A stretch of DNA of 64,000 nt from Polymorphobacter multimanifer. GTDB taxonomy: Bacteria > Pseudomonadota > Alphaproteobacteria > Sphingomonadales > Sphingomonadaceae. The stretch covers positions 1 to 64,000 of the forward strand of contig NZ_JACIIV010000002.1 in assembly GCF_014205635.1 (NCBI RefSeq), read 5' to 3'. Positions 1 through 64,000 of the stretch are shown piece by piece (positions within the stretch are counted from its first letter, which is position 1; every line of letters starts with the position of its first letter). A program made the position numbers and the translations under genes. The notes beneath the pieces are model-generated. The model was not told the DNA's origin. It saw only the letters and a program-made list of their open reading frames with translations, and searched no databases.

Positions 1-54
1 GAGGCCGAACTGGCCTTCTATGCAAACCTCAAGAAACTCGATATCGCCGCCTGA
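1..54 (+). CDS. C-terminal end of an unidentified protein (cut by window edge)
   Basis: An open frame runs from the window edge to a TGA and encodes the last 17 residues of a protein, ending KKLDIAA. Too little is present to name it. It stops 7 bp before the open part of a headless TonB-receptor fragment, so it probably belongs to whatever DNA replaced the front of that receptor, possibly a mobile element. That origin is inference. Confidence 0.35.
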   Translation, partial: EAELAFYANLKKLDIAA

Positions 55-61
55 CATTTGA

Positions 62-406
62 ACCGCCCACCCTCCGGTAAACCCGGGGCAGTTCAGCATC
101 GACTACCGTTTACGCTACGTCGGCAATCAATTGCAGAACGGCGTGCTTGCCGAAGAGGTCTATTCCGTAGGAGGCAATCCGCCGCTCAATCCCGATGTCG
201 TAAGCCCTCTTACGACGGGATCGGCATTCTATCATGCGGTCGCGCTCAGGTTCTCTGTCGCCGACCGGTTCACGTTTCGCCTGTCAGTCGACAACCTGTT
301 TGACCGAAAGCCCCCTCCAAGTGTGACGGGATCAGCCGATCAAAATCAAGGAGGTTACGATGTTGTCGGCCGCTACCTGAGCGCCGGTATCACGGCGCGA
401 TTCTAA
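62..406 (+). pseudogene. TonB-dependent receptor, C-terminal fragment only
   Basis: The frame is open from just after an in-frame TGA (59-61) to a TAA and encodes about 114 residues. It reads like the last beta strands of a TonB-dependent outer-membrane receptor: NPGQFSIDYRLRY, then FRLSVDNLFDRK, ending in the barrel-type terminus GITARF. The plug and most of the barrel, normally 550 or more residues, are missing, and no start codon with a ribosome site precedes the conserved part. It is best treated as a decayed gene cut at its 5' side near the window edge. An intact receptor of a different type follows 24 bp later. Confidence 0.65.
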
Positions 407-430
407 GGCAGTGCGAAAAAGAGCTGGCCG

Positions 431-2434
431 GTGAAAGTGCTCTACAATCTGGAAATCAAAGCGACTGCAATCGCCGCTGCACTGCTGATGGGGGTCGGAC
501 CGGCGATGGCGCAGACATCTCCGGCGAGCGCCTTGCCAAGCCCGTCCGTTCCCCCGGCACCGCCTGCCGGGCGGGAGTCGGGCCGAACGGGCGAAAATGC
601 CGTCACCCAAGCCGAAGATGCGTTCGGTTTTAGTGTCGGCCGTGAAAGCCTGGGGCTGTATTCGGCGGGCAACGTACGCGGCTTTTCGCCATTCGCTGCC
701 GGGAACGTGCGGATCGAGGGGCTGTATTTCGATCCATTCCTGACGCTCATCCTGCGCTTGCGGCAATCGACCTCGATCCGAGTCGGCCTGTCGGCGCAAG
801 GCTATCCCTTCCCATCGCCCACTGGCATCGTCGATTACGCATTCCGCAAACCCGGCGACGAGGCATCGCTGTCGACATTGGTTAGTGCCGATAGCTACGG
901 AAACGTCGGGCTGGAAGCCGATGCGGTTGTACCGATCGCGCCGGGGCTAAGCCTGGGGCTGGGCGCACAAGGATCGCGCAGCGACTTCTACAACGGCACG
1001 ACGAGCTGGTCGCATAACCAAGGGATATCGCTACGCTGGCGACCAACCGACGCGATCGAAATCCTGCCATTCTGGGCGCGAAGCCAAGTCTATGACGACG
1101 AAGCTGGGCCGACCTACATACCAGCAGGCCCATACTTACCGCCCAAGGTGCAGCGTCGCCGCTTCGATGGTCCGCGATGGTCAGATTATGACAGTGTCGC
1201 CGGGCTACAAGGCTTGCTCCTCTCGATCGCGCCCGCATCGAATTGGCTGGTGCGCGCCGGCCTGTTTCGCTCACTTTATGACGACCGATCGACGTTTGCG
1301 AATCTACTCACAGACGTGACGCCGGAAGGCGCCGCGAACCGGCTCATCATAGCCGATCCGCGAAGTCGGTTCGTTTCGGTAAGTGGTGAGTTGCGCGTAA
1401 CACGGAGCGTCACTGAAGGTCCGCGCCTTCATGTCATCCACCTGAGTGCCCGGGGCCGCGATCGGCGGCAACGCTATTCCGGCTCGGCATTCATCGACTA
1501 CGGAGCGACCCGGCTAGGCGAGCGGTTCGAGCCCGCTGAGCCGGATTTCGACTTCACCGATCAGACGCGCGACCGCGTGCGGCAATGGACAGGAGGAGTT
1601 GCGTATGAAGGCCGCTGGCGCGGGGTGGGCGAACTGAGCTTCGGCGTGTCGAAGACCAACTATACCAAGCGATTCGAGCTGCCCGGTGCTGCGGCGCTCG
1701 AAACGCGCTCGCGGCCATGGCTCTACAACGTCACCGCCGCTGGCTTTCTCGGGCCGCGTCTAACCGTCTATGCCGACTATGCACGAGGGTTGGAAGAAAG
1801 TGGGGTCGCCCCCGACAACGCCGCCAACCGCAATCAGCCGCTGCCCGCCATCCTGACCAGTCAAGTCGATGCTGGCTTTCGCTATAGCCTGACCAATAAA
1901 GTGAAGCTGATCGCGGGCGTGTTTGATCTGCGAAAGCCTTATTACAACCTCGATGCCGATAATCGTTTCTATTTGCTGGGCAATATCGTTAGCCGCGGCG
2001 TCGAGATGTCGGTCGCTGGTGCGATCACGCCTCGGCTAAACGTGGTGGCGGGCGGCGTGCTGCTGCGGCCCCGCGTGACGGGCGAGGGTGTGGGGCTTGG
2101 CCGCGTCGGGGAGCGGCCTGTCGGGTTGGCGGCTCGTTCCTTTGACTTCAATGCCGATTGGCGGCCGCCCATTCTCGACGGACTTTCGGTCGATATCGGA
2201 GTGTCGCATACCGGCTCGATCATCGCGACGCGCAACAACCTTGTTTCCATTCCGTCGCGCACATTGGTCGACCTGGGCGCGCGCTACCGGTTCAAGCTGA
2301 GCGGAAAAGATGCGACAATCCGCGCTCAGGTGAACAATGTCGGCAACGTCTACGGGTTCGATCTACGTGGCGCTGGTGCCTATGACATCATCGCCGGGCG
2401 CGTCGCCTCAGCCTATCTGACGGTCGATTTCTGA
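431..2434 (+). CDS. TonB-dependent outer-membrane receptor
   Basis: The 667-residue protein starts at GTG with a signal peptide (residues 1-28, hydrophobic core followed by AMA-Q). A proline-rich linker comes next, then a short plug-like region (SAGNVRGFSPFAAGNVRIEG, about 78-97) and a long beta-barrel with repeated aromatic strands. The last residue is phenylalanine (YLTVDF), the usual outer-membrane assembly signal. Such receptors import metal chelates or other large nutrients using TonB-ExbBD energy. The substrate cannot be read from sequence. A MerC-type gene follows 28 bp downstream and a methyltransferase after it, which hints at a metal-related role; this is inference. The ribosome site before the GTG is weak. 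Confidence 0.8.
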   Translation: MKVLYNLEIKATAIAAALLMGVGPAMAQTSPASALPSPSVPPAPPAGRESGRTGENAVTQAEDAFGFSVGRESLGLYSAGNVRGFSPFAAGNVRIEGLYFDPFLTLILRLRQSTSIRVGLSAQGYPFPSPTGIVDYAFRKPGDEASLSTLVSADSYGNVGLEADAVVPIAPGLSLGLGAQGSRSDFYNGTTSWSHNQGISLRWRPTDAIEILPFWARSQVYDDEAGPTYIPAGPYLPPKVQRRRFDGPRWSDYDSVAGLQGLLLSIAPASNWLVRAGLFRSLYDDRSTFANLLTDVTPEGAANRLIIADPRSRFVSVSGELRVTRSVTEGPRLHVIHLSARGRDRRQRYSGSAFIDYGATRLGERFEPAEPDFDFTDQTRDRVRQWTGGVAYEGRWRGVGELSFGVSKTNYTKRFELPGAAALETRSRPWLYNVTAAGFLGPRLTVYADYARGLEESGVAPDNAANRNQPLPAILTSQVDAGFRYSLTNKVKLIAGVFDLRKPYYNLDADNRFYLLGNIVSRGVEMSVAGAITPRLNVVAGGVLLRPRVTGEGVGLGRVGERPVGLAARSFDFNADWRPPILDGLSVDIGVSHTGSIIATRNNLVSIPSRTLVDLGARYRFKLSGKDATIRAQVNNVGNVYGFDLRGAGAYDIIAGRVASAYLTVDF

Positions 2435-2462
2435 TGGTGAAGGCAGCCCTCCGGTTGCGGCG

Positions 2463-2849
2463 ATGATGACTGTACGGCGATTTAGCGTGATCGACGCTGC
2501 CGATCGTCTTGCGTTGGTGACCTCTGCCGCGTGCCTGATCCACTGCCTGGCGCTGCCGCTGCTGTTCGCGGCGCTGCCGATCCTCTCTCACGTCCTTTAT
2601 CTTCCGGAATCTTTCCACCTGTGGATGGTCGCGGTGGCGGTGCCGACATCTGCTTATGCGCTGCTCAAGGGCAGGCGAAGACATCTCAACTCGACTATTG
2701 TTTTCGGCGTCGTCGGGCTCAGTCTGCTGGTGATCGGAACGACGATAGCCGGAGAAACGCGCTACGAAGTTCCCATTACAGTGGTGGGTGCGGTGATCTT
2801 GTCGATTGCGCATGTCCTGAATTGGCGACGCAGGCATGGCAAAGCGTGA
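2463..2849 (+). CDS. MerC-family membrane protein
   Basis: The 128-residue protein has about four hydrophobic segments and an early cysteine/histidine motif in the first helix (AACLIHCLALPLL, residues 23-35). This matches the MerC family of inner-membrane mercury-transport proteins and their chromosomal relatives. No merR, merT, merP or merA gene is nearby, so a mercury-resistance operon is not indicated. Related genes beside TonB receptors are thought to take part in metal uptake or handling. It sits between the receptor and a methyltransferase on the same strand, probably in one transcript. Confidence 0.7.
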   Translation: MMTVRRFSVIDAADRLALVTSAACLIHCLALPLLFAALPILSHVLYLPESFHLWMVAVAVPTSAYALLKGRRRHLNSTIVFGVVGLSLLVIGTTIAGETRYEVPITVVGAVILSIAHVLNWRRRHGKA

Positions 2850-2865
2850 ATTACGGAGCATCGAA

Positions 2866-3645
2866 ATGCGAGAGTTCGAGAACCCCGACCATTGGGATAT
2901 GGCCGCCCTGCATTACGAGAAAACAGCGCATCCGTTCACCGCGCGATATGCCGAATTTGCACTCGGGCGTGTAGCTCTGACCGCCGACAGCCGCGTGCTC
3001 GACGTGGCGGCCGGAACCGGGGCGCTGGCGCTGGCAGCGGGGCGATTAGGCGCGCAGGTGCTCGCGACTGACTTCTCAGCCGGCATGGTCGCCCGCATCG
3101 CCGCAGCGGCGATGCCCAACGTCGAGGCGCGGGTGATGGATGGACAGGCGCTCGATCTGCCGGACGCCAGCTTTGATGCGGTTTTCTCGATCTTCGGCGT
3201 CATCATGTTTCCCGACTGGCGCAAGGGTCTCGCGGAAATGGCGAGGGTTACGCGCCTTGGGGGGTGTGGCGTGGTCGCCACGTGGCAGGATCATGGTGCC
3301 GCGACATTCCTGCTTTTGGGTCAAATTCGTCGTAAACTGTTTCCCGAGCGCGTCGGACTGACGATGCCCGAGGGGGTCAAGGCGCTTAGCGACCCGGGGG
3401 ATTTCGCGCGCGAGCTGGTCGCGGCTGGGTTCCGCGCCCCGCAAATCGAGGAAGTGACATTCGACTTCAACCTCGATGTTGCGGCGCTCGCCGAGCCTGA
3501 CACGCTGTTCGGCATGTCGCCTGATTGGGCTAGCCTGAAAGATGCGGACAAAGCGGCAGTGATCGACGAGGTGCGGCGAATGGCTGGCGATCAATCAAAC
3601 CTGCCAATCCCCTCGACCGCGCTTATTGCCATTGCGCTTCGCTGA
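2866..3645 (+). CDS. class I SAM-dependent methyltransferase
   Basis: The 259-residue protein has a Rossmann-type SAM-binding core: motif I is VLDVAAGTGALALAAG, followed by an acidic loop (LATDFSAGMV) and motif IV (FDAVFSIFGVIMFPDW). It resembles UbiE/Methyltransf_11 enzymes; the substrate is unknown. I chose ATG at 2866 because GGAG lies 7 bases upstream. An in-frame ATG at 2836 would overlap the MerC gene and lacks a comparable site. It is the last gene of the receptor-MerC transcript. Confidence 0.75.
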   Translation: MREFENPDHWDMAALHYEKTAHPFTARYAEFALGRVALTADSRVLDVAAGTGALALAAGRLGAQVLATDFSAGMVARIAAAAMPNVEARVMDGQALDLPDASFDAVFSIFGVIMFPDWRKGLAEMARVTRLGGCGVVATWQDHGAATFLLLGQIRRKLFPERVGLTMPEGVKALSDPGDFARELVAAGFRAPQIEEVTFDFNLDVAALAEPDTLFGMSPDWASLKDADKAAVIDEVRRMAGDQSNLPIPSTALIAIALR

Positions 3646-3761
3646 ACCGTAAGGGTCAAAAAAAAGGTTGTCACCCGAACTAGATTACGGCTTTCGTATT
3701 GCATGCCTGTCAACTGCCTAGGAACTCTTTACCCCTAGTGGACAACTGGCTGGGACTGCGA

Positions 3762-5849
3762 TCATAACCCCAATCCCCGGCTTCGCCCGAGCGTCCAGTC
3801 GATGCCGCCGCCGGGCATCGGGATGCCGTCAACCTGCTGGCCGAGGCGTTTGGCGAGCGTGTCGTTCCACGGGACGAGTTGGAACCCCAGGCCGTTATCG
3901 ATCATGGCAAACCGCCCGCTGCTGAGTTGGGCCTGCCCGACGAGCTTGCCCGATACACGGTCGCCAGTTCCGGTCGGCTGCCAGTCGAGTCCGCGTTCCG
4001 CCGCGAACTTCTTCCCCGAGCGATTGACCTCGGCGCTTTCCAGTTGCGCGATCAGGTCGTTGGGCGCGCGGAACTGTCCACCGCCAAGGTCCCGGGCATA
4101 GCCCATGTCGGCGAGCGTCTGCTTGCGAGCCTCCCAGGCCTTCCGCACGTCGCCGCCGAAGCCGGAGTGAGGCATGGTCTCGCGTCCGCTGCCGAGCATG
4201 GCTCGATCAAGCCAGGTCGCGCCTTCATGGCGCACCTGCCGGTCGAGCGGAAGGTGGGAGAGTTCTGCGATGCGCGGGCCGTTACCGAACCGCTGGCGAT
4301 CATAGGCGAGGCCGCGTTCGGGCAGGTCGGCGGGGATGGTCCAGTGTTCGGAATGAATGCGCTCAACGATCCCCGCTCGCCGCAGCGCCTCCAGGCGGCG
4401 CACATGGCTGCGGACATACGCGTCCGCATCATCGGCTCCGAGCCGTGCCAGCGCCTTTTCACGATGCGCCGCCGGACTGTAGATACCGTTCGCATCGGTC
4501 GCTGCCAGGATGTTGCGATCGGCTGCGCGCGGCGTGCTCGGCGGCGGTTCAACGGCCACTATGCTGCCGCGCCCGATGTCTTCGGCACTGTTCGCTGGAA
4601 CCTCAAGGTGATGAACGCGCCCGTCCACGCCGTCGATGGTCAGCCCGATCCGGTCGCCCAACTCGTCGCCGCCTAACCCCTTGGCGACAACGCGACCGAC
4701 AATGCGTTCGGTCGGGATGGCGTGATGGACGTTGTAGCTGGAGGCCGCTCGATATTGCGCGACGCCTTCGCGTTCGAGCGCCTGATGCATCGTCTTGATG
4801 ATGTCGCCGCGCGTGCCCAGCTCGCGGAGGATCGGCTCGGCGCGGGCCGATATCGTCCAGACTCCCGGCGTGTGTTCGGTCGCCAGTCCCATGCGCTCCA
4901 GCTTGCGCGCACGGTCGATCAGCAGCGCCCGGTTTTGCCGGGCGGTCTCAACCATCTCCTTGTCGGGTCGCAGATCGGAGAACTCGTTGCGCTCCTGCGA
5001 AGCGATCAGCATCCGGTCGAGCCGCGTAAAGCGTTCGGCATCGACCTCGCGCTCAAGCTGCTGGCTGACCTCCTGCTCGGTCTGACGGCCCAGCTCCAGG
5101 GTGACGATCTCGCTCGCCCGCTCGCGGATGCCGTGGGCGATGTAATCGCCTGCGATGTTGAGCATCTTGCCGTCGTCGGTGACGCCACGCATCAGGATAT
5201 GGGTGTGCGGGTGGCCGGTGTTGTGGTGATCGACCGCGATCCAGTCGAGTTTGGTGCCAAGGTCCGCCTCCATCTGCGTCATCAGGTCGCGCGTGGTCTG
5301 GCGAAGGTCGGACAGCTCGACGCCTTCCTCTGCCGACACAATGAAGCGGAACTGATGGCGGTCCTCGCGGCCCCGATCAAGGAACGCCGGACCATCGGCA
5401 ATATCCTTGTCGGCGGAATAGACCTGGCCCTTCTCACCGTCGCGAGTCACGCCATCGCGCTCCAGGTAACGCAAATGCGCGTCCACCGCCTTGCGGCTGA
5501 CGAACTGCCGTCCGCGCGTGGCACCGCGCTGCGGATTGAGCTTCACCACACGGGCCTTCACCGCCACCCGGCGCGAGCGGGTGCGGACGCCACGCCCGTC
5601 CCGACTCCACCCGTTCTGGCCTTTCAAACCCGCTGCGACCTGAGCGCCCCGTCCGCGCGCGTTGAACCGCCCGCTTCCCTTCCCCGTTCCGGCCAACCTG
5701 TTCGGATTGCCGCCCGCCCGGCGGATGGCCTGATGCACCTCGCCGATGAAGGTCTTGGGACGCTGCCGCACCACCCTTGGCAACCGGCTTGCCCCCCGGT
5801 CGCGGACCTTGCCGGGACGGATACGGAATCGGTCGTCATCGTTCGCCAT
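3762..5849 (-). CDS. VirD2-like relaxase with DUF3363-type C-terminus
   Basis: The 695-residue protein has a basic N-terminus (MANDDDRFRIRPGKVRDRG) and the HUH-relaxase metal motif DHHNTGHPHTH at about residues 207-217. The long C-terminal half has the composition of DUF3363 relaxases found on integrative and mobilizable elements. Relaxases nick one strand at oriT, stay bound through a tyrosine and lead the DNA through a type IV channel. No coupling protein, VirB/Tra gene or recognisable oriT lies nearby, so this is an orphan relaxase of a mobilizable or decayed element. The frame remains open for 59 codons upstream of the chosen ATG, but that extension has no relaxase features. Confidence 0.85.
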   Translation of the reverse strand: MANDDDRFRIRPGKVRDRGASRLPRVVRQRPKTFIGEVHQAIRRAGGNPNRLAGTGKGSGRFNARGRGAQVAAGLKGQNGWSRDGRGVRTRSRRVAVKARVVKLNPQRGATRGRQFVSRKAVDAHLRYLERDGVTRDGEKGQVYSADKDIADGPAFLDRGREDRHQFRFIVSAEEGVELSDLRQTTRDLMTQMEADLGTKLDWIAVDHHNTGHPHTHILMRGVTDDGKMLNIAGDYIAHGIRERASEIVTLELGRQTEQEVSQQLEREVDAERFTRLDRMLIASQERNEFSDLRPDKEMVETARQNRALLIDRARKLERMGLATEHTPGVWTISARAEPILRELGTRGDIIKTMHQALEREGVAQYRAASSYNVHHAIPTERIVGRVVAKGLGGDELGDRIGLTIDGVDGRVHHLEVPANSAEDIGRGSIVAVEPPPSTPRAADRNILAATDANGIYSPAAHREKALARLGADDADAYVRSHVRRLEALRRAGIVERIHSEHWTIPADLPERGLAYDRQRFGNGPRIAELSHLPLDRQVRHEGATWLDRAMLGSGRETMPHSGFGGDVRKAWEARKQTLADMGYARDLGGGQFRAPNDLIAQLESAEVNRSGKKFAAERGLDWQPTGTGDRVSGKLVGQAQLSSGRFAMIDNGLGFQLVPWNDTLAKRLGQQVDGIPMPGGGIDWTLGRSRGLGL

Positions 5850-6696
5850 GACGTGACGATTGAGGGCTGGATTTACCCGCGCAAGACAGCAAATCGAGGC
5901 GTAGGGCCGTGGCGTAGAAAGACTTGCAAACGGCGGGAAACGGCGGGACTGGATTTCGCGCACATCGTCGATTGTGCATGTCGAAGCATTGATAACAAAC
6001 GAGAAAATGGCTTGAGTGCCACCCATGCACCGCGTTAACAGTGCCGCGCGACGCCAAAAAACAATGTGCAGACAAACACTTAGGAACGAAGTTCCGGCAG
6101 CGAGGAATCTCGCTTTATCTTGCCGTCATCTTCCTTCCCCTCACTCTGCCATTCACGACCATTGATTCCGCCGATCTTACTACTACGCTAAACTACGATA
6201 ATGCGCCAGCTCGAGCCGTTGATTCGCCGGATTGTGACAAAACGATTGCGCGAGCGCAGCGCAGTAACTGTGCAGCCAAGCCGGCATAGTCGCCTTCCGG
6301 GAATGCCGCCGCGACACTTAATTCAGCGTTGTCGATCTGCAACGGTTTGGACGTCGGCTCGTCCATCGTAATGCCGCTGAATGATCCGGGAACCAGCTTT
6401 ACACACGCGCCCGATTTTACAAAAGTCATCAGGGCGTGACGATGAAAGGCACGCGCGACCACCTTCGGCGACACACCCCGCCGTGAACAAGGCATGTGCT
6501 TGATCGTTGCTGCCGGGACCGAACTCGGGTGTCTACCAAGCTTATGTCGGGAACGGCTGGCAGGTCGCCTTACGGCTCGCCATGCACGAGCAGTCACAAA
6601 ACTTATGCTCGCTTAATGCGTCGCCGCCGCATTCCACCGCGCCGCTTAATGCAGTTCTAAGGCAAACGCTGGGTTCGATCTAACAAAGGCGACCCC
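5850..6696. other. 847-bp gap between relaxase and kdp operon
   Basis: No convincing gene is seen. The gap is richer in A and T than its neighbours and is flanked by relaxase and kdpF starts, so it should hold promoters for both and possibly the relaxase oriT. A small palindrome GGAAC-GAA-GTTCC sits near 6092. Minus-strand codons from 6429 down to 6193 encode 78 residues of unremarkable composition without a ribosome site; I did not call them. Two 10-bp direct repeats just before kdpF are listed separately. Confidence 0.5.
6610..6652 (+). promoter_or_regulatory. paired direct repeat upstream of kdpF, candidate KdpE site
   Basis: CGCTTAATGC occurs at 6610-6619 and again at 6643-6652, exactly 33 bp apart start to start, about three helical turns. 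The repeats lie 45-87 bp before the kdpF start. OmpR-class regulators such as KdpE often bind same-facing repeats in phase, and kdpDE is encoded at the end of this operon, so these are reasonable candidate operators. They do not resemble the known E. coli KdpE box. Confidence 0.4.
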
Positions 6697-6786
6697 ATGC
6701 CCTTCGACCTACTGCTCGGCGCAATCGTTGCCGCGATTGTGCTTGTCTATCTGCTCGCCGTGCTCGCGCGCCCTGAGCGGTATTGA
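6697..6786 (+). CDS. kdpF: KdpF small potassium-ATPase subunit
   Basis: A 29-residue peptide starting [20 protein letters not shown] is almost entirely one transmembrane helix and ends ARPERY. It lies 13 bp before kdpA. KdpF is the usual ~29-residue lipid-like stabiliser of the KdpFABC complex, so length, hydrophobicity, terminal PERY-like motif and position all agree. A purine-rich AAAGG lies about 8 bases before the ATG. Confidence 0.9.
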
Positions 6787-6799
6787 GGGAGTGCCAGGC

Positions 6800-8491
6800 A
6801 TGACACTCGCCGGATGGGGCATGATCGTCCTTTTTACCGTTCTCTTCGTGGCGCTGGCCAAGCCCGCCGGAGCATGGCTGCACGCCCTTTATGCACGCGA
6901 GACTTTGCCGCTCGGGAGCATCGAGCGGGGGTTTTATCGCGTCGCGGGTGTTGACCCAAAGGCGGAGCAAAGCTGGGTCGGCTATGCTGTTTCGCTGATG
7001 GTCTTCAACGTCGCGGGGATCGTTTTTCTGTTCGCAATTTTGAAGCTGCAGGGTTTGCTGCCGCTGAACCCGCAAGGCTTCGGCGGTGTCGAAACGCTGC
7101 TCGCATTCAACACTGCCGTCAGCTTCGTCACGAACACAAACTGGCAGAACTACGGCGGGGAAACGACGCTCTCGCACCTATCCCAGATGCTTGGCTTGAC
7201 GGTTCAGAACTTCCTTTCCGCTGCGACCGGGATCGCGGTGGCATTCGCGTTCATTCGGGGTTTCGCGCGTCGGCAGGCAACGGGCATCGGCAACTTCTGG
7301 GTCGATGTGACGCGCGTCACGATCTATCTCCTGCTGCCCGCCTGCATTGTGCTCGCGCTGGTCTATGTCGCGCTCGGCGTGCCACAGACATTCGCGGCGT
7401 CGGTCACCGCGACGACGGTCGAGGGCGCTCAACAGCTTATCGCGCTCGGACCGGTCGCGTCGCAGCTAGCGATCAAGATGCTCGGCACCAACGGGGGCGG
7501 CTTCTTCAACGTCAATTCCGCGCACCCATTCGAAAATCCGTCGGCGCTCGTCAATATGATCCAAATGCTGACGATATTCGTGCTCGGCGCGGGGCTGACA
7601 CTCACGTTTGGCAAGGCGGTCGGCAACGTTCGCCAGGGCTGGGCGCTGCTCGCGGCGATGGTCGTGCTGTTCCTGATTGGCGTCACTGTCGCCTATTGGG
7701 CAGAGGCCGCAGGCAATCCGATTCACCAAGCGCTCGGGCTTGCTGGCGGCAACATGGAAGGCAAGGAGGTTCGGTTCGGGATCGCCGCGACCGTGCTGTT
7801 CGCGGTCGTCACAACCGCTGCGTCCTGCGGCGCGGTCATCGGCATGCACGACAGCTTCATGCCGCTCGGCGGGCTGGTGACGATGTTCAACATACAGCTC
7901 GGTGAGATCGTGGTCGGCGGCGTCGGCACGGGCTTCTACGGAATGCTGATTTACGCCATCCTCGCGGTGTTCATCGCTGGCTTGATGGTCGGGCGAACCC
8001 CTGAATATATCGGCAAGAAGATCGAGGCGCGCGAGATGAAGCTGGCGGTGATCGCCATCGCCATCCTGCCATTGATGATCCTTGGACTGACTGCAATTGC
8101 CAGCGTCACCTCTGCCGGACTGGCGGGTCCGCTCGCCAAGGGGCCGCACGGCTTCAGCGAAATCCTCTACGCGTTCTCGAGCGCCGTTGGGAATAACGGA
8201 TCGGCATTCGGCGGCCTGACAGGCAATACGGCGTTCTACAATCTGCTGCTCGCGCTGGGCATGTTCGTGGGCCGTTTCGGGGTCATCCTACCCGTCCTCG
8301 CGATTGCTGGAGGTCTGGCGGCCAAGCGCCACATCCCGCCCGGCGCGGGTTCGTTCCCGACAACCGGTCTGCTTTGGGTCGGACTGCTCGTCGCGATCAT
8401 CCTGATCGTGGGCGGACTGACGTTCCTGCCCAGCCTCGCGCTCGGCCCGATTGCCGACCAGGCGCAAGTCGCCGCCGGCACCCTTCTTTGA
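6800..8491 (+). CDS. kdpA: KdpA, potassium-binding subunit of the Kdp ATPase
   Basis: The 563-residue integral membrane protein is the channel-like subunit that selects K+ in KdpFABC. It has about ten transmembrane segments and repeated selectivity-loop motifs, including [31 protein letters not shown] and [14 protein letters not shown]. Length matches the family (about 560). The ATG at 6800 is chosen because GAGGGA lies 9 bases upstream and the family starts with a hydrophobic helix ([12 protein letters not shown]). It is part of kdpFAB-barrel-kdpCDE with short gaps. Confidence 0.97.
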
Positions 8492-8502
8492 GAGACGCTG
8501 CA

Positions 8503-10515
8503 ATGTCCGAACAAACCTCGCTTTTCACCGGCCCGCTGATGGCCGCTGCTGCCCGCGACGCCTTTATTAAGCTCGACCCCCGCGTCCTCATCCGCAACCC
8601 GGTGATGTTCGTTACCGCAATCGTCGCGGCGCTTTCGACGGTGCTGCTGATCAAGGGAGTAGCGACAGGAACGGGCAACGCTGTGTTCGAGGCGCAACTT
8701 GTGTTCTGGCTATGGCTCACAGTGCTCTTCGGCAATTTCGCCGAAGCGCTCGCCGAGGGGCGCGGAAAGGCTCAGGCGGCCTCGCTGCGCGCAACCAAGG
8801 CCGATCTTCAGGCCAAGCGCCTGGCGGGGGTCGGCGATGTGTGGGAGATGGTCGGCGCGAGCTTGCTCGGCGTCGGTGATGAGGTGCTCGTCGAGACCGG
8901 CGACCTCATTCCCGCCGATGGCGAAGTCATTGCTGGTGTGGCTTCGGTCAATGAAGCCGCGATTACTGGCGAAAGCGCGCCGGTGATCCGCGAAGCTGGC
9001 GGCGACCGTTCGGCGGTGACGGCGGGGACGCGGGTCATCTCGGACAGCATCCGCGTTCGCGTCACGGCAGCGGCCGGACAGGGCTTCCTCGATCGGATGA
9101 TTGCGCTCGTCGAGGGCGCGTCACGGCAGAAAACGCCCAATGAAGTCGCGCTGACGATCCTGCTCGCCGGGCTAACGCTCATTTTCCTGATCGCGGTCGG
9201 CACGCTCCCCGCGTTCGCCTCCTATGCAGGTGGCTCGCTCGCGGTGCCGGTACTCGTTGCACTGTTCGTGACGCTCATCCCGACCACGATTTCCGCTTTG
9301 TTGTCGGCGATCGGTATCGCCGGAATGGACCGGCTGGTGCGGTTCAATGTACTTGCCAAATCTGGCCGCGCCGTCGAGGCAGCCGGCGATATCGATACGC
9401 TGTTGCTCGACAAGACGGGTACGATCACGATTGGCGACCGGCAGGCAACGGCTTTCCTGCCCGTAGCAGGGGTCAGCGTCTCGGAACTCACCGCCGCCGC
9501 GCGCTTATCGAGCCTCGCCGACGAGACGCCAGAAGGTCGCTCGATCGTTGTGCTCGCGGGCGCTGGCGAGGCCATGCCAGCCGGTGGCGAACCGATCGCC
9601 TTCACCTCGCAGACGCGGGTCTCAGGGCTTAAAATCGGCGAGCGGGAACTGGTCAAGGGCGCGGTCGATGCCGTGCTCAAGCGGCTGGGTCCGGTAGCCA
9701 ATGCCGATGCCCTGCGCACCATTGCAGACGATGTTGCTCGCCAAGGCGCTACGCCGCTCGCGGTAGCCGACGGACAGCGCCTGCTCGGCGTCGTCCAGCT
9801 CAAGGACATCGTCAAGGCGGGCATCCGCGAACGCTTTGGTGAACTCCGCCGCATGGGCATCCGCACCGTGATGATCACTGGCGACAATCCGCTCACCGCC
9901 GCCAGCATCGCCGCAGAGAGCGGGGTCGACGACTTTCTCGCCGAAGCGACGCCTGAGGACAAGCTCGCCCTGATCCGCAAAGAGCAGGAGGGCGGCAAGC
10001 TGGTCGCGATGTGTGGCGACGGCACCAACGATGCGCCCGCGCTCGCACAATCTGATGTCGGCGTTGCGATGAATACTGGCACGCAGGCCGCGCGTGAAGC
10101 TGGCAACATGGTGGACCTCGACAGCGATCCGACCAAGCTGATCGAGATTGTCGGCCTCGGCAAACAGCTGCTGATGACCCGCGGCGCGTTGACGACATTT
10201 TCGATCTCGAACGATGTGGCGAAGTATTTCGCGATCCTACCAGCGATCTTCGTCGTGCTTTATCCGGGGCTCGGCGTTCTCAACGTCATGGCGCTCGGTA
10301 GTCCCGAAAGCGCCATTCTGTCGGCGATCATCTTCAACGCGCTGATTATCCCGGCGCTGGTGCCGCTCGCTTTGAAAGGCGTGAAGTACCGGCCTGCACC
10401 AGCGGGCACGCTGCTTGCACGTAACTTAGCCGTCTACGGCGTCGGCGGTCTCGCCGCGCCGTTTCTCGGCATCAAGCTGATCGACCTCGCCGTCACTAGC
10501 CTCCATCTTGCCTAG
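8503..10515 (+). CDS. kdpB: KdpB, catalytic P-type ATPase subunit
   Basis: The 670-residue protein hydrolyses ATP to drive K+ uptake through KdpA. It has the P-type ATPase signatures: TGES dephosphorylation loop (about 155-158), DKTGT phosphorylation site with Asp303, and the hinge GDGTND (505-510). The transmembrane region near 250-280 contains the family-specific [19 protein letters not shown]. Length is normal for KdpB (about 680). It starts 11 bp after kdpA and its start context is [12 protein letters not shown]. Confidence 0.97.
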
Positions 10516-10529
10516 TAAGAAACACCATA

Positions 10530-11333
10530 ATGATCATCCGTTTTCAAATGTTCGCCATCGCCCTTGCGGTCGTTCCCACGGTTGCGCTGGGACAGCCGAC
10601 CAGCGAACCAGGCCCGATCTGCACCGACCGGCCGACAAAGGCCACGTCAGTCTGCACCGTGCCCGCTGGCACGTTCCAACTCGAAGCCGACCTGCCCAAT
10701 TGGACCAGGCTGGATGATGCGGGAACGCGAACCGACACGGTCCTATACGCTAATCCGACCCTCAAGCTGGGGCTTGGCCCGAATACGGATATCCAGGCCA
10801 ACATCGCGCCATATGTCGATGTTCGCACGCGGGCGGGCGGTGTAGTCAGCCATGTTCGCGGCGTAGGCGACCTCTTCGTTCGCTTGAAGCAGCGGCTGAC
10901 CAATCCGGCTGCGAAGGTCCAGGTCGGGGTCGTGCCTTACATCAAGGCACCTCTCGCCAAGCGCGGTATCGGCAACCGCGAATGGGAAGGCGGCGTCGTC
11001 GTTCCGGTTCAGTTTTCGCTACCGCAGAGCTTTACCTTAACCTTTGCGCCCGAGATGGACGTGCTTGCCGATGGCGACGGCTCGGGCAAACACGTCCAGC
11101 TGATCGGCGTCGTGAATCTGGCAAAGCCCTTGTCGTCCAAGGTCACCGCCTACGCGGAACTCTGGACCGCTCAGAATTATGATCCCGCCGGAACGGTTCG
11201 CCAATATTCTGCCGACGTTGCGCTCGCCTATCTTGCGAGTCCGACGCTCCAGTTTGATGTCGGCGGAAACTTTGGCCTGAACCGCGCCACGCCTGACGCG
11301 CAAATCTACTTCGGCATTTCGACCCGCTTCTAG
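10530..11333 (+). CDS. outer-membrane beta-barrel protein inside the kdp operon
   Basis: The 267-residue protein has a signal peptide (residues about 1-21, ending VALGQ), then alternating aromatic/hydrophobic strands and a C-terminal phenylalanine (YFGISTRF). This is the pattern of a 10-12-strand outer-membrane barrel, resembling the 'transporter' proteins of the phenol_MetA_deg family. It begins 14 bp after kdpB and ends 11 bp before kdpC, so it is almost certainly co-transcribed with them. Family members are poorly characterised. A porin-like role giving K+ passage across the outer membrane at low potassium is a plausible inference from position only. Confidence 0.75.
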   Translation: MIIRFQMFAIALAVVPTVALGQPTSEPGPICTDRPTKATSVCTVPAGTFQLEADLPNWTRLDDAGTRTDTVLYANPTLKLGLGPNTDIQANIAPYVDVRTRAGGVVSHVRGVGDLFVRLKQRLTNPAAKVQVGVVPYIKAPLAKRGIGNREWEGGVVVPVQFSLPQSFTLTFAPEMDVLADGDGSGKHVQLIGVVNLAKPLSSKVTAYAELWTAQNYDPAGTVRQYSADVALAYLASPTLQFDVGGNFGLNRATPDAQIYFGISTRF

Positions 11334-11344
11334 GAGTAGCAACT

Positions 11345-11938
11345 ATGCGTTCCGAACTCACTGCCTCGCTCCGCCCAGCGGCGGTACTCCTGATCCTGTT
11401 TTCGCTGGTGCTGGGGCTCGCTTATCCAGCGGCCCTGACCGGTCTGTCTCAAATTTCCATGCCACGACAGGCAAATGGCAGCCTCATCCGGGATGGTGAT
11501 CGCGTTATCGGTTCGGAGTTGATCGCGCAAAATTTCGCCAGTCCGCGCTACTTTCAGCCGCGCCCCTCGGCTGCGGGCAAGGGCTATGACGCTGCGGCCT
11601 CCGCCGCGACCAACCTTGCCCCCGGCTCGAAAGATTTGCGCGATGCTATCGCCACCCGAATGGCCGACGCGCGCGCGAAAGGAATGACCGGGGTTTCTGT
11701 TCCGCCTGACCTGGTCACCACTAGCGCCTCGGGGCTGGATCCCGATCTCAGCCCCGAGGCGGCTTTTTCGCAGACCGCGCGGGTCGCCACCGCACGGGGG
11801 TTGCCGGATGAGCAGGTGCGCGCGCTCGTCGAACGCAGCATCGCCTATCCCCTGTTCGGCATCATTGGAGAACGGCGGGTGAACGTGCTGCTCCTTAATC
11901 GACAGCTCGACCGGATTGCGCCTAACGCTACACCATGA
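11345..11938 (+). CDS. kdpC: KdpC subunit of the Kdp potassium ATPase
   Basis: The 197-residue protein has one N-terminal transmembrane helix (residues about 10-32, VLLILFSLVLGLAYP) and a periplasmic domain. Family motifs include SELIAQNFASPRYFQPRPSA and SGLDPDLSPEAA. KdpC assists assembly and nucleotide affinity of KdpFABC. Its ATG overlaps nothing upstream, and its stop overlaps the kdpD start by 4 bp (ATGA), implying translational coupling to the sensor. Confidence 0.95.
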   Translation: MRSELTASLRPAAVLLILFSLVLGLAYPAALTGLSQISMPRQANGSLIRDGDRVIGSELIAQNFASPRYFQPRPSAAGKGYDAAASAATNLAPGSKDLRDAIATRMADARAKGMTGVSVPPDLVTTSASGLDPDLSPEAAFSQTARVATARGLPDEQVRALVERSIAYPLFGIIGERRVNVLLLNRQLDRIAPNATP

Positions 11939-14592
11939 ACGATGCCGCCCGTCCTTCTCCCGAAGCGCTGCTGAAGGCAGCGCGGCGTGAGGCGCGCGGG
12001 CGGCTCAAGATTTTCCTGGGTGCGGCCCCAGGTGTGGGCAAGACGTTCGAGATGCTGCGTGAAGGTGCCGAGCTGCTGCGAAGTGGCCTTGATGTCGTCG
12101 CTGGTGTGGTGGAAACGCACGGTCGCGCCGAAACGGAAAGTCTGGTTGCTCCTTTTGAAGTGTTGCCACGCAGCTCGATCGAGCATGGTGCGCACACCCT
12201 TGCTGAGTTCGATATTGATGCGATGCTCGTTCGCAAGCCGCGCGTCGCGCTGATTGACGAATACGCTCACACCAACGCCCCCGGCAGCCGTCATCCCAAA
12301 CGCTGGCAGGACATTGAAGAACTGCGCGACGCGGGCATTGATGTTCTGACGACGCTGAACATCCAGCACGTCGAAAGCCTGAATGATGTCGTCGCCGGGT
12401 TCACGCGCGTTCGTGTCCGTGAGACCGTTCCCGATGCGGTCCTCGACGATGCCGACATCGAAGTCGTCGATCTGCCACCCGACGAACTTATCGAGCGGCT
12501 GAAGGCCGGCAAGGTGTATGTCCCGCACGAGGCGACGCGTGCGCTGGGGCATTTCTTTTCCAAGTCGAACCTGTCGGCATTGCGTGAACTGGCTTTGCGG
12601 CGCGCCGCACAGACGGTCGATCGTCACCTGCTCGATCACGTCGAAAGCATTGGCGAGCGAGGCACCTGGGCGGCGGGCGAGCGCGTGGTTGTCGCCATCG
12701 GCGATCAGCCGGGCGGCGAAGCGCTTATCCGCGCCGCCAAGCGACTTGCCGACGCGCTGCACGCGACCTGGACGGCGGTGAGTGTTGAGACGCCGCGCAA
12801 CGCGACCCTGAGCGCAGACGCGCGCGAGCGCATGGCCGATGCGCTAAAGCTCGCGACCGGACTTGGCGCTACCATCGTTACCGTCCCCGCGCGGTCGGTG
12901 TTCGACGGGCTGTGCGCGCATATCCTTGAGACGCGCGCAACGGCGGTCGTCATCGGCAAGTCTCGCCGGAGCTGGTGGTTCGAACTTCGCCACGGCTCGG
13001 TCGTTGATCGGCTGGTGCGTGGACTGGACGGTGTGGCTGTCCACGTCGTTCCCGTCGCTGAAGCGGCCTCGTCCAAGGCGGAGCTGCCAACTGTCCGCGC
13101 GCCAGCGACACGCGGGATGTTAATCGGCCTCGGGCTTGTGACGTTGACGACGATAGCGGCAATCGGAGTCCAGCCGCTGCTTGGACTGAACTCGATCGAT
13201 CTGCTCTATCTGCTGCCGGTCATCACTACGGCTACATTGTTCGGTCTTCGGCCCTCGCTCGTGGCCAGCGTGGCTGCCGCCCTCGCCTACAACTTCTTCT
13301 TCCTGCCGCCGCTCTATACCTTCACGATCGCTGATCCGCAGAATGTCGTGACGTTGCTCGTGCTAGTGATCGTGGCGATTGTCGCAAGTCAGCTTGCGGG
13401 CCGCCTGCAACGTGAAGCCACCATCGGCGCGCGTACGGCGACCGAAAATGCAGCCCTCGCGGCGTTTGGACAACGCTTGGCGGCGGTTTCCGATGAAGCG
13501 GGGACTGCGACGGCGGTCTGCGAGGAAGTGGCCCATCTTCTCGACGTCTCAACCGTTTTGTTCGCACGAGATGGCAACCGGCTCGTCGTGATCGGCGCAA
13601 GTCCCGAAAATCCATCGCTGGGCGCGATCGATATGGCAGCGGGCGAATGGGCCTTTGACCGAGGCGAAGTGACTGGGCGCGACAGCGGCACGCTGACCGC
13701 GAGCGACTGGCAATTCCATCCGCTCGAAACGGCACTTGGCGTATTAGGTGTTCTTGGTCTCGCCCCTAACGGACGCGGCGATCCGGTACCAGCCGACAAG
13801 CGCGTTTTGTTCACGACGCTCATGGGACAGGCCGCGCTCGCCCATGAGCGCCTGACACTCGAAGCTAATGCGCGCGAAGTGAGTGCGTTGAAACAACGCG
13901 ACGATCTGCGCGTGACGCTCCTGTCGTCTATCGGGCATGACCTGAAGACGCCTTTGACAGCGGTTGTCGCGGCGGCGGACGAACTGGCAGCTCAACATGG
14001 CGCATCGACGATAACCGCCACACTCAAGGGCGAAGCCCGCCGGTTGCGGCGGGTGTTTGACGATCTCGTGGAAATGACCCGGATTGAGGCCGGGGCGTTG
14101 GTCGTCCGCCGCGAGGCGACCGACCTGACTGATGCCGTTGCCGCCGCCGCGCAGGACCTGCGTGCCGAACTTGCCAGTCACCGAATGGTGTTGGAAGTGC
14201 CGCCGACGCTGCCGCTCGTAGACGCCGATCCGCGCATGTTGCATCATGTTCTCATCAACTTGCTAGGGAACGCTGCCAAGTTTGCCGCTCCCGGGACGGC
14301 GATCCGGGTTAACGCGAGACGGACCCCTGACGGGCTAGCTATGGCGGTGATCGATGAAGGACCGGGCTTGCCGCAGGGCCGCGAAACCACGTTGTTTGAC
14401 CGTTTCACCCGCGTGGATGGTGACGATATGAGCGGTGGAACCGGCCTGGGCCTCGCGATTGTCAAGGGTTTTTGCAATGCGATGAACTTAGGCGTGAGCG
14501 CGCGAAACCGTGACGAGGGCGGGGCGGTGTTTGAAATCATCTGGCCTGAATCAAGCATTCGCCATTCGTTGCCCGAACAGACGCAGCTATGA
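11935..14592 (+). CDS. kdpD: KdpD sensor histidine kinase
   Basis: The 885-residue sensor has the full KdpD layout. The N-terminal KdpD domain carries the Walker-A loop GAAPGVGKT (29-37). A universal-stress-like domain lies about 240-360 and four transmembrane helices about 396-490. A GAF-like domain follows, then HisKA with the H-box IGHDLKTPL (His668) and a HATPase domain with N-box LINLLGNAAKFA and G-box GTGLGLAIVKGF. It responds to K+ limitation and salt and phosphorylates KdpE. It overlaps both kdpC and kdpE by 4 bp. Confidence 0.96.
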   Translation: MNDAARPSPEALLKAARREARGRLKIFLGAAPGVGKTFEMLREGAELLRSGLDVVAGVVETHGRAETESLVAPFEVLPRSSIEHGAHTLAEFDIDAMLVRKPRVALIDEYAHTNAPGSRHPKRWQDIEELRDAGIDVLTTLNIQHVESLNDVVAGFTRVRVRETVPDAVLDDADIEVVDLPPDELIERLKAGKVYVPHEATRALGHFFSKSNLSALRELALRRAAQTVDRHLLDHVESIGERGTWAAGERVVVAIGDQPGGEALIRAAKRLADALHATWTAVSVETPRNATLSADARERMADALKLATGLGATIVTVPARSVFDGLCAHILETRATAVVIGKSRRSWWFELRHGSVVDRLVRGLDGVAVHVVPVAEAASSKAELPTVRAPATRGMLIGLGLVTLTTIAAIGVQPLLGLNSIDLLYLLPVITTATLFGLRPSLVASVAAALAYNFFFLPPLYTFTIADPQNVVTLLVLVIVAIVASQLAGRLQREATIGARTATENAALAAFGQRLAAVSDEAGTATAVCEEVAHLLDVSTVLFARDGNRLVVIGASPENPSLGAIDMAAGEWAFDRGEVTGRDSGTLTASDWQFHPLETALGVLGVLGLAPNGRGDPVPADKRVLFTTLMGQAALAHERLTLEANAREVSALKQRDDLRVTLLSSIGHDLKTPLTAVVAAADELAAQHGASTITATLKGEARRLRRVFDDLVEMTRIEAGALVVRREATDLTDAVAAAAQDLRAELASHRMVLEVPPTLPLVDADPRMLHHVLINLLGNAAKFAAPGTAIRVNARRTPDGLAMAVIDEGPGLPQGRETTLFDRFTRVDGDDMSGGTGLGLAIVKGFCNAMNLGVSARNRDEGGAVFEIIWPESSIRHSLPEQTQL

Positions 14593-15269
14593 CTGGGCAG
14601 ATACTAATCGTTGACGATGAGCCGGCCATTTGCCGATTGGTCCGGGGTGCCGTCGAACGCGCCGGCTACACTGTCAGCGAAGCAGCGACCGCCGGGGAAG
14701 CTCTAAAGTTGGCACGTCGCGAAGGCTGTGAACTCGTCCTTCTCGATCTTGGCCTCCCCGACCGTGACGGCATTGAACTTGTCCCACTCATCAAGGCAAT
14801 GCACCGGGCGGTCATCATTCTGACCGCGCGCGACGCGACCGTCGAAAAGGTATCAGCGCTCGATCTTGGCGCGGACGATTATGTCGTCAAGCCGTTCGAC
14901 ACAGACGAGCTGCTTGCTCGCGTTCGGACAGCACTCAGACACCGATCGGCTATGGATGACGGCAGCGGTGTCCTTGCTTTCGGTTCCATAACCATAGACT
15001 TGGCCGCCCGGCGTGTGTTGCGCGACGGGGCGGAACTGAAATTGACGCGCAAGGAATATGCAGTCCTCGCCGAACTCGCTCGGCATCCCGATCGCGTCTT
15101 GACGCACTCTCACCTGCTTCGAGCGGTATGGGGTGAAGCCCACACCCAAGATGTCGAATATTTGCGTGTCACGATGCGAGGACTGCGACTCAAGCTGGAA
15201 GAAGATGCCGCATCGCCGGTGCTCCTCAGAAACGAGCCGGGAGTTGGTTATCGCCTTACGGTGACCTAA
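14589..15269 (+). CDS. kdpE: KdpE response regulator
   Basis: The 226-residue OmpR/PhoB-class regulator has a receiver domain with acidic residues Asp9-Asp10, phospho-acceptor Asp53 (LLDLGLPDRDG) and Lys101 (VKPFD). The winged-helix DNA-binding domain ends HTQDVEYLRVTMRGLRLKLE. When phosphorylated by KdpD it activates kdp transcription. The gene overlaps kdpD by 4 bp and closes the operon. The direct repeats before kdpF are its possible targets. Confidence 0.95.
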   Translation: MTGQILIVDDEPAICRLVRGAVERAGYTVSEAATAGEALKLARREGCELVLLDLGLPDRDGIELVPLIKAMHRAVIILTARDATVEKVSALDLGADDYVVKPFDTDELLARVRTALRHRSAMDDGSGVLAFGSITIDLAARRVLRDGAELKLTRKEYAVLAELARHPDRVLTHSHLLRAVWGEAHTQDVEYLRVTMRGLRLKLEEDAASPVLLRNEPGVGYRLTVT

Positions 15270-15512
15270 GCATGGCAGCCGACCATATTGCACCGGGCGA
15301 CAATCATAGTGCTACAGCGTATTCGTAGTGCTCATCTTCATCGGTCGTGGCCCGCCATCATATCAATCCAAAGACATCCAAGGCGGCCCTAAAGGTCTTG
15401 ATTTGTAATGCAAAACGGGGCGACATGCGTTCGGTCCTGTCCATACGAGTACCCCTGCATCCAGAGGCCAGTGGGGGCATATTGGGGCACGGATCAGAAC
15501 GCTGGGGGTATC
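15270..15512. promoter_or_regulatory. 243-bp region before the integrase with G-run repeats
   Basis: No gene is seen. Immediately before the integrase start, three spaced G-rich words occur on the same strand: GTGGGGGCAT, TTGGGGCAC and CTGGGGGTATC. Similar words precede many P4-type integrase genes and may be recombinase arm sites or part of an attachment region. No tRNA gene or long duplication is visible here. Confidence 0.35.
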
Positions 15513-16778
15513 ATGGCACTGACGGACATCCAGGTGAAAGCCGCAAAGCCTGCTGCCAAACCGTACAAGCTTGCCGATGCCAAAGGCCTCTACCTGTACG
15601 TGGCCCCGAGTAGGCTTCGATCCTGGCGAATGAAGTATCGATTCTGTGGCGTCGAGAAGACGCTGACCTTTGGTCCATATCCCGAGGTCAGGCTGAGCGA
15701 GGCCCGCGAGAAGCGTGATGCAGCGCGCGCCCTGCTGCGCGATGGCCGCGACCCTGGCCTCGAAAAGCGGCTGGCTGCCGCTGCTGGCGCTCAAGATTCT
15801 GAAAACGACTTCAGGACTGTCGCTATCGCCTGGCACGAGTTGCACAAGGCAAAGTGGAGCTCAACGCACGCTGCCGATGTCATTGGCAGCCTCGAGCGTG
15901 ACGTCTTTCCCGCGCTGGGCGGTCTGCCGATCGCGAAGATTACACCGGGAATGGTGCTGGAAACGCTCAGGGCAGTTGAACAGCGTCCGGCGATCGAAAC
16001 AGCAAGGCGCCTTCGCCAACGTATGTCCGGTGTATTCGTCTACGCGATTGCCTGTGGCTTTGGGCAGTCAGATCCTGCCGCCATAGCGAGAAGCGCGATG
16101 AGGCCCTTGCCGGCCAAGGGGCGCCAACCGGCCCTTGTTGATTTGGAGGACGCGAAAATGCTTCTCGCTAAAGCCGAGGCGGCCGCCGCATCGCCAGTAA
16201 CCAAGATAGCCTCGCGCCTGCTGGCGCTGACTGCGGTACGGTCAAATGTCCTCCGTCGGGCGGAATGGACAGAGTTCGAGCAACTTGATGGCGCTGCCCC
16301 TGTCTGGCGCATTCCAGCTGGGAAGATGAAGCTTACCGCAGCTCGGAAGGCCGACATCCGGGAGGAATTCGTGGTGCCACTGTCACCCGACGCTGTGGAA
16401 GCTATCGAAGCGGTAAGAAAGCTTACCGGGCGCAGCAAGTTTCTGTTTCCCAGCGCTCGCAGTTTTCATAACGCCATGAGCGAGAATGCGATCGGTTATC
16501 TGTACAACCGACTGGGCTACCAGGGTCGCCACGTACCGCACGGCTGGCGAACGACATTCTCCACGCTGATGAACGAACGAGCCGAACGGGAGGAGCGTGC
16601 GAATGACCGGGCCGTGATCGATCTGATGCTTGCCCATGTACCCCGGAACAAAATCGAGGGCGCTTACAACCGCGCCGCCTTTGCACCGCGGCGGAGGGAA
16701 CTTGCGATCCTGTGGGCGCAACTGCTGCTCGAGGGCAGCAAGCCGGTTGCTGAGCTGCTGGAAGGACCGCGGAGGTAG
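15513..16778 (+). CDS. P4-type tyrosine integrase
   Basis: The 421-residue recombinase begins with the DUF4102-type arm-binding domain (MALTDIQVKAAKPAAKPYKL, then GLYLYVAPS and WRMKYRF). A SAM-like core-binding region and the catalytic domain follow. Catalytic residues are all present: Arg243 (TAVRSNVLRR), HGWR at 343-346, His375 (HVPRN) and Tyr385 (GAYNRA). The enzyme should therefore be active, integrating or excising an island by site-specific recombination. I chose ATG 15513 because it begins the conserved domain; the frame stays open about 105 bases upstream. It sits next to an AlpA-type gene at the island's right edge. Confidence 0.93.
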   Translation: MALTDIQVKAAKPAAKPYKLADAKGLYLYVAPSRLRSWRMKYRFCGVEKTLTFGPYPEVRLSEAREKRDAARALLRDGRDPGLEKRLAAAAGAQDSENDFRTVAIAWHELHKAKWSSTHAADVIGSLERDVFPALGGLPIAKITPGMVLETLRAVEQRPAIETARRLRQRMSGVFVYAIACGFGQSDPAAIARSAMRPLPAKGRQPALVDLEDAKMLLAKAEAAAASPVTKIASRLLALTAVRSNVLRRAEWTEFEQLDGAAPVWRIPAGKMKLTAARKADIREEFVVPLSPDAVEAIEAVRKLTGRSKFLFPSARSFHNAMSENAIGYLYNRLGYQGRHVPHGWRTTFSTLMNERAEREERANDRAVIDLMLAHVPRNKIEGAYNRAAFAPRRRELAILWAQLLLEGSKPVAELLEGPRR

Positions 16779-16780
16779 CG

Positions 16781-17257
16781 ATGGACGATGACGGGGGAAG
16801 TCCGGGCAAACCGACGATTGCCGCCCTGCAAGCCGACGTCGATGCGGATCTGTTCGAACAGCAGCCAATCCGCATCATTGAGCGTTATCTGGAGAGCTTC
16901 TCGTCGAGCGGCGAGATGACGTTTCCCGTGCCCCCGCACATTCTTGAAGCGCTCGCCATTCGCTTTCGTGTTTTTCTGGATCCGGAGTCGGCGATCATAT
17001 CGCTGGATGAGGCGTTTGGAGGGCAGATGGCTCGGCAGCGGCAAGCGCTCGTAAGCGCCCAAAAACAATTCGAAATCGCGTTCCATGTGATTACCGAAAT
17101 GCAGCGACTGCAGATGATCTCTACTGCTGACCGAGGCCCCGGGACGCCGTTTGAGATAGCGTGCGAGATCGTGGCCGAGCATTGGGCCATCTCGGTGGAT
17201 AATGTCCGCCGCATCTACAAAGAGGCAAACCGAAAGCCACCACGCAGCGCAGGGTAG
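16781..17257 (+). CDS. hypothetical protein beside the integrase
   Basis: The 158-residue soluble protein is not recognised. It is acidic to neutral, largely helical by composition, and has a central stretch rich in Gln/Arg (MARQRQALVSAQKQFEIAFH). No membrane segment or signal peptide is present. GGAGG lies 5 bases before the ATG and overlaps the end of the integrase gene, so it is probably translated from the same message. Its position between an integrase and an AlpA-type regulator suggests an accessory role in the element. Confidence 0.65.
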   Translation: MDDDGGSPGKPTIAALQADVDADLFEQQPIRIIERYLESFSSSGEMTFPVPPHILEALAIRFRVFLDPESAIISLDEAFGGQMARQRQALVSAQKQFEIAFHVITEMQRLQMISTADRGPGTPFEIACEIVAEHWAISVDNVRRIYKEANRKPPRSAG

Positions 17258-17339
17258 CATTTCATCGGATTGGCTACCCTGTCAGCCCGTCCAGAGTGGT
17301 CCAGTTGAACCTCCTCGCAATCAATCTGCAGGTATCAAC

Positions 17340-17546
17340 ATGCTTGAACTGCCCATCAATAGCGGCGCATTGCTCCGTCTGCCCGAGGTGTTGCGCCTCA
17401 TTCCCGTCGGCAAATCGTCGTGGTGGGCCGGGGTCAAGTCCGGTCGCTACCCCCAACCCATCAAGCTCGGGCCGGGCATCACTGTCTGGCGCATCGCTGA
17501 CATCCACCAGCGCACCGGCCCGGGAAATCTCTGGCTGGCTTCTTAA
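17340..17546 (+). CDS. AlpA-family helix-turn-helix regulator / excisionase-like
   Basis: The 68-residue protein contains an AlpA/MerR-like helix-turn-helix: LLRLPEVLRLIPVGKSSWW, then KSGRYPQPIKLGPG and VWRIADIHQ. AlpA proteins are small DNA-binding regulators of integrase genes or excision factors on phage-like islands. Its TAA overlaps the stop codon of rsmE on the other strand (both within TTAA), so the element ends flush against a core gene. Start ATG 17340 gives the canonical family length. Confidence 0.8.
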   Translation: MLELPINSGALLRLPEVLRLIPVGKSSWWAGVKSGRYPQPIKLGPGITVWRIADIHQRTGPGNLWLAS

Positions 17547-18301
17547 TGCGACGCGCAAACGTCCGCGAGCGCCTGCCACACCCCCACAGTGACAGCAGCT
17601 GCCGTATCGGCGCGGAGGATGCGCGGCCCGAGGCTGATCGGCAGCGTCTGCGGCAGTGCCCGAATGGCGTCCCGCTCATCGGCGGTGAAGCCGCCTTCGG
17701 GGCCGATGAGGATGGCGGCGGGGGCGGTTGCTGTCTGCAGGGCCGCCGCCATGGGGGCGCCACCGGTTTCATCGGCAAAGATCAGCCGGCGCTCGGCTGG
17801 CCAGTCCCGAAGCAAGGCCGCCAGCTTGATCGGCGAATCGAGGGCCGGCACTGCCGTGCGGCCGCATTGCTCGGCGGCCTCGACCATATGCGCGTGAAGC
17901 CGATCGAGGTTGAGCTTGTCGACGATCGTGCGCTGGGTGATGACCGGCAGCAGCCGCGCCACACCGAGCTCGCACGCCTTTTCGGCCACCCAGTCGATCC
18001 GCCCGCGCTTGAGTGGAGCCGCGCACAGCCAGAGATCGGGCACCACCTCCTGCGGCGCCGATTGCGCTTCGGCCACCACGACCACCTTCTTGCCCACACT
18101 CTTCACCCGCGCCGCCCATTCGCCATTGGCGCCATCGAACAGCCGCACCTTGTCTCCCGGTACTCGCCGCATCACCTGCGCCAGATAGTGGGACGCCGGC
18201 GGTGGCAGGATGATCTCCACGCCGACGCCCAGCGGGCCGGCCACATGCAGGCGCGGCGTGGTGGAGAGGGTGGTTGACAGATGGGGTGACGTTTCGCTCA
18301 T
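17543..18301 (-). CDS. rsmE: RsmE, 16S rRNA (uracil-1498-N3)-methyltransferase
   Basis: The 252-residue SPOUT methyltransferase has an N-terminal PUA-like part (PRLHVAG, then HYLAQVMRRVPGDKVRLFDG) and the knotted SAM-binding end LIGPEGGFTADERDAI followed by SLGPRILRADTAAA. It methylates U1498 in the small-subunit rRNA. The ATG at 18301 is only 6 bp from the divergent ubiA start. The 3' end abuts the island's AlpA gene, so the last codons could have been rebuilt by integration. Confidence 0.93.
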   Translation of the reverse strand: MSETSPHLSTTLSTTPRLHVAGPLGVGVEIILPPPASHYLAQVMRRVPGDKVRLFDGANGEWAARVKSVGKKVVVVAEAQSAPQEVVPDLWLCAAPLKRGRIDWVAEKACELGVARLLPVITQRTIVDKLNLDRLHAHMVEAAEQCGRTAVPALDSPIKLAALLRDWPAERRLIFADETGGAPMAAALQTATAPAAILIGPEGGFTADERDAIRALPQTLPISLGPRILRADTAAAVTVGVWQALADVCASH

Positions 18302-18307
18302 GGCAGC

Positions 18308-19231
18308 ATGGCTAGCACGGCCCCCCGCCCAAACGAACCCGCCACTCCGGATGCCGAGGTCAGTGGCTGGCTGCGGCTGCTGCCGGCGGGCGCGCAAGCC
18401 TATGCGCGGCTGGCGCGGCTCGATCGGCCGGCGGGCAGCTGGCTGCTGTTCTGGCCCTGCGCCGCCGGTGTGGCGCTGGCCGGCGGCTTGGTGGCGGACT
18501 GGGCGCTGATCCCCTGGTTCCTGCTCGGCAGCCTGGCGATGCGCGCCGCCGGCTGTGTGTGGAACGACATCATCGACCGCGATCTTGACGCCAAGGTGGA
18601 GCGCACGCGCGCCCGGCCGGTGGCGAGCGGTGCGATCGGCGTGCGTGCGGCACTGGCCTTTGCCGTGGCGCTGTCGCTCATCGGGCTGCTCGTGGTGCTG
18701 CAGCTCCGCCCGCTGGCGCAGCTCGTCGCAATTGCCAGCCTCGTGCTTGTCGCCGCCTATCCCTTCATGAAGCGCATCACCTGGTGGCCGCAGGCGTGGC
18801 TCGGCCTCACCTTCAACTGGGGCGTTCTGGTGGGCTGGACGGCGATCACGGCACCCGGCTGGCCGATGGCGCTGCTCTATGCCGCCGGCATCTTCTGGAC
18901 GCTCGGCTATGACACGATCTACGCGCTACAGGACCTTGAGGACGATGCAATGGCGGGAATAAAGTCTTCGGCGCGGGCGCTGGGTGCCCGCGCGCGGACC
19001 GGGGTGGCGGGCTTTTATGGCTTGAGCGTTGCCGCACTGGTCGCAGCACTCTGGCTGGCGCTGCCCGATCCGCTCAGCCCGCTCGCTGCCCTGCCGTTCG
19101 CGCTGCACTGCCTGTGGCAGGTCTGGGCGTTGAAAGACCATGCGCCCGCCCGCGCGCTGGCGTTGTTCCGCGCCAACCGCCAGGCCGGGCTGCTGCTTTT
19201 CGCCGCTTGCGCCGTGGTCGGGCTGGCCTGA
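18308..19231 (+). CDS. ubiA: UbiA, 4-hydroxybenzoate polyprenyltransferase
   Basis: The 307-residue membrane enzyme attaches the polyprenyl tail to 4-hydroxybenzoate in ubiquinone synthesis. It has both prenyl-diphosphate/Mg2+ motifs, NDIIDRDLDAKVERT (about 92-106) and YALQDLEDDAMAG (about 214-226), within about nine transmembrane helices. The entry motif ARLDRPAGSWLLFWPC is typical. The start lies 6 bp from the rsmE start on the other strand, so its promoter must overlap the rsmE coding region. Confidence 0.95.
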   Translation: MASTAPRPNEPATPDAEVSGWLRLLPAGAQAYARLARLDRPAGSWLLFWPCAAGVALAGGLVADWALIPWFLLGSLAMRAAGCVWNDIIDRDLDAKVERTRARPVASGAIGVRAALAFAVALSLIGLLVVLQLRPLAQLVAIASLVLVAAYPFMKRITWWPQAWLGLTFNWGVLVGWTAITAPGWPMALLYAAGIFWTLGYDTIYALQDLEDDAMAGIKSSARALGARARTGVAGFYGLSVAALVAALWLALPDPLSPLAALPFALHCLWQVWALKDHAPARALALFRANRQAGLLLFAACAVVGLA

Positions 19232-19268
19232 CTGGACCGGCGGCGCACGGCACCCTAAGGCATGGACC

Positions 19269-20615
19269 ATGCTTACCATCCCCCAAGCCCTTGATCGCCT
19301 CGACACCATCATAGCGGCCGCCCGCACGGCGGGAGCCGATGCCGCCGACGCGGTTTATGCCGGCGATGCCAGCACGCAGATCGCGGTGCGGCTCGGCACG
19401 CTCGAGGATGTCGGCCGGTCGGAGGGCGAGGAGCTGGGGCTGCGCGTGTTCATCGGACGGCGCTCGGCGAATGTGGTTATCTCCGACCTGTCGCCGACCG
19501 CACTTCACGAAGCTGCCGAGCGGGCGGTGACGATGGCGCGGCTGGCACCCGAGGACCGGTACGCCGGGCTCGCCCCTGCCGGGCTGCTGCTGAACGGAAC
19601 GCCGCCCGAACTCGATATCGAGGATTCGCATGTCATGCCGCCCGAGGCGCTGAAGGCGCTGGCGCTCGAAGCCGAGGACGCGGCGCGCGCCGTGGCGGGG
19701 GTGAGCAACTCCGAAGGTGGCGGTGCGTCGGCGGGGCGCGTGGTGACGGCACTCGCCACCAGCACCGGCTTTGCCGCAGGACGGTCCTCGTCCAGCTTCA
19801 GCCTCTCCGCCAGCGTCATCGCCGGCGAGGGAGCCGCGATGCAGCGCGACTATGCCTGGCATGCGACACGGCATTTTGCCGATCTGGAAGCAGCAGCCGC
19901 CATCGGTCGGCGCGCGGGCGAGCGCGCGGTGCAGCGGGTGGGGCCGCAGAAGCTCGAGACCGCCAGCCTGCCGGTGGTGTTCGACCGGCGAGTCTCGGCC
20001 TCGCTGCTCGGCCATCTGGCGGGCGCCATCACCGGCAGCGCCATCACCCGCGGCACCAGCTTCCTCAAGGATGCACTGGGCACCAGGGTGTTCTCCAGCG
20101 GCATCCACATCATCGACGATCCGCTGCGGCGGCGCGGCCTGGCGTCGCGCAGCTTCGATGGCGAAGGGCTGCCGGTGCGGCGCACGGCACTGATCGAGGA
20201 TGGCGTGCTCACAACCTGGCTTCTCGATGTGGCGAGTGCCGCACAATTGGGCCTGCAACCGACCGGCCATGCCAGCCGCGGTGCCGGCGGTCCGCCGGGG
20301 GCAGGCACGACCAATCTGCACATGGCAGCGGGCAACCAGAGCGTGGCGGCACTGATCGCCGACATCAAGCGCGGGGTGCTCGTCACAGAGCTGATCGGCA
20401 TGGGGGTAAACGGCCTGACCGGCGACTATTCGCGCGGCGCCTCGGGCTTTCTGATCGAGAATGGCGAGATCACCGTGCCGGTCGCCGAGATCACCATCGC
20501 CGGCAATCTCAAGGCGATGTTCCAGGCGATGGTGCCCGCCGATGACCTCGAATTCCGCATGGGCACCAACGCGCCGACGATCCGCATCGATGGCATGACC
20601 ATCGCCGGAGCCTGA
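19269..20615 (+). CDS. pmbA: PmbA/TldE-family metalloprotease subunit
   Basis: The 448-residue protein matches the PmbA (TldE) half of the TldD-TldE peptidase, which trims modified peptides and unfolded substrates. Family stretches are AVRLGTLEDVGRSEGEELGL, ITRGTSFLKDALG, HIIDDPLRRRG, GADGPPGAGTTNL-like glycine-rich text near 345, and GLTGDYSRGASGFLIENGE near the end. The HExxH zinc motif belongs to the TldD partner and is not seen here, as expected. TGATG couples it to the next gene. Confidence 0.92.
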   Translation: MLTIPQALDRLDTIIAAARTAGADAADAVYAGDASTQIAVRLGTLEDVGRSEGEELGLRVFIGRRSANVVISDLSPTALHEAAERAVTMARLAPEDRYAGLAPAGLLLNGTPPELDIEDSHVMPPEALKALALEAEDAARAVAGVSNSEGGGASAGRVVTALATSTGFAAGRSSSSFSLSASVIAGEGAAMQRDYAWHATRHFADLEAAAAIGRRAGERAVQRVGPQKLETASLPVVFDRRVSASLLGHLAGAITGSAITRGTSFLKDALGTRVFSSGIHIIDDPLRRRGLASRSFDGEGLPVRRTALIEDGVLTTWLLDVASAAQLGLQPTGHASRGAGGPPGAGTTNLHMAAGNQSVAALIADIKRGVLVTELIGMGVNGLTGDYSRGASGFLIENGEITVPVAEITIAGNLKAMFQAMVPADDLEFRMGTNAPTIRIDGMTIAGA

Positions 20616-21433
20616 TGCCGGGACGGGCCGAAACCGATGTGGCGCTGGCACGGCGGCTGGCGCAGACGGCCGGAGAGCTCGCGCTCCGCCATTTCCATGG
20701 CCCCGAAGACTGGTGGGACAAGTCGCCGGGCAACCCTGTGAGCCGGGCCGACCTCGAGGTCGATGCCTGGCTGAAGGCCGAGCTGGCCAGCGCCCGCCCC
20801 GAAGACGGCTGGCTGTCGGAAGAGACCGCCGACACGCCCGGCCGGCTGGGATGCCGCCGCGTGTGGATCATCGACCCGATCGACGGCACCCGCGATTTCG
20901 TACGCGGTCGCACCGGCTGGGCGGTGAGCGTGGCACTGGTGGAGGATGGGGCGCCGGTCGTTGCCGCGCTGCACGCACCGGCGCGCACCCAGCTTTTCGT
21001 GGCCGAGCTTGGCAAGGGCGCTTGGCTGGGCGATGTGCCGCTCCATTGCAGCGGCCGCGAGGGCTGCATCCGGCTCCCAATCGATGCGCAGAACCTTGCG
21101 GCACCCTTCTGGCCGGCGCCATGGCCCGGCGGCGAGCTTGTGGAAAAGCCCAACAGCCTGGCGCTGCGCATGGCCAAGCTGGCAGCGAGCGAGGCTGATG
21201 CCTGGATCGAGGGGCGCACGGTGAACGAATGGGATGTCGCGGCATCCGCGCTCATCGTCAGCGAGGCAGGAGGAACGGTGACCGATCGCCACGGCCAGCC
21301 GCTGAGCTTCAACAAGCCCGATCCGATCATCCACGGCGTGGCCGCGGCTGCTCCCGGCCTGCACCCGCTGGCACTGCATTATCTGCAGCACGCGCTCGCC
21401 ATCTTTGCGGCGCATCGGCGGGCGGCGGGCTAG
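20615..21433 (+). CDS. inositol-phosphatase-family enzyme, CysQ-like 3'(2'),5'-bisphosphate nucleotidase
   Basis: The 272-residue protein has the family metal-binding motifs: SEETAD (acidic ligand, about 69-74), IDPIDGTRDFVRG (about 87-99) and WDVAASALIVSEAGG (about 209-223). It is closest in layout to CysQ, which removes the 3'-phosphate from PAP produced in sulfate assimilation, though a myo-inositol phosphatase role is possible. Its ATG shares bases with the pmbA stop (TGATG). It ends converging on galE with a 4-bp overlap. Confidence 0.82.
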   Translation: MPGRAETDVALARRLAQTAGELALRHFHGPEDWWDKSPGNPVSRADLEVDAWLKAELASARPEDGWLSEETADTPGRLGCRRVWIIDPIDGTRDFVRGRTGWAVSVALVEDGAPVVAALHAPARTQLFVAELGKGAWLGDVPLHCSGREGCIRLPIDAQNLAAPFWPAPWPGGELVEKPNSLALRMAKLAASEADAWIEGRTVNEWDVAASALIVSEAGGTVTDRHGQPLSFNKPDPIIHGVAAAAPGLHPLALHYLQHALAIFAAHRRAAG

Positions 21434-22518
21434 GCCGCGACTGCCACCGCGTCTTCGGGAGCCTTGCTGCGCTGGCGCTCCCAAGCCAGTGCATGGCCGA
21501 CCATCGTCGTCAGGTCCTTGTAGGCCGGCGTCCAACCGAGTGCGGACGCGAGGCTGGCGTCGGCCACCAGGCTGGCGGGATCCCCGGCGCGGCGCGGTCC
21601 GAAGCTGTAGGGGATGTTGCGGCCGCTTACCTTGCCCAGCGCCGACAGCACATCGAGGACGCTCTGCCCCTCGCCATAACCGAGGTTGAAGGTGAGGCTC
21701 TGCCCCTTGGCGGCGAGGATCGTTCGCAGCAGCAGCACATGTGCTGCGGCGATGTCGCTGACATGCACATAGTCGCGCACCCCCGAGCCGTCGGGAGTTG
21801 GATAGTCATTGCCATGGACAGTGATCATGTCGCGCTGGCCGGTGGCGACCTGCGTGGCGATCTCGATCAGATGGTGCGGGTGGAGGCTGTTCTGGCCCGA
21901 GCGGCCGAGCGGATCGGCGCCGGCGACGTTGAAATAACGGAGGATGCCGACCGACATGCCGTGCGGCGACGCGGCAGCAATGTCCCGCAGCACACGCTCG
22001 GCCATCGCCTTGGAGGCACCATAGGGGTTGATCGGATCGAGGCGATCGGTCTCGCGAAGCCGGGAGCCGTCGTTCTCGGCATAGACAGCGGCGGTGGAGG
22101 ACAGGAGGACCGCGCCGACGCCGGCAGCTGCAGCGGTGTCGGCAAGCTCCAGCGTCTCCACGAGATTGTTGCGATAATAGGCCGCAGGCTGCGTCACCGA
22201 ATCGCCGACACTGATGCTCGCAGCGAAATGCATGACCGCGCCGATGTTCTCGCGCCGGATGATCCGCGTGACCAGCGCGGAGTCGCCGGCCTTGCCGCGC
22301 ACGAACACTGCTCCCTCGGGCACCAGCAACGACGAGCCGGTGGACATGTCATCGAGCACAACCACCTTCACGCCCTGATCGAGCAGTGCAAGGGCTGCAT
22401 GGCTGCCGATATAGCCGGCGCCGCCTGTCACCAGCACGGCGGGGCAATCGGCAATCGGGATCTTCGGGAGCGGCTCGGACTGGACGATCGGCGTGGGCCG
22501 GTTGCGATGTTTAGCCAT
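21430..22518 (-). CDS. galE: UDP-glucose 4-epimerase
   Basis: The 362-residue short-chain dehydrogenase interconverts UDP-glucose and UDP-galactose. It has the NAD motif VTGGAGYIGSH (about 30-40), catalytic serine region LLSSTAAVY, and the YGASK catalytic pair (Tyr/Lys about 171-175). NLGYGEGQSVLDV and RRAGDPASLVAD are GalE hallmarks. AAGGAG lies 7 bases before the ATG. A strong sigma-EcfG promoter match lies 31-55 bp upstream, so it is probably stress-induced. The product feeds the UDP-galactopyranose mutase encoded at 30424. Confidence 0.93.
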   Translation of the reverse strand: MAKHRNRPTPIVQSEPLPKIPIADCPAVLVTGGAGYIGSHAALALLDQGVKVVVLDDMSTGSSLLVPEGAVFVRGKAGDSALVTRIIRRENIGAVMHFAASISVGDSVTQPAAYYRNNLVETLELADTAAAAGVGAVLLSSTAAVYAENDGSRLRETDRLDPINPYGASKAMAERVLRDIAAASPHGMSVGILRYFNVAGADPLGRSGQNSLHPHHLIEIATQVATGQRDMITVHGNDYPTPDGSGVRDYVHVSDIAAAHVLLLRTILAAKGQSLTFNLGYGEGQSVLDVLSALGKVSGRNIPYSFGPRRAGDPASLVADASLASALGWTPAYKDLTTMVGHALAWERQRSKAPEDAVAVAA

Positions 22519-22548
22519 GCTGATACTCCTTACTCATACCGGGGTTAC

Positions 22549-22573
22549 AACCCGGATTTCAGAGTCTTGTTCC
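22549..22573 (-). promoter_or_regulatory. sigma-EcfG promoter for galE
   Basis: Read on the minus strand, GGAAC (22573-22569) is followed by 17 bases and GTT (22551-22549). This is the consensus -35/-10 arrangement for the alphaproteobacterial general-stress sigma factor EcfG, which is encoded at 25850. The -10 end is 30 bp from the galE ATG, leaving room for the AAGGAG ribosome site. Confidence 0.75.
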
Positions 22574-22621
22574 AGCCGTCCGAGCAATTCCCACAGGCTC
22601 TTGCGACGGATCGCATGCGCG

Positions 22622-23593
22622 TCAGCGAGCCAGTGGCGCAACGTTGAGACGCAGCTTGATCGCCAGTCCGCGCCGCCGCCAACGGCGCTGGGTTTCCGAA
22701 GCAAGGCCCATCTTCATGGCGCGGTCGATGAGGGCCGTACCGAAGCCCTGCTGCCCTGGAGCCGCGGTGATCGGCGGGCCGCCGCTCTCCACCCACATCA
22801 ACGTCAGATGCTCCGCCGACTGGCGAACGCGCACGGCGATGCGCCCCTGCGGGCTTGAAAGGGCTCCATATTTGACCGCGTTCGTGGCGAGCTCATGCAC
22901 GACCAGCGTCACGAAGGTGGATGTCGACGGCCCGAGCGGGGCATCGACACCGGTGATCGTCACTTCCGGCCCATCGGTTTCGGCATAGGGGCGCAACAGC
23001 AGTTCGAGCAGCCCCTGCAGCCGCACCGGGGCTGCCTCATTGGCACCCGTCATCGGCCAGGCATATTCATGCGCCTGCGCCAGTGCCGCGAGCCGCGCCT
23101 TGGCGCTGGCGGCAAAATCCTTCGCTTCGGGGCGTGACCGTGCGGAAAAGGCGATGACGCTGCCGACGACGGCGAAGATGTTGCCGATCCGGTGTGCGAG
23201 CTCGCGCGCCAGAAGCGTGGCCTGGCTCTCGCTGGACTTGATGGCATCGATGTCCACCGCGGTCCCGATCCAGCGGGCCGTCCCGATATCGAAGGCTGCA
23301 CGCGCGAGCACCCATCCATATTGGCTGTTGTGCCGGCGCAACCTGAAGCTCTGCTCGAACGGCGCGCCGCTGGCCATGCTCGCCTGCCAGCCGCTCCCCA
23401 GCGCCTCCCTGTCATCGGTGTGGACGGCCTGCAGCCAATCCGACCCGGCACAGGCTGCGGCATCGAGGCCGGTATGGGCGTGCCAGCGCGCATTGAAATG
23501 CCAGTGCTGTCCGCCATCGGTCGCCACCCAGGCGATTTCCGGCAGCGCATCGAACATATTCCCAGTGCCCGGATCGAACGCGGACAACGCCAT
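22622..23593 (-). CDS. HWE/HisKA_2-type sensor histidine kinase with PAS domain
   Basis: From ATG 23593 the protein has 323 residues: a PAS domain (about 10-120), then the dimerisation/phospho-histidine segment LARELAHRIGNIFAVVGS and an HWE-type ATPase domain. The N-box is intact (VVHELATNAVKYGAL) and the W-x-E-x-GGPP motif is present (MWVESGGPPI). No membrane segment is seen, so it is cytosolic. Kinases of this class phosphorylate PhyR, and this one lies 1 kb from phyR, so a PhyR-activating role is likely by inference. A GTG at 23740 with GGAG 5 bases upstream would add 49 residues made of GGSTL-type repeats; the lower GC at third positions there makes me prefer 23593. Confidence 0.85.
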   Translation of the reverse strand: MALSAFDPGTGNMFDALPEIAWVATDGGQHWHFNARWHAHTGLDAAACAGSDWLQAVHTDDREALGSGWQASMASGAPFEQSFRLRRHNSQYGWVLARAAFDIGTARWIGTAVDIDAIKSSESQATLLARELAHRIGNIFAVVGSVIAFSARSRPEAKDFAASAKARLAALAQAHEYAWPMTGANEAAPVRLQGLLELLLRPYAETDGPEVTITGVDAPLGPSTSTFVTLVVHELATNAVKYGALSSPQGRIAVRVRQSAEHLTLMWVESGGPPITAAPGQQGFGTALIDRAMKMGLASETQRRWRRRGLAIKLRLNVAPLAR

Positions 23594-23650
23594 GAAACTA
23601 CTTTCGCATGGCTCCGCTCGGGACCCTGCGTCTGGCATTGCCGGAAAGCC

Positions 23651-23710
23651 GAGGGTCGAACCGCCGAGGGTCGACCCGCCCGGGGTCGAGCCGCCCAGGG
23701 TCGAACCAAC
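23651..23710 (-). repeat. four tandem 15-bp repeats upstream of the HWE kinase
   Basis: Four imperfect 15-bp units follow one another; the first on the plus strand is GAGGGTCGAACCGCC. On the minus strand they would encode Gly-Gly-Ser-Thr-Leu/Pro repeats if translation of the kinase starts at GTG 23740, otherwise they lie in its leader. Unit length is a multiple of three, so copy changes would keep the frame. Confidence 0.8.
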
Positions 23711-23788
23711 GCCTCGCTGGCCGAATTCATTTTGGTGCACAGCGTCTCCGCGGGGGCCAGATGTCCAAAAGCCCGGATAATCTGGTTC

Positions 23789-23828
23789 ATCATGGAGGTC
23801 TGCGCACTAGTGGACAGACCTCCATGAT
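23789..23828. promoter_or_regulatory. 14-bp perfect inverted repeat before the Crp/Fnr gene
   Basis: ATCATGGAGGTCTG (23789-23802) is repeated inverted as CAGACCTCCATGAT (23815-23828) around a 12-base spacer. The right arm ends 5 bp before the Crp/Fnr start, and the left arm contains GGAGG, which would be paired in RNA. It could be an operator for the divergent kinase/Crp genes or an RNA hairpin at the translation start. Confidence 0.7.
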
Positions 23829-23833
23829 TGCTG

Positions 23834-24592
23834 ATGGCCAAGACGCGGCCTATCGTGTCACCTGTGAAATCAGATCTGCCTCATAACAATCTGCTTCGCT
23901 TTCTGAAGCCACCTGACCAGGCGCTACTGGTCAGGCACCTCGAACCACTTCGTGTGGCCGCCGGTGAAATCCTTTACGAACCCGGGGACGATGTGGACCA
24001 TGTGCACTTTCCCGAGGGGCCGGCGCTGATCTCGTTCATGGTCGCCTTCGAGGATGGAAACTCGGTGGAATGCGCGCTGATCGGCCGCGAAGGTGCTGTC
24101 GGCGGAATCGTGAGCCAGGGTCATCTGCCGGCCTACACGCGGTCGGTGGTGCAGTATCCCGGCACCTTGTGGCGGATGGAGACGCGGCAGCTGCAGGCGA
24201 TCAAGGAAGAATCACCAGCCCTTGATCAGCTGTTCACGCACTATGCCGATTGCCTGCTCTCGCAGATCTTCCAGTCAGTCGCCTGCAGTGCCGCGCACAG
24301 CATCGAGCAGCGCACGGCGCGCTGGTTGCTCTCGGCGCATGACAGGACTGGTGATCTCGCCATCCCCATCACCCAGCAACGGCTTGCCGAACTGCTCGGG
24401 GTGGGACGCAGCTATGTCAGCCGTGTGCTGGCCGGCCTGAAGAGCGACAATGCGCTCAAGGTCTCGCTCGGCTGCATACAAATTCTCGATCGCCGTCGTC
24501 TGGATCGGCACAGCTGCAACTGCACGCGATCGGTGCGCGCGCACTTCGACAAGGTGCTGGCCCAAGTCTACCCTCCCGACAAGCGCAGCTGA
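23834..24592 (+). CDS. Crp/Fnr-family transcriptional regulator
   Basis: The 252-residue protein has an N-terminal cyclic-nucleotide-binding-like barrel (about 25-130; GEILYEPGDDVDHVHFPEGP) and a C-terminal winged helix with the recognition region TQQRLAELLGVGRSYVSRVL (about 179-198). The iron-sulfur cysteines of true Fnr are absent from the N-terminus. Two cysteines near the end (HSCNCTRS) are unusual but unassigned. No good ribosome site precedes the ATG because the space is filled by an inverted repeat. An overlapping out-of-frame ATG at 23824 opens a 20-codon frame. It ends 3 bp from the phyR stop. Confidence 0.87.
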   Translation: MAKTRPIVSPVKSDLPHNNLLRFLKPPDQALLVRHLEPLRVAAGEILYEPGDDVDHVHFPEGPALISFMVAFEDGNSVECALIGREGAVGGIVSQGHLPAYTRSVVQYPGTLWRMETRQLQAIKEESPALDQLFTHYADCLLSQIFQSVACSAAHSIEQRTARWLLSAHDRTGDLAIPITQQRLAELLGVGRSYVSRVLAGLKSDNALKVSLGCIQILDRRRLDRHSCNCTRSVRAHFDKVLAQVYPPDKRS

Positions 24593-24595
24593 GCC

Positions 24596-25393
24596 TCAGT
24601 TGGTTTCGGCGCGCTTGAAGCTGCGTGCCATCAGCGCCTGGCCGATGGTGGCGATCACCGTCTCGGCCTTGAACGGTTTGGTCACCAGATACGCCGGTTC
24701 GGGACGCTCGCCGGTCAGCAAACGTTCCGGGTAAGCGGTGATGAAAATCACCGGCACATCGAAGGTTTCCAGGATTTCGCGCGCGGCATCGAGGCCGGAA
24801 GATCCGTCGGCCAGCTGAATGTCGGCAAGCACCAGCTCCGGCAGAACCTCATGTGCGCGGATCGTTGCATCCTCATGCGTCATCGCCATGCCGGACACTT
24901 CATGCCCCATGTCCTCGACGATCTGCTCGAGATGCATCGCAATGAGCGGCTCGTCTTCGATGATCAACACCCGCGACCGGATCGTCTCGGCGATGGCGGC
25001 CTTGGCACGGCTGACCTGGCCGGCAATCACCTCTTCGGTCTCATCGAGGATGAAGGCGGTCTCGGCGAGGCTGAACCCCTCGACAACAGTCAGCAGCAGC
25101 GCCTCCATGCCTCCCGGCGGCATGTCGTAAATCTCTGTTGCCGGCAATGAAGGTGATGGCAGCTCAGCGGTCTGCAGCACCGAGTGGAACAGCCGGAACA
25201 ACGCCAGCTTGGGCCGCTTGTCGTCAGCCGAATAACTGCCCGGCAGATGCTCGGGCTCGATCAGAATGGTTTCCAGGGTCAGGCGCACATAAGCGTCTCC
25301 ACGACGCTGCGCACCGGTAAGCGCACGTGCATACCGGCGGAGGGGAGGCAAATGCGGCCCGAGCGCAGCCCGCATCGAAATCACTTCTGTCAC
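24596..25393 (-). CDS. phyR: PhyR general-stress response regulator (anti-anti-sigma factor)
   Basis: The 265-residue protein has the diagnostic PhyR architecture: an N-terminal ECF-sigma-like domain (about 5-135) joined to a C-terminal receiver. In the receiver the acidic pocket is IIEDEP (144-149), the phospho-acceptor is Asp191 (LVLADIQLADG), and Lys239 lies in LVTKPFK. Phosphorylated PhyR exposes the sigma-like domain to bind NepR, freeing EcfG. Start is GTG at 25393, supported by GGAG 7 bases upstream. It is transcribed divergently from nepR-ecfG, with its own EcfG promoter. Confidence 0.96.
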   Translation of the reverse strand: MTEVISMRAALGPHLPPLRRYARALTGAQRRGDAYVRLTLETILIEPEHLPGSYSADDKRPKLALFRLFHSVLQTAELPSPSLPATEIYDMPPGGMEALLLTVVEGFSLAETAFILDETEEVIAGQVSRAKAAIAETIRSRVLIIEDEPLIAMHLEQIVEDMGHEVSGMAMTHEDATIRAHEVLPELVLADIQLADGSSGLDAAREILETFDVPVIFITAYPERLLTGERPEPAYLVTKPFKAETVIATIGQALMARSFKRAETN

Positions 25394-25427
25394 GCATCAC
25401 TCCGGATAACCAATAGTGCAACCGCAC

Positions 25428-25452
25428 AACACCATAGCAGCTTGCCGGTTCC
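25428..25452 (-). promoter_or_regulatory. sigma-EcfG promoter for phyR
   Basis: On the minus strand GGAAC (25452-25448), 17 bases, then GTT (25430-25428). It matches the EcfG consensus exactly and lies 35 bp before the phyR GTG, indicating positive autoregulation of the stress cascade. Confidence 0.85.
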
Positions 25453-25484
25453 AAGCCGACCGGCAAAAAACCCCCCGTTGATAG

Positions 25485-25509
25485 GGAACCATTATCTTAT
25501 CGCATGGTT
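25485..25509 (+). promoter_or_regulatory. sigma-EcfG promoter for nepR-ecfG-phyP
   Basis: On the plus strand GGAAC (25485-25489), 17 bases, then GTT (25507-25509), 32 bp before the nepR ATG. Together with the site for phyR it forms a divergent pair in the 148-bp gap, the usual autoregulated arrangement of this locus. Confidence 0.87.
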
Positions 25510-25541
25510 TGCACCCATTGACGATGATGGAAACCAGATGA

Positions 25542-25853
25542 ATGGCTGAAAAACATCCCGCGGCCGATGGTGCACAGGAGCCTGCAAAGCCGCTCTATCA
25601 TGAGTCGCAGCAGGACATGGGACTGCCGTTGCGCGGCGCGGGTCCACCCCGGCGCGGTCGCCGTGTCGGTGATGATCCCGTGTCGCTGGGACTGCGGAAG
25701 CTTTGGCAGGACGTGGAACGCGAGTCGGTGCCAGACGAGTTCTTCGATCTTCTCGATGCCATCGACGCCGTTCGCAAATCGTCCGAGTCCCCGCCGTCGA
25801 ATGAACCTGCCGCGCTGGCCAACGGGACCATCGAGCCCGAGGGCAGCCAATGA
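25542..25853 (+). CDS. nepR: NepR anti-sigma factor
   Basis: The 103-residue protein carries the NepR core LRKLWQDVERESVPDEFFDL (about 60-79) after a disordered, basic N-terminus (GPPRRGRRVGDD). NepR holds EcfG inactive until phospho-PhyR competes for it. The stop overlaps the ecfG start by 4 bp (ATGA), ensuring balanced synthesis. A serine/proline-rich tail follows the core. Confidence 0.93.
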   Translation: MAEKHPAADGAQEPAKPLYHESQQDMGLPLRGAGPPRRGRRVGDDPVSLGLRKLWQDVERESVPDEFFDLLDAIDAVRKSSESPPSNEPAALANGTIEPEGSQ

Positions 25854-26488
25854 GCAAGGTGGTTGATCACGCAGGCGGCGAAATTCCGGAAGGTACGCCG
25901 GCCCCGGGCACCAGCGGAAAGTTGCGCCTCGGTGCGAGCGATGAAGCGCAATTCCGGCGCCAGTTGACCGAGGTCATCCCTTCGCTCCGGGCCTATGCCC
26001 GCAGTCTTTGCTACAACCGGGATCTGGCCGATGACCTGACGCAGGAAGCGCTCGCCAAGGGTTGGGGCGCACGCGCCTCCTTCACGCCCGGCAGCAATTT
26101 TCGCGGCTGGATGTTTCGGATCCTGCGCAACCACTTTTATTCCGTGGTCAAGGTGTCGCGCCGGTTTGTCGAGCTCGATCCCGAAGTGACCGACCGGTTG
26201 ATGGTGACGGCCCCATCGCAGGAGGCAGGCCTCAATCTCGAAGATTTGCAGCGCGGTCTGCTGCTGTTGCCGGCGGAGCAGCGTGAAGCTTTGCTGCTGA
26301 TGGAGTCGGGGCTTCGCTGCGAGGACATTGCCGGGATCATGGACACGCCGGTCGGCACCGTGAAAAGCCGGATCAGCCGTGGCCGCAGCGCGCTTCGGCG
26401 CCACATGGATGGATCATCCTCGCATGAGTCCGCTCGCCTGCCATCGTCCGGCCGGTCGCAATTGTCGCAGACAGCCAACAATCGCTGA
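25850..26488 (+). CDS. ecfG: EcfG general-stress sigma factor
   Basis: The 212-residue ECF sigma factor (ECF15 group by context) has region 2 (AYARSLCYNRDLADDLTQEA, then GSNFRGWMFRILRNHF) and region 4 (LPAEQREALLLMESGLRCED, then PVGTVKSRISRGRSALRRHM). It directs RNA polymerase to GGAAC-N17-GTT promoters; matching sites were found before phyR, nepR, galE, the hemerythrin gene and the gene at 34239. It shares one base with the next gene (TGATG). Confidence 0.96.
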   Translation: MSKVVDHAGGEIPEGTPAPGTSGKLRLGASDEAQFRRQLTEVIPSLRAYARSLCYNRDLADDLTQEALAKGWGARASFTPGSNFRGWMFRILRNHFYSVVKVSRRFVELDPEVTDRLMVTAPSQEAGLNLEDLQRGLLLLPAEQREALLLMESGLRCEDIAGIMDTPVGTVKSRISRGRSALRRHMDGSSSHESARLPSSGRSQLSQTANNR

Positions 26489-28269
26489 TGCAGGAAATGT
26501 TCGGAAAGCCTGCGCCGCGACGAACGGCGAGTCTTGTTGCGCCGTTGCCGCTGCTCGACCGGATGACCCGCAGGAGTTCCATTCGCGGCATCCTCCTGTT
26601 CATCATGCTGGTGTCGCTGCTGCCGCTGGTGCTGCTTTCCACCTGGCAGGGGATCGCCCGGCTGCAGCGCGACCGCAGCGCCGGAAGCGGGCAATTGCTC
26701 GAATCTGCGATGATGACCAGCGCGTCCGAACGCAATGTTATCGCAGGTGCCCGAGCCATTCTTGGCGTGCTGGCGACAATCCCCGATGTCCGGGCGCGCG
26801 AGCAGGCAACATGTGGCCCCATCCTGCAGGAAACCGTACGGCGCTATCCGGCCTATAGCCATTTCTCGATCGCGCGGCCCGATGGCACGCTCGCCTGCGC
26901 GAGCGACCCGAGCGCCGTCGGCATGACGATGAAGGAGCCGATCCTCTCGAAGCAGTTGCAGACCAGCGGATTTCTGGTGACGGCACCGATATGGGGCGAG
27001 ATTTCGAACCGACCGATCCTGCGCGCCGTGCTGCCACTCCGCGCTGCCGACGGCGAATTTGACGGGGTCATCACGGCATCGATCGATCTTGCGTGGATCG
27101 AGCGGCTGCTCAGCGAACAGCATCGCCTCGACAATGTGGCTGTGGCGCTGGTGGATGGCGCAGGCCGCCCGGTGGTGAGCAGCCGACAGCTGCCGTGGAA
27201 GCAGCTCGATATTCTTCCGAAGAATGCTGATGCAAATAACGACGAGGTGTTCACCGTGGCAGGGCCGGACGGGCGGGACTGGTCCTATGCCGTGGCACCG
27301 CTGCATATCGATACCGAAGGCGGCGAATCGTTCCACATTGTCTATGCCGCTGCCCAGCCGTTCCGCTTCGGCAGTGACTGGTGGTTTGCCGCAGGCTATT
27401 TCCTGCTGCCGCTGCTCGCGCTGGTGCTGGCCTCGGCGGCAATCTGGTATGGTGCCAACCGCGCCATCCTGCGCTGGATTGCCGAGCTCGGGACACTCGC
27501 CGGGCGAATCGGCAACAGCGGTGGTTCCGATCTCAGGCGCCGGCCAAGCTTTGCCAATGCGCCGATGGAAATGCGCGATTTTGCGGCGGACCTTTTGCGC
27601 ATGGGCAATTCGATTGCCGAGCGCGACCATCGGTTGCGGCAATCGGTCGAGACCCAGACGGCCGTGGCGCGCGAACTTCATCACCGGGTCCGCAACAACC
27701 TGCAGGTGATGGGCAGCTTTCTCAGTCTTCAGGCTGCACGCATGCCTGCCGGGCAGGCGCGCGTGGCGCTCGACGAAGCGCAGCTCCGCGTCGCGACGCT
27801 GGCGATGGTCAACGGCCTGCTCTACGCCGACGGCGAGCTCACCACAGTGTCGGTTTCCGATCTGCTTGAGCCTCTCGAGGAGCTGCTGGCGTCGCACGGC
27901 CGCTGCCGCGGCGAGGTGATCGTCGATCCCGATCTTGCACCGCAGGTTGTCGATCTCGATCGTGCCGTGCCGCTCTCCTTGTGGGTGGTGGAAGCTGCCG
28001 TCTGCCTGTTCGAAAGGGCGGGCGGGGATGAGGATGCCGGGACCTTCCGTATCCATATCACCAGCGAGGACGATATGATCTGCTTCGTGGTGACCGCACA
28101 CGGCCTGCTCCCCGATTCCGGTCGTGACAGCCTTCACCGCCGGCTCGTCATCGCCATTGCCCATCAATTGGGGGGCCGCTCGCGCATCGACGATGTCGGG
28201 CCGGACAAGGGCCAGATCGTGCTGTCGATGCCGCTGGACAAGGTGATGACAGTCGAGGCGCGCGGTTGA
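26488..28269 (+). CDS. phyP: PhyP-like membrane sensor with degenerate ATPase domain
   Basis: The 593-residue protein has a transmembrane helix (about 35-55), a periplasmic sensor region and a second helix (about 305-325). The HisKA_2 segment RELHHRVRNNLQVMGSFLSL follows (His398). The ATPase half is abnormal: the N-box position reads VVEAAVCLF (500-508) where an Asn is expected, and the G1-box position reads VTAHGLLP (535-542) without the Asp. In Sphingomonas sp. Fr1, PhyP is encoded at the same locus and negatively regulates PhyR, so a phosphatase-type role is favoured over kinase activity. It is coupled to ecfG by TGATG. Confidence 0.82.
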   Translation: MQEMFGKPAPRRTASLVAPLPLLDRMTRRSSIRGILLFIMLVSLLPLVLLSTWQGIARLQRDRSAGSGQLLESAMMTSASERNVIAGARAILGVLATIPDVRAREQATCGPILQETVRRYPAYSHFSIARPDGTLACASDPSAVGMTMKEPILSKQLQTSGFLVTAPIWGEISNRPILRAVLPLRAADGEFDGVITASIDLAWIERLLSEQHRLDNVAVALVDGAGRPVVSSRQLPWKQLDILPKNADANNDEVFTVAGPDGRDWSYAVAPLHIDTEGGESFHIVYAAAQPFRFGSDWWFAAGYFLLPLLALVLASAAIWYGANRAILRWIAELGTLAGRIGNSGGSDLRRRPSFANAPMEMRDFAADLLRMGNSIAERDHRLRQSVETQTAVARELHHRVRNNLQVMGSFLSLQAARMPAGQARVALDEAQLRVATLAMVNGLLYADGELTTVSVSDLLEPLEELLASHGRCRGEVIVDPDLAPQVVDLDRAVPLSLWVVEAAVCLFERAGGDEDAGTFRIHITSEDDMICFVVTAHGLLPDSGRDSLHRRLVIAIAHQLGGRSRIDDVGPDKGQIVLSMPLDKVMTVEARG

Positions 28270-28283
28270 AGCCTGACGCCGGC

Positions 28284-28727
28284 TCAGACCAGATAGCCTG
28301 GCCGGGCCACGAAGGCCTGCATGCGCGCCCCAAGCGCTTCAAGATCGAGGTCGGAGCCCCGCACCCGCCGGAAGATCTGCCGCTCCTCCATTTCTGCATG
28401 GTGCGCGAAATGCTCGCGGAGCACGGTCATATGGGCACGGAGCATCTCCGGCGACATGGCAGGATCGGCGATGTGCTCAAGCAGAAATTCGGTGGTCATG
28501 CGCTCCACGACGGCAACATCGATCAGCTCGGCGGTGTCGAGCACTGCAGACACGGCCGGATAGAACACCTGCTGCTCGAGCGCCTGATGGCTTGCGATCG
28601 CCGCACAGATCGGCGCTTTCAAGGCCAGCTGCCGCTCCGGGGTGGCGACTTCGAATTGCTCGAAGAGCGCATCGATCTCGCGGTGTACAGCGGTCAGCAG
28701 GGCAATGGCATTGGGTGGTTGGGGCAC
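28284..28727 (-). CDS. hemerythrin HHE-domain protein
   Basis: The 147-residue helical protein has hemerythrin-type ligands: His15, an HxxxE pair at His47/Glu51 and another at His110/Glu114 (HAEMEE), plus His85, His99 and His106 nearby. Such di-iron proteins bind O2 or NO or handle peroxide and iron during stress. Start is GTG at 28727, with AAGG 8 bases upstream. It lies 14 bp from the convergent phyP end and has a strong EcfG promoter, making it a direct member of the stress regulon. Confidence 0.87.
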   Translation of the reverse strand: MPQPPNAIALLTAVHREIDALFEQFEVATPERQLALKAPICAAIASHQALEQQVFYPAVSAVLDTAELIDVAVVERMTTEFLLEHIADPAMSPEMLRAHMTVLREHFAHHAEMEERQIFRRVRGSDLDLEALGARMQAFVARPGYLV

Positions 28728-28761
28728 ACGATCAAGCCTTGAGTGATTTCATTGTCGAACC

Positions 28762-28786
28762 AACCATGGCTGGGCGGCCAAGTTCC
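28762..28786 (-). promoter_or_regulatory. sigma-EcfG promoter for the hemerythrin gene
   Basis: On the minus strand GGAAC (28786-28782), 17 bases, then GTT (28764-28762), 35 bp before the GTG start. It is an exact match to the spacing and sequence seen at phyR and nepR. Confidence 0.8.
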
Positions 28787-28843
28787 GGGCGGATGACTGC
28801 GCTTTGAGATGGTTTGCAGTCCGCTTGAAATTTGTGCGGGCAA

Positions 28844-28868
28844 GGAACCAAAACCGGCATCATATCTT
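28844..28868 (+). promoter_or_regulatory. weak sigma-EcfG-like promoter before the glycoconjugate cluster
   Basis: GGAAC (28844-28848), 17 bases, then CTT (28866-28868): one mismatch in the -10 triplet. It lies 41 bp before the ATG of the small exported protein, the first gene of the rightward cluster. Given the exact matches nearby, it is a candidate rather than a firm call. Confidence 0.35.
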
Positions 28869-28909
28869 GAATTTCATGGAACATCGCGGGGGCATCACCG
28901 GAGGTTTTC

Positions 28910-29209
28910 ATGAACAAGATTGCTCTGCTCGCTCTCTCGACTGGATTCGCGACCATGGCCGTGGCGCAGGAAGCGCCGCCGACAACTGGTTCCACGGCAG
29001 TACCCTCTGCTCCGGCTCCGGCACCGCCCCTCGGCGCGCCGAATGCCGGCATGGGCAACGCGCCTTCCGCTAGCATCCCGGCCACGCCGCCGCAGCGACC
29101 GCCTTTGGCGGACCGCGGACTTGGATCCATGCCGACCGCGCCTGCGCCTGCGCCAGCGATCGGCCAGACCCCGGCGCCGGGCTCGGTCGTGGAGAATCCA
29201 CGACCCTGA
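28910..29209 (+). CDS. small exported Pro/Ala-rich protein
   Basis: The 99-residue protein has a signal peptide (MNKIALLALSTGFATMAVAQ) and a mature part made almost wholly of Pro, Ala, Gly, Ser and Thr, with no recognised domain. It is likely unstructured and periplasmic or surface-associated. GGAGG lies 5-6 bases before the ATG. It precedes the glycosyltransferase by 49 bp and may share its transcript. The function is unknown. Confidence 0.7.
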   Translation: MNKIALLALSTGFATMAVAQEAPPTTGSTAVPSAPAPAPPLGAPNAGMGNAPSASIPATPPQRPPLADRGLGSMPTAPAPAPAIGQTPAPGSVVENPRP

Positions 29210-29258
29210 GGCCGGATCATCGACCTGATTGCCGACTCCGACGAAAGAACCATCTTCG

Positions 29259-30431
29259 ATGAAAATGCTGTCCAGCGCGGCCAACGGGCTTGTCGCGACC
29301 GATGCCGATGCGCCAACACATCCCTTGCTGCTTTGTTTCTCGCATCTGCGTTGGAATTTTGTGTTTCAGCGCCCGCAGCACCTGATGACCCGCGCCACCA
29401 CCGATTACGAAGTGATCTTCGTGGAGGAGCCGATGGATGCGCCCGACATGACGCCGGGCTGGTCGATCGCCATCAGCGGCGGGGTTACCGTCGCAACACC
29501 GCTGCTTCCCGCTGGCGGCAGTCATGAGCAGCGCGTCGAAACCCAGGCGTTGCTCGTCGACAATCTGCTGATGGGCCGGCTGCCCCGCGTCGTCTGGTAT
29601 TACACGCCGATGGCGCTCGAATTCAGCGGCTCGCTCGGCAGCACCACGACTGTCTATGACAACATGGACGAACTGGCGCTGTTTCATGGAGCCGACAGCC
29701 GCATCCGCCAGCAGGAAGCACTGCTGATGGCGCGGGCCGATGTGGTGTTCACCGGCGGCCACAGTCTCTACGAGGCCAAGCGGCATCTGCATCCCAATAT
29801 CCACCCGGTGCCATCGAGCGTCGATATCGCCCATTTCCGCCGGCCCGAGCCGATGCTCGCCGATCCGCAGGATCAGGCGCATATCCCGCATCCGCGCATC
29901 GGCTTTTTCGGCGTCATCGACGAGCGGATGGACATGGCGCTGGTTGACGAGCTGGCCGCACGCTGCCCCGAGATGCAGTTCGTGATGGTTGGGCCGATCG
30001 TGAAGATCGACCCTGCTTCGTGCCCCGAGCGTCCCAACCTCCATTGGATCGGCGGCAGGAGCTACGACCAGCTGCCCGCCTATCTCCACCATTGGGACTG
30101 CGGCTTCATGCCGTTCGCGCGCAACGATGCCACGCGCTTCATAAGCCCCACCAAGACACCGGAATTCCTGGCAGCCGGCTTGCCCGTCGTCTCCACCGCC
30201 ATCCCCGATGTGCAGAACCCCTATGGCGATCTCGGCCTTGTCGGAATCGCCGATGATGCCGAAGGCCTTGCCGCCGCCATTGAGGTCGCTCTTGCCTCTG
30301 CCGGCGACCCTGCATGGCACAGCCGCGTGGCCGAGCAGCTGCGAAGCTCGTCGTGGGACAGCACCTGGGCGCTGATGCACCGTGAAATCAGCACCGTCAC
30401 AACGCAAGCTCTGGAGAGCGAACATGCATGA
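29259..30431 (+). CDS. glycosyltransferase (GT-B fold, GT4-like)
   Basis: The 390-residue protein opens with the family motif LLCFSHLRWNFVFQRPQHLM and has a GT-B donor-site region: GRSYDQLPAYLHHWDCGFMP, then ISPTKTPEFLAAGLPVVST. Such enzymes retain sugar configuration and use nucleotide sugars. It overlaps the UDP-galactopyranose mutase gene by 8 bp, so a galactofuranosyl donor is a reasonable guess. ATG 29259 is preferred over an upstream in-frame TTG at 29229. No membrane segment is visible. Confidence 0.82.
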   Translation: MKMLSSAANGLVATDADAPTHPLLLCFSHLRWNFVFQRPQHLMTRATTDYEVIFVEEPMDAPDMTPGWSIAISGGVTVATPLLPAGGSHEQRVETQALLVDNLLMGRLPRVVWYYTPMALEFSGSLGSTTTVYDNMDELALFHGADSRIRQQEALLMARADVVFTGGHSLYEAKRHLHPNIHPVPSSVDIAHFRRPEPMLADPQDQAHIPHPRIGFFGVIDERMDMALVDELAARCPEMQFVMVGPIVKIDPASCPERPNLHWIGGRSYDQLPAYLHHWDCGFMPFARNDATRFISPTKTPEFLAAGLPVVSTAIPDVQNPYGDLGLVGIADDAEGLAAAIEVALASAGDPAWHSRVAEQLRSSSWDSTWALMHREISTVTTQALESEHA

Positions 30432-31542
30432 TTGGATTGTGGTCGGCGCCGGCTTTGCCGGTGCGGTAATGGCCGAGCGCATCGCCTCGCAACGCGGCGA
30501 GACCGTGCTGGTGGTCGACAAACGCGACCATATCGCCGGCAATGCGCATGATCGCCGCAATGCCGATGGCGTGCTCTTCCACCAATATGGCCCGCACATC
30601 TTCCATACCAACAGCAGCATGATCTCGGATTATCTGTCGCAGTTCACCGAATGGCGCCCGTACGAGCATCGCGTGCTGGCGTCGGTCGATGGGCAGCTAG
30701 TGCCGATTCCGATCAATCGCACCACGATCAACAAGCTCTATGGGCTCGACCTCGACGAAGCCGGCGTCGAAGCCTTTCTGGCGGCGCGCGCCGAGCCCGT
30801 CGAGACCATCCGCACCTCCGAGGACGTCGTCGTCGGCAAGGTCGGGCGCGAGCTCTACGAGAAGTTCTTCCGCGGCTATACCCAGAAGCAATGGGGCCTC
30901 GATCCCAGCGAGCTCGATCGCTCGGTGACGGCACGGGTGCCTACGCGCACCAACGATGACGACCGTTACTTCACCGACTCGTTCCAGCAGATGCCGCGCG
31001 ATGGCTATACGGCGATGTTCGAGCGCATGCTCGCCAATCCGCTCATCACCGTCCAGCTCGGCGTCGATGCGCTGGCGATGCCGGCCGCCGACCGGCCGCG
31101 GCGGATGGTCTTCACCGGGCCGATCGATGCCTATTACGGCCATGTCTATGGTGCGCTGCCGTATCGCTCGCTGCAATTCCACCATGTCACGCTCGACGAG
31201 GCCTGGACGCAGCAGGTCGGAACGATCAACTTCCCGCAGGATCAGGATTATACCCGCGTCACCGAGGTGAAGCACCTCACCGGTCAGAACCACCCCTGCA
31301 CGACCCTCACCTATGAGTATCCGAGCGCGGAGGGCGACCCCTATTATCCCATTCCGCGGCCGGAGAACGAAGCGCTGTTCAAGCGCTACGAAGCGCTCGC
31401 ACGTGCCGAGGAGAACACCTGGTTCGTCGGACGGCTGGCAACATACCGCTATTACAACATGGATCAGGTGGTCGGCCAGGCACTCGCGACGTTCCAGCGG
31501 CTCGATGCTGCGGTGCCGCGCACCGGTCGGCAAGCCGCCTGA
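30424..31542 (+). CDS. glf: UDP-galactopyranose mutase
   Basis: The 372-residue flavoenzyme converts UDP-galactopyranose to UDP-galactofuranose. It has the FAD-binding start WIVVGAGFAGAVMAERIA, the active-site region YGPHIFHT, GYTQKQWGLDPSEL, and VTGPID-like text (VFTGPIDAYYG), ending in WFVGRLATYRYYNMDQV. Length matches Glf (about 370-390). It overlaps the upstream glycosyltransferase by 8 bp. Its substrate is supplied by GalE, encoded at 21430. Confidence 0.95.
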   Translation: MHDWIVVGAGFAGAVMAERIASQRGETVLVVDKRDHIAGNAHDRRNADGVLFHQYGPHIFHTNSSMISDYLSQFTEWRPYEHRVLASVDGQLVPIPINRTTINKLYGLDLDEAGVEAFLAARAEPVETIRTSEDVVVGKVGRELYEKFFRGYTQKQWGLDPSELDRSVTARVPTRTNDDDRYFTDSFQQMPRDGYTAMFERMLANPLITVQLGVDALAMPAADRPRRMVFTGPIDAYYGHVYGALPYRSLQFHHVTLDEAWTQQVGTINFPQDQDYTRVTEVKHLTGQNHPCTTLTYEYPSAEGDPYYPIPRPENEALFKRYEALARAEENTWFVGRLATYRYYNMDQVVGQALATFQRLDAAVPRTGRQAA

Positions 31543-31551
31543 AGCAGCGAC

Positions 31552-32688
31552 ATGATCCAGCCTCTCTTCGGGACCATGTTGATGGGCGGCTTCGAATGTG
31601 CTGCCCAGAAATTGAAGTCACGCAGACGGCTGGATATCGCCGCCAGCACCGGCCATGCAGCACGCGCTGCCGAGGATTATCGGCTGCTGCACGCGCATGG
31701 CATGGCGGCGGCGCGCGATGGCCTGCGCTGGCACCTCATCGAGCAGCGGCCCGGCCGTTATGACTGGTCGAGCTTCCTGCCGATGCTGCGCGCGGCGCGC
31801 GAGACGAACACGCGGATCATCTGGGATCTGCTGCACTATGGCATCCCCGATGGTGTCGATGTCTTGTCGCCGCGCTTCATCACCCGTTTCGCCGCCTTTG
31901 CGCGCGAAGCGGCGCGGGTGATCGCCTCGGAGACCGACACTGCCCCCTGCTTCACGCCTGTCAACGAGATCAGCTACTGGGCCTTTGCCGGCGGCGATAC
32001 CGGCGATCTCAACCCGTTCGCGCGGGGCTCTGGTGACGTGCTCAAGCGGCAGCTCGTCCGAGCCGCCCTCGCCGCCACGTGCGAAGTGCGCAGCATCAAC
32101 AGCCAGGCACGGATCACCTGCGCCGAGCCGTTGATCAATGTGCTCCCGGCCGACGCCTCGCCAGCGGCGGCGGCAAAAGCGGCACGGCACAATGAATCGC
32201 AGTTCGAGGCGGTCGACATGCTGCTCGGCTTGAAGGCGCCTGACCTCGGTGGCCATGCCGATGCGCTCGATGTCATCGGGTTCAACTATTACTACAACAA
32301 CCAGTGGATCGATGAGGGACGCACCGTCTTCCTCGGAGACTGGCTTCACGTCCCGTTGCATCAGCTGCTCGGTCCGGCTGCCGCGCGCTACAGCCAACCC
32401 GTCTACATCGCCGAGACCGGCACCGAAGGCGTGTTTCGCCCGCACTGGCTCCGCTACGTCTGCGACGAGGTGTGCGTCGCTGCCCGGCAAGGCACGATGG
32501 TCGGCGGCATCTGCCTCTATCCGATCATCAGCCACCTCGGCTGGGTCGACGACCGGCACTGCCAGAACGGCCTGTTCGATGGCCATGCTCCCGACGGGCA
32601 TCGCCATGCCCATGCCGCGCTGGCCGGGGAGATTCGCGATCAGGCGACACGCTTCCGAGCGCTCGCGCGCGTGTCGGCCGCAGCTTGA
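31552..32688 (+). CDS. GH1-like glycoside hydrolase (clan GH-A)
   Basis: The 378-residue TIM-barrel protein has the acid/base motif FTPVNEISYW (Asn138-Glu139) and a nucleophile motif VYIAETGTEGVF (Glu288), as in beta-glucosidase-type retaining enzymes. It is shorter than classic GH1 enzymes (about 450). No signal peptide is present, so it acts in the cytoplasm. It could edit or release a glycosidic intermediate of the cluster's product. A TTG start of the next gene overlaps its stop. Confidence 0.75.
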   Translation: MIQPLFGTMLMGGFECAAQKLKSRRRLDIAASTGHAARAAEDYRLLHAHGMAAARDGLRWHLIEQRPGRYDWSSFLPMLRAARETNTRIIWDLLHYGIPDGVDVLSPRFITRFAAFAREAARVIASETDTAPCFTPVNEISYWAFAGGDTGDLNPFARGSGDVLKRQLVRAALAATCEVRSINSQARITCAEPLINVLPADASPAAAAKAARHNESQFEAVDMLLGLKAPDLGGHADALDVIGFNYYYNNQWIDEGRTVFLGDWLHVPLHQLLGPAAARYSQPVYIAETGTEGVFRPHWLRYVCDEVCVAARQGTMVGGICLYPIISHLGWVDDRHCQNGLFDGHAPDGHRHAHAALAGEIRDQATRFRALARVSAAA

Positions 32689-33731
32689 GCATCGGGGCGC
32701 CGCCCGTTGTCGTGGCGATTCCGGCACGAAATGAAGCAACACGGATCGGTGCGGCATTGGAAGCCCTTGCCGCGCAACCGCATGCCGACAGCAGCATTGC
32801 GGCCGCTATCGTCCACGCCAACAATTGCACCGATGCCACGGCCGCGGTCGCCCGCAGCGTGGCGCTGCCGTTTCCGCTCATCGTCATCGAAGCCGTGATG
32901 CCGTCGGCCGAATCGCATATCGGCCACGCCCGCCGCGCAGTGACCGAAGCCGCGGTGGCACATCTGCTCCGGCTCGGTCGCCCTGATGGCATCGTCGCCG
33001 GCACCGATGCCGACAGCCGCGTGGCCGGCGACTGGCTCGGGCGGTTGCTGGCCGCCTTTGTGCCGCAGATCGACGCCGTGTGCGGCGTGATCGCCCTCGA
33101 TGGCCCGATCAGCGCACCGCTCGCGCGCGTGCGGGAGGCCGAAGCCGAGTATGCCGCGATGGTCGCGCGCGTCACCGATTGGCTCGATCCGCTCGATCAT
33201 GATCCCTGGCCCAACCATGTCTGGAGCTGGGGCGCCAATTTCGCCGTGCGCGCCAGCACGCTTTCCACCGTTGGCGGCTCACCGCTGGTCGACCTTGCCG
33301 AAGACCGGGCGCTGCATGCCGCCCTTGTCCGCCATGATGCGCGAATTCGCCATGCCTGCGACGTGCAGGTGTTCACCTCGGCGCGCGCCGATGGTCGCGC
33401 ACCGGGCGGGCTTGCGGACCTGCTGAGCGACTATGCGACCGACCAGGACGCCCTTGCCGATTTTGCCCTCGAGCCGGCGGCAACGACCTGGGACCGCGCC
33501 GCGCGCCGCGTTGCTGCCCGTGCGCGCTGGGGCAGCCGCCCGGGCTTCGGTGCCGCCTGGGCAGCGCAGGAGGCAGAGACGCCCCGCCTTGCCCGGCAGC
33601 GTGTGGCTGTTCGCGCCTTGCCGGCGCAAACCGCCTTGTTGGGCCGCTGGCTTAAAGACGCAGCAGATCGATCCGATAGTCGCGTTCCGCTGCCTGGTGC
33701 AGGATTGTCGCTGCAGGCCGCAGGGCATTGA
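32685..33731 (+). CDS. family 2 glycosyltransferase (GT-A fold)
   Basis: The 348-residue protein begins VVVAIPARNEATRIGAALEA, the GT2 nucleotide-sugar site, and has the metal motif GTDADSR (about 107-113). An SWGANFAVR acceptor-loop segment follows. TTG 32685 is chosen because it overlaps the upstream stop (TTGA), giving coupling. No transmembrane helices are obvious, unlike polymerising GT2 enzymes. Its last 80 bp overlap the 3' end of the convergent methyltransferase gene. Confidence 0.82.
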   Translation: MSIGAPPVVVAIPARNEATRIGAALEALAAQPHADSSIAAAIVHANNCTDATAAVARSVALPFPLIVIEAVMPSAESHIGHARRAVTEAAVAHLLRLGRPDGIVAGTDADSRVAGDWLGRLLAAFVPQIDAVCGVIALDGPISAPLARVREAEAEYAAMVARVTDWLDPLDHDPWPNHVWSWGANFAVRASTLSTVGGSPLVDLAEDRALHAALVRHDARIRHACDVQVFTSARADGRAPGGLADLLSDYATDQDALADFALEPAATTWDRAARRVAARARWGSRPGFGAAWAAQEAETPRLARQRVAVRALPAQTALLGRWLKDAADRSDSRVPLPGAGLSLQAAGH

Positions 33732-34242
33732 TGAACAGTTCCGCCGCAGCATTGCCGGTGAGCGGATAGTCGGGCGTCGGCCCAAGCCAATGGACGAGCA
33801 GGACATCGGCACCGGGCGCCGCTACCGCCCTGGTGACCCGCACCGCGCGCATGAGTGCGGGTGGATCGAGGTAATAGAGCACTTCGGAGAGCATGATCAG
33901 ATCATAGCCCTCGGCGGGCGCATCCTGCTGCACTTCGCCGGGAAAGGCCCGGCCCGCCAGCCGCACATTGCCGAGGTGGCGGGTTCGTGCGCGTGCGCGC
34001 TCGATTGCGGCCTCGGCCACATCGATGCCGAGCAGACGGTCGCATCGCGGTGCCAGCGCCTGCGTCAGAACCCCGATCGAACAGCCGACTTCGAGCGCGG
34101 CATTGTAGCGCTGCCGCGGCAGCGCGGCCAGGGTCGCTGCATATTTGCCCGCTTCATAGTCGCTGGTTTCGAACTTCCAGGGATCGGGATCACGTTTGTA
34201 GAGCGCGTCGAAATAGGCCGGCGGCAAGCTTCCCATCGTCAT
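33652..34242 (-). CDS. NodS-like SAM-dependent methyltransferase
   Basis: The 196-residue enzyme has the NodS-family opening YFDALYKRDPDPWKFETSDY and a SAM motif ALEVGCSIGVLTQALAP (49-65), followed by LLGIDVAEAAI. NodS N-methylates a freed amino group on rhizobial lipo-chito-oligosaccharides; the substrate here is unknown. A PIG-L deacetylase 1.1 kb away could produce such an amine. It overlaps the upstream dehydrogenase gene by 4 bp, so both are driven by the EcfG promoter at 35375-35399. Confidence 0.85.
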   Translation of the reverse strand: MTMGSLPPAYFDALYKRDPDPWKFETSDYEAGKYAATLAALPRQRYNAALEVGCSIGVLTQALAPRCDRLLGIDVAEAAIERARARTRHLGNVRLAGRAFPGEVQQDAPAEGYDLIMLSEVLYYLDPPALMRAVRVTRAVAAPGADVLLVHWLGPTPDYPLTGNAAAELFINALRPAATILHQAAERDYRIDLLRL

Positions 34243-35366
34243 TCTCCGATATCGCGATGCATCGGCCGCTCGGCGAGTGCCCAGATCGCTGCCGAATCAA
34301 GAGCAGCATCGGGAAACGGCTGGCGGAGATAGGTGGCGAGATCGCGGACGATCCGCTCGATGGGGTTGGGCCGCAGCATCGTCGAGAGCCCGATGCCGCG
34401 CTGTACGCGCTCGATCACGTCGAGCGCTGCCCGCTCGAAGCCGTGGCGTGCAAGATTGACGAACGCATCGATCTCGTCGCCCGGCCGCCTGGCGTCCTCG
34501 GCAATCGCGGCGGCGCCCGCCGTCCACAGCCGGGCGGTTTCGAGCGCGGCCACAGCCTCGCCGAAGCGCGCGCGCTGCACAGGGTCCTCGGTCCGGTTGC
34601 GATCGACCATCTGCGAGCGGTAGAGCGACACCAGCCGCTCGATGGACCCGAGCTGCACGGCGAGCACCCGCCAGGCGCCGCCGGCGAAATGCGGGCTGCA
34701 ATAATAATCCCCCGCCTCACCGACGATCTCGGCATCGCCGACGGCAATGCCGGTGAAGTCGACGGACCCGGTGAGCGAGGCGCGCATCCCCAGCGGAGTC
34801 CAGCTGGAAAGGTCGTTCCGCGCCGCCTGCACATCGGCCAGCAGCATCAGCACGCCCTGCGGCGTGCCCGCGGTCAGCAGCGGGCGCCGCACCATGCCGG
34901 TGCCGGACGTGTAGATCTTGCTGCCTGCTAGCCGGCGGTCGGCCAGCGTCACGCCCAGGCCGGTCTGCGCGTTCCACACTGCTGAAAGACGGCCGGCAGC
35001 GGCTTCGTTAGCGAGCAGTTGCAACTGAGCCGCCGTGCCGAAGCGCGTGACCAGCCGCACGGCGTTGACATGGCCTTCGTACAATCGCCCGAGTGAAAGC
35101 GATCCGCCGCCGATGATCCGCAATACATCGCGCATCGCCGGAGCCGTCGCTGAATCCATCCCGAGCCCGGTGCCGCCGAGCCGCGCGGGCAGCGGCGCAT
35201 GCAGCAACCCTTCGACGGCCAGCGACGCCACTTCCCGATCGAGCACGCAGCCATCGCAATCGCGTGCCGGCGCCAGTTCATAGGCCAATGCGGCGACATG
35301 ACAGGCCGCCGCGACCGGACCGGGCGGTGCGGCGGGAACCGGAGCAACGGGAGCATGATTGAGCAT
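34239..35366 (-). CDS. acyl-CoA-dehydrogenase-like protein
   Basis: The 375-residue protein follows the acyl-CoA dehydrogenase fold: LPARLGGTGLGMDSAT near the N-terminus, a flavin-binding middle (AVWNAQTGLGVTLAD, then TPLGMRASLTGSVDFTG) and a helical C-terminus with YRSQMVDRNRTEDPVQRARF. I could not identify the catalytic glutamate, so oxidation of an acyl-CoA is not assured; it may act on an acyl or sugar-linked group. Its ATG is 2 bp from the divergent PIG-L start. A perfect EcfG promoter ends 8 bp before the ATG, giving an almost leaderless transcript. Confidence 0.78.
   Translation of the reverse strand: MLNHAPVAPVPAAPPGPVAAACHVAALAYELAPARDCDGCVLDREVASLAVEGLLHAPLPARLGGTGLGMDSATAPAMRDVLRIIGGGSLSLGRLYEGHVNAVRLVTRFGTAAQLQLLANEAAAGRLSAVWNAQTGLGVTLADRRLAGSKIYTSGTGMVRRPLLTAGTPQGVLMLLADVQAARNDLSSWTPLGMRASLTGSVDFTGIAVGDAEIVGEAGDYYCSPHFAGGAWRVLAVQLGSIERLVSLYRSQMVDRNRTEDPVQRARFGEAVAALETARLWTAGAAAIAEDARRPGDEIDAFVNLARHGFERAALDVIERVQRGIGLSTMLRPNPIERIVRDLATYLRQPFPDAALDSAAIWALAERPMHRDIGE
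35335..35359 (+). promoter_or_regulatory. candidate sigma-EcfG promoter for the PIG-L gene
   Basis: GGAAC (35335-35339), 17 bases, then GAT (35357-35359): one mismatch in the -10 triplet. It lies inside the dehydrogenase coding region and ends 9 bp before the PIG-L ATG, mirroring the opposite promoter. Confidence 0.45.
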
Positions 35367-35368
35367 CG

Positions 35369-36100
35369 ATGGTCAACGCGCTCATGCCGTCGTCGTTCCC
35401 TGCGCCGGGACCCCTGCCGGCGCTCGATCGCTGGCGAGCGGCATCGGGCTGGACGCCGGCTGCCACACTGCTCGGTGCTGCCCGCTCGCTGGGGGTGATC
35501 GTGCCGCATGCCGATGATGAGACGCTGGGCTGCGGCGGCCTGATCGCCACCGCCAGCGCCATGGGGATAGACGTCACCGTCACCATCCTCACCGACGGCG
35601 CCGCATCGCATCCGGAATCGTTGCAATGGCCGCCGGCGCGTCTGGCGCACCGACGGCGGCAGGAGGCGCGCACTGCGGTCGCGATCCTCTCCGCAGGCAC
35701 CGCGCGGCTCGTCTTCGCGAACGCGCCCGATGGAGCGCTCGCCGATCATCCTGAGGTAGCCGCGTCGGTGCCACCGGCGGACTGCTATGTAAGCTGCTGG
35801 CGCGACGATCCCCATCCGGACCATCAGGCCGCATTTGCGGTGGCGGTGGCGGTTGCCACGGCGCATGCCGCGCCGCTGTTCGCCTTTCCGCTATGGGTGC
35901 TCGATACCGATCTGCCGGTCCCCGATCTGGCCATCCACCGGATCGATGTGACTCCGCACATGGCGCGCAAGCGCCGGGCCCTGGCAGCGCATGCAAGCCA
36001 GCTCGGCCAGCTCGTGACCGACGATCCCGGCTTCATCCTCGATGATCCGCTCCAGCAGCTGTTCCTTCGCCCGGACGAGCTGTTGATTGCGGTGCGCTGA
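35369..36100 (+). CDS. PIG-L family deacetylase
   Basis: The 243-residue enzyme has the zinc motifs of the PIG-L/LmbE family: PHADDE (46-51) and HPDH (149-152). Members remove N-acetyl groups from GlcNAc-containing lipids and small molecules. Beside a NodS-like methyltransferase and two glycosyltransferases, deacetylation of an amino-sugar intermediate is the simplest inference. An ATG at 35384 is an alternative start. The gene stops 8 bp before the convergent TSUP gene. Confidence 0.87.
   Translation: MVNALMPSSFPAPGPLPALDRWRAASGWTPAATLLGAARSLGVIVPHADDETLGCGGLIATASAMGIDVTVTILTDGAASHPESLQWPPARLAHRRRQEARTAVAILSAGTARLVFANAPDGALADHPEVAASVPPADCYVSCWRDDPHPDHQAAFAVAVAVATAHAAPLFAFPLWVLDTDLPVPDLAIHRIDVTPHMARKRRALAAHASQLGQLVTDDPGFILDDPLQQLFLRPDELLIAVR
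35375..35399 (-). promoter_or_regulatory. sigma-EcfG promoter for the dehydrogenase-methyltransferase pair
   Basis: On the minus strand GGAAC (35399-35395), 17 bases, then GTT (35377-35375). The -10 ends 8 bp before the ATG, so transcription would begin at or next to the start codon. The site lies within the first codons of the divergent PIG-L gene. Confidence 0.75.
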
Positions 36101-36107
36101 CGGTTGG

Positions 36108-36878
36108 TCAGGCCAGCGCGCGGACGATGGTGAAGAGGCTGGTGACGGTGAGGACGCCGCCGACAAGAAACATCAGCATGCGTGGCCTGACGTGGCGAGC
36201 CACAAGGGCGCCGAACGGTGCTGCAATCACGCCGCCGATCAGCAATCCGACCGTGGCGGTGGTGAAGGCGCTCAACCCCATGGTGGCGATGAAAGCCAGC
36301 GAGACCGACACGGTGAGGAAAAATTCGGATGCACAGACCGTACCGATCACCCGTCGCGGATCGCCGCCCTGGATCAGCAGGTTGGAGGTCACGACCGGGC
36401 CCCAGCCACCACCTCCGGCAGCATCGAGGAAGCCGCCCACCAGGCCGAGTGGTGCCACGAACTTGGGATCGCTGATCCTGGGCGTTGGAAAACGCCATGC
36501 ACGATAGAGCAGCGACAAGCCGATGATCGCGAGATAGGCCATCACGAACGGGCGCGCGACCCCCGCATCGATGCTGGTGAGCACATACACGCCGACCACG
36601 CCGCCGATCACCCCCGGGATGACGATCCTGAAGAACAGTGTCCAGTCGATATTGCGAAGCCAGGCATGGCTCAGGCCCGACGCGCCGGTGGTGAACACTT
36701 CGGCAAAATGGACGCTGGCAGAGACTTGCGCCGGCGGCACGCCGAGAAAAGAGCCGAGCAGCGTGCTCGAGATCACGCCGAAAGCCATCCCCAGCGCGCC
36801 ATCGACGATCTGGGCGGCCAGCCCCACAAGAATGAACGGCAGCAGGTCGAGGAAGCTGATTTCGGGAAACTCCAGCAA
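36108..36878 (-). CDS. TSUP/TauE-family membrane transporter
   Basis: The 256-residue protein has about seven to eight transmembrane helices and family motifs: GLAAQIVDGALGMAFGVISS near the start and GLVGGFLDAAGGGGWGPVVT in the middle. This is the SafE/TauE (DUF81) family, which exports sulfite, sulfonates or related organic anions. The substrate is not known. The hydrophobic core at the N-terminus (LDLLPFILVGL) is not cleaved. It converges with PIG-L. Confidence 0.87.
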   Translation of the reverse strand: MLEFPEISFLDLLPFILVGLAAQIVDGALGMAFGVISSTLLGSFLGVPPAQVSASVHFAEVFTTGASGLSHAWLRNIDWTLFFRIVIPGVIGGVVGVYVLTSIDAGVARPFVMAYLAIIGLSLLYRAWRFPTPRISDPKFVAPLGLVGGFLDAAGGGGWGPVVTSNLLIQGGDPRRVIGTVCASEFFLTVSVSLAFIATMGLSAFTTATVGLLIGGVIAAPFGALVARHVRPRMLMFLVGGVLTVTSLFTIVRALA

Positions 36879-37016
36879 CCGGCTCGCTTTCGCTTGAAGG
36901 GGTGAGTCACTTGCTACACGCGACCCATGGCACTTGTCATACTTTTTGCACCCGCAGATGATCTTCCGGGCGAGATAGCTGGACGAGACATCAAGCAGCT
37001 GAAATAGCGAAAAGCC

Positions 37017-37682
37017 ATGCTCGAAGATCGCCGCACCCGGCTGTTCGCCGCCACGCTCTCAGCCACTGCCGGCTATGTCGATGCCGTGGGATGGCTCACA
37101 TCGGGCGGGCTGTTCGTGTCGTTCATGAGCGGCAATGTCACCAAGGTGGGGCTGGCAATGGCGGGGGTTCTGGGCAATCTCGCCCTGGGCTTCGGGCTGA
37201 TCGCATCGTTTGTCGGGGGCGTCATTGCCGGCTCGCTGCTCGGCCGCGCCACAGGTCGCCGCCAGCGCGGTGCGGTGCTGTGGCTGGTGACGATGCTGAT
37301 GGGGCTGGCGGCGCTGCTGCTCGAGCTGGGGCCGATGGTGCCGGCAGTGCTCCTGCTTGCCGCGAGCATGGGCGCCAAGAACACCGTGTTCGCCGAGAAT
37401 GGCGAGGTGAAGGTGGGGCTGACCTACATGACCGGCGCGCTGGTGCGAATGGGCAAGCGCATCGCCACCGCCATCCTGGGTGGGGACAAGCTCGGTTGGG
37501 TGTCCCCCGCCACGCTGTTCGCCGGCATGGTCGCCGGCGCGACCCTGGGCGCGCTCACCCATGTTGCACTCGGCGCGCGCGCGCTTTTCGTTTCGGTGGG
37601 CATCATGCTGGTGCTCACCCTTTATGCGCAGCTCCGGCTGCCGGGCGCCGAGGACACGCTGGACCTCGAGCCACGGCGCTGA
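37017..37682 (+). CDS. YoaK/DUF1275 family membrane protein
   Basis: The 221-residue protein has six predicted helices and the DUF1275 signature SATAGYVDAVGWLTSGGLFVSFMSGNVT near its N-terminus (read in two parts), plus GAKNTVF and TYMTGALVRMG. The family is widespread and uncharacterised. It stands alone, with a 138-bp gap before it that holds no clear promoter, and converges on the next gene. Confidence 0.88.
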   Translation: MLEDRRTRLFAATLSATAGYVDAVGWLTSGGLFVSFMSGNVTKVGLAMAGVLGNLALGFGLIASFVGGVIAGSLLGRATGRRQRGAVLWLVTMLMGLAALLLELGPMVPAVLLLAASMGAKNTVFAENGEVKVGLTYMTGALVRMGKRIATAILGGDKLGWVSPATLFAGMVAGATLGALTHVALGARALFVSVGIMLVLTLYAQLRLPGAEDTLDLEPRR

Positions 37683-37701
37683 AGGGCCCCTTTGACCAGC
37701 C

Positions 37702-38640
37702 TCAGCGACGACGTTCCATCTGCTCGATCAGCGCCGAAAGCTCGGCATGGCGGCGCGTGAGATAGGCCTGCTCATTGGCGCCAAGCCCGATGCGCCGCCA
37801 GGCCGCATCGAGACGAACCAGATCGCCATGCTCGGTGCGCAGCCGCGCGGTCTGATTGGCGTTGATCGCGCGGTTGCGCTCGGCATTGTTGATCCGCGTT
37901 TCGAGTTGCGCCCAATTGCCCGCAGTCTGCGCCTGCCCCTGCCCTTGCCCCTGCTGCCCGAAACGCCCCAGCCGCCGCTCGATGGCCTGCATCCGGGAAT
38001 CGAGATCCGCCGTCTCGCGGGCATCGAGCCCGTTGCGGCGATACTGGGTTTCGAGCTGGGCCAGCGTCTGCCAATCGCTCCGCAACCGGTTCGATTCAGC
38101 AACCGTGATGACCCGGGCGCCCCGCGCCTCGGTCAGCCGGCGCTCGAAATCGTTGCGGCGCTCGGCCATCGGCTGCCATGCGCCGGACTGGGCATAGCCC
38201 TGCCCATTCTGGTAGTTCTGGCCAGTCTGATAATTCTGGCCCGTCTGGTTCTGACGGCCGGCATCGACCCAATCGGTGTTGCCGGCCTGTTCCTGCTGCG
38301 TGCCCAGAACCGACGCCAGAAAACCGCCGATCCCTGTCTGCTGGGTGCCGGCGCGAAGCGGGCCGACGACGGCGGTGGTGCCGGTGCACGCGAGCACGCC
38401 TTCACGAACCGAAAGATTGCTCCGGCATTCGTTGATGCGGATGGCGCTGGCGCGCTCACCCGATGTGGTGGAGCATTCGGCCACCACCGTCCCATCCTGC
38501 CGTTGCTCGACCATCCTGCACGAGCCTGGCAGCTGCGTGTTGCCGCCGCTGGTCTGCGCCATGGCACCGCTGGCACCACCCGCAAGGAGAAGGGCCAACA
38601 GGCCGGCAGAAAAGCCGGCAGTCCGGGGGGTGATGCGCAT
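37702..38640 (-). CDS. exported protein with helical C-terminus, function unknown
   Basis: The 312-residue protein has a signal peptide (about 1-28, LLALLLAGGASGAMAQ). A region with four cysteines follows (SCRMVEQ, ECSTTSG, NECRSNL, LACTGTT), then a Gln/Asn/Gly-rich linker with repeats of NYQTGQ. The C-terminal 150 residues are charged and helical (ERRLTEARGARV, then ETRINNAERNRAINANQTAR) and probably form a coiled coil. ATG 38640 begins the signal peptide. The family is not recognised. An 11-bp inverted repeat lies between it and rpe. Confidence 0.75.
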   Translation of the reverse strand: MRITPRTAGFSAGLLALLLAGGASGAMAQTSGGNTQLPGSCRMVEQRQDGTVVAECSTTSGERASAIRINECRSNLSVREGVLACTGTTAVVGPLRAGTQQTGIGGFLASVLGTQQEQAGNTDWVDAGRQNQTGQNYQTGQNYQNGQGYAQSGAWQPMAERRNDFERRLTEARGARVITVAESNRLRSDWQTLAQLETQYRRNGLDARETADLDSRMQAIERRLGRFGQQGQGQGQAQTAGNWAQLETRINNAERNRAINANQTARLRTEHGDLVRLDAAWRRIGLGANEQAYLTRRHAELSALIEQMERRR

Positions 38641-38678
38641 CGCGACGTCCTGTGGAAATTCTTGGGCGCAGACTAACA

Positions 38679-38713
38679 CGGCACAAACCCAATGGTTGCA
38701 AAGGTTTGTGCCG
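38679..38713. promoter_or_regulatory. 11-bp inverted repeat between divergent genes
   Basis: CGGCACAAACC (38679-38689) is repeated inverted as GGTTTGTGCCG (38703-38713) with a 13-base spacer, in the 137-bp gap between the exported-protein gene and rpe. Perfect arms and centre-to-centre spacing of about two helical turns suggest a dimeric regulator site. Confidence 0.6.
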
Positions 38714-38777
38714 GGGCCCCGATATTTGCGCCAACCGGCCCCTACCGTCACCCTGCCAGCGCTGCTAGAGCGTGGCG

Positions 38778-39437
38778 ATGCAACAGCCGGTCCGCATCGC
38801 CCCCTCGATCCTTTCCGCCGATTTCGCCCGCCTTGGCGAGGAGGTCCGCGCCATCGAGGCCGCCGGCGCCGATTATGTGCATGTCGATGTGATGGACGGG
38901 CATTTCGTGCCCAACCTCACCATCGGACCGATGGTGGTGAAGGCGCTGCGCCCGCACACGACGCTGCCGCTCGACGTGCACCTGATGATCTCGCCCGCCG
39001 ACCCCTATCTCGAAGCCTTTGCCGAAGCCGGCGCCGATATCCTCACCGTCCACCCCGAGGCCGGGCCGCACCTGCATCGCAGCATCCAGCGCATCAAGGC
39101 GCTCGGCAAGCGCGCCGGCGTCTCGCTCAACCCGGCCACGCCGGCCAAGATGCTCGATTATGTGCTGGAGGAGCTGGATCTGGTGCTGGTGATGAGCGTC
39201 AATCCCGGCTTCGGCGGCCAGAGCTTCATCACCAGCCAGCTCCGCAAGATCGAGGCGATCCGCAAGGCGATCGACAAGACCGGCAAGGTGATCGACCTCG
39301 AAGTCGATGGCGGCATCGATGCCTCCAATGCCCGCGCCGTCATCGATGCCGGTGCCGATGTGCTGGTGGCCGGCACCGCCACCTTCCGCGGCGGCGCTTC
39401 GCATTATGCCGCCAACATCGCCGGCCTGCGCGGCTGA
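38778..39437 (+). CDS. rpe: ribulose-phosphate 3-epimerase
   Basis: The 219-residue TIM-barrel enzyme interconverts ribulose-5-phosphate and xylulose-5-phosphate in the pentose phosphate and Calvin pathways. It has [53 protein letters not shown] and [11 protein letters not shown], which hold the metal ligands and catalytic aspartates. A GTG at 38772 is equally possible as start. Neither has a strong ribosome site. It ends 1 bp before the next ATG. Confidence 0.96.
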
Positions 39438-39438
39438 C

Positions 39439-41199
39439 ATGGCAAAGCCGCCCGCCAGCGAGGCCCCGCCAGAACGCATGCTGGAACGGCGCCAGACGCT
39501 GCAGCGGGTGGGCGGGGACAAGGGGATTTCGCTTTCGGAGCGGCTGGCGGCGCGGCTCGCCACCAGCGTCTATGGCTCGAAGCTCCACGCGATGCGGCTG
39601 CGCGGCCGCTATCCGCTCAAGCTGCTCGGCGTGGCGCGCGATCCGGTTCCCGGTGATGCCGCGGTGGGCGAGCGCATCGCCGCCGGCCGGTTGATCCACG
39701 CCGGCCACACCGCCATGGTGCGCGATCTCGATTTCGGCGCTGCCGGCCACCCCGCCGCCTGGCGCGAATGGGCCGACAGCTGGCTCTGGCTGCGCGACAT
39801 CGCGGCGCACGAGCCCGACCGCAACGCCGGCTCCGGGGCCGCTGCAAGCCTCGCCGAGCCGCTGGCGGCGCGCTGGCTGGCGCGCTTCCCCGCCTTCGAT
39901 CCGCTGGCGTGGCGCGCCGATGTCACCGGCCAGCGGCTGCTGATGGCCCTCAGCCATGCGCCGCTCATCCTCTCCTCCACCGACCAGATCTATCGCTCGC
40001 TGGTGCTCTCCGCCCTCGCCACATGGGCGCGGCATCTCGATCGCGCCGCGCTCCGCCTGCCCGACGGCCTGGGCCGCGCCCAGGCACTCGCCGGCCTGTG
40101 GGCGGCGGGGCTGCTCATCCCCGGCGGCGAGGTGCGCGCCACCCGCGCCATGGCTGCCCTCGAAGCCCTTCTCGCCCGGCTGGTGCTCGAGGATGGCGGC
40201 ATGGCAAGCCGCGCCCCCACCGATGCACTCGGGCTTGCAGACCTGCTGCTCCATGCCGGCACCGCCGCCGAAGCCGCCGGCGGCCGCGCGCCGCTGGCCT
40301 TCGCACAGGCGCTGGCGAAGCTCGTGCCGGGGCTGCGCGGCCTGGCATTGGGCGATGGCATCGTCGGTGCCTGGTCGGGGAGTGCGGCCATCGCACCGCC
40401 GGTGCTCGACCGGCTGGCGAAGCAGGCGCCCACCGGCGCGCAAGCCGGCAAGGGCGGCACCGCCTCGGGCTATCATCGGCTGGTGGCGGGCAAGTCGGTG
40501 CTCGTCGTCGATGCCGGGCCGCCACCGCTCGCCCGGCTGGCGCCCGAAGGCCATGCCGGAACCCTGGCCTTCGAGATGAGCGATGGGGACCAGCGGCTCA
40601 TCACCAATTGCGGCGGCGTGCGCGGGCTGGCGCTGCCGCTGCCCGAGCCGCTCGCCGCCGGGCTTCGCACCACCGCCGCGCACAGCACGCTGGTGGTGGC
40701 CGACACCAACAGCACCCGCATCCGCGACGATGGCACGCTCGGGCTGGGCGTGGAGACGGTGCATGTCGAAAGCCGCACCAGCAGCGAAGGCCATTGGCTG
40801 GAGGCAAGCCATGATGGCTATGCCCGCCGCTTCGGGCTGACGGTGCGGCGGCGGCTCTGGCTCTCCCCCGATGGCCTCGATCTGCGCGGCGAGGATGCCC
40901 TGGAGCCCGCCACCATCGGCGCGCTCAAGCGGCGGGTGCAGCGCAGCTTCGATATCCGCTTTCATCTGGGCACCGGCATTGCCGCCACCCCCACTGCCGA
41001 TGGCACCGGCGCGCTGCTCAAGCTCGCCAATGGCAAGGTGTGGGCGATGAAGGTGCGCGGTGGCCAGGTGTCGATCGAGCCATCGCTGTGGATCGGCCCC
41101 GATGGCGCCATGCACAAGACCCAGCAGCTGGTGGTGGGCGCCACCACCGAGGCCGGCCAGGCCAGCATCGGCTGGAGCTTCAAACGCGCTGGTCGCTGA
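39439..41199 (+). CDS. heparinase II/III family protein
   Basis: The 586-residue protein has an all-helical N-terminal toroid ([19 protein letters not shown], then [20 protein letters not shown]) and a C-terminal beta-rich heparinase II/III domain ([20 protein letters not shown], then [14 protein letters not shown] and [19 protein letters not shown]). The lack of a signal peptide is common for this bacterial branch, whose substrate is unknown. Its place between rpe and purH suggests a conserved housekeeping neighbourhood. Confidence 0.87.
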
Positions 41200-41222
41200 T
41201 ATTCTCGAAAAGAAGGACAAAA

Positions 41223-42809
41223 ATGACTGATCTGGTTCGCATCGAACGGGCGCTGCTTTCGGTATCCGACAAGACCGGGCTCGAAGCCCTTGCCGCCGCC
41301 CTTGTGGCGCATGGTATCGAGCTCGTCTCGACCGGCGGCACTGCTGCAGCACTGCGCGCGATGGGCCATGACGTGCGCGACGTGGCGGAGCTGACCGGCA
41401 GCCCCGAGATGATGGACGGCCGGGTGAAGACCTTGCACCCGCGCGTCCATGGCGGACTGCTCGGCGTGCGCGGCAACCCCGAGCATATGGCGGCGATGAC
41501 CGCCCATGGCATCGCGCCGATCGATCTCGCGGTCATCAACCTCTACCCCTTCGCCGCCACCGTGGCGAAGGGCGCGCCGCGCGAGGACATCATCGAGAAT
41601 ATCGACATCGGCGGCCCGGCCATGGTCCGCTCGGCGGCGAAAAACCATGAGTCAGTCGCGATCCTCACCGATCCGGCGCAATATCAGGGCCTGATTGATG
41701 CCCTGGCCGAACACGCCGGCGCCACCCCGCTGGCGCTGCGCCGCCAGCTCGCCGCCGCCGCCTATGCCCATACCGCCGCCTATGATGCCGCCGTGGCCAG
41801 CTGGTTCGCCTTCGCCGATCAGGGTGAGGCCTTCCCCGCCACGCTGCCGCTGGCGCTCACCCGCGTCGAGACGCTTCGCTATGGCGAAAACCCCCATCAG
41901 TCGGCGGCCCTTTATCGCCCGCAAACGGGTGCCAGCGGGGTGGCAGCGGCCCGCCAGCTGCAGGGCAAGGCGCTGAGCTACAACAACCTCAACGACGCCG
42001 ATGGCGCGCTCGAGCTCATCGCCGAGTTCCGCGATGCGGGGCCATCATGCGCCATCATCAAGCACGCCAACCCCTGCGGCGTCGCCACCGGCGCCACGCT
42101 CGCCGCCGCCTATGAAGCCGCCTTCCAGTGCGATCCGGTTTCGGCCTTCGGCGGCATCATCGCGCTCAATGCCCCGCTCGATGGGCCGACCGCACGCGCC
42201 ATCACCGAAATCTTCACCGAGGTCGTCATCGCCCCCGATGCCGATGCCGAAGCGATCGAGATCTTTGCCGCCAAGAAGAACCTGCGCCTGCTGCTCACTG
42301 CTCTCCCCGATCCGCGCCGGCCCGGCCTGGCACTCCGCCAGATCGGAGGCGGCATGCTCGTGCAGACGCGCGACAATGCCGCCGTCTCGCGCACCGATTG
42401 CACCGTCGTCAGCGCCCGCGCCCCCAGCGACGCCGAATGGGCCGACATGCTGTTCGCCTGGACCGTGGCGCGCCATGTGAAGTCCAACGCTATCGTCTAT
42501 GCGCAGGGCGGATCGACCGCCGGCATCGGGGCCGGCCAGATGAGCCGCCTCGATTCGACCCGGATCGCCGCGCAAAAGGCGCAGGACGCCGCGACGCGCT
42601 GGGGTTGGGCCGCCCCCCGCACGGTCGGCTCGGCGGTGGCGTCGGATGCCTTCTTCCCCTTTGCCGATGGCCTGCTCGCCGCCGCCGATGCCGGCGCCAC
42701 CGCGATCATTCAGCCCGGCGGCTCGATCAAGGACGCCGAGGTCATCGCCGCCGCCAATGAGCGCGGGCTGGCGATGGTGTTCACCGGCCAGCGCCACTTC
42801 CGGCATTGA
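41223..42809 (+). CDS. purH: PurH, bifunctional AICAR transformylase/IMP cyclohydrolase
   Basis: The 528-residue enzyme does the last two steps of IMP synthesis. The N-terminal cyclohydrolase has [35 protein letters not shown] and NLYPF. The C-terminal transformylase has [32 protein letters not shown], and [20 protein letters not shown]. The end [19 protein letters not shown] and FTGQRHFRH is typical. AAGGA lies 5 bases before the ATG. Confidence 0.97.
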
Positions 42810-42820
42810 GGAGACTCGCG

Positions 42821-43915
42821 ATGGAAACCCGGATCCGCAGCGCGCTGGCAGCCGCACTCGAAGGCAGCGGCATCCCCGGTGCCGTGGCGCTCGTCGTCGA
42901 TGCCGAGGGCACCCGCGCCGAAGTGGCGCTCGGCCATACCGCCACCGATCGTTTCCAACTCGCCTCGATGACCAAGGCGATCATCTCGGTCGCCGCCCTC
43001 AAGCTTGTCGAAGCCGGTGCGCTGAGCCTCGATGCGCCGCTCGGGTCGCTGCTGCCCGCCCTCGCCACACCCCAGGTGATCGCCGGCTTCGATGGCGATG
43101 TGCTGCAGCTGCGCCCCGCCACCACCGCGATCACGCTCCGCCACCTGCTCACCCATAGTTCGGGCTTCGGCTATGATTTCGTGCAGCCCGAGATCAGCCG
43201 CAGCCGCAGCGCCCCCCCCACACCCGGCACCATGGCCTCCATCACCATGCCACTGCTCTTCGATCCCGGCACCGGCTGGGCCTATGGCGTCTCCACCGAC
43301 TGGGTCGCGCTCGCCATCGTCGCCGCCACCGGCGAGCCGCTCGACAGCTGGCTGGAGCGCGAGCTGCTCGGCCCGCTCGGCATGGCCGACACGCGCTATG
43401 GCGCGGGCACCGTGCCGATGATGATCCGGGGTGCCGATGGCGGCATGGCGCCCTTTCCGGCCTTTTCGCTCTACAGCGAAGCCCATGAGTTCATCCCCGG
43501 CGGCGCCGGTCTGGCCGGCACGGCGGGTGACTATGGCCGCTTCCTGCAGATGCTGCTGCGCGGCGGTGATGGCACGCTTTCACCCGCCATGGTCGAGGCT
43601 TTCAGCACCAACCAGCTCGGGCCGCTGCGTGCCGGCATCATGGGCTCCACGCTGCCCTGGCTGGCACGCCCCTATGAGGCGATGCCCGGCCAGCAGTGCG
43701 GCTGGGGGCTGGGCACGCTCATCAACCCGGAGCCCGGCCCCGATGGCCGCAGCGCCGGCTGCCTGAGCTGGGCCGGCATCGCCAACACCTATTTCTGGGT
43801 CGATCCTGAGGCAGGTCTTGCCGCAATCTTGCTGATGCAGCATCTTCCCTTTGCCGATCCTGCTGCCCTGGCTGTTCTGCAGGCGTTTGAAAGATCGGTT
43901 TACGATTTGTCCTGA
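42821..43915 (+). CDS. serine hydrolase, beta-lactamase/esterase (class C-like) fold
   Basis: The 364-residue protein has the SxxK nucleophile motif ASMTKAI (Ser49/Lys52), HLLTHSSGFGYDF and a catalytic tyrosine segment WAYGVSTDW. This is the beta-lactamase-domain (EstB/penicillin-binding-like) family, mostly esterases or peptidases. No signal peptide is present, so an antibiotic-inactivating role is unlikely. AGGAG precedes the ATG by about 8 bases. It follows purH by 11 bp. Confidence 0.87.
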   Translation: METRIRSALAAALEGSGIPGAVALVVDAEGTRAEVALGHTATDRFQLASMTKAIISVAALKLVEAGALSLDAPLGSLLPALATPQVIAGFDGDVLQLRPATTAITLRHLLTHSSGFGYDFVQPEISRSRSAPPTPGTMASITMPLLFDPGTGWAYGVSTDWVALAIVAATGEPLDSWLERELLGPLGMADTRYGAGTVPMMIRGADGGMAPFPAFSLYSEAHEFIPGGAGLAGTAGDYGRFLQMLLRGGDGTLSPAMVEAFSTNQLGPLRAGIMGSTLPWLARPYEAMPGQQCGWGLGTLINPEPGPDGRSAGCLSWAGIANTYFWVDPEAGLAAILLMQHLPFADPAALAVLQAFERSVYDLS

Positions 43916-44009
43916 AGGACTTGGTGGCTTTGCAACGCTGCATCCCCTGGCAGGCGCGCGTATCGGCCTGCGGCAACCCCCGCCGTTGAGCTGGCGCTTG
44001 GAGACGAGA

Positions 44010-45464
44010 ATGCGAATCGGCGAGATGCTCGCAGCGGCGGGACTTGTCACGCCAGCGGCGGTCGAAGTGGCGCTGGCCCACCAGCGCGAGCATGGCGGAC
44101 GGCTGGGGGACAGCCTGGTGGCGACCGGCGCCATCAGCCCGTCCGGTCTGTCACGCTTCATGGATGGCATCCCGCGCGAGCCGTTGAGCATCGCCGACAC
44201 GAAAATCGAAGAGAAGTCGCTGCTCGAACTGCTTCTCAAGACAATGGCGTCCACGCCGGCAGACACGATTGCTGCGCTTTCATCCGCTCTCAAGCTGGCG
44301 CCCAAGATCATCGCCGACCTGATCGACCTCGGCGTTCGAGGCCAGCTGATCGGCATGCTCGGCGGCCTTACCGTGATGCGCCACGAGCTGACCGAGGCCG
44401 GCAAACGCCGCGCCGCCGAGGCCATGTCGCGGTCGAGCTATGTGGGTCCTGCCCCGGTCTCGCTCGAAACCTATATCCACTGGATCGACCGCCAGAAGGT
44501 AACCAACGAGACCATCGATCCGGCTTCGATGCGCGCCGCCTTTGCCGGGTTGCAGGTGCCGGAAGCCTTTGTCAGCCAGATCGGCCCGGCGGCGCGGGGC
44601 GGGCGCGCTATCCTGATGTATGGTCCGCCGGGCAACGGCAAGACGTCGGTGGCGCAGCGGCTCGAGCGCGTCTTCCGTCAGGTGATCTATATTCCGCACG
44701 CGGTTTCGATCGACGGCCAGATCATGCAGCTCTTCGATCCCGATGTGCACAAGCCGGTCGAAGTGACCAACAGCGGCTCGGCCAGTGCCCTGATGCGCGA
44801 CGAGCCCGATGCCCGCTTCGTCGCGTGCCGCCGCCCCTTCATCATCACCGGTGGCGAGCTGACACTCGAGATGCTCGATCTGAAGCACGAGCCCAATGCC
44901 AATTTCTACACCGCCCCGCTGCATGTGAAAGCCGCCGGCGGCTGCATGCTGATCGACGATTTCGGCCGTCAGATCGTGTCCCCCACCGCCCTCCTCAACC
45001 GCTGGATCGTGCCGCTGGAAAACCATGTCGATTATCTGAAGCTCCACACCGGCAAGAGCGTGCGCATCCCCTTCGAAGCGATCGTCATCTTCTCGACCAA
45101 CCTCTCCCCTTCCGACCTGATGGACCCCGCCTTTCTCCGCCGGATCCCCTACAAGCTCGAAGTTGCCGCCCCGCCGCGCGCCACCTGGGTGACGATCTTC
45201 GAAGGCGTGGCGAAAACCCTCGGCTTTCCCGACGCACCCCCGCGCACCGAGGTGGAGGCATTGGCAGACGCGCTCACCGAGACGCATCGCCTGCCGCTTG
45301 CCGCCTTCCAGCCGCGCTTCCTGCTCGAGCAGCTCGTCACCGCCTGCCAGTTCGAGGACAGGCCGCTGGCACTTCACGCCGATCTGCTTGACCATGCCAT
45401 CGGCAACCTCACCGTCGGCAACAGCGGATCCGGGGGCAGCACCGGCACAATGGCGAGCGTCTAA
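44010..45464 (+). CDS. AAA-type ATPase with type II/IV-secretion-like N-terminus
   Basis: The 484-residue protein begins with a short MshEN-like domain ([20 protein letters not shown], then [16 protein letters not shown]), as in GspE/PilB regulators. A linker follows, then an AAA ATPase core: Walker A GPPGNGKT (205-212), Walker B-like MLIDDFG, sensor-type [11 protein letters not shown] and arginine finger region [13 protein letters not shown]. The function is not known. No secretion genes are adjacent, so it may act in c-di-GMP-responsive or surface processes. Its stop overlaps the pyrophosphatase stop. Confidence 0.75.
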
Positions 45465-47542
45465 CCCGCGAGGATCGCCAGCAGCAGCAGCGCCACGATG
45501 TTGGTGATCTTGATCATCGGGTTGACCGCGGGCCCCGCGGTGTCCTTGTACGGATCACCCACCGTATCGCCAGTCACCGCCGCCTGGTGCGCCGGCGACC
45601 CCTTGCCGCCATAGGCGCCTTGCTCGATCACCTTCTTGGCATTGTCCCAGGCACCCCCGCCCGACGTCATCGAGATCGCCACGAACAGCCCCGAGACGAT
45701 CACCCCCATCAGCAGCGCGCCAAGGGCGGCGAAGCCATTGCCCTGCCCCGCCACCGCAGTGATGGCGAAATAGACGACGACAGGTGCCAGCACCGGCAGC
45801 AGCGACGGCACGATCATCTCGCGGATCGCCCCCGCCGTCACCAGCCCCACGGTCCGCGCATAATCAGGTCGCACCTCGCGCGTGGCGATGCCGGGGTTCT
45901 CCCGGAACTGCGCGCGGATGTCCTGCGCCACCGCTTGCGCGGTGCGCCCCACCGCCGTCATCGCCATGCCGCCGAAAAGATAGGGCAGCAGCGCCCCCAG
46001 CAGCAGCCCGACGACGACATAGGGGTTGGAGAGCGAAAAATCGACCGGCACATCGGCAAAGAACTGCGCCAGATCCTCGGTATAGGTCGCGAACAGCACG
46101 AGCGCCGCCAGCCCGGCCGAGCCGATCGCATAACCCTTGGTCACCGCCTTGGTGGTGTTGCCCACGGCATCGAGCGCATCGGTCCGCTCGCGCACTTCCG
46201 CTTCGAGCCCGGCCATTTCGGCAATGCCGCCGGCATTGTCGGTCACCGGCCCATAGGCATCGAGCGCCACGATCATGCCGGCCAGCGCCAGCATCGCGGT
46301 GGCAGCAAAGGCAATGCCGATCAGCCCGGCCAGCTGATGGGTGGCGATGATGCCCACCACGATCACCAAGGTTGGCATCGCCGTCGATTCCATCGACACC
46401 GCCAGCCCCTGGATGACGTTCGTCCCATGCCCCGAATCGCTCGCCTTGGCGATCGACTGCACCGGCCGATAGCCGGTCCCGGTATAGTATTCGGTAATCC
46501 AGACGATCAGCGCCGTCACCCCCAGCCCCACCATCATGCAATAGAACAGCGACCGTCCAGTGAAGCTGCGCTCCGCGGTGCCGATGACGGCGTTCATGTC
46601 GGGAAAGATCATCGCGGTCGCGAACCAGAGTGCCGGCACCGACAGCACGCCCGTCACCAGCAGCCCCTTGTAGAGCGCCCCCATGATCGAGCCGCCCCCC
46701 AGCCGCACGAAGAAGGTGCCGATGATCGAGGTGACGATGCACACGCCACACGCAAGCAGCGGCAGCGTCATCAGCCGCGCCGCATCGGCCCCGCCCACCA
46801 ACAGCGCCACCAGCACCATCGTGGCACCGATGGTCACCACATAGGTCTCGAACAGGTCGGCCGCCATGCCGGCACAATCGCCCACATTGTCCCCGACGTT
46901 GTCGGCGATCACGCCCGGGTTGCGGTCATCGTCCTCGTCGAAGCCGAGCTCGTTCTTGCCCACCATGTCGGCGCCCACATCGGCGGCCTTGGTGAAGATG
47001 CCGCCACCCAGCCGCGCAAAGATCGAGATGAGCGACGCTCCGAAGCTCAAGGCCACCAGCGCATTCACCACCGCCCGGCTCGTCGGTGCCAGCCCGGACG
47101 CCACCAGCGCATAGAAATAGCCGGCAATCGCCAGCAGTGCCAGGCCCGCCACGAGCATGCCGGTCACGGCGCCCGAGCGGAACGCCATCGTCAGCCCCGC
47201 CTGCAACGAGAGCCGCGCCGCCTCGGCGGTCCGCACATTGGCGCGCACCGAAATGTTCATCCCGATAAAGCCCGTCACCCCCGAAAGCACCGCCCCCAGC
47301 ACGAACGCCCCGGCCTCCACCGGCCCCAGCAGCACGAACACCAGCACCGCCATGATGACGCCCACAAAACCGATCGCGGCATATTGCTTGCCGAGATACG
47401 CCCCCGCCCCTTCCTGGATCGCCTTGGCAATCTCCTGCATCCGCGCATTGCCCGGGCTTGCCGCAAGAACCTGCCGCGATGTGAGCACGCCATACAGCAC
47501 TGCCACCAGCCCGAAGCCGATGGCCATCATGACCGGATCCAT
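45461..47542 (-). CDS. hppA: K+-independent proton-pumping pyrophosphatase
   Basis: The 693-residue enzyme has about 16 transmembrane helices. It couples PPi hydrolysis to H+ translocation. Catalytic motifs are [39 protein letters not shown] and [19 protein letters not shown]. The signature [16 protein letters not shown] has Lys in the position that marks K+-independent enzymes (K+-dependent ones have Ala). ATG 47542 is chosen because AGGGG lies 7 bases upstream; an ATG at 47548 is too close to that site. Confidence 0.95.
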
Positions 47543-47635
47543 GCGCATTCCCCTGCCCAGCCGCGGACTATTGCTGCGGTTATTGTGCGCAGCATGACAG
47601 GCATGGGGTCGATGTAAAGACCGCAGAATCAACAG

Positions 47636-48553
47636 CTACAGTGCATGCTCCCAGCCGCGTCGCGCGGGCAGCGGCACCGCGTGCCCATCCGCATTCAACG
47701 CCAGCCCCGCCCCGCGCACCACCGAGCCGATGCAGCAGGCCCCCGCCGACACCACCGCATCGGCCGGAGCGGTGAACAGCAGCTCGTAATCATCCCCGCT
47801 CACCACCGCCTCGATCGCCGACAACCCCGCCGCCCGCGCCGCCTCCGACAAGGGCACCGCATCCAGATCGATCGCCAGCCCCACGCTGCTCGCTGCCGCC
47901 AGCCGCTCCGCGTCGATCAGCAAACCATCGCTCACATCCATGCACGCACTCGCCACACCCACGAGTGCGGCCCCCAGCGCCAATCGCGGCATCGGCCGCC
48001 GAAGCCGCTTGAGCAGCCAGGGCTGCATCGGCGCCAGGCCCTGCGCCATCGCCAGCCCCAGCCCGGCATCACCGATCGTCCCCGAAACCCAGAGCCGGTC
48101 CCCCGGCTGCGCCCCGCCGCGCCCCAGCGCCCGGCCCGCCTCGACATGGCCGACCACCGTCATCCCTAGAACCGGCGCCGCCACGCCGCTCACCGTATCC
48201 CCACCCCACAGCGCCAGCCCGAACGCGTCCAATGCCTGCCCCAGCCCGCGCGCAAACCCCGCCTGCCAGTCCGCGTCCTGCCCGGTCCCCAGCGCCACCG
48301 AGAGCAATGCCCCTGCCGGCCGCGCCCCCATCGCCGCCAGGTCCGATGCGTTCACCGCCACCAGCTTCCACCCGACATCGCCCGGCGGATCGCTGGCAAG
48401 GAAGTGCACCCCCGCCGCCATCGTGTCATGGGTCAGCACCAGCTGGCGCCCCAGTGGCGGCGTCCACACCGCCGCATCATCCGCCAGCCCCCGCGCCGCG
48501 GCACTGCCTGCCAGCGGCGCCATCAGGGCGCGGATGAAATCGCGTTCAGCCAC
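47636..48553 (-). CDS. thiL: thiamine-monophosphate kinase
   Basis: The 305-residue enzyme phosphorylates thiamine monophosphate to the cofactor TPP. It has DDAAVWTPP, TMAAGVHF, VNASDLAAMGARP, WGGDTV, MDVSDGLLIDAERLA and SGDDYELLFT, the ATP-, Mg2+- and substrate-site motifs. Length is typical (about 310). It overlaps nusB by 8 bp in a thiL-nusB transcript. Confidence 0.95.
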   Translation of the reverse strand: MAERDFIRALMAPLAGSAAARGLADDAAVWTPPLGRQLVLTHDTMAAGVHFLASDPPGDVGWKLVAVNASDLAAMGARPAGALLSVALGTGQDADWQAGFARGLGQALDAFGLALWGGDTVSGVAAPVLGMTVVGHVEAGRALGRGGAQPGDRLWVSGTIGDAGLGLAMAQGLAPMQPWLLKRLRRPMPRLALGAALVGVASACMDVSDGLLIDAERLAAASSVGLAIDLDAVPLSEAARAAGLSAIEAVVSGDDYELLFTAPADAVVSAGACCIGSVVRGAGLALNADGHAVPLPARRGWEHAL

Positions 48554-49028
48554 GCACCTGCCGCGCCACCGTATCGAGCAGCCCGTTCACGAACCCCGCC
48601 TGCTTGTCATCGTGAAACGCCTTGGAGAGCGCCACATACGCCTCGATCACCGTCGCCGCACTCACATCGGCGCGCGCCACCAGCTCATAGGTCGCCAGCC
48701 GCAGCAGCGCCTGCATCGGCCGGTCGAGCCGCTCCAGCGTCCACCCCGCCGCCAGCGCCCCCGCCACCAGCCCGTCCAGCTCCTCGGCGCGGGCACTCGC
48801 CCCCATCACCAGGTCATCGAAAAACGCCACATCGGCCTCGGCCATCTCCACCCCCGGCCCGGCGCCGTCAGGCGACTCACCCAGCCTGTGATGGTGAAAT
48901 TCGTTGAGCAGCCGCGGAATCGTGTCCCCGGTCATCGCCTGCTGATAAAGCGCCTGCACCGCACCCAGCCGCGCCGCACCCCGCGCGAGGTTGATGTTGG
49001 CCGGAGATTTGGTGCGCGCTTTGGACAT
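48546..49028 (-). CDS. nusB: transcription antitermination factor NusB
   Basis: The 160-residue helical protein has ARLGAVQALYQQAMTGD near the N-terminus and ELVARADVSAATVIEAYVAL and FVNGLLDTVARQVR at the end. NusB binds boxA with S10 in rRNA transcription. Start ATG 49028 is chosen by family length; the frame extends upstream through a palindromic element that is not coding. Confidence 0.95.
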   Translation of the reverse strand: MSKARTKSPANINLARGAARLGAVQALYQQAMTGDTIPRLLNEFHHHRLGESPDGAGPGVEMAEADVAFFDDLVMGASARAEELDGLVAGALAAGWTLERLDRPMQALLRLATYELVARADVSAATVIEAYVALSKAFHDDKQAGFVNGLLDTVARQVRG

Positions 49029-49068
49029 GCGCGAGCGTCTAGCGGGGTGATGGGCTTTTAGGAAGGGG

Positions 49069-49163
49069 GCCTCCGGCGGCCGGGGCCTCGGCCCCGGACC
49101 CCAATCATGGGGACCCGGCCCGACCAAAGGGGTCTGGGGCCCAAGGCCCCAGCCGCCGGAGGC
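49069..49163. repeat. long GC-rich imperfect palindrome (REP-like)
   Basis: The left arm (49069-49102) and right arm (49129-49163) are inverted copies of about 35 bp with only a few mismatches. Both begin with GCCTCCGGCGGC and contain an inner hairpin of GGGGCC and GGCCCC type. It lies between nusB and dnaB, in an intergenic region without genes. The layout is like palindromic repeats mobilised by a RAYT-type transposase. Confidence 0.75.
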
Positions 49164-49287
49164 ATTCCTCAAATAATTCTAGTATATTGTATTTGTTACG
49201 CTAATTGGCGCTGTTCCACCCCTTCTCCACAGCCTTGTCCCACCCAGGGGGGATTCAAAAACCCGGCCGGATGCGGCACAAGGTGCC

Positions 49288-50781
49288 ATGGCCACATCCC
49301 CTCCCCTCCGCATCGTCGAAACACCCATGGATTTCACCACCCTGCCGCAGAATCTCGAAGCGGAGGCCGCCCTCCTCGGCGCGCTGATGATCGACAACCG
49401 GCTCGTCGAGGATGTCATGGGTCGCCTCACCGCCGCGCATTTCGCCGAAGATCTGCACGGCCGCATCTATGCCCAGATCCTCACCCTTTCCGACCGGCGG
49501 ATGACCGCCAACCCCGTCACATTGAAGCCGCTTTTCGAAAACGACCCCGCCATGGCCGAGCTCGGCGGCCCGGCCTATCTCGCCCAGCTCACCCAGAATG
49601 GCGCAGGGCTGATCGCGGCGCGCGATTTCGCCCGCCAGATCTATGACCTGGCCTTGCTCCGCGAGCTTATCCGCGTCGGCCGCGAAATGGCGACCTCGGC
49701 CGCCGACACGTCGGTGGAAGTCGAACCGATCAAGCAGATCGAGGAGGCCGAAAAGGCGCTTTACCGCGTCGCCGAGGCCGGCGAAGTCGGGGGCGGCGTC
49801 AAGACCTTCCGGAGTGCGGCCGACGAGGCGCTGGCGATGGTCACGCGCGCCATGAAGTCCGGCGGCAATCTCTCGGGCTACACGACCGGCCTCGATGGCC
49901 TCAACACCAAGATCGGCGGGCTCCACAAGTCCGATCTCGTCATTCTCGCCGGCCGTCCGGCGATGGGCAAGACGGCGCTTGCCACCAACATCGCCTTCTC
50001 CTGCGCCGAGCGCTACATGCAGGACAAGGAACGCGGGCTCGATCCCGAACAGTCCTCGGGCGCACCGGTGGCCTTCTTCAGCCTCGAAATGTCGGCCGAC
50101 CAGCTCGCCACGCGTATCCTTGCCGAACAGGCCGGGGTGAACTCGGAAAGCCTGCGCATGGGCAAGATCCGCCAGGAGCAGTTCACCCAGCTCGCCCGCG
50201 CCTCGGGCGCGCTCACCACGCTCCCGCTGTTCATCGACGACACGCCCGCACTTTCGATCGCTGCGCTGCGCACCCGCGCGCGCCGCCTCAAGCGCCAGCA
50301 CAACATCGGCCTCATCGTCGTCGATTATCTCCAGCTGCTGCAGGGAACGGGGCGCAATGGCGGCGAGAACCGCGTCCAGGAAATCTCCGAGATCACCCGC
50401 GGCCTGAAGACGCTCGCCAAGGAGCTGCAACTCCCCGTCCTCGCCCTCTCGCAGCTCAGCCGTGCCGTCGAGCAACGCGACGACAAGCGCCCCCAGCTCG
50501 CCGATTTGCGCGAGTCCGGCACCATCGAGCAGGACGCCGACATCGTACTCTTCGTCTACCGCGAGGAATATTACCACACGATGAAGCAGCCCGACATCGA
50601 GGAGGTGGAGAAGCACACCAAATGGCTGGAAAAGGCCAACACCCTCAACGGCCTGGCCGAAGTGATCGTCGCCAAGCAACGCCATGGCGCCACCGGCAAG
50701 GTCGAACTGATCTTCGACAAGAACGTCACGAAATTCAGCGACCGCGCGCCGGACAGCTGGCGCCGGGATGATCAAGGGTAA
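49288..50781 (+). CDS. dnaB: replicative DNA helicase DnaB
   Basis: The 497-residue helicase has the N-terminal primase-interacting domain (PQNLEAEAALLGALMIDN), then the RecA-like core: Walker A GRPAMGKTA (222-230), Walker B IGLIVVDYLQLLQG, and the motif LALSQLSRAVEQRDDKRP. Motif 4 is DLRESGTIEQDADIVLFVYR. It unwinds DNA at the replication fork. The conserved start MDFTTLPQNLEAEA suggests that ATG 49327 is an alternative beginning. No intein is present. Confidence 0.96.
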   Translation: MATSPPLRIVETPMDFTTLPQNLEAEAALLGALMIDNRLVEDVMGRLTAAHFAEDLHGRIYAQILTLSDRRMTANPVTLKPLFENDPAMAELGGPAYLAQLTQNGAGLIAARDFARQIYDLALLRELIRVGREMATSAADTSVEVEPIKQIEEAEKALYRVAEAGEVGGGVKTFRSAADEALAMVTRAMKSGGNLSGYTTGLDGLNTKIGGLHKSDLVILAGRPAMGKTALATNIAFSCAERYMQDKERGLDPEQSSGAPVAFFSLEMSADQLATRILAEQAGVNSESLRMGKIRQEQFTQLARASGALTTLPLFIDDTPALSIAALRTRARRLKRQHNIGLIVVDYLQLLQGTGRNGGENRVQEISEITRGLKTLAKELQLPVLALSQLSRAVEQRDDKRPQLADLRESGTIEQDADIVLFVYREEYYHTMKQPDIEEVEKHTKWLEKANTLNGLAEVIVAKQRHGATGKVELIFDKNVTKFSDRAPDSWRRDDQG

Positions 50782-50808
50782 CTGCTGGCAAAGAAGAAGG
50801 AAGGCGGG

Positions 50809-50907
50809 GCGTGGCAAAGCCACGCCGTCGGACGGGGTCGGCGGGTTGGAACCCGCCGACCCGCCGGCCGGCCTTGCGCGAGTCGCGGGATAGCTACGCT
50901 ATCCCGC
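50809..50907. terminator. cluster of three hairpins after dnaB
   Basis: Three perfect stem-loops follow one another. GCGTGGC/GCCACGC has a 3-base loop (50809-50825). GGTCGGCGGGT/ACCCGCCGACC has a 4-base loop (50836-50861). GCGGGATAGC/GCTATCCCGC has a 3-base loop (50885-50907). They fill the gap between the convergent dnaB and methyltransferase-like genes. No U-tract follows, so classical termination is uncertain; some may be mobile palindromes. Confidence 0.6.
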
Positions 50908-50921
50908 CGCCGCGCTGCGGC

Positions 50922-51704
<783 letters not shown>

Positions 51705-51770
51705 GTCATCCTCCCAAATTCGGTCGTGCCGCGCTGGCGGCCACCCCGCTTCATGCAGTAGCGCAGCCGC

Positions 51771-51968
51771 ATGAACCGGGAAATAACAATAACGCTGCTC
51801 ATCACCGCACTCCTGCTCGCCGCCGCCGGCTGGCTGGGGGACCATGCCCGCCGCCGCGCCCCGCTCGCCTGGCATGCCCACCTGCCCTGGAACGCCGCCA
51901 CCTTCATCGGCCTCACCCTGGCAATCCTTTCGGCCGGGCATCTGCTCACGCTGCTCCGCGAGCCTTGA
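51771..51968 (+). CDS. small two-helix membrane protein
   Basis: A 65-residue protein with two hydrophobic segments (ITLLITALLLAAAGWL and AATFIGLTLAILSAGHLLTLL) separated by a His/Arg-rich loop (DHARRRAPLAWHAHLPW). The composition fits a small inner-membrane protein. No family is recognised and no strong ribosome site is present, so it is moderately supported. Confidence 0.5.
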   Translation: MNREITITLLITALLLAAAGWLGDHARRRAPLAWHAHLPWNAATFIGLTLAILSAGHLLTLLREP

Positions 51969-52062
51969 AGAATAGTACCGAACAGGCGTTAACTATTCGT
52001 CAGTTAAGCTTTCGCCAACGACGGTCGTATCCGCGGATATGCCATCGATGGAGTCATCGCAA

Positions 52063-52728
52063 ATGCCCTTCCGCCTGTCCGCCGCCGCCCTGCTCACCAG
52101 CATCGCCAACCCTGTTGCTGCCGTCACCATCATCGGCAATCTTGCCGGCGCGCCAGACCCCGGACTTCCCGCCGGCTTCGTGCCGGTCATTGGCCTGGAT
52201 GCGCCGATGGCGGCGGGCATCACCAATATCTTCGCCGGCCCCACTGTCATCACCGCCGCCGGCAGCAGCGCCGGCCGCGCAGCCCCCGCCGGCACGCCGA
52301 ACGGTGGCGTCTACCAGTCGGTCGGGCCGGACAGCCTCTCCACCTTCGATTTCACCAATTTCACCGGGCGCGGGCAGGTCCTTGCGGGCTTCAGCCTCTA
52401 CTGGGGGTCGATCGACAGCTACAACAGCCTCGATTTCCGCCGTGCCGACGGCAGCCTCGTCCGCACAATCACCGGCCTCGACATGCCGCAGTGGAACGGC
52501 AACCAGGCCGCCGCCATCACCAACCGCCGTGTCACCTTCGGGCTCGACGTGCAGGACCGGATCGAGAAGGTCGGTTTCCGCTCCTCCAGCCCGGCCTTCG
52601 AGTTCGACAATATCGGCGTGACGATCGGCGCGGTGCCCGAGCCGGCCAGCTGGGCGATGCTCATCACCGGCTTCGGTGTTGTCGGCGCCCTTCTCCGCCG
52701 GCGCAGGACCAGCTCGGCTATCGCCTAG
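52063..52728 (+). CDS. PEPxxWA-CTERM sorting-domain protein
   Basis: The 221-residue protein has an N-terminal signal sequence (MPFRLSAAALLTSIANPVAA), a Gly/Thr/Ser-rich body (STFDFTNFTGRGQVLAGFSL, YWGSIDSYNSLDFRRADG) and the sorting tail VPEPASWAMLITGFGVVGAL followed by RRRR. That tail is processed by a dedicated exosortase, typically in exopolysaccharide-producing sphingomonads. ATG 52063 has GGAG 9 bases upstream; an upstream ATG at 52039 is possible. Its stop overlaps the ftsK stop. Confidence 0.87.
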   Translation: MPFRLSAAALLTSIANPVAAVTIIGNLAGAPDPGLPAGFVPVIGLDAPMAAGITNIFAGPTVITAAGSSAGRAAPAGTPNGGVYQSVGPDSLSTFDFTNFTGRGQVLAGFSLYWGSIDSYNSLDFRRADGSLVRTITGLDMPQWNGNQAAAITNRRVTFGLDVQDRIEKVGFRSSSPAFEFDNIGVTIGAVPEPASWAMLITGFGVVGALLRRRRTSSAIA

Positions 52729-55130
52729 CGCCGCATCCCATGCTCGTCGACGAGCACCTCGCGCCGGTTGACATGGTCGGGGCGGGACACAAAGCCATCG
52801 GCTTCCATCCGCTCGATCAGCCGTGCCGCATTGTTGTAGCCGATGCGGAGCTGGCGCTGCAGATAGCTGGTCGAGGCCTTTTGCGCCGAGGCCACCGCCT
52901 GCACGGCGCGGGCATAGATCTCGTCCTCGCTGTCGGCACCCGGAGCACCCCCGCCGCTGCCACCACCTGAAAGCGGCAGGCTGCCACTCCCGCCGCCGTT
53001 GCCACCATCCCAGTCGTCGGGCTCCTCGGTCACCGCATCGACATAGGAGGGCGCACCCTGGCGGCGCCAATGATCGGCCACCGCTTCCACCTCGTCATCG
53101 GTAACGAAGGGCCCATGCACGCGCACCGGCGCCTTGCCGCCCGGCATCCACAGCATGTCGCCCTTGCCGAGCAGCTGCTCGGCACCCTGCTCGCCGAGAA
53201 TGGTGCGGCTGTCGATCTTGCTCGTGACCTGGAAGCTGATCCGGGTCGGCAGATTGGCTTTGATGACGCCGGTGATCACATCGACCGATGGCCGCTGCGT
53301 CGCCATGATGAGGTGGATGCCCGCCGCACGCGCCTTTTGCGCCAGCCGCTGGATAAGGAACTCCACCTCCTTGCCAGCGGTCATCATCAGATCGGCGAGC
53401 TCGTCGACCACCACCACCACCAGCGGCAGCGGCGAGAAATCGAGCACCTCCTCCTCGATGATCGGCGCCTCGGTATCGGGGTCCCACCCTGTCTGCACGC
53501 GCCGCACGAAGGGCCGCCCGCTCGCCTTGGCCTCGCGCACCTTGGCGTTGAAGCTGGCGAGGCTGCGCACATTGATCGCCGACATCTGGCGATACCGGTC
53601 CTCCATCTGCTCGACCGCCCATTTGAGCGCGCGAATCGCCTTGGCGGGCTCGGTAACCACCGGCGCCAGCAGATGCGGAATTCCGTCATAGGTCTTCAAT
53701 TCGAGCATCTTGGGGTCGATCATGATCATCCGGCACTCGGCTGGCGTCAGCCGGTAGAGCAGGCTGAGGATCATCGCGTTGAGCCCGACCGACTTCCCCG
53801 AGCCGGTGGTGCCGGCAATCAACAGGTGCGGCATGGGGGCCAGGTCGGCGATCACCGGCTCGCCGGCAATGTCCTTGCCCAGCACCAGCGGCAGCACGAT
53901 CGATCGGTTCTCGAAAGCCGCCGATCCGAGCAGCTGCGATAGGCTCACCATCTCGCGATTGGCATTGGGCAGCTCGATGCCGATCACATTGCGTCCCGGC
54001 ACCACCGCCACACGCGCCGAAAGCGCACTCATCGACCGGGCAATATCGTCCGAAAGCCCGATCACCCGGCTTGCCTTGATGCCGGGCGCAGGCTCGAGTT
54101 CATACATCGTCACCACCGGCCCCGGCCGCACCTCGCCGATCCGCCCGCGCACGCCGAAATCCTCGAGCACGCCCTCCAGCAGCCGGGCATTCTGTGCCAG
54201 CGCCGCCTCATCGATCCGCCGTGCCGGGCCGGTGGGCGGCGGCTTCAACAGGTCGAGCCCCGGCAGCACCCCGCCATCGCCAAGATCGAGCACCGGCTGG
54301 CGGCCCCGCTGCGGTCGGGGTGGCGAAGGGCTGGCCGTGACCACACGCGGACCCCGGAACTCGGCATCGCCATCGGCATCGGCGCGCACCCGGACATCTT
54401 CGCCCCCGCGTGGTGCAAGCACCAGCGGCGCATCCTCGGCCTCATCATCCATGTCGTCGAAGTCGGACCGGTCCCGCCGCCACAGCGCGCCGGCCCAGGC
54501 GAAGTCCTCGCTGCGCACGCCAGTGCCCCAGCCGAGCAGCCCCAGCGCCAGCGGCGCCAGCAGCAACGCCACCACCAGCCCCACCGGCACGCCCTCCAGC
54601 CACCGTGCATCGCCTAGCGCGTCGCTGCCCCAGCCCGCCAGCATCCCCAGTGCACCGCCGGCACCTGCCGGTGCCAGCCCTGCGGTCACCCCCGCCGACC
54701 CCAGCGCCGCCGCCAGCAGCACCACGCCGAGCGGCACGGCACTGAGGGCCCGGCGGGCCGCAAAGTCCGTCTCCTGCAGCAGCCGCAACCCCGCCATCAG
54801 CGGCAGCAGCGCCAGCCCCAGCCCAGCCCATCCCACGCCCTGCATCAGCAGATCGGCGACATGGCTGCCGATCTGCCCCATCGGATTGGCCACGGCACGG
54901 CCGGTCACGGTGTTGAACGATGGATCATCGGGGGAATACCAGGCCATCGCCACGACGAGCGCCACCGCCACCCCGATCAGCAGCAAGGCCACCGTCCACA
55001 CACCGGTCGTGCGCAACGCCCGGGCGCCCCAGGCCAGCAGCCGCTCGACCGGGCTCGGCGCCACAGGCTTGCGCGCGCCGCCTTTCGGGCGGCGAGCCTG
55101 CATCGGCTGCTGGGTGGCCCGGCTGGCCAT
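52725..55130 (-). CDS. ftsK: DNA translocase FtsK
   Basis: The 801-residue protein has four N-terminal transmembrane helices (about 40-200), a linker with acidic stretches, and the motor domain: Walker A AGTTGSGKSVGLN, Walker B PLVVVVVDELADLMM, then HLIMATQRPSVDVITGVIK. The C-terminal gamma winged helix reads STSYLQRQLRIGYNNAARLI and reads KOPS sites near dif. It moves chromosome termini through the septum during division. The linker is shorter than in E. coli, as in other alphaproteobacteria. Confidence 0.95.
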   Translation of the reverse strand: MASRATQQPMQARRPKGGARKPVAPSPVERLLAWGARALRTTGVWTVALLLIGVAVALVVAMAWYSPDDPSFNTVTGRAVANPMGQIGSHVADLLMQGVGWAGLGLALLPLMAGLRLLQETDFAARRALSAVPLGVVLLAAALGSAGVTAGLAPAGAGGALGMLAGWGSDALGDARWLEGVPVGLVVALLLAPLALGLLGWGTGVRSEDFAWAGALWRRDRSDFDDMDDEAEDAPLVLAPRGGEDVRVRADADGDAEFRGPRVVTASPSPPRPQRGRQPVLDLGDGGVLPGLDLLKPPPTGPARRIDEAALAQNARLLEGVLEDFGVRGRIGEVRPGPVVTMYELEPAPGIKASRVIGLSDDIARSMSALSARVAVVPGRNVIGIELPNANREMVSLSQLLGSAAFENRSIVLPLVLGKDIAGEPVIADLAPMPHLLIAGTTGSGKSVGLNAMILSLLYRLTPAECRMIMIDPKMLELKTYDGIPHLLAPVVTEPAKAIRALKWAVEQMEDRYRQMSAINVRSLASFNAKVREAKASGRPFVRRVQTGWDPDTEAPIIEEEVLDFSPLPLVVVVVDELADLMMTAGKEVEFLIQRLAQKARAAGIHLIMATQRPSVDVITGVIKANLPTRISFQVTSKIDSRTILGEQGAEQLLGKGDMLWMPGGKAPVRVHGPFVTDDEVEAVADHWRRQGAPSYVDAVTEEPDDWDGGNGGGSGSLPLSGGGSGGGAPGADSEDEIYARAVQAVASAQKASTSYLQRQLRIGYNNAARLIERMEADGFVSRPDHVNRREVLVDEHGMRR

Positions 55131-55265
55131 TGGCGCACAAACTCCCTCAGTCGCGCAGCGTGTTCACGCTTTGAACCGCAGGGCTTCACAGTGACGCAGG
55201 CCGGATTCAGGGTCAAGGCTCCGCATCATGTGGCAGTGGTCCGCCGGTTGCGCTAAGCCTGTGCC

Positions 55266-56495
55266 ATGAACGCATCCAACACCGCAGACGTCCTCATCAT
55301 CGGTGGTGGCCTCATCGGCTCCACCATCGCCCTCGCCCTCGCCCGCCACGAGGTGTCGAGCATCGTCATCGACACCGCCGACCTGCAGACGACGCTCACC
55401 GCCGCCTTCGATGGCCGCGCCAGCGCCATCGCCAGCGCCTCGGCCCGGATGCTCGGGATTCTCGGCATCGATGATGTGCTGGCACAGCATGGCTGCGCCA
55501 TCCGCGCCATCCGCGTCACCGACGGCACCGCCCCGCAATTCCTGCATTTCGACGCCGGCGAGGGGAACGAGCCGCTCGGCATCATGCTCGAAAACCGCCT
55601 GCTCCGCGCCAGCCTGCTCCGCGCCGTGGAAGCCGAGCCGCACATCACCCTCATCGCCCCCGCCCGCGTCGCCAGCCTCGACTATGGCGATCATGCCGCC
55701 ACCCTCACGCTGGCTGATGGCCGCAGCTTCAAGGCCCCGCTGGCCATCGCCGCCGATGGCCGCCGCTCGGCCACGCGAACCGCCGCCGGCATCCGCATCG
55801 CCGGCTGGCAATATCAGAGCAGCGCACTCGTCTCGATGGTCGCGCACAGCGTCCCCCATGGCCAGGTCGCCTGCGAGCTCTTCTACCCCTCGGGTCCGCT
55901 GGCGCTGCTGCCGATGGTCGATCACACCGATGGTCGCCCGCGCTCGGCGATCGTCTGGACGGTCGATGCGCATGCCGCCGCCGGCAGCGCCAAGCTCGGC
56001 CCCAAGGCCCTTGCCGCCGAAATCGAGAAGCGCATCGACGGCACGCTGGGCGAAGTCGAGGTCATCGCCCCGCAGGCGGTCTGGCCGCTCGGCTATCACC
56101 ATGCCGCCGAATATTATCGCCCGCGCCTCGTGCTGGCCGGGGATGCGGCGCACGGCATCCACCCCATCGCCGGCCAGGGCCTCAACATGGGCTTCCGCGA
56201 TGTCGCCGCCCTTGTGCAGGTGCTCGTCGAAGCCGCCCGCACCGGACAGGATCTGGGCCACCCCGATGTGCTGGCACGCTATTCCGCGTGGCGCCGGCTC
56301 GACAATTCGATGGTGGGCGCGGTCACCGACGGACTCAACCGCCTGTTCGCCGTCCCCGGTCGCCTCCCCGCCGCCGTCCGCCGCTTCGGCCTTGCCGCCG
56401 TCGAGCGCGTGCCGCCACTGAAAGCCCGCTTCATGGCCGAGGCGCGCGGCGAAACCGGCGCGCTGCCGGCGCTGTTGCAGGGTCAGCTGGTCTGA
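55266..56495 (+). CDS. UbiH/UbiF/COQ6-family FAD monooxygenase
   Basis: The 409-residue flavoenzyme hydroxylates the ubiquinone ring. It has the FAD motif VLIIGGGLIGSTIALALA, a GxG-DG region AIAADGRRSATR, and the second FAD motif LVLAGDAAHGIHPIAGQGLN, then MGFRDVAAL. The exact ring position (UbiF, UbiH or UbiI type) cannot be read. It is divergent from ftsK, with a 135-bp gap. Confidence 0.9.
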   Translation: MNASNTADVLIIGGGLIGSTIALALARHEVSSIVIDTADLQTTLTAAFDGRASAIASASARMLGILGIDDVLAQHGCAIRAIRVTDGTAPQFLHFDAGEGNEPLGIMLENRLLRASLLRAVEAEPHITLIAPARVASLDYGDHAATLTLADGRSFKAPLAIAADGRRSATRTAAGIRIAGWQYQSSALVSMVAHSVPHGQVACELFYPSGPLALLPMVDHTDGRPRSAIVWTVDAHAAAGSAKLGPKALAAEIEKRIDGTLGEVEVIAPQAVWPLGYHHAAEYYRPRLVLAGDAAHGIHPIAGQGLNMGFRDVAALVQVLVEAARTGQDLGHPDVLARYSAWRRLDNSMVGAVTDGLNRLFAVPGRLPAAVRRFGLAAVERVPPLKARFMAEARGETGALPALLQGQLV

Positions 56496-56502
56496 AAGCG
56501 GA

Positions 56503-56694
56503 TTACGCTTGCTGCGGCAACTCGCGCGCCGCTTCGATGAGCAGGATCGGCGTCCCGTCGCGAATCGGATAGGCGAGGCCCGCCACGTCCGACACCAGCT
56601 CCTGCCGCTCGGCATCGAGCCGCAGCGATGTGCGCGTCATCGGGCAGACGAGAATGGCCAGCAGCTTGCTGTCGATGGCGGCCGGTGCACTCAC
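56503..56694 (-). CDS. Trm112/UPF0434 family small protein
   Basis: The 63-residue protein has the family pattern [17 protein letters not shown] and [19 protein letters not shown]. Bacterial members are thought to partner methyltransferases. The usual second Cys near the start is missing (CPMT rather than CPxC), so a zinc site is doubtful. It overlaps the upstream gene by 4 bp. Confidence 0.87.
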
Positions 56695-57386
56695 TGGAGT
56701 GTGGGCCGGTCACCACGCCCGGCGGGGTTTCCGGCAAAGGTCATCAGCGCCGTCAACGTGGCCGCGCGCTCGGGCAGGTCCGACGCTTCGAGCAGCGCCT
56801 GCTTTTCGGCCGGATCGAACGGACACACACAGGCGAGCGTGGTGACCAGCGACTCGTCATCGGCGTTCTTCACCGCTTCCCAATCGGCAGCAAGGCCCTG
56901 CGCATCGAGATAGCTGCGCAGCACATCCTCGAGCCCGGCGCGGGCAGCGGGGCCGAGCGCGCTCGGCTCGTCACGATCGCTCCCGAAGCCATGGTAATCG
57001 GCGAGCACCTGGCGGTAGAGCGTCGGCCGATCGAGCTCGGCGCCGACGCGGAAGCGCGACACGCCGACAAGCGCTATCAGGATGCGCCCGTCATCGGTCT
57101 CGCGGTAATCGGTGATCCGGCCGAGGCAGCCGACGTTGAACAGCGGCGGCGACTCACCCGCAATGCTCCCCTCGCCACGCGCCTGGATCATGCCGATGAT
57201 CCGGCTGGCTGCCCCCTTGGCCTCCATCGCGTCGCGGACCATCGCGAGGTAACGTGGCTCGAAGATGTTGAGCGGCAGCAGCCCGCGCGGAAACAGCAGC
57301 GCGCCGGTGAGCGGAAACACCGGCACCGCGCTCGGCAATGGCGTGGTGGCCACATCACTGGTGTAATCGTTCATGTCTTCACTCAT
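56691..57386 (-). CDS. LON substrate-binding-domain protein
   Basis: The 231-residue protein is a stand-alone N-terminal Lon domain: [51 protein letters not shown], then helices. No protease or ATPase domain follows. Such proteins may present substrates or act in stress. ATG 57386 overlaps the upstream stop by 4 bp (ATGA), forming a tight thioredoxin-LON-Trm112 operon. Confidence 0.9.
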
Positions 57387-58288
57387 GCGAACAGAATCGA
57401 GCGCAACCGCGCCCGTACCTTGATGCTCCACGGGTCGCCGAGCCCGGCGGCCTCGAACAGCTTGAGCAGCCTGGCCTGTGCCGCCGCCTCGTTCCAGCTG
57501 CGATCGGCGGCAACAATGGCGAGCAGATGATCGGCAGCAGCATCGCGGTCGCCGCGCGCCATATAGCCTCCGGCAAGCTCGTAGCGCAGCGCATGGTCGT
57601 CGGGTGCGGCGGCCAGCTGCGCCTCGAGCCCGGCGAGATCGTCGACCGGCGTCGCATCGAGTGCCAGCGTCACCGCGGCGCGCGCCTTCACCACACCCTC
57701 GTCCTTGAAATCGGCGGGCACGGGTGCAAGCGCATCAGCCGCCCCCTGCGCGTTGCCGGCGGCCAGCAGCGCCAGCGCATATTTGCCGGTGATGTCGTGC
57801 CGCTCGGGCAATTCCTGCAGGATCGCACCGAAGATGCCGAGCGCATCGGCATGCGCCCCGGCGGCACTCGCCTGCTCGGCCGCCTGCACGAGCGCCGCAA
57901 TCTCCGCCTCCTGGTCGGCCTCGTCAGCCGAGGGCGGGGCGCCGGCAAGCAGCCGATCGATGAAGGCAGTCAATTCGCGCTCGCCGAGCGCACCCTGGAA
58001 GCCATCGACCGGTGCGCCATTGAGAAAGGCATAGACGGTGGGAATCGACTGGATGCGGAATTGCGCGGCAAGCGCCTGGTTCTTGTCGACGTCGATCTTC
58101 ACCAGCTTCACCCGCGGGGCTTTTGCGGCAGTCACCTTCTCGAGCAACGGCCCCAGCGTCTTGCACGGCCCGCACCATTCCGCCCAGAAATCGACGAGCA
58201 CGAGCGCAGTCTTGCTGGCTTCGATGACATCGCGGCGAAAGGCTTCGATGCTGGCCTTTTCAGTGGCGGCGGTGGCGAGGCTGGCCAA
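57383..58288 (-). CDS. CnoX/YbbN-like thioredoxin-TPR chaperedoxin
   Basis: The 301-residue protein has an N-terminal thioredoxin domain with an intact WCGPC active site (Cys39/Cys42) and the conserved QSIPTVYAFLNG, then a helical TPR-like C-terminus (EAEIAALVQAAEQASAAG, ALRYELAGGYMARGDRDAAA). CnoX proteins hold clients against oxidation and pass them to GroEL. The CxxC motif is retained here, unlike in E. coli CnoX. It heads a three-gene operon. Confidence 0.88.
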   Translation of the reverse strand: MASLATAATEKASIEAFRRDVIEASKTALVLVDFWAEWCGPCKTLGPLLEKVTAAKAPRVKLVKIDVDKNQALAAQFRIQSIPTVYAFLNGAPVDGFQGALGERELTAFIDRLLAGAPPSADEADQEAEIAALVQAAEQASAAGAHADALGIFGAILQELPERHDITGKYALALLAAGNAQGAADALAPVPADFKDEGVVKARAAVTLALDATPVDDLAGLEAQLAAAPDDHALRYELAGGYMARGDRDAAADHLLAIVAADRSWNEAAAQARLLKLFEAAGLGDPWSIKVRARLRSILFA

Positions 58289-58456
58289 GGGAAATCTCCG
58301 GTCGAATCCTGATACTCCTCACATATGGGGCGACAGGGGCGGAATTGCCAAGGGAGGAAGCGGCAATCGGCGGGTGATGCGGGGTCGCACGTGATTGGGG
58401 CTTGCATTGCCGGTGCGGCCGGTGCTAGGGCCGCGCCTCACCACTGCAGTGGTCGA

Positions 58457-58531
58457 GCGGGCGTAGCTCAGGGGTAGAGCGCAACCTTGCCAAGGTTGAA
58501 GTCGAGGGTTCGAATCCCTTCGCCCGCTCCA
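58457..58531 (+). tRNA. tRNA-Gly (GCC)
   Basis: The 75-base gene folds as a cloverleaf: acceptor GCGGGCG pairs with CGCCCGC, the D-arm contains GCTCAGGGGTAGAGC, and the anticodon stem CAACC/GGTTG encloses TTGCCAA (anticodon GCC at 58489-58491). The T-arm contains GTTCGAATCC. The CCA end is encoded. An IS3 remnant starts about 24 bp downstream, so the 3' side is a probable insertion hot spot. Confidence 0.97.
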
Positions 58532-58554
58532 ATTTTTCTCCCATTTCAAACGAA

Positions 58555-58710
58555 GATGCTGAGGAAAACTGGAGCGACGCTCCTTTTTCGATAAAAGTCC
58601 TTTGATGCCGCATTGTCGAACATCGTGTCCGCCAACAGCCGCGTCAGCTTCCGCTCCTACGCCTCCAGCGACCACATCCGCTGCTCTTCCGTAAACCTCG
58701 TTCGCTTCAT
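58555..58710 (-). pseudogene. remnant of IS3-family transposase OrfA
   Basis: Reading the minus strand from ATG 58710 gives the typical OrfA opening MKRTRFTEEQ. After a few divergent residues and an in-frame TAG it continues as ERKLTRLLADTMFDNAASKD, matching the leucine-zipper end of IS3-family OrfA (LKKLLADxMLDNAALKD). About 30 residues between the parts are deleted and OrfB is gone. No inverted repeats are seen. It is dead, a trace of an old insertion next to the tRNA. Confidence 0.75.
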
Positions 58711-58770
58711 CGTCCGTCCTCTTCAAGGGCCGAACTCTGATCGATCGTGGAGGAAAATCAGGGGGTCAGC

Positions 58771-61197
58771 TCAGCGGGCGTCGATCATCTGAACGTGGAC
58801 GGACATGCTGGTGAAGATTGCGGCGACGGCGACCATCTTGCCATCGATCGGCAGAACGGTGTCGCCCCACCATGATTCCGGCGGGACGAGCGCGGTGGTG
58901 CCGACAAGTGGTGCGGCACAGCGCAGCGCCACGGCGCAAACGACTCGCGACGGGCCATGATGGCGCTCGAAGGCGAACACGTTGTTCGCGCGCGGCCCCA
59001 TGGCCTGAACCGGTGTGTAACTGCCTTTGGCAAACAGCATCGGATCTGACCGCCGCATCGCGAGCAGCGCCCGGATGAGGGCAAACTTTCTTGTTGCCCC
59101 GCCGTCCAGCATTGCGCGCCGGCGATCATGGTCGACCGCGCGGCGATTGTCGGGGTCGACCAGGCTCAGATCGAGCAACTCGGCGCCTTGATACAGGTCG
59201 GGCACGCCGGGCAGGGTGAAATGCAGCGTCGTCTGCGCCAGGGTGTTGGCCTGGGCCGCTGGCATTGCGAATGCAACCAGTTCAGCCATTTCGGCCAGAA
59301 ATGGCAGTCCTGCGCCCGGATCGAGCATCTGTTCGACGAGCCGATGGGCGCGCGATTCATAGTCTGCATCGGGCGCTTCCCATGACGAGCGCAGCTTTGC
59401 CTCGCGCAATGCCTTTTGCTGCCAGCCATTGACCCGCGCGGCGAACGCGGCGAGGCCTGCGCGGTCGTTCGTCTGCAGGGCTTCAGGCCATGCTCCGAAC
59501 AATGTCTGGTAGAGCATGTAGCGATCGGCCGGGTCGATGCCGTCCTCCGACATGTTGCGCTCCCAGCCGGCCACATGGTCCCGCCAAATATCGGGAATTT
59601 CGCTCAGCACCGCCAGCCGCGCGCGGACATCTTCGCCGCGCTTGTGATCGTGGGTCGCGGTGGCGAGCATGGCACCCGGAAAATCCCGTCCGCGCGCTGC
59701 AGCGACGGCATGAAAGCGCTCGATGGGCAGCGAAAAGCAGGCAGCATCGAATCCGACGTCGTTGTTCGAGAGCAGCCGGCCATGGCGATAAAAGGCAGTG
59801 TCCTCGACGGCCTTAGCTGCGATTGGCGCCGACAGTTGCTGAAAGCGGCGCACCGCGTCGGCGACCGCGGTTGCGTCCCCCGGGCCGGTCCCGGCAAGCC
59901 AGCCCAGCACAGCATCGACGACGGGCGCCTCGCCCGGCGGCACGAAGGGGCTGACGCGGCGGCGAGCCTCGGCGCGGATCGGCGCATCGATTGCCGGGGC
60001 ATCCTTGCCGGTGCCATAGGTGCGATAAACCGGGAACACCCATAGCAGCCGCTCGACAGCGCGGCGCAGCATTGCAGCCGTGAAGCCCAACGGGGCCGCG
60101 ATAGACACAAACGCCGCAACGCATGCCGTGAGCTGGCCCTCGAACTGCCACGACAGCATGTCCTGGCGGGCGCGCAGCTCCTCGGGAGCGAAAGCCGCAC
60201 TTCGGCCGCTGACAGCTGCCCACAGGGCGCCGAGAGGCACTTCACCGTCCGGCGCGTGCAGCAGGGCAGCAACCTCCGCCATGAAATCATAGCCGCTGGT
60301 GCCGTCGACGCCCCAATTGGTTGCCAGTGGCTCGCCCGGCCCCAGGATTTTTTCGACAACGATATAGGCGGGTCCGGCAGGGGCGTCTGCCGGGCGTTCG
60401 ATGGCATCGAGGCGGGCGCGCAGCTTTCGGCAATAGCCTGCGGGATCGGTGAGGCCATCGACATGATCGACCCGCACCCCGTCGATCAGGCCCTCGCGGT
60501 AGAGGCGGAAGTACAGCGCGTGCACCGCCTCGAACACGTCCGCGTCTTCGATTCGAACGCCGGCCAGGTCGTTTATCGTGAAGAAGCGCCGCCAGTTGAG
60601 ATCGTCATTGGCGGTGCGCCACGACGCCAGCCGGTAATGCTGGCGACCCAGCAACGCGCCGACGTCTGCCGACGCATCGAGGCCGTCTTGATCCTCGGGG
60701 CGGATCGGCAGGCGATGTTCGCCATAGGCCAAGACATGCCAGCCGTCGCCGTCGTGCGCGATGGCAATGTCCCCCTGCGCAAGTGCGGTAGCCAGCGGAT
60801 CGCCGAGGATCGGCAGCACGAGCTTTCGGCGCCAGTCGATGTCGAATGTTCGCGCATGGTCGCTTGCCTGCCCGCGCGCCAGCACGTCGTTCCACCAGCC
60901 GTTGCCGCCACCGGCGACACCAATGTGATTGGGCACGATGTCGATGATGATGCCCATTTCGTGCGCGCGCAGCGCCGCGACAAGCTGCCGAAACGCCGCC
61001 TCGCCGTCGAGTTCGGGGTTGATGCGGGTCGGATCGACGACATCATAGCCATGGGTCGATCCCGCTCGCGCAGTGGTGATCGGCGAGGCATATAAATGGC
61101 TGATGCCAAGCGCTGCGAGATAGGGCACCAGCGCCTCGGCATCGGCGAAGGTGAAGTGCTGGTGGAACTGCAGGCGATAGGTGGCGCGTGGAGTCAT
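58771..61197 (-). CDS. treY: malto-oligosyltrehalose synthase
   Basis: The 808-residue GH13 enzyme turns the reducing end of maltodextrin into a trehalosyl unit. It has TYRLQFHQHFTFADAEALVP, YASPITTARAGSTHGYDVVD, IIIDIVPNHIGV, DGVRVDHVDGLTDPAGY, YIVVEKILGPGE and ATATHDHKRGEDVRARL. A shorter start is possible, but ATG 61197 overlaps malQ by 4 bp, so the treZ-malQ-treY order is translationally coupled. Trehalose protects from osmotic and drying stress. Confidence 0.95.
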   Translation of the reverse strand: MTPRATYRLQFHQHFTFADAEALVPYLAALGISHLYASPITTARAGSTHGYDVVDPTRINPELDGEAAFRQLVAALRAHEMGIIIDIVPNHIGVAGGGNGWWNDVLARGQASDHARTFDIDWRRKLVLPILGDPLATALAQGDIAIAHDGDGWHVLAYGEHRLPIRPEDQDGLDASADVGALLGRQHYRLASWRTANDDLNWRRFFTINDLAGVRIEDADVFEAVHALYFRLYREGLIDGVRVDHVDGLTDPAGYCRKLRARLDAIERPADAPAGPAYIVVEKILGPGEPLATNWGVDGTSGYDFMAEVAALLHAPDGEVPLGALWAAVSGRSAAFAPEELRARQDMLSWQFEGQLTACVAAFVSIAAPLGFTAAMLRRAVERLLWVFPVYRTYGTGKDAPAIDAPIRAEARRRVSPFVPPGEAPVVDAVLGWLAGTGPGDATAVADAVRRFQQLSAPIAAKAVEDTAFYRHGRLLSNNDVGFDAACFSLPIERFHAVAAARGRDFPGAMLATATHDHKRGEDVRARLAVLSEIPDIWRDHVAGWERNMSEDGIDPADRYMLYQTLFGAWPEALQTNDRAGLAAFAARVNGWQQKALREAKLRSSWEAPDADYESRAHRLVEQMLDPGAGLPFLAEMAELVAFAMPAAQANTLAQTTLHFTLPGVPDLYQGAELLDLSLVDPDNRRAVDHDRRRAMLDGGATRKFALIRALLAMRRSDPMLFAKGSYTPVQAMGPRANNVFAFERHHGPSRVVCAVALRCAAPLVGTTALVPPESWWGDTVLPIDGKMVAVAAIFTSMSVHVQMIDAR

Positions 61198-63203
61198 CGT
61201 CTTCTTTCGGCATCGAATGCCGCCAGGCGTGCTGCAACGACGGGGTTTTCGAGCAGCTCGGCGGTCGATCCCGGCAGACGGCGCCGCCAATTGGGATGCT
61301 CGTCGATCGTGCCGGGCAGATTGGGTTGTTCGACAGCGCCGATGATGTCTTCCATCGGCACGATCGCCAGCACCGAAGGCGTGCGACCGATGAATGCCAG
61401 CGCTGCATCGACAACCGGGCCGGCGTTTTCGGGGGCGGGTTGCGCGCCGTGCGCCACGCCGGCGGCGACCAGTGCCTGCCACAATGCGGCGCGTTCTGCA
61501 TCGCGGGCGGCATGGTCGGCGGCCTGATCGATCGCGCGCGACGTGCGGCCGAGCTGCCATTGCCATTCGATATCGCGCCCGCACCACCAGCCGGCGACGG
61601 TCGGCAGATCATGCGTGCCGGTCATCGCGGCAGCGTGGTGCGCGTAGCTGTCGGCAGGTTGAAAGCCCCCCGCATCGTCACGCTCGAACCACAGGACGCG
61701 CATGCCCAGCATCGCCTTTTCGTCCATCGCCGGGCGGAAGCCCGGGGGCACGGTGCCGAGGTCCTCGCCGATCACCACCGCGCGGGCACGATGCGATTCA
61801 AGCGCAATCAGCCGGAACAGATCATCCATCGGCATCTCCAGATATGCGCCCTCGGCCGACACAGCATTTTCGGGCACCACCCACAGCCGGCGCAGGCCCA
61901 GCGCATGATCGATACGGATGCCGCCGGCATGGTCGAGCGCTGCGCGCAGCGTCGCGATGAAGGGCGCAAAGCCGGTGCGCTGCAATGCCAGCGGTGAAAA
62001 ACCGGTGATGCCCCAGGTCTGCCCGTCCGGCCCCAGCAGGTCGGGCGGCGCGCCGATCGACAGGCCGGTCAGCAGGTCATCGGGCCGGCTCCACGCATGG
62101 CTGCCACCCGGATCCATCCCCACCGCCAGATCGGCGATCAGCCCCAGCGCCATGCCGCCATCGATGGCGGCACGCTGTGCCGCATCGAGGCTGCGCTTCG
62201 CCAGCCATTGCAGAAACCGGTAGAAACCGATGGTCTCGCCATTCTCGGCTGCAAAGCGCGCCACAGCGTTCCCATCGGGGTCGTGATAGGCGACGGGCCA
62301 GTCACGCCAGCCCTGCGCGCCGATTGTCTGCAAGAAGTGCGCGTGCAGAGCATCGAACCGCGCATGGCGCTCGAGATCGGCCCCGCCCTGCTGGGCATGG
62401 GCGGCGGCGGCGGCGCGCACCGCATCGGACCTTTGGTCATAAGCTTGGCGCAGGGCATGCAGCCGCGCCGGGATGCCTTGCTCCCAATCGATCAACTCGC
62501 CGGCGCCAGCCGCCGCCGTTTCACCCCCCACCAGCGCCGGATCGGCATGGAGAACGTTCAAGAATTGCCGCGTCGAAGGCGCATAGGGGCTGAAGCGTCG
62601 GGCATCGGCGGGGAACAGCGCGTGGACCGGGCTGATCGCGATCGCATCGGCACCGCGTGCGGCAAAGGCCCGCGCCGCATCCGCCAATGTGCCGAAATCG
62701 CCGAACGCGCTGCCTGCATCGCAGCGCAGCGCGGCAATCTGCACTGCCGGCCCCCACAGCCGCCGCCCGCCCGCCGCATCTTCCACCGTAAAGCAGCGCG
62801 GCGGAGCGATGGCGACGCTTATTTCGCGCGTGCCGATGGTGAGCCGGTGATAGCCGATGGTATCGATCGCCGGCACACGCAGCCCGGCGCCCACCGCCTC
62901 GACAACGACCCGCTGGCGGCTGCCATCTTCCAGGACGAGCTCGGCCGGCCCGGCAGCGCCGCACGCTGCAGGCAGCAGCAGCGGCTCGCCCACCACCGCC
63001 GACACGAAGTTGCAGGCAATCTCCCGGTCGTGCGCGATGCGCGCCGCACTGTCGGCAATCGCGGTGTCGCTGTCGGCCTTGTAGCCGAGCGCCGCCAGGA
63101 TCGCGACGAGCGAGCGGTCCGACACACGCTGCGCCTGGCCGAGCGCATCCTCCCATTCGATCTGCAACCCTGCGGCGGTGGCCAGCGCGTGGAGCATGCT
63201 CAT
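61194..63203 (-). CDS. malQ: 4-alpha-glucanotransferase
   Basis: The 669-residue GH77 enzyme transfers maltosyl units between glucan chains. It has LWGPAVQIAALRCDAGSAFG, FGTLADAARAFAARGADAIA, SPYAPSTRQFLN, GGIRIDHALGLRRLWVVP (catalytic Asp), AVVIGEDLGTVPPG and MTGTHDLPTVAGWW. Placed between treZ and treY, it probably reshapes glucan chains to supply or recycle the TreY/TreZ substrate. It overlaps both neighbours by 4 bp. Confidence 0.95.
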   Translation of the reverse strand: MSMLHALATAAGLQIEWEDALGQAQRVSDRSLVAILAALGYKADSDTAIADSAARIAHDREIACNFVSAVVGEPLLLPAACGAAGPAELVLEDGSRQRVVVEAVGAGLRVPAIDTIGYHRLTIGTREISVAIAPPRCFTVEDAAGGRRLWGPAVQIAALRCDAGSAFGDFGTLADAARAFAARGADAIAISPVHALFPADARRFSPYAPSTRQFLNVLHADPALVGGETAAAGAGELIDWEQGIPARLHALRQAYDQRSDAVRAAAAAHAQQGGADLERHARFDALHAHFLQTIGAQGWRDWPVAYHDPDGNAVARFAAENGETIGFYRFLQWLAKRSLDAAQRAAIDGGMALGLIADLAVGMDPGGSHAWSRPDDLLTGLSIGAPPDLLGPDGQTWGITGFSPLALQRTGFAPFIATLRAALDHAGGIRIDHALGLRRLWVVPENAVSAEGAYLEMPMDDLFRLIALESHRARAVVIGEDLGTVPPGFRPAMDEKAMLGMRVLWFERDDAGGFQPADSYAHHAAAMTGTHDLPTVAGWWCGRDIEWQWQLGRTSRAIDQAADHAARDAERAALWQALVAAGVAHGAQPAPENAGPVVDAALAFIGRTPSVLAIVPMEDIIGAVEQPNLPGTIDEHPNWRRRLPGSTAELLENPVVAARLAAFDAERRR

Positions 63204-64000
63204 CGGCCGATCCAGGCGGCGAAGCTGCCCTCTGCACCGGGTTCACCCAGCGCAAACAACGGCGCGGCGATGTCGGGGAAGACCACCTGCGCGTCCGCCA
63301 GGTTGATCGCGAGCGTCAACGTCACCCCGTCGCCCATAAGCCAGCGCGCCACCACGGCACCGTCGCCGATCGCCTCGGCCCCCAGCGCGCGCGCGCCGCG
63401 CAGGCGGGGCACGATTTCGGCATGCCTCAACGCCAGCAGCTGCGCGTACAGCGCCCGCCATGCGTCGGCATCCGGGCCCGGCGCCGCGCGGGACTGCGCA
63501 AATGTGGTTTCCGCATTGGGATCGGGAATTCGCTCGCGCGCCGACGGATCGGCGAAGGCTTCGAACTTGGCAAACTCCCGGCGCCGTCCCTCGCGCACCG
63601 CATCGGCAAGGTCGGCATCGAAATCGGTAAAGAACAGGAATGGCGACCGGCTGCCGGTCTCGTCGCCCATGAACAGCAGCGGTATCTGCGGCGCGAGCAG
63701 CAGCAGCGCAGTGGCCGCGCGCAGCTTCGCCGGATCGGCCAGCAGCGTCAGCCGCTCGCCCATGGCGCGGTTGCCGATCTGGTCGTGGTTCTGCAGGAAC
63801 GAAACGAACGCCGTGGGCGGCAGATGCCCGCTCGGCTTGCCGCGCGGGGTGCCGGCGTGGTTGGGCGATCCCTGGCCTTGATAGATGAAACCCTCGGCCA
63901 GGCAGCGCGCCAGACGCTCGGCGGGGCGCGCAGCAAAATCCGCATAATAGCCGCTGTTCTCGCCGGTCAGCAGCACATGCACCACATTGTGGAAATCATC
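63200..64000 (-). CDS. treZ: malto-oligosyltrehalose trehalohydrolase, C-terminal part (cut by window edge)
   Basis: The open frame runs off the window and gives the last ~266 residues: DDFHNVVHVLLTGENSGYYA at the edge, then SFLQNHDQIGNRAMGERL (GH13 motif with catalytic His/Asp), LLLAPQIPLLFMGDETG and SPFLFFTDFDADLADAV. TreZ releases trehalose from the TreY product. Its stop overlaps the malQ start by 4 bp. Confidence 0.93.
   Translation of the reverse strand, partial: DDFHNVVHVLLTGENSGYYADFAARPAERLARCLAEGFIYQGQGSPNHAGTPRGKPSGHLPPTAFVSFLQNHDQIGNRAMGERLTLLADPAKLRAATALLLLAPQIPLLFMGDETGSRSPFLFFTDFDADLADAVREGRRREFAKFEAFADPSARERIPDPNAETTFAQSRAAPGPDADAWRALYAQLLALRHAEIVPRLRGARALGAEAIGDGAVVARWLMGDGVTLTLAINLADAQVVFPDIAAPLFALGEPGAEGSFAAWIGR

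Follow-up and report, generated by a model that had tools for sequence, protein, structure and literature searches.

In Nod-factor synthesis, the deacetylase NodB frees an amine that is then methylated by NodS. The deacetylases BshB (bacillithiol) and MshB (mycothiol) have the PIG-L fold and act on a small glycoside, and KijD3 and DnmZ, sugar N-oxygenases (nitrososynthases), are flavoenzymes of the ACAD fold that, in part by their PDB titles, act on amino sugars.

With regard to regulation, the study of the S. melonis Fr1 EcfG regulon reports the motif GGAAC-N17-20-GTT, enriched at up to 100 nt from the gene and in some cases no more than 2-10 nt ahead of it, and includes glycosyltransferase genes among the top EcfG targets (PMC6599016). 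In Table 1 of that paper, genes #3506-3509 are EcfG-dependent glycosyltransferase genes, one of them named as an exopolysaccharide biosynthesis protein, and according to the same study about 40% of the genes that depend on EcfG lack an assigned function (PMC6599016).

A seven-gene set beside the EcfG locus

The original prediction had placed seven genes of a candidate galactofuranose (Galf) pathway next to an EcfG locus. All seven are present and intact at positions 29259-36100 of the window, by which we mean the whole 64,000-nt stretch of DNA analysed. The genes of the window that are relevant here are as follows.

21430..22518, minus strand: galE, UDP-glucose 4-epimerase (UDP-Gal supply), TIGR01179 371.6 bits against a cut-off of 262.3
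24596..25393, minus strand: PhyR, NF006623 294.2 bits against a cut-off of 240
25542..25853, plus strand: NepR, PF18557 26.8 bits against a cut-off of 25.7
25850..26488, plus strand: EcfG-type sigma factor, sigma-70 r2 and r4_2 above cut-off
26488..28269, plus strand: PhyK-like sensor histidine kinase, NF051872 214.6 bits, under the equivalog cut-off of 750
29259..30431, plus strand: GTa, GT1-type glycosyltransferase, PF13692 above cut-off
30424..31542, plus strand: Glf, UDP-galactopyranose mutase, TIGR00031 378.7 bits against a cut-off of 303.75
31552..32688, plus strand: GH, GH1-like glycosidase, Foldseek match to GH1 beta-glucosidases (model pLDDT 63), no Pfam match
32685..33731, plus strand: GT2 glycosyltransferase, TTG start, PF13641 and PF00535 above cut-off
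33652..34242, minus strand: NodS-like SAM methyltransferase (MT), PF05401 72.9 bits against a cut-off of 24
34239..35366, minus strand: ACAD-fold flavoprotein, monooxygenase-like by profile and nearest-sequence comparison
35369..36100, plus strand: PIG-L/LmbE-type deacetylase, PF02585 70.7 bits against a cut-off of 28.2

The EcfG locus was recovered as well, with PhyR and NepR above their cut-offs, a sigma factor that we name EcfG because of its PhyR/NepR neighbourhood, and a kinase resembling PhyK that does not reach the equivalog threshold. Hereafter, PIG-L, the ACAD-fold flavoprotein, the NodS-like methyltransferase and GT2 are denoted the core, and GTa-Glf-GH-GT2 is the operon adjoining it; the methyltransferase start and the ACAD stop overlap by 4 nt. 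No description of this gene set appeared among the matches listed by searches of open-access full texts, not all of them directed at the set, and a term search within the text of a paper on Sphingopyxis EcfG yielded nothing on such genes (PMC7083833).

Conservation of the gene set

Across genomes, the GTa-Glf-GH-GT2 operon and the adjoining core show a tendency to travel together, and the set, for which co-conservation had been proposed as a check, does recur outside this genome. Among 24 genomes of the window's genus, seven carry the ACAD-fold oxidoreductase, and all seven also carry glf and GH, five of them in one 7-kb locus. The window and loci L032 and L033 share the same order of all seven genes, at 50-71% identity, and three further loci (L187, L191 and L192) contain all seven in a different order. 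Among 198 other genomes of the family, GH is confined to Glf-positive genomes (14/14; p=2e-11), the core occurs with Glf in 12 of 25 (p=7e-4), and GH occurs with the core in 7 of 14 (p=4e-4); ACAD matches below 30 bits (five family genomes) and two Glf matches near 250 bits are left out of these counts. At the level of the class, only 4 of 288 other genomes had an ACAD. On plasmids of D. radiodurans, D. wulumuqiensis and Deinococcus sp. D7000, the GH and ACAD matches fall within one gene, which in D7000 is followed by GT and glf, with no core PIG-L or methyltransferase annotated in the 8-kb flanks. GTa and Glf form a single ORF in 9 of the 17 loci that have both.

The best surviving alternative, improbable in our estimate but deserving real weight, is that two separate stress modules are merely neighbours, GTa-Glf-GH yielding one Galf glycoside, and PIG-L, the flavoprotein, MT and GT2 yielding another compound, based on an amino sugar. 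It is favoured by the family genomes in which the core lacks a strong Glf (13 of the 25 core-positive) or Glf lacks the core (28 of 40), by the core loci of Sphingomonas and Sphingobium, which have other partner genes, and by Sinorhizobium, where glf comes with a GT4 gene containing a GH match and no core gene is annotated within 10 kb. Against it stand the complete co-occurrence in the genus, the GH-ACAD fusion in three Deinococcus records (GH-ACAD-GT-glf in one), and the presence of all seven genes, in one order in the window, L032 and L033 and in another order in L187, L191 and L192.

Enzyme families and active sites

As predicted, Glf passes the UDP-galactopyranose mutase (UGM) equivalog TIGR00031, and by their family equivalogs Glf and GalE would be able to supply UDP-Galf. 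In PIG-L, residues H47, D49, D50, H149 and H152, which we take to form the metal site, are kept in 52/52 alignment rows, as are the catalytic residues D108 and D110 of GT2. The methyltransferase belongs to PF05401 at the family level and does not pass the NodS equivalog NF041650 (84.9 bits, cut-off 300). PIG-L is far short of the BshB1 equivalog (38.2 bits, cut-off 182.5) and likewise of the MshB cut-off, and a small-thiol pathway was dropped on these grounds. GH has no match in the Pfam or NCBIfam profiles; the Foldseek matches of its low-confidence model (pLDDT 63) are GH1 enzymes, and E139 and E288, presumably the two catalytic Glu of GH1, are present in all rows of an alignment of only three.

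Glf often serves surface glycans, and here it is accompanied by several glycosyltransferases, a combination that would fit stress-induced production of a surface polysaccharide, whether capsule or exopolysaccharide. The EcfG-dependent glycosyltransferase genes #3506-3509 of the S. melonis Fr1 study could be read as an analogy (PMC6599016). By family matches, however, none of the seven proteins is a flippase, a polymerase, an export protein, or a lipid-linked or membrane-anchored initiator. The usual membrane-segment mark for mean hydropathy is 1.6, and the top 19-residue averages reach 1.87 in PIG-L and 1.75 in GT2, both in stretches within catalytic domains, so that there are two borderline stretches and no clear membrane segment among the seven proteins by this measure. 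A surface polymer thus gains no support from the gene content, and we consider this explanation distinctly unlikely.

The protein originally described as acyl-CoA-dehydrogenase-like does have the ACAD fold, but its sequence is closer to flavin monooxygenases, presumably of class D, than to dehydrogenases. In sequence it matches DszC, MsuC and 5z8t best; in the profile search, the first five places go to DszC entries, to 5z8t, whose title reads flavin-containing monooxygenase, and to its near-twin 5gj7, with the acyl-CoA dehydrogenase 4u83 in sixth place. The model aligns with flavin monooxygenases, among them the sugar N-oxygenases KijD3 and DnmZ, and plain ACADs score level with these (Z 33-36). 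A glycolipid with an acyl chain desaturated by a true acyl-CoA dehydrogenase would be compatible with the fold, the tied Z values, the bare passing of PF08028 (23.2 bits, cut-off 22.7) and the rank of 4u83. The nearest sequences argue against it, as does the lack of any Glu within 12 residues past the conserved RDL (21 rows), the stretch in which we would expect the catalytic Glu of most ACADs, and we give this possibility very little weight.

Facing EcfG-type promoters

The EcfG-type sites of galE, PIG-L and ACAD-MT are as follows.

22549..22573, minus strand: galE EcfG-type site GGAAC-N17-GTT, 30 nt upstream of the gene, score 13.5, window p=0.010
35335..35360, plus strand: PIG-L EcfG-type promoter GGAAC-N18-ATT, 8 nt from ATG, within ACAD codons, score 12.0, window p=0.02
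35375..35399, minus strand: ACAD-MT EcfG-type promoter GGAAC-N16-CGTT, 8 nt from ATG, within PIG-L codons

The perfect site that had been thought to drive two genes is the one preceding ACAD, from which ACAD-MT would be transcribed, and the site claimed for galE is also in place, upstream of a gene that exceeds its TIGR01179 cut-off. The putative facing site of PIG-L is an addition to the original prediction. The two promoters face one another, each within the first codons of the opposite gene, in a fixed 65-bp frame that 12 of 13 divergent loci share, a descriptive count given that the frame was derived from these loci. When 397 genomes were scanned with this frame, 13 occurrences were obtained, nine at the ACAD/PIG-L junction; seven of the nine are loci used in the derivation, which leaves the full G190 junction and G600 as new occurrences. 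Only four matches lie elsewhere, which provides a measure of the specificity of the frame: three are within one coding motif, presumably that of trehalose-phosphate synthase, and one is unexplained. The reversed-pattern control produced one match among the matches listed.

A strict EcfG match is expected 0.63 times by chance in a 64-kb window, so that the weight rests on the position and conservation of the sites. We scored homologous operons with a matrix built from 24 of the 26 motifs of score at least 10 in the S. melonis Fr1 Table 1 (#1750 and #3508 omitted), using homology estimates of the target starts and longest-ORF starts for the controls. An EcfG-type site precedes 30 of 37 homologous GT-glf operons against 13 of 128 control genes, which come from 20 of the loci. 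For core operons the figures are 18 of 47 against 57 of 442 controls; 29 of the 47 have none at p<0.05. The first count excludes the window itself (L128; p=0.59), the second excludes the near-identical rows L041, L052, L053 and L090 (21/51 with them), and the same contigs under two labels (L188 and L033; L209 and L047) are counted once each. Other genes of these loci have sites at rates of 12.9% (core loci) and 10.2% (Glf loci) against a nominal 5%, and Fisher values throughout are too small because the rows share ancestry. In a contrast group of 10 loci, the promoter matched in none (0/10); these loci, the Methylobacterium lone-ACAD loci L036, L037, L042, L043, L045, L046 and L063, the early-ending contigs L061 and L062, and L088, were picked by us, non-randomly, for absent or cut-off core genes, and among them the seven Methylobacterium rows are closely related to one another. 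In the window, the GTa-Glf-GH-GT2 operon has no convincing EcfG site (best score 2.6, p=0.59; 6.2, p=0.22 in a wider stretch).

EcfG-type promoters are a conserved feature of GTa-Glf operons and, within the window's clade, of the core, and the support for EcfG control of the gene set is comparative. That the sites are chance matches, as the expectation of 0.63 per window and the raised rates at other genes might suggest, is scarcely credible given 30/37 GT-glf operons, 18/47 core operons and the 65-bp frame in 12/13 divergent loci.

At the junction, the ACAD-MT and PIG-L transcripts would begin at two facing EcfG promoters with overlapping polymerase sites, and their mRNAs are probably leaderless. 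Such overlap implies that one polymerase at a time would occupy the junction, so that the two transcripts would be coupled or would alternate.

A candidate stress-induced glycoside pathway

Our preferred reading, which we hold with moderate confidence on the strength of sequence comparison, is that of a tailoring pathway under general stress control, with facing EcfG promoters, that would make a small protective glycoside or glycolipid under stress. The most likely product is predicted to be a Galf-containing amino-sugar glycoside that is deacetylated, N-methylated and oxygenated. GTa would add Galf, and GT2 an N-acetylamino sugar, onto a cytosolic acceptor; PIG-L would strip the acetyl group from the amino sugar, and the NodS-like enzyme would methylate the freed amine. 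The flavoprotein may oxygenate this amine or a nearby carbon, and the GH1-like enzyme may trim or rearrange the glycoside.

A bolder version, which we offer tentatively and rather doubt, is that these genes define a new class of stress metabolites, Galf glycosides with a methylated and oxygenated amino-sugar nitrogen, common to sphingomonads, other Alphaproteobacteria and Deinococcus. In the window's clade, the gate on synthesis would be a pair of leaderless EcfG promoters that exclude each other and lie within the first ten codons of the two divergent enzymes, the promoter letters dictating conserved N-terminal residues.

Sphingomonad glycosphingolipid synthesis was dropped as a general answer, the core being present also in Deinococcus and Nostoc. 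Methylobamine, a UV compound of Methylobacterium, was considered as the product and dropped as speculation; among the matches listed by a literature search there was nothing on methylobamine genes.

A conserved module with readable enzymes points to a concrete chemical product to seek within the EcfG regulon, and the Deinococcus link suggests that this product may matter in survival of drying or radiation. The facing pair offers a clean, mutable test of how a 65-bp junction is divided between two polymerases, and of initiation without a leader by a stress sigma factor.

Comparison with known systems

The S. melonis Fr1 regulon resembles the present case in its GGAAC...GTT motif, in sites very near the start and in its glycosyltransferase targets; its Table 1 has no PIG-L, acyl-CoA dehydrogenase-like, NodS-like or Glf gene, and no facing promoter pair is described in the portions consulted (PMC6599016). 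The pairing of a deacetylase with a NodS-type methyltransferase recalls NodB and NodS, but here the PIG-L fold replaces NodB, and the methyltransferase is at 84.9 bits against the NodS equivalog cut-off of 300. The PIG-L fold is shared with BshB and MshB, whereas their equivalog cut-offs are far off (38.2 against 182.5 for BshB1) and no Cys ligase is found among the seven genes. KijD3 and DnmZ are similar to the ACAD-like model in fold (Z 35.0 and 34.3), at only 16-17% identity and with plain ACADs scoring about equally. Bacterial UGM with an adjoining glycosyltransferase is matched by a Glf that passes TIGR00031 and has a GT beside it or in the same ORF; what sets the present locus apart is that this pair is linked to genes for PIG-L, the flavoprotein, the methyltransferase and a GH1-like enzyme, as well as to EcfG sites.

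A candidate pathway for a tailored galactofuranose glycoside

On sequence grounds, the seven genes, encoding a GT1-type glycosyltransferase (GTa), UDP-galactopyranose mutase (Glf), a GH1-like hydrolase (GH), GT2 glycosyltransferase, NodS-like methyltransferase (MT), ACAD-fold flavoprotein (ACAD) and PIG-L, are best read as directing stress-induced synthesis of a galactofuranose-containing glycoside with a tailored amino sugar, with a presumed enzyme order and acceptor, and nitrogen as the putative oxygenation site. As originally predicted, they lie beside the EcfG locus (PhyR, NepR, sigma factor and PhyK-like kinase); in the window (bases 1-64000 of contig C2; genome 3.92 Mb), a hemerythrin-like gene and then a small Pro/Ala-rich ORF separate this locus from the seven genes. 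Also as predicted, galE, located across the EcfG locus from the seven genes, ~7 kb upstream of GTa, carries an EcfG-type site, that is, a predicted promoter of this general-stress sigma factor. Proximity to the EcfG locus is not peculiar to the window because in another Polymorphobacter genome (G492; L190 16482-19910), a PhyK-EcfG-PhyR locus is likewise ~5 kb from PIG-L. Given the overlaps between GTa and Glf (8 nt), GH and GT2 (4 nt), and ACAD and MT (4 nt), we read the seven genes as two operons, with PIG-L on its own and transcribed divergently from ACAD; the start codons of these two genes are 2 nt apart. Other features of the window are the following:

3762-6026, minus strand: relaxase-like protein (PF03432 and DUF3363 over the cut-off)
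22622-23740, minus strand: HWE-type PAS histidine kinase, with galE on one side and PhyR on the other
28284-28727, minus strand: hemerythrin-like protein, with weak likeness, below the cut-off, to the PA2171 persister family
28910-29209, plus strand: small Pro/Ala-rich ORF whose start looks signal-like by eye, located between GTa and the hemerythrin gene

A separate EcfG-type site lies 34 nt ahead of the hemerythrin-like gene, and the HWE-type kinase is a possible additional input into the stress cascade. The relaxase-like gene, possibly a mobile-element remnant, contains an EcfG-like pattern (5690-5665) in its 5' part.

Predicted enzymes

The residues H47, D49, D50, E51, H149, D151 and H152 of PIG-L and D108, D110, E206 and D207 of GT2 are conserved in 52/52 aligned rows. 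For the ACAD model (pLDDT 86.5), ACADs and flavin monooxygenases score much alike (Z 33-36); in sequence and profile searches, DszC, MsuC and 5z8t (a flavin-containing monooxygenase) are at or near the top, a plain ACAD ranking sixth. The GH model (pLDDT 63) matches GH1 beta-glucosidases. Hydropathy analysis revealed no clear membrane segment in any of the seven proteins, the borderline hydrophobic stretches of PIG-L (1.87) and GT2 (1.75) being within the catalytic domains.

Co-occurrence of the core, Glf and GH

A search of 199 Sphingomonadaceae genomes with the ACAD protein yielded matches in 31; with the query genome and five weak matches set aside, this ACAD type is present in 25 of the 198 others, and in 21 of these, PIG-L, MT and GT2, which together with ACAD we denote the core, match at the same locus. 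Among the exceptions, two genomes (G102 and G156) lack one core gene in the locus, the G029 locus is cut short by the end of its contig, and in G161 ACAD stands alone. The core is complete in named contigs of Lichenibacterium, Bradyrhizobium, Rhizobium, Pararhizobium, Devosia, Marinibacterium, Jannaschia and Sphingobium and in most, not all, Sphingomonas contigs, with one gene missing in Beijerinckia L45 and Methylobacterium longum. Plasmid records of Deinococcus sp. NW-56, Bradyrhizobium, Nostoc and Sphingomonas hold all four genes, and those of D. radiodurans and Roseomonas hold ACAD, PIG-L and MT. Annotated neighbors include catalase, Dps-type and ferritin-like genes at one locus and Ku/LigD at another. 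Three extra genes (GT4b, c28 and c13), which by eye look like glycosyltransferases, flank the core in six loci (L055, L056, L069, L071, L078 and L082) of Sphingomonas, Sphingobium and relatives; this arrangement may also be that of the EcfG-dependent S. melonis operon #3505-3509.

The main rival to a single pathway is that the GTa-Glf-GH part and the core part make different compounds; of the 25 family genomes with the core, 13 have no strong Glf match. GTa-Glf is commoner than the core (strong Glf matches in 40/198 genomes), the two being a single ORF of 787-945 aa in 9 of the 17 loci that have both. The core nevertheless co-occurs with Glf in 12/25 genomes vs 5.1 expected (p=7e-4); strong GH matches are found in 14/198 genomes, all 14 with Glf and 7 with the core vs 1.8 expected (p=4e-4). 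In Polymorphobacter (n=24, window counted), ACAD is present in 7 genomes, strong Glf in 11 and GH in 12. The set described in the original prediction as one system is conserved beyond this genome: all 7 ACAD genomes of the genus have Glf and GH (chance for Glf about 1e-3), with the seven genes inside ~7 kb in five and split over contigs in two. Gene order varies: the window and P. glacialis share one arrangement, and L187, L191 and L192 share a second, in which GTa-Glf-GH comes after PIG-L. In a class-wide sample of 288 other genomes, ACAD was found in 4 and GH in 3, Glf adjoining GH in all 3. A 9-kb contig binned as Acetobacteraceae (L032) carries the seven-gene set at 50-71 percent identity to the window, which may reflect horizontal transfer or mis-binning.

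Fusions and adjacency in another phylum argue, at the sequence level, that GH, Glf and the core belong to one pathway. In Deinococcus radiodurans, GH and ACAD form a single 779-aa protein, followed by PIG-L, a helicase gene and MT; in D. wulumuqiensis, one gene holds both matches, with genes for a TnpB-type protein, PIG-L and MT behind it; and in Deinococcus sp. D7000, an 837-aa protein with both matches precedes a glycosyltransferase and glf, with no PIG-L or core methyltransferase annotated inside the 8-kb flanks.

EcfG-type sites upstream of the operons

We scored 61 loci with a matrix built from 24 S. melonis EcfG motifs (PMC6599016, Table 1). Sites at p<0.05 precede the ACAD operon in 21/51 core loci (18/47 without near-identical rows) vs 0/10 contrast loci. 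The background exceeds the nominal level, with 57/442 other leading genes in core loci at p<0.05; the difference from these holds (Fisher p=4e-5), and GTa-Glf operons have a site in 30/37 cases vs 13/128 control genes drawn from 20 of the GTa-Glf loci (p=2e-16), although, because the rows share ancestry, they are less independent than these p values imply. Between the boxes, the spacers vary freely. The GTa operon of the window itself has no good EcfG site, so that its control could differ from that in relatives; a weak EcfG-like site, GGAAC-N17-CTT (score 7.6), beginning 66 nt before the Pro/Ala-rich ORF, might serve it. On a Sinorhizobium meliloti plasmid (L178 3397-11146), a long glf ORF shares its operon with a glycosyltransferase of 1079 aa and a GT4 ORF that contains a GH match, and the estimated GTa start has an EcfG-type site 21 nt ahead of it.

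A facing pair of predicted promoters in a 65-bp frame

In all 13 unique loci of the window clade (by tree) and genus relatives, the ACAD site reads GGAAC-N17-GTT, with a start codon exactly 8 nt on, although several rows offer alternative start codons. In 12 of the 13 loci with divergent PIG-L, the exception being Beijerinckia L035, the junction is GGAAC-N18-DTT-N14-AAC-N17-GTTCC, of constant length (65 bp); outside the fixed letters, CAT (the opposite-strand ACAD start codon) is the sole element conserved in 12/12. Each promoter sits within the first ten codons of the opposite gene, and the promoter letters accordingly fix the N-termini, M-x-N-x6-V in ACAD (12/12) and M-x-N-x6-F (7) or M-N-x6-F (5) in PIG-L. 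A scan of 397 family genomes gave 13 instances of the frame: 9 are at the PIG-L/ACAD junction (7 of the 9 had served to derive it), three arise by coding coincidence within a single conserved motif (EYYNGxANxTLWPLFH; L201, L203 and L206), and one lies elsewhere; a reversed control pattern has one match among those listed. No account of the promoter pair turned up among the papers listed by an open-access literature search. Because transcription is expected to start some 5-8 nt past the -10, neither transcript would have a leader. Alphaproteobacteria are known to make such leaderless mRNAs, with 320 transcription starts 0-10 nt from the start codon reported for Bradyrhizobium (PMC4842269).
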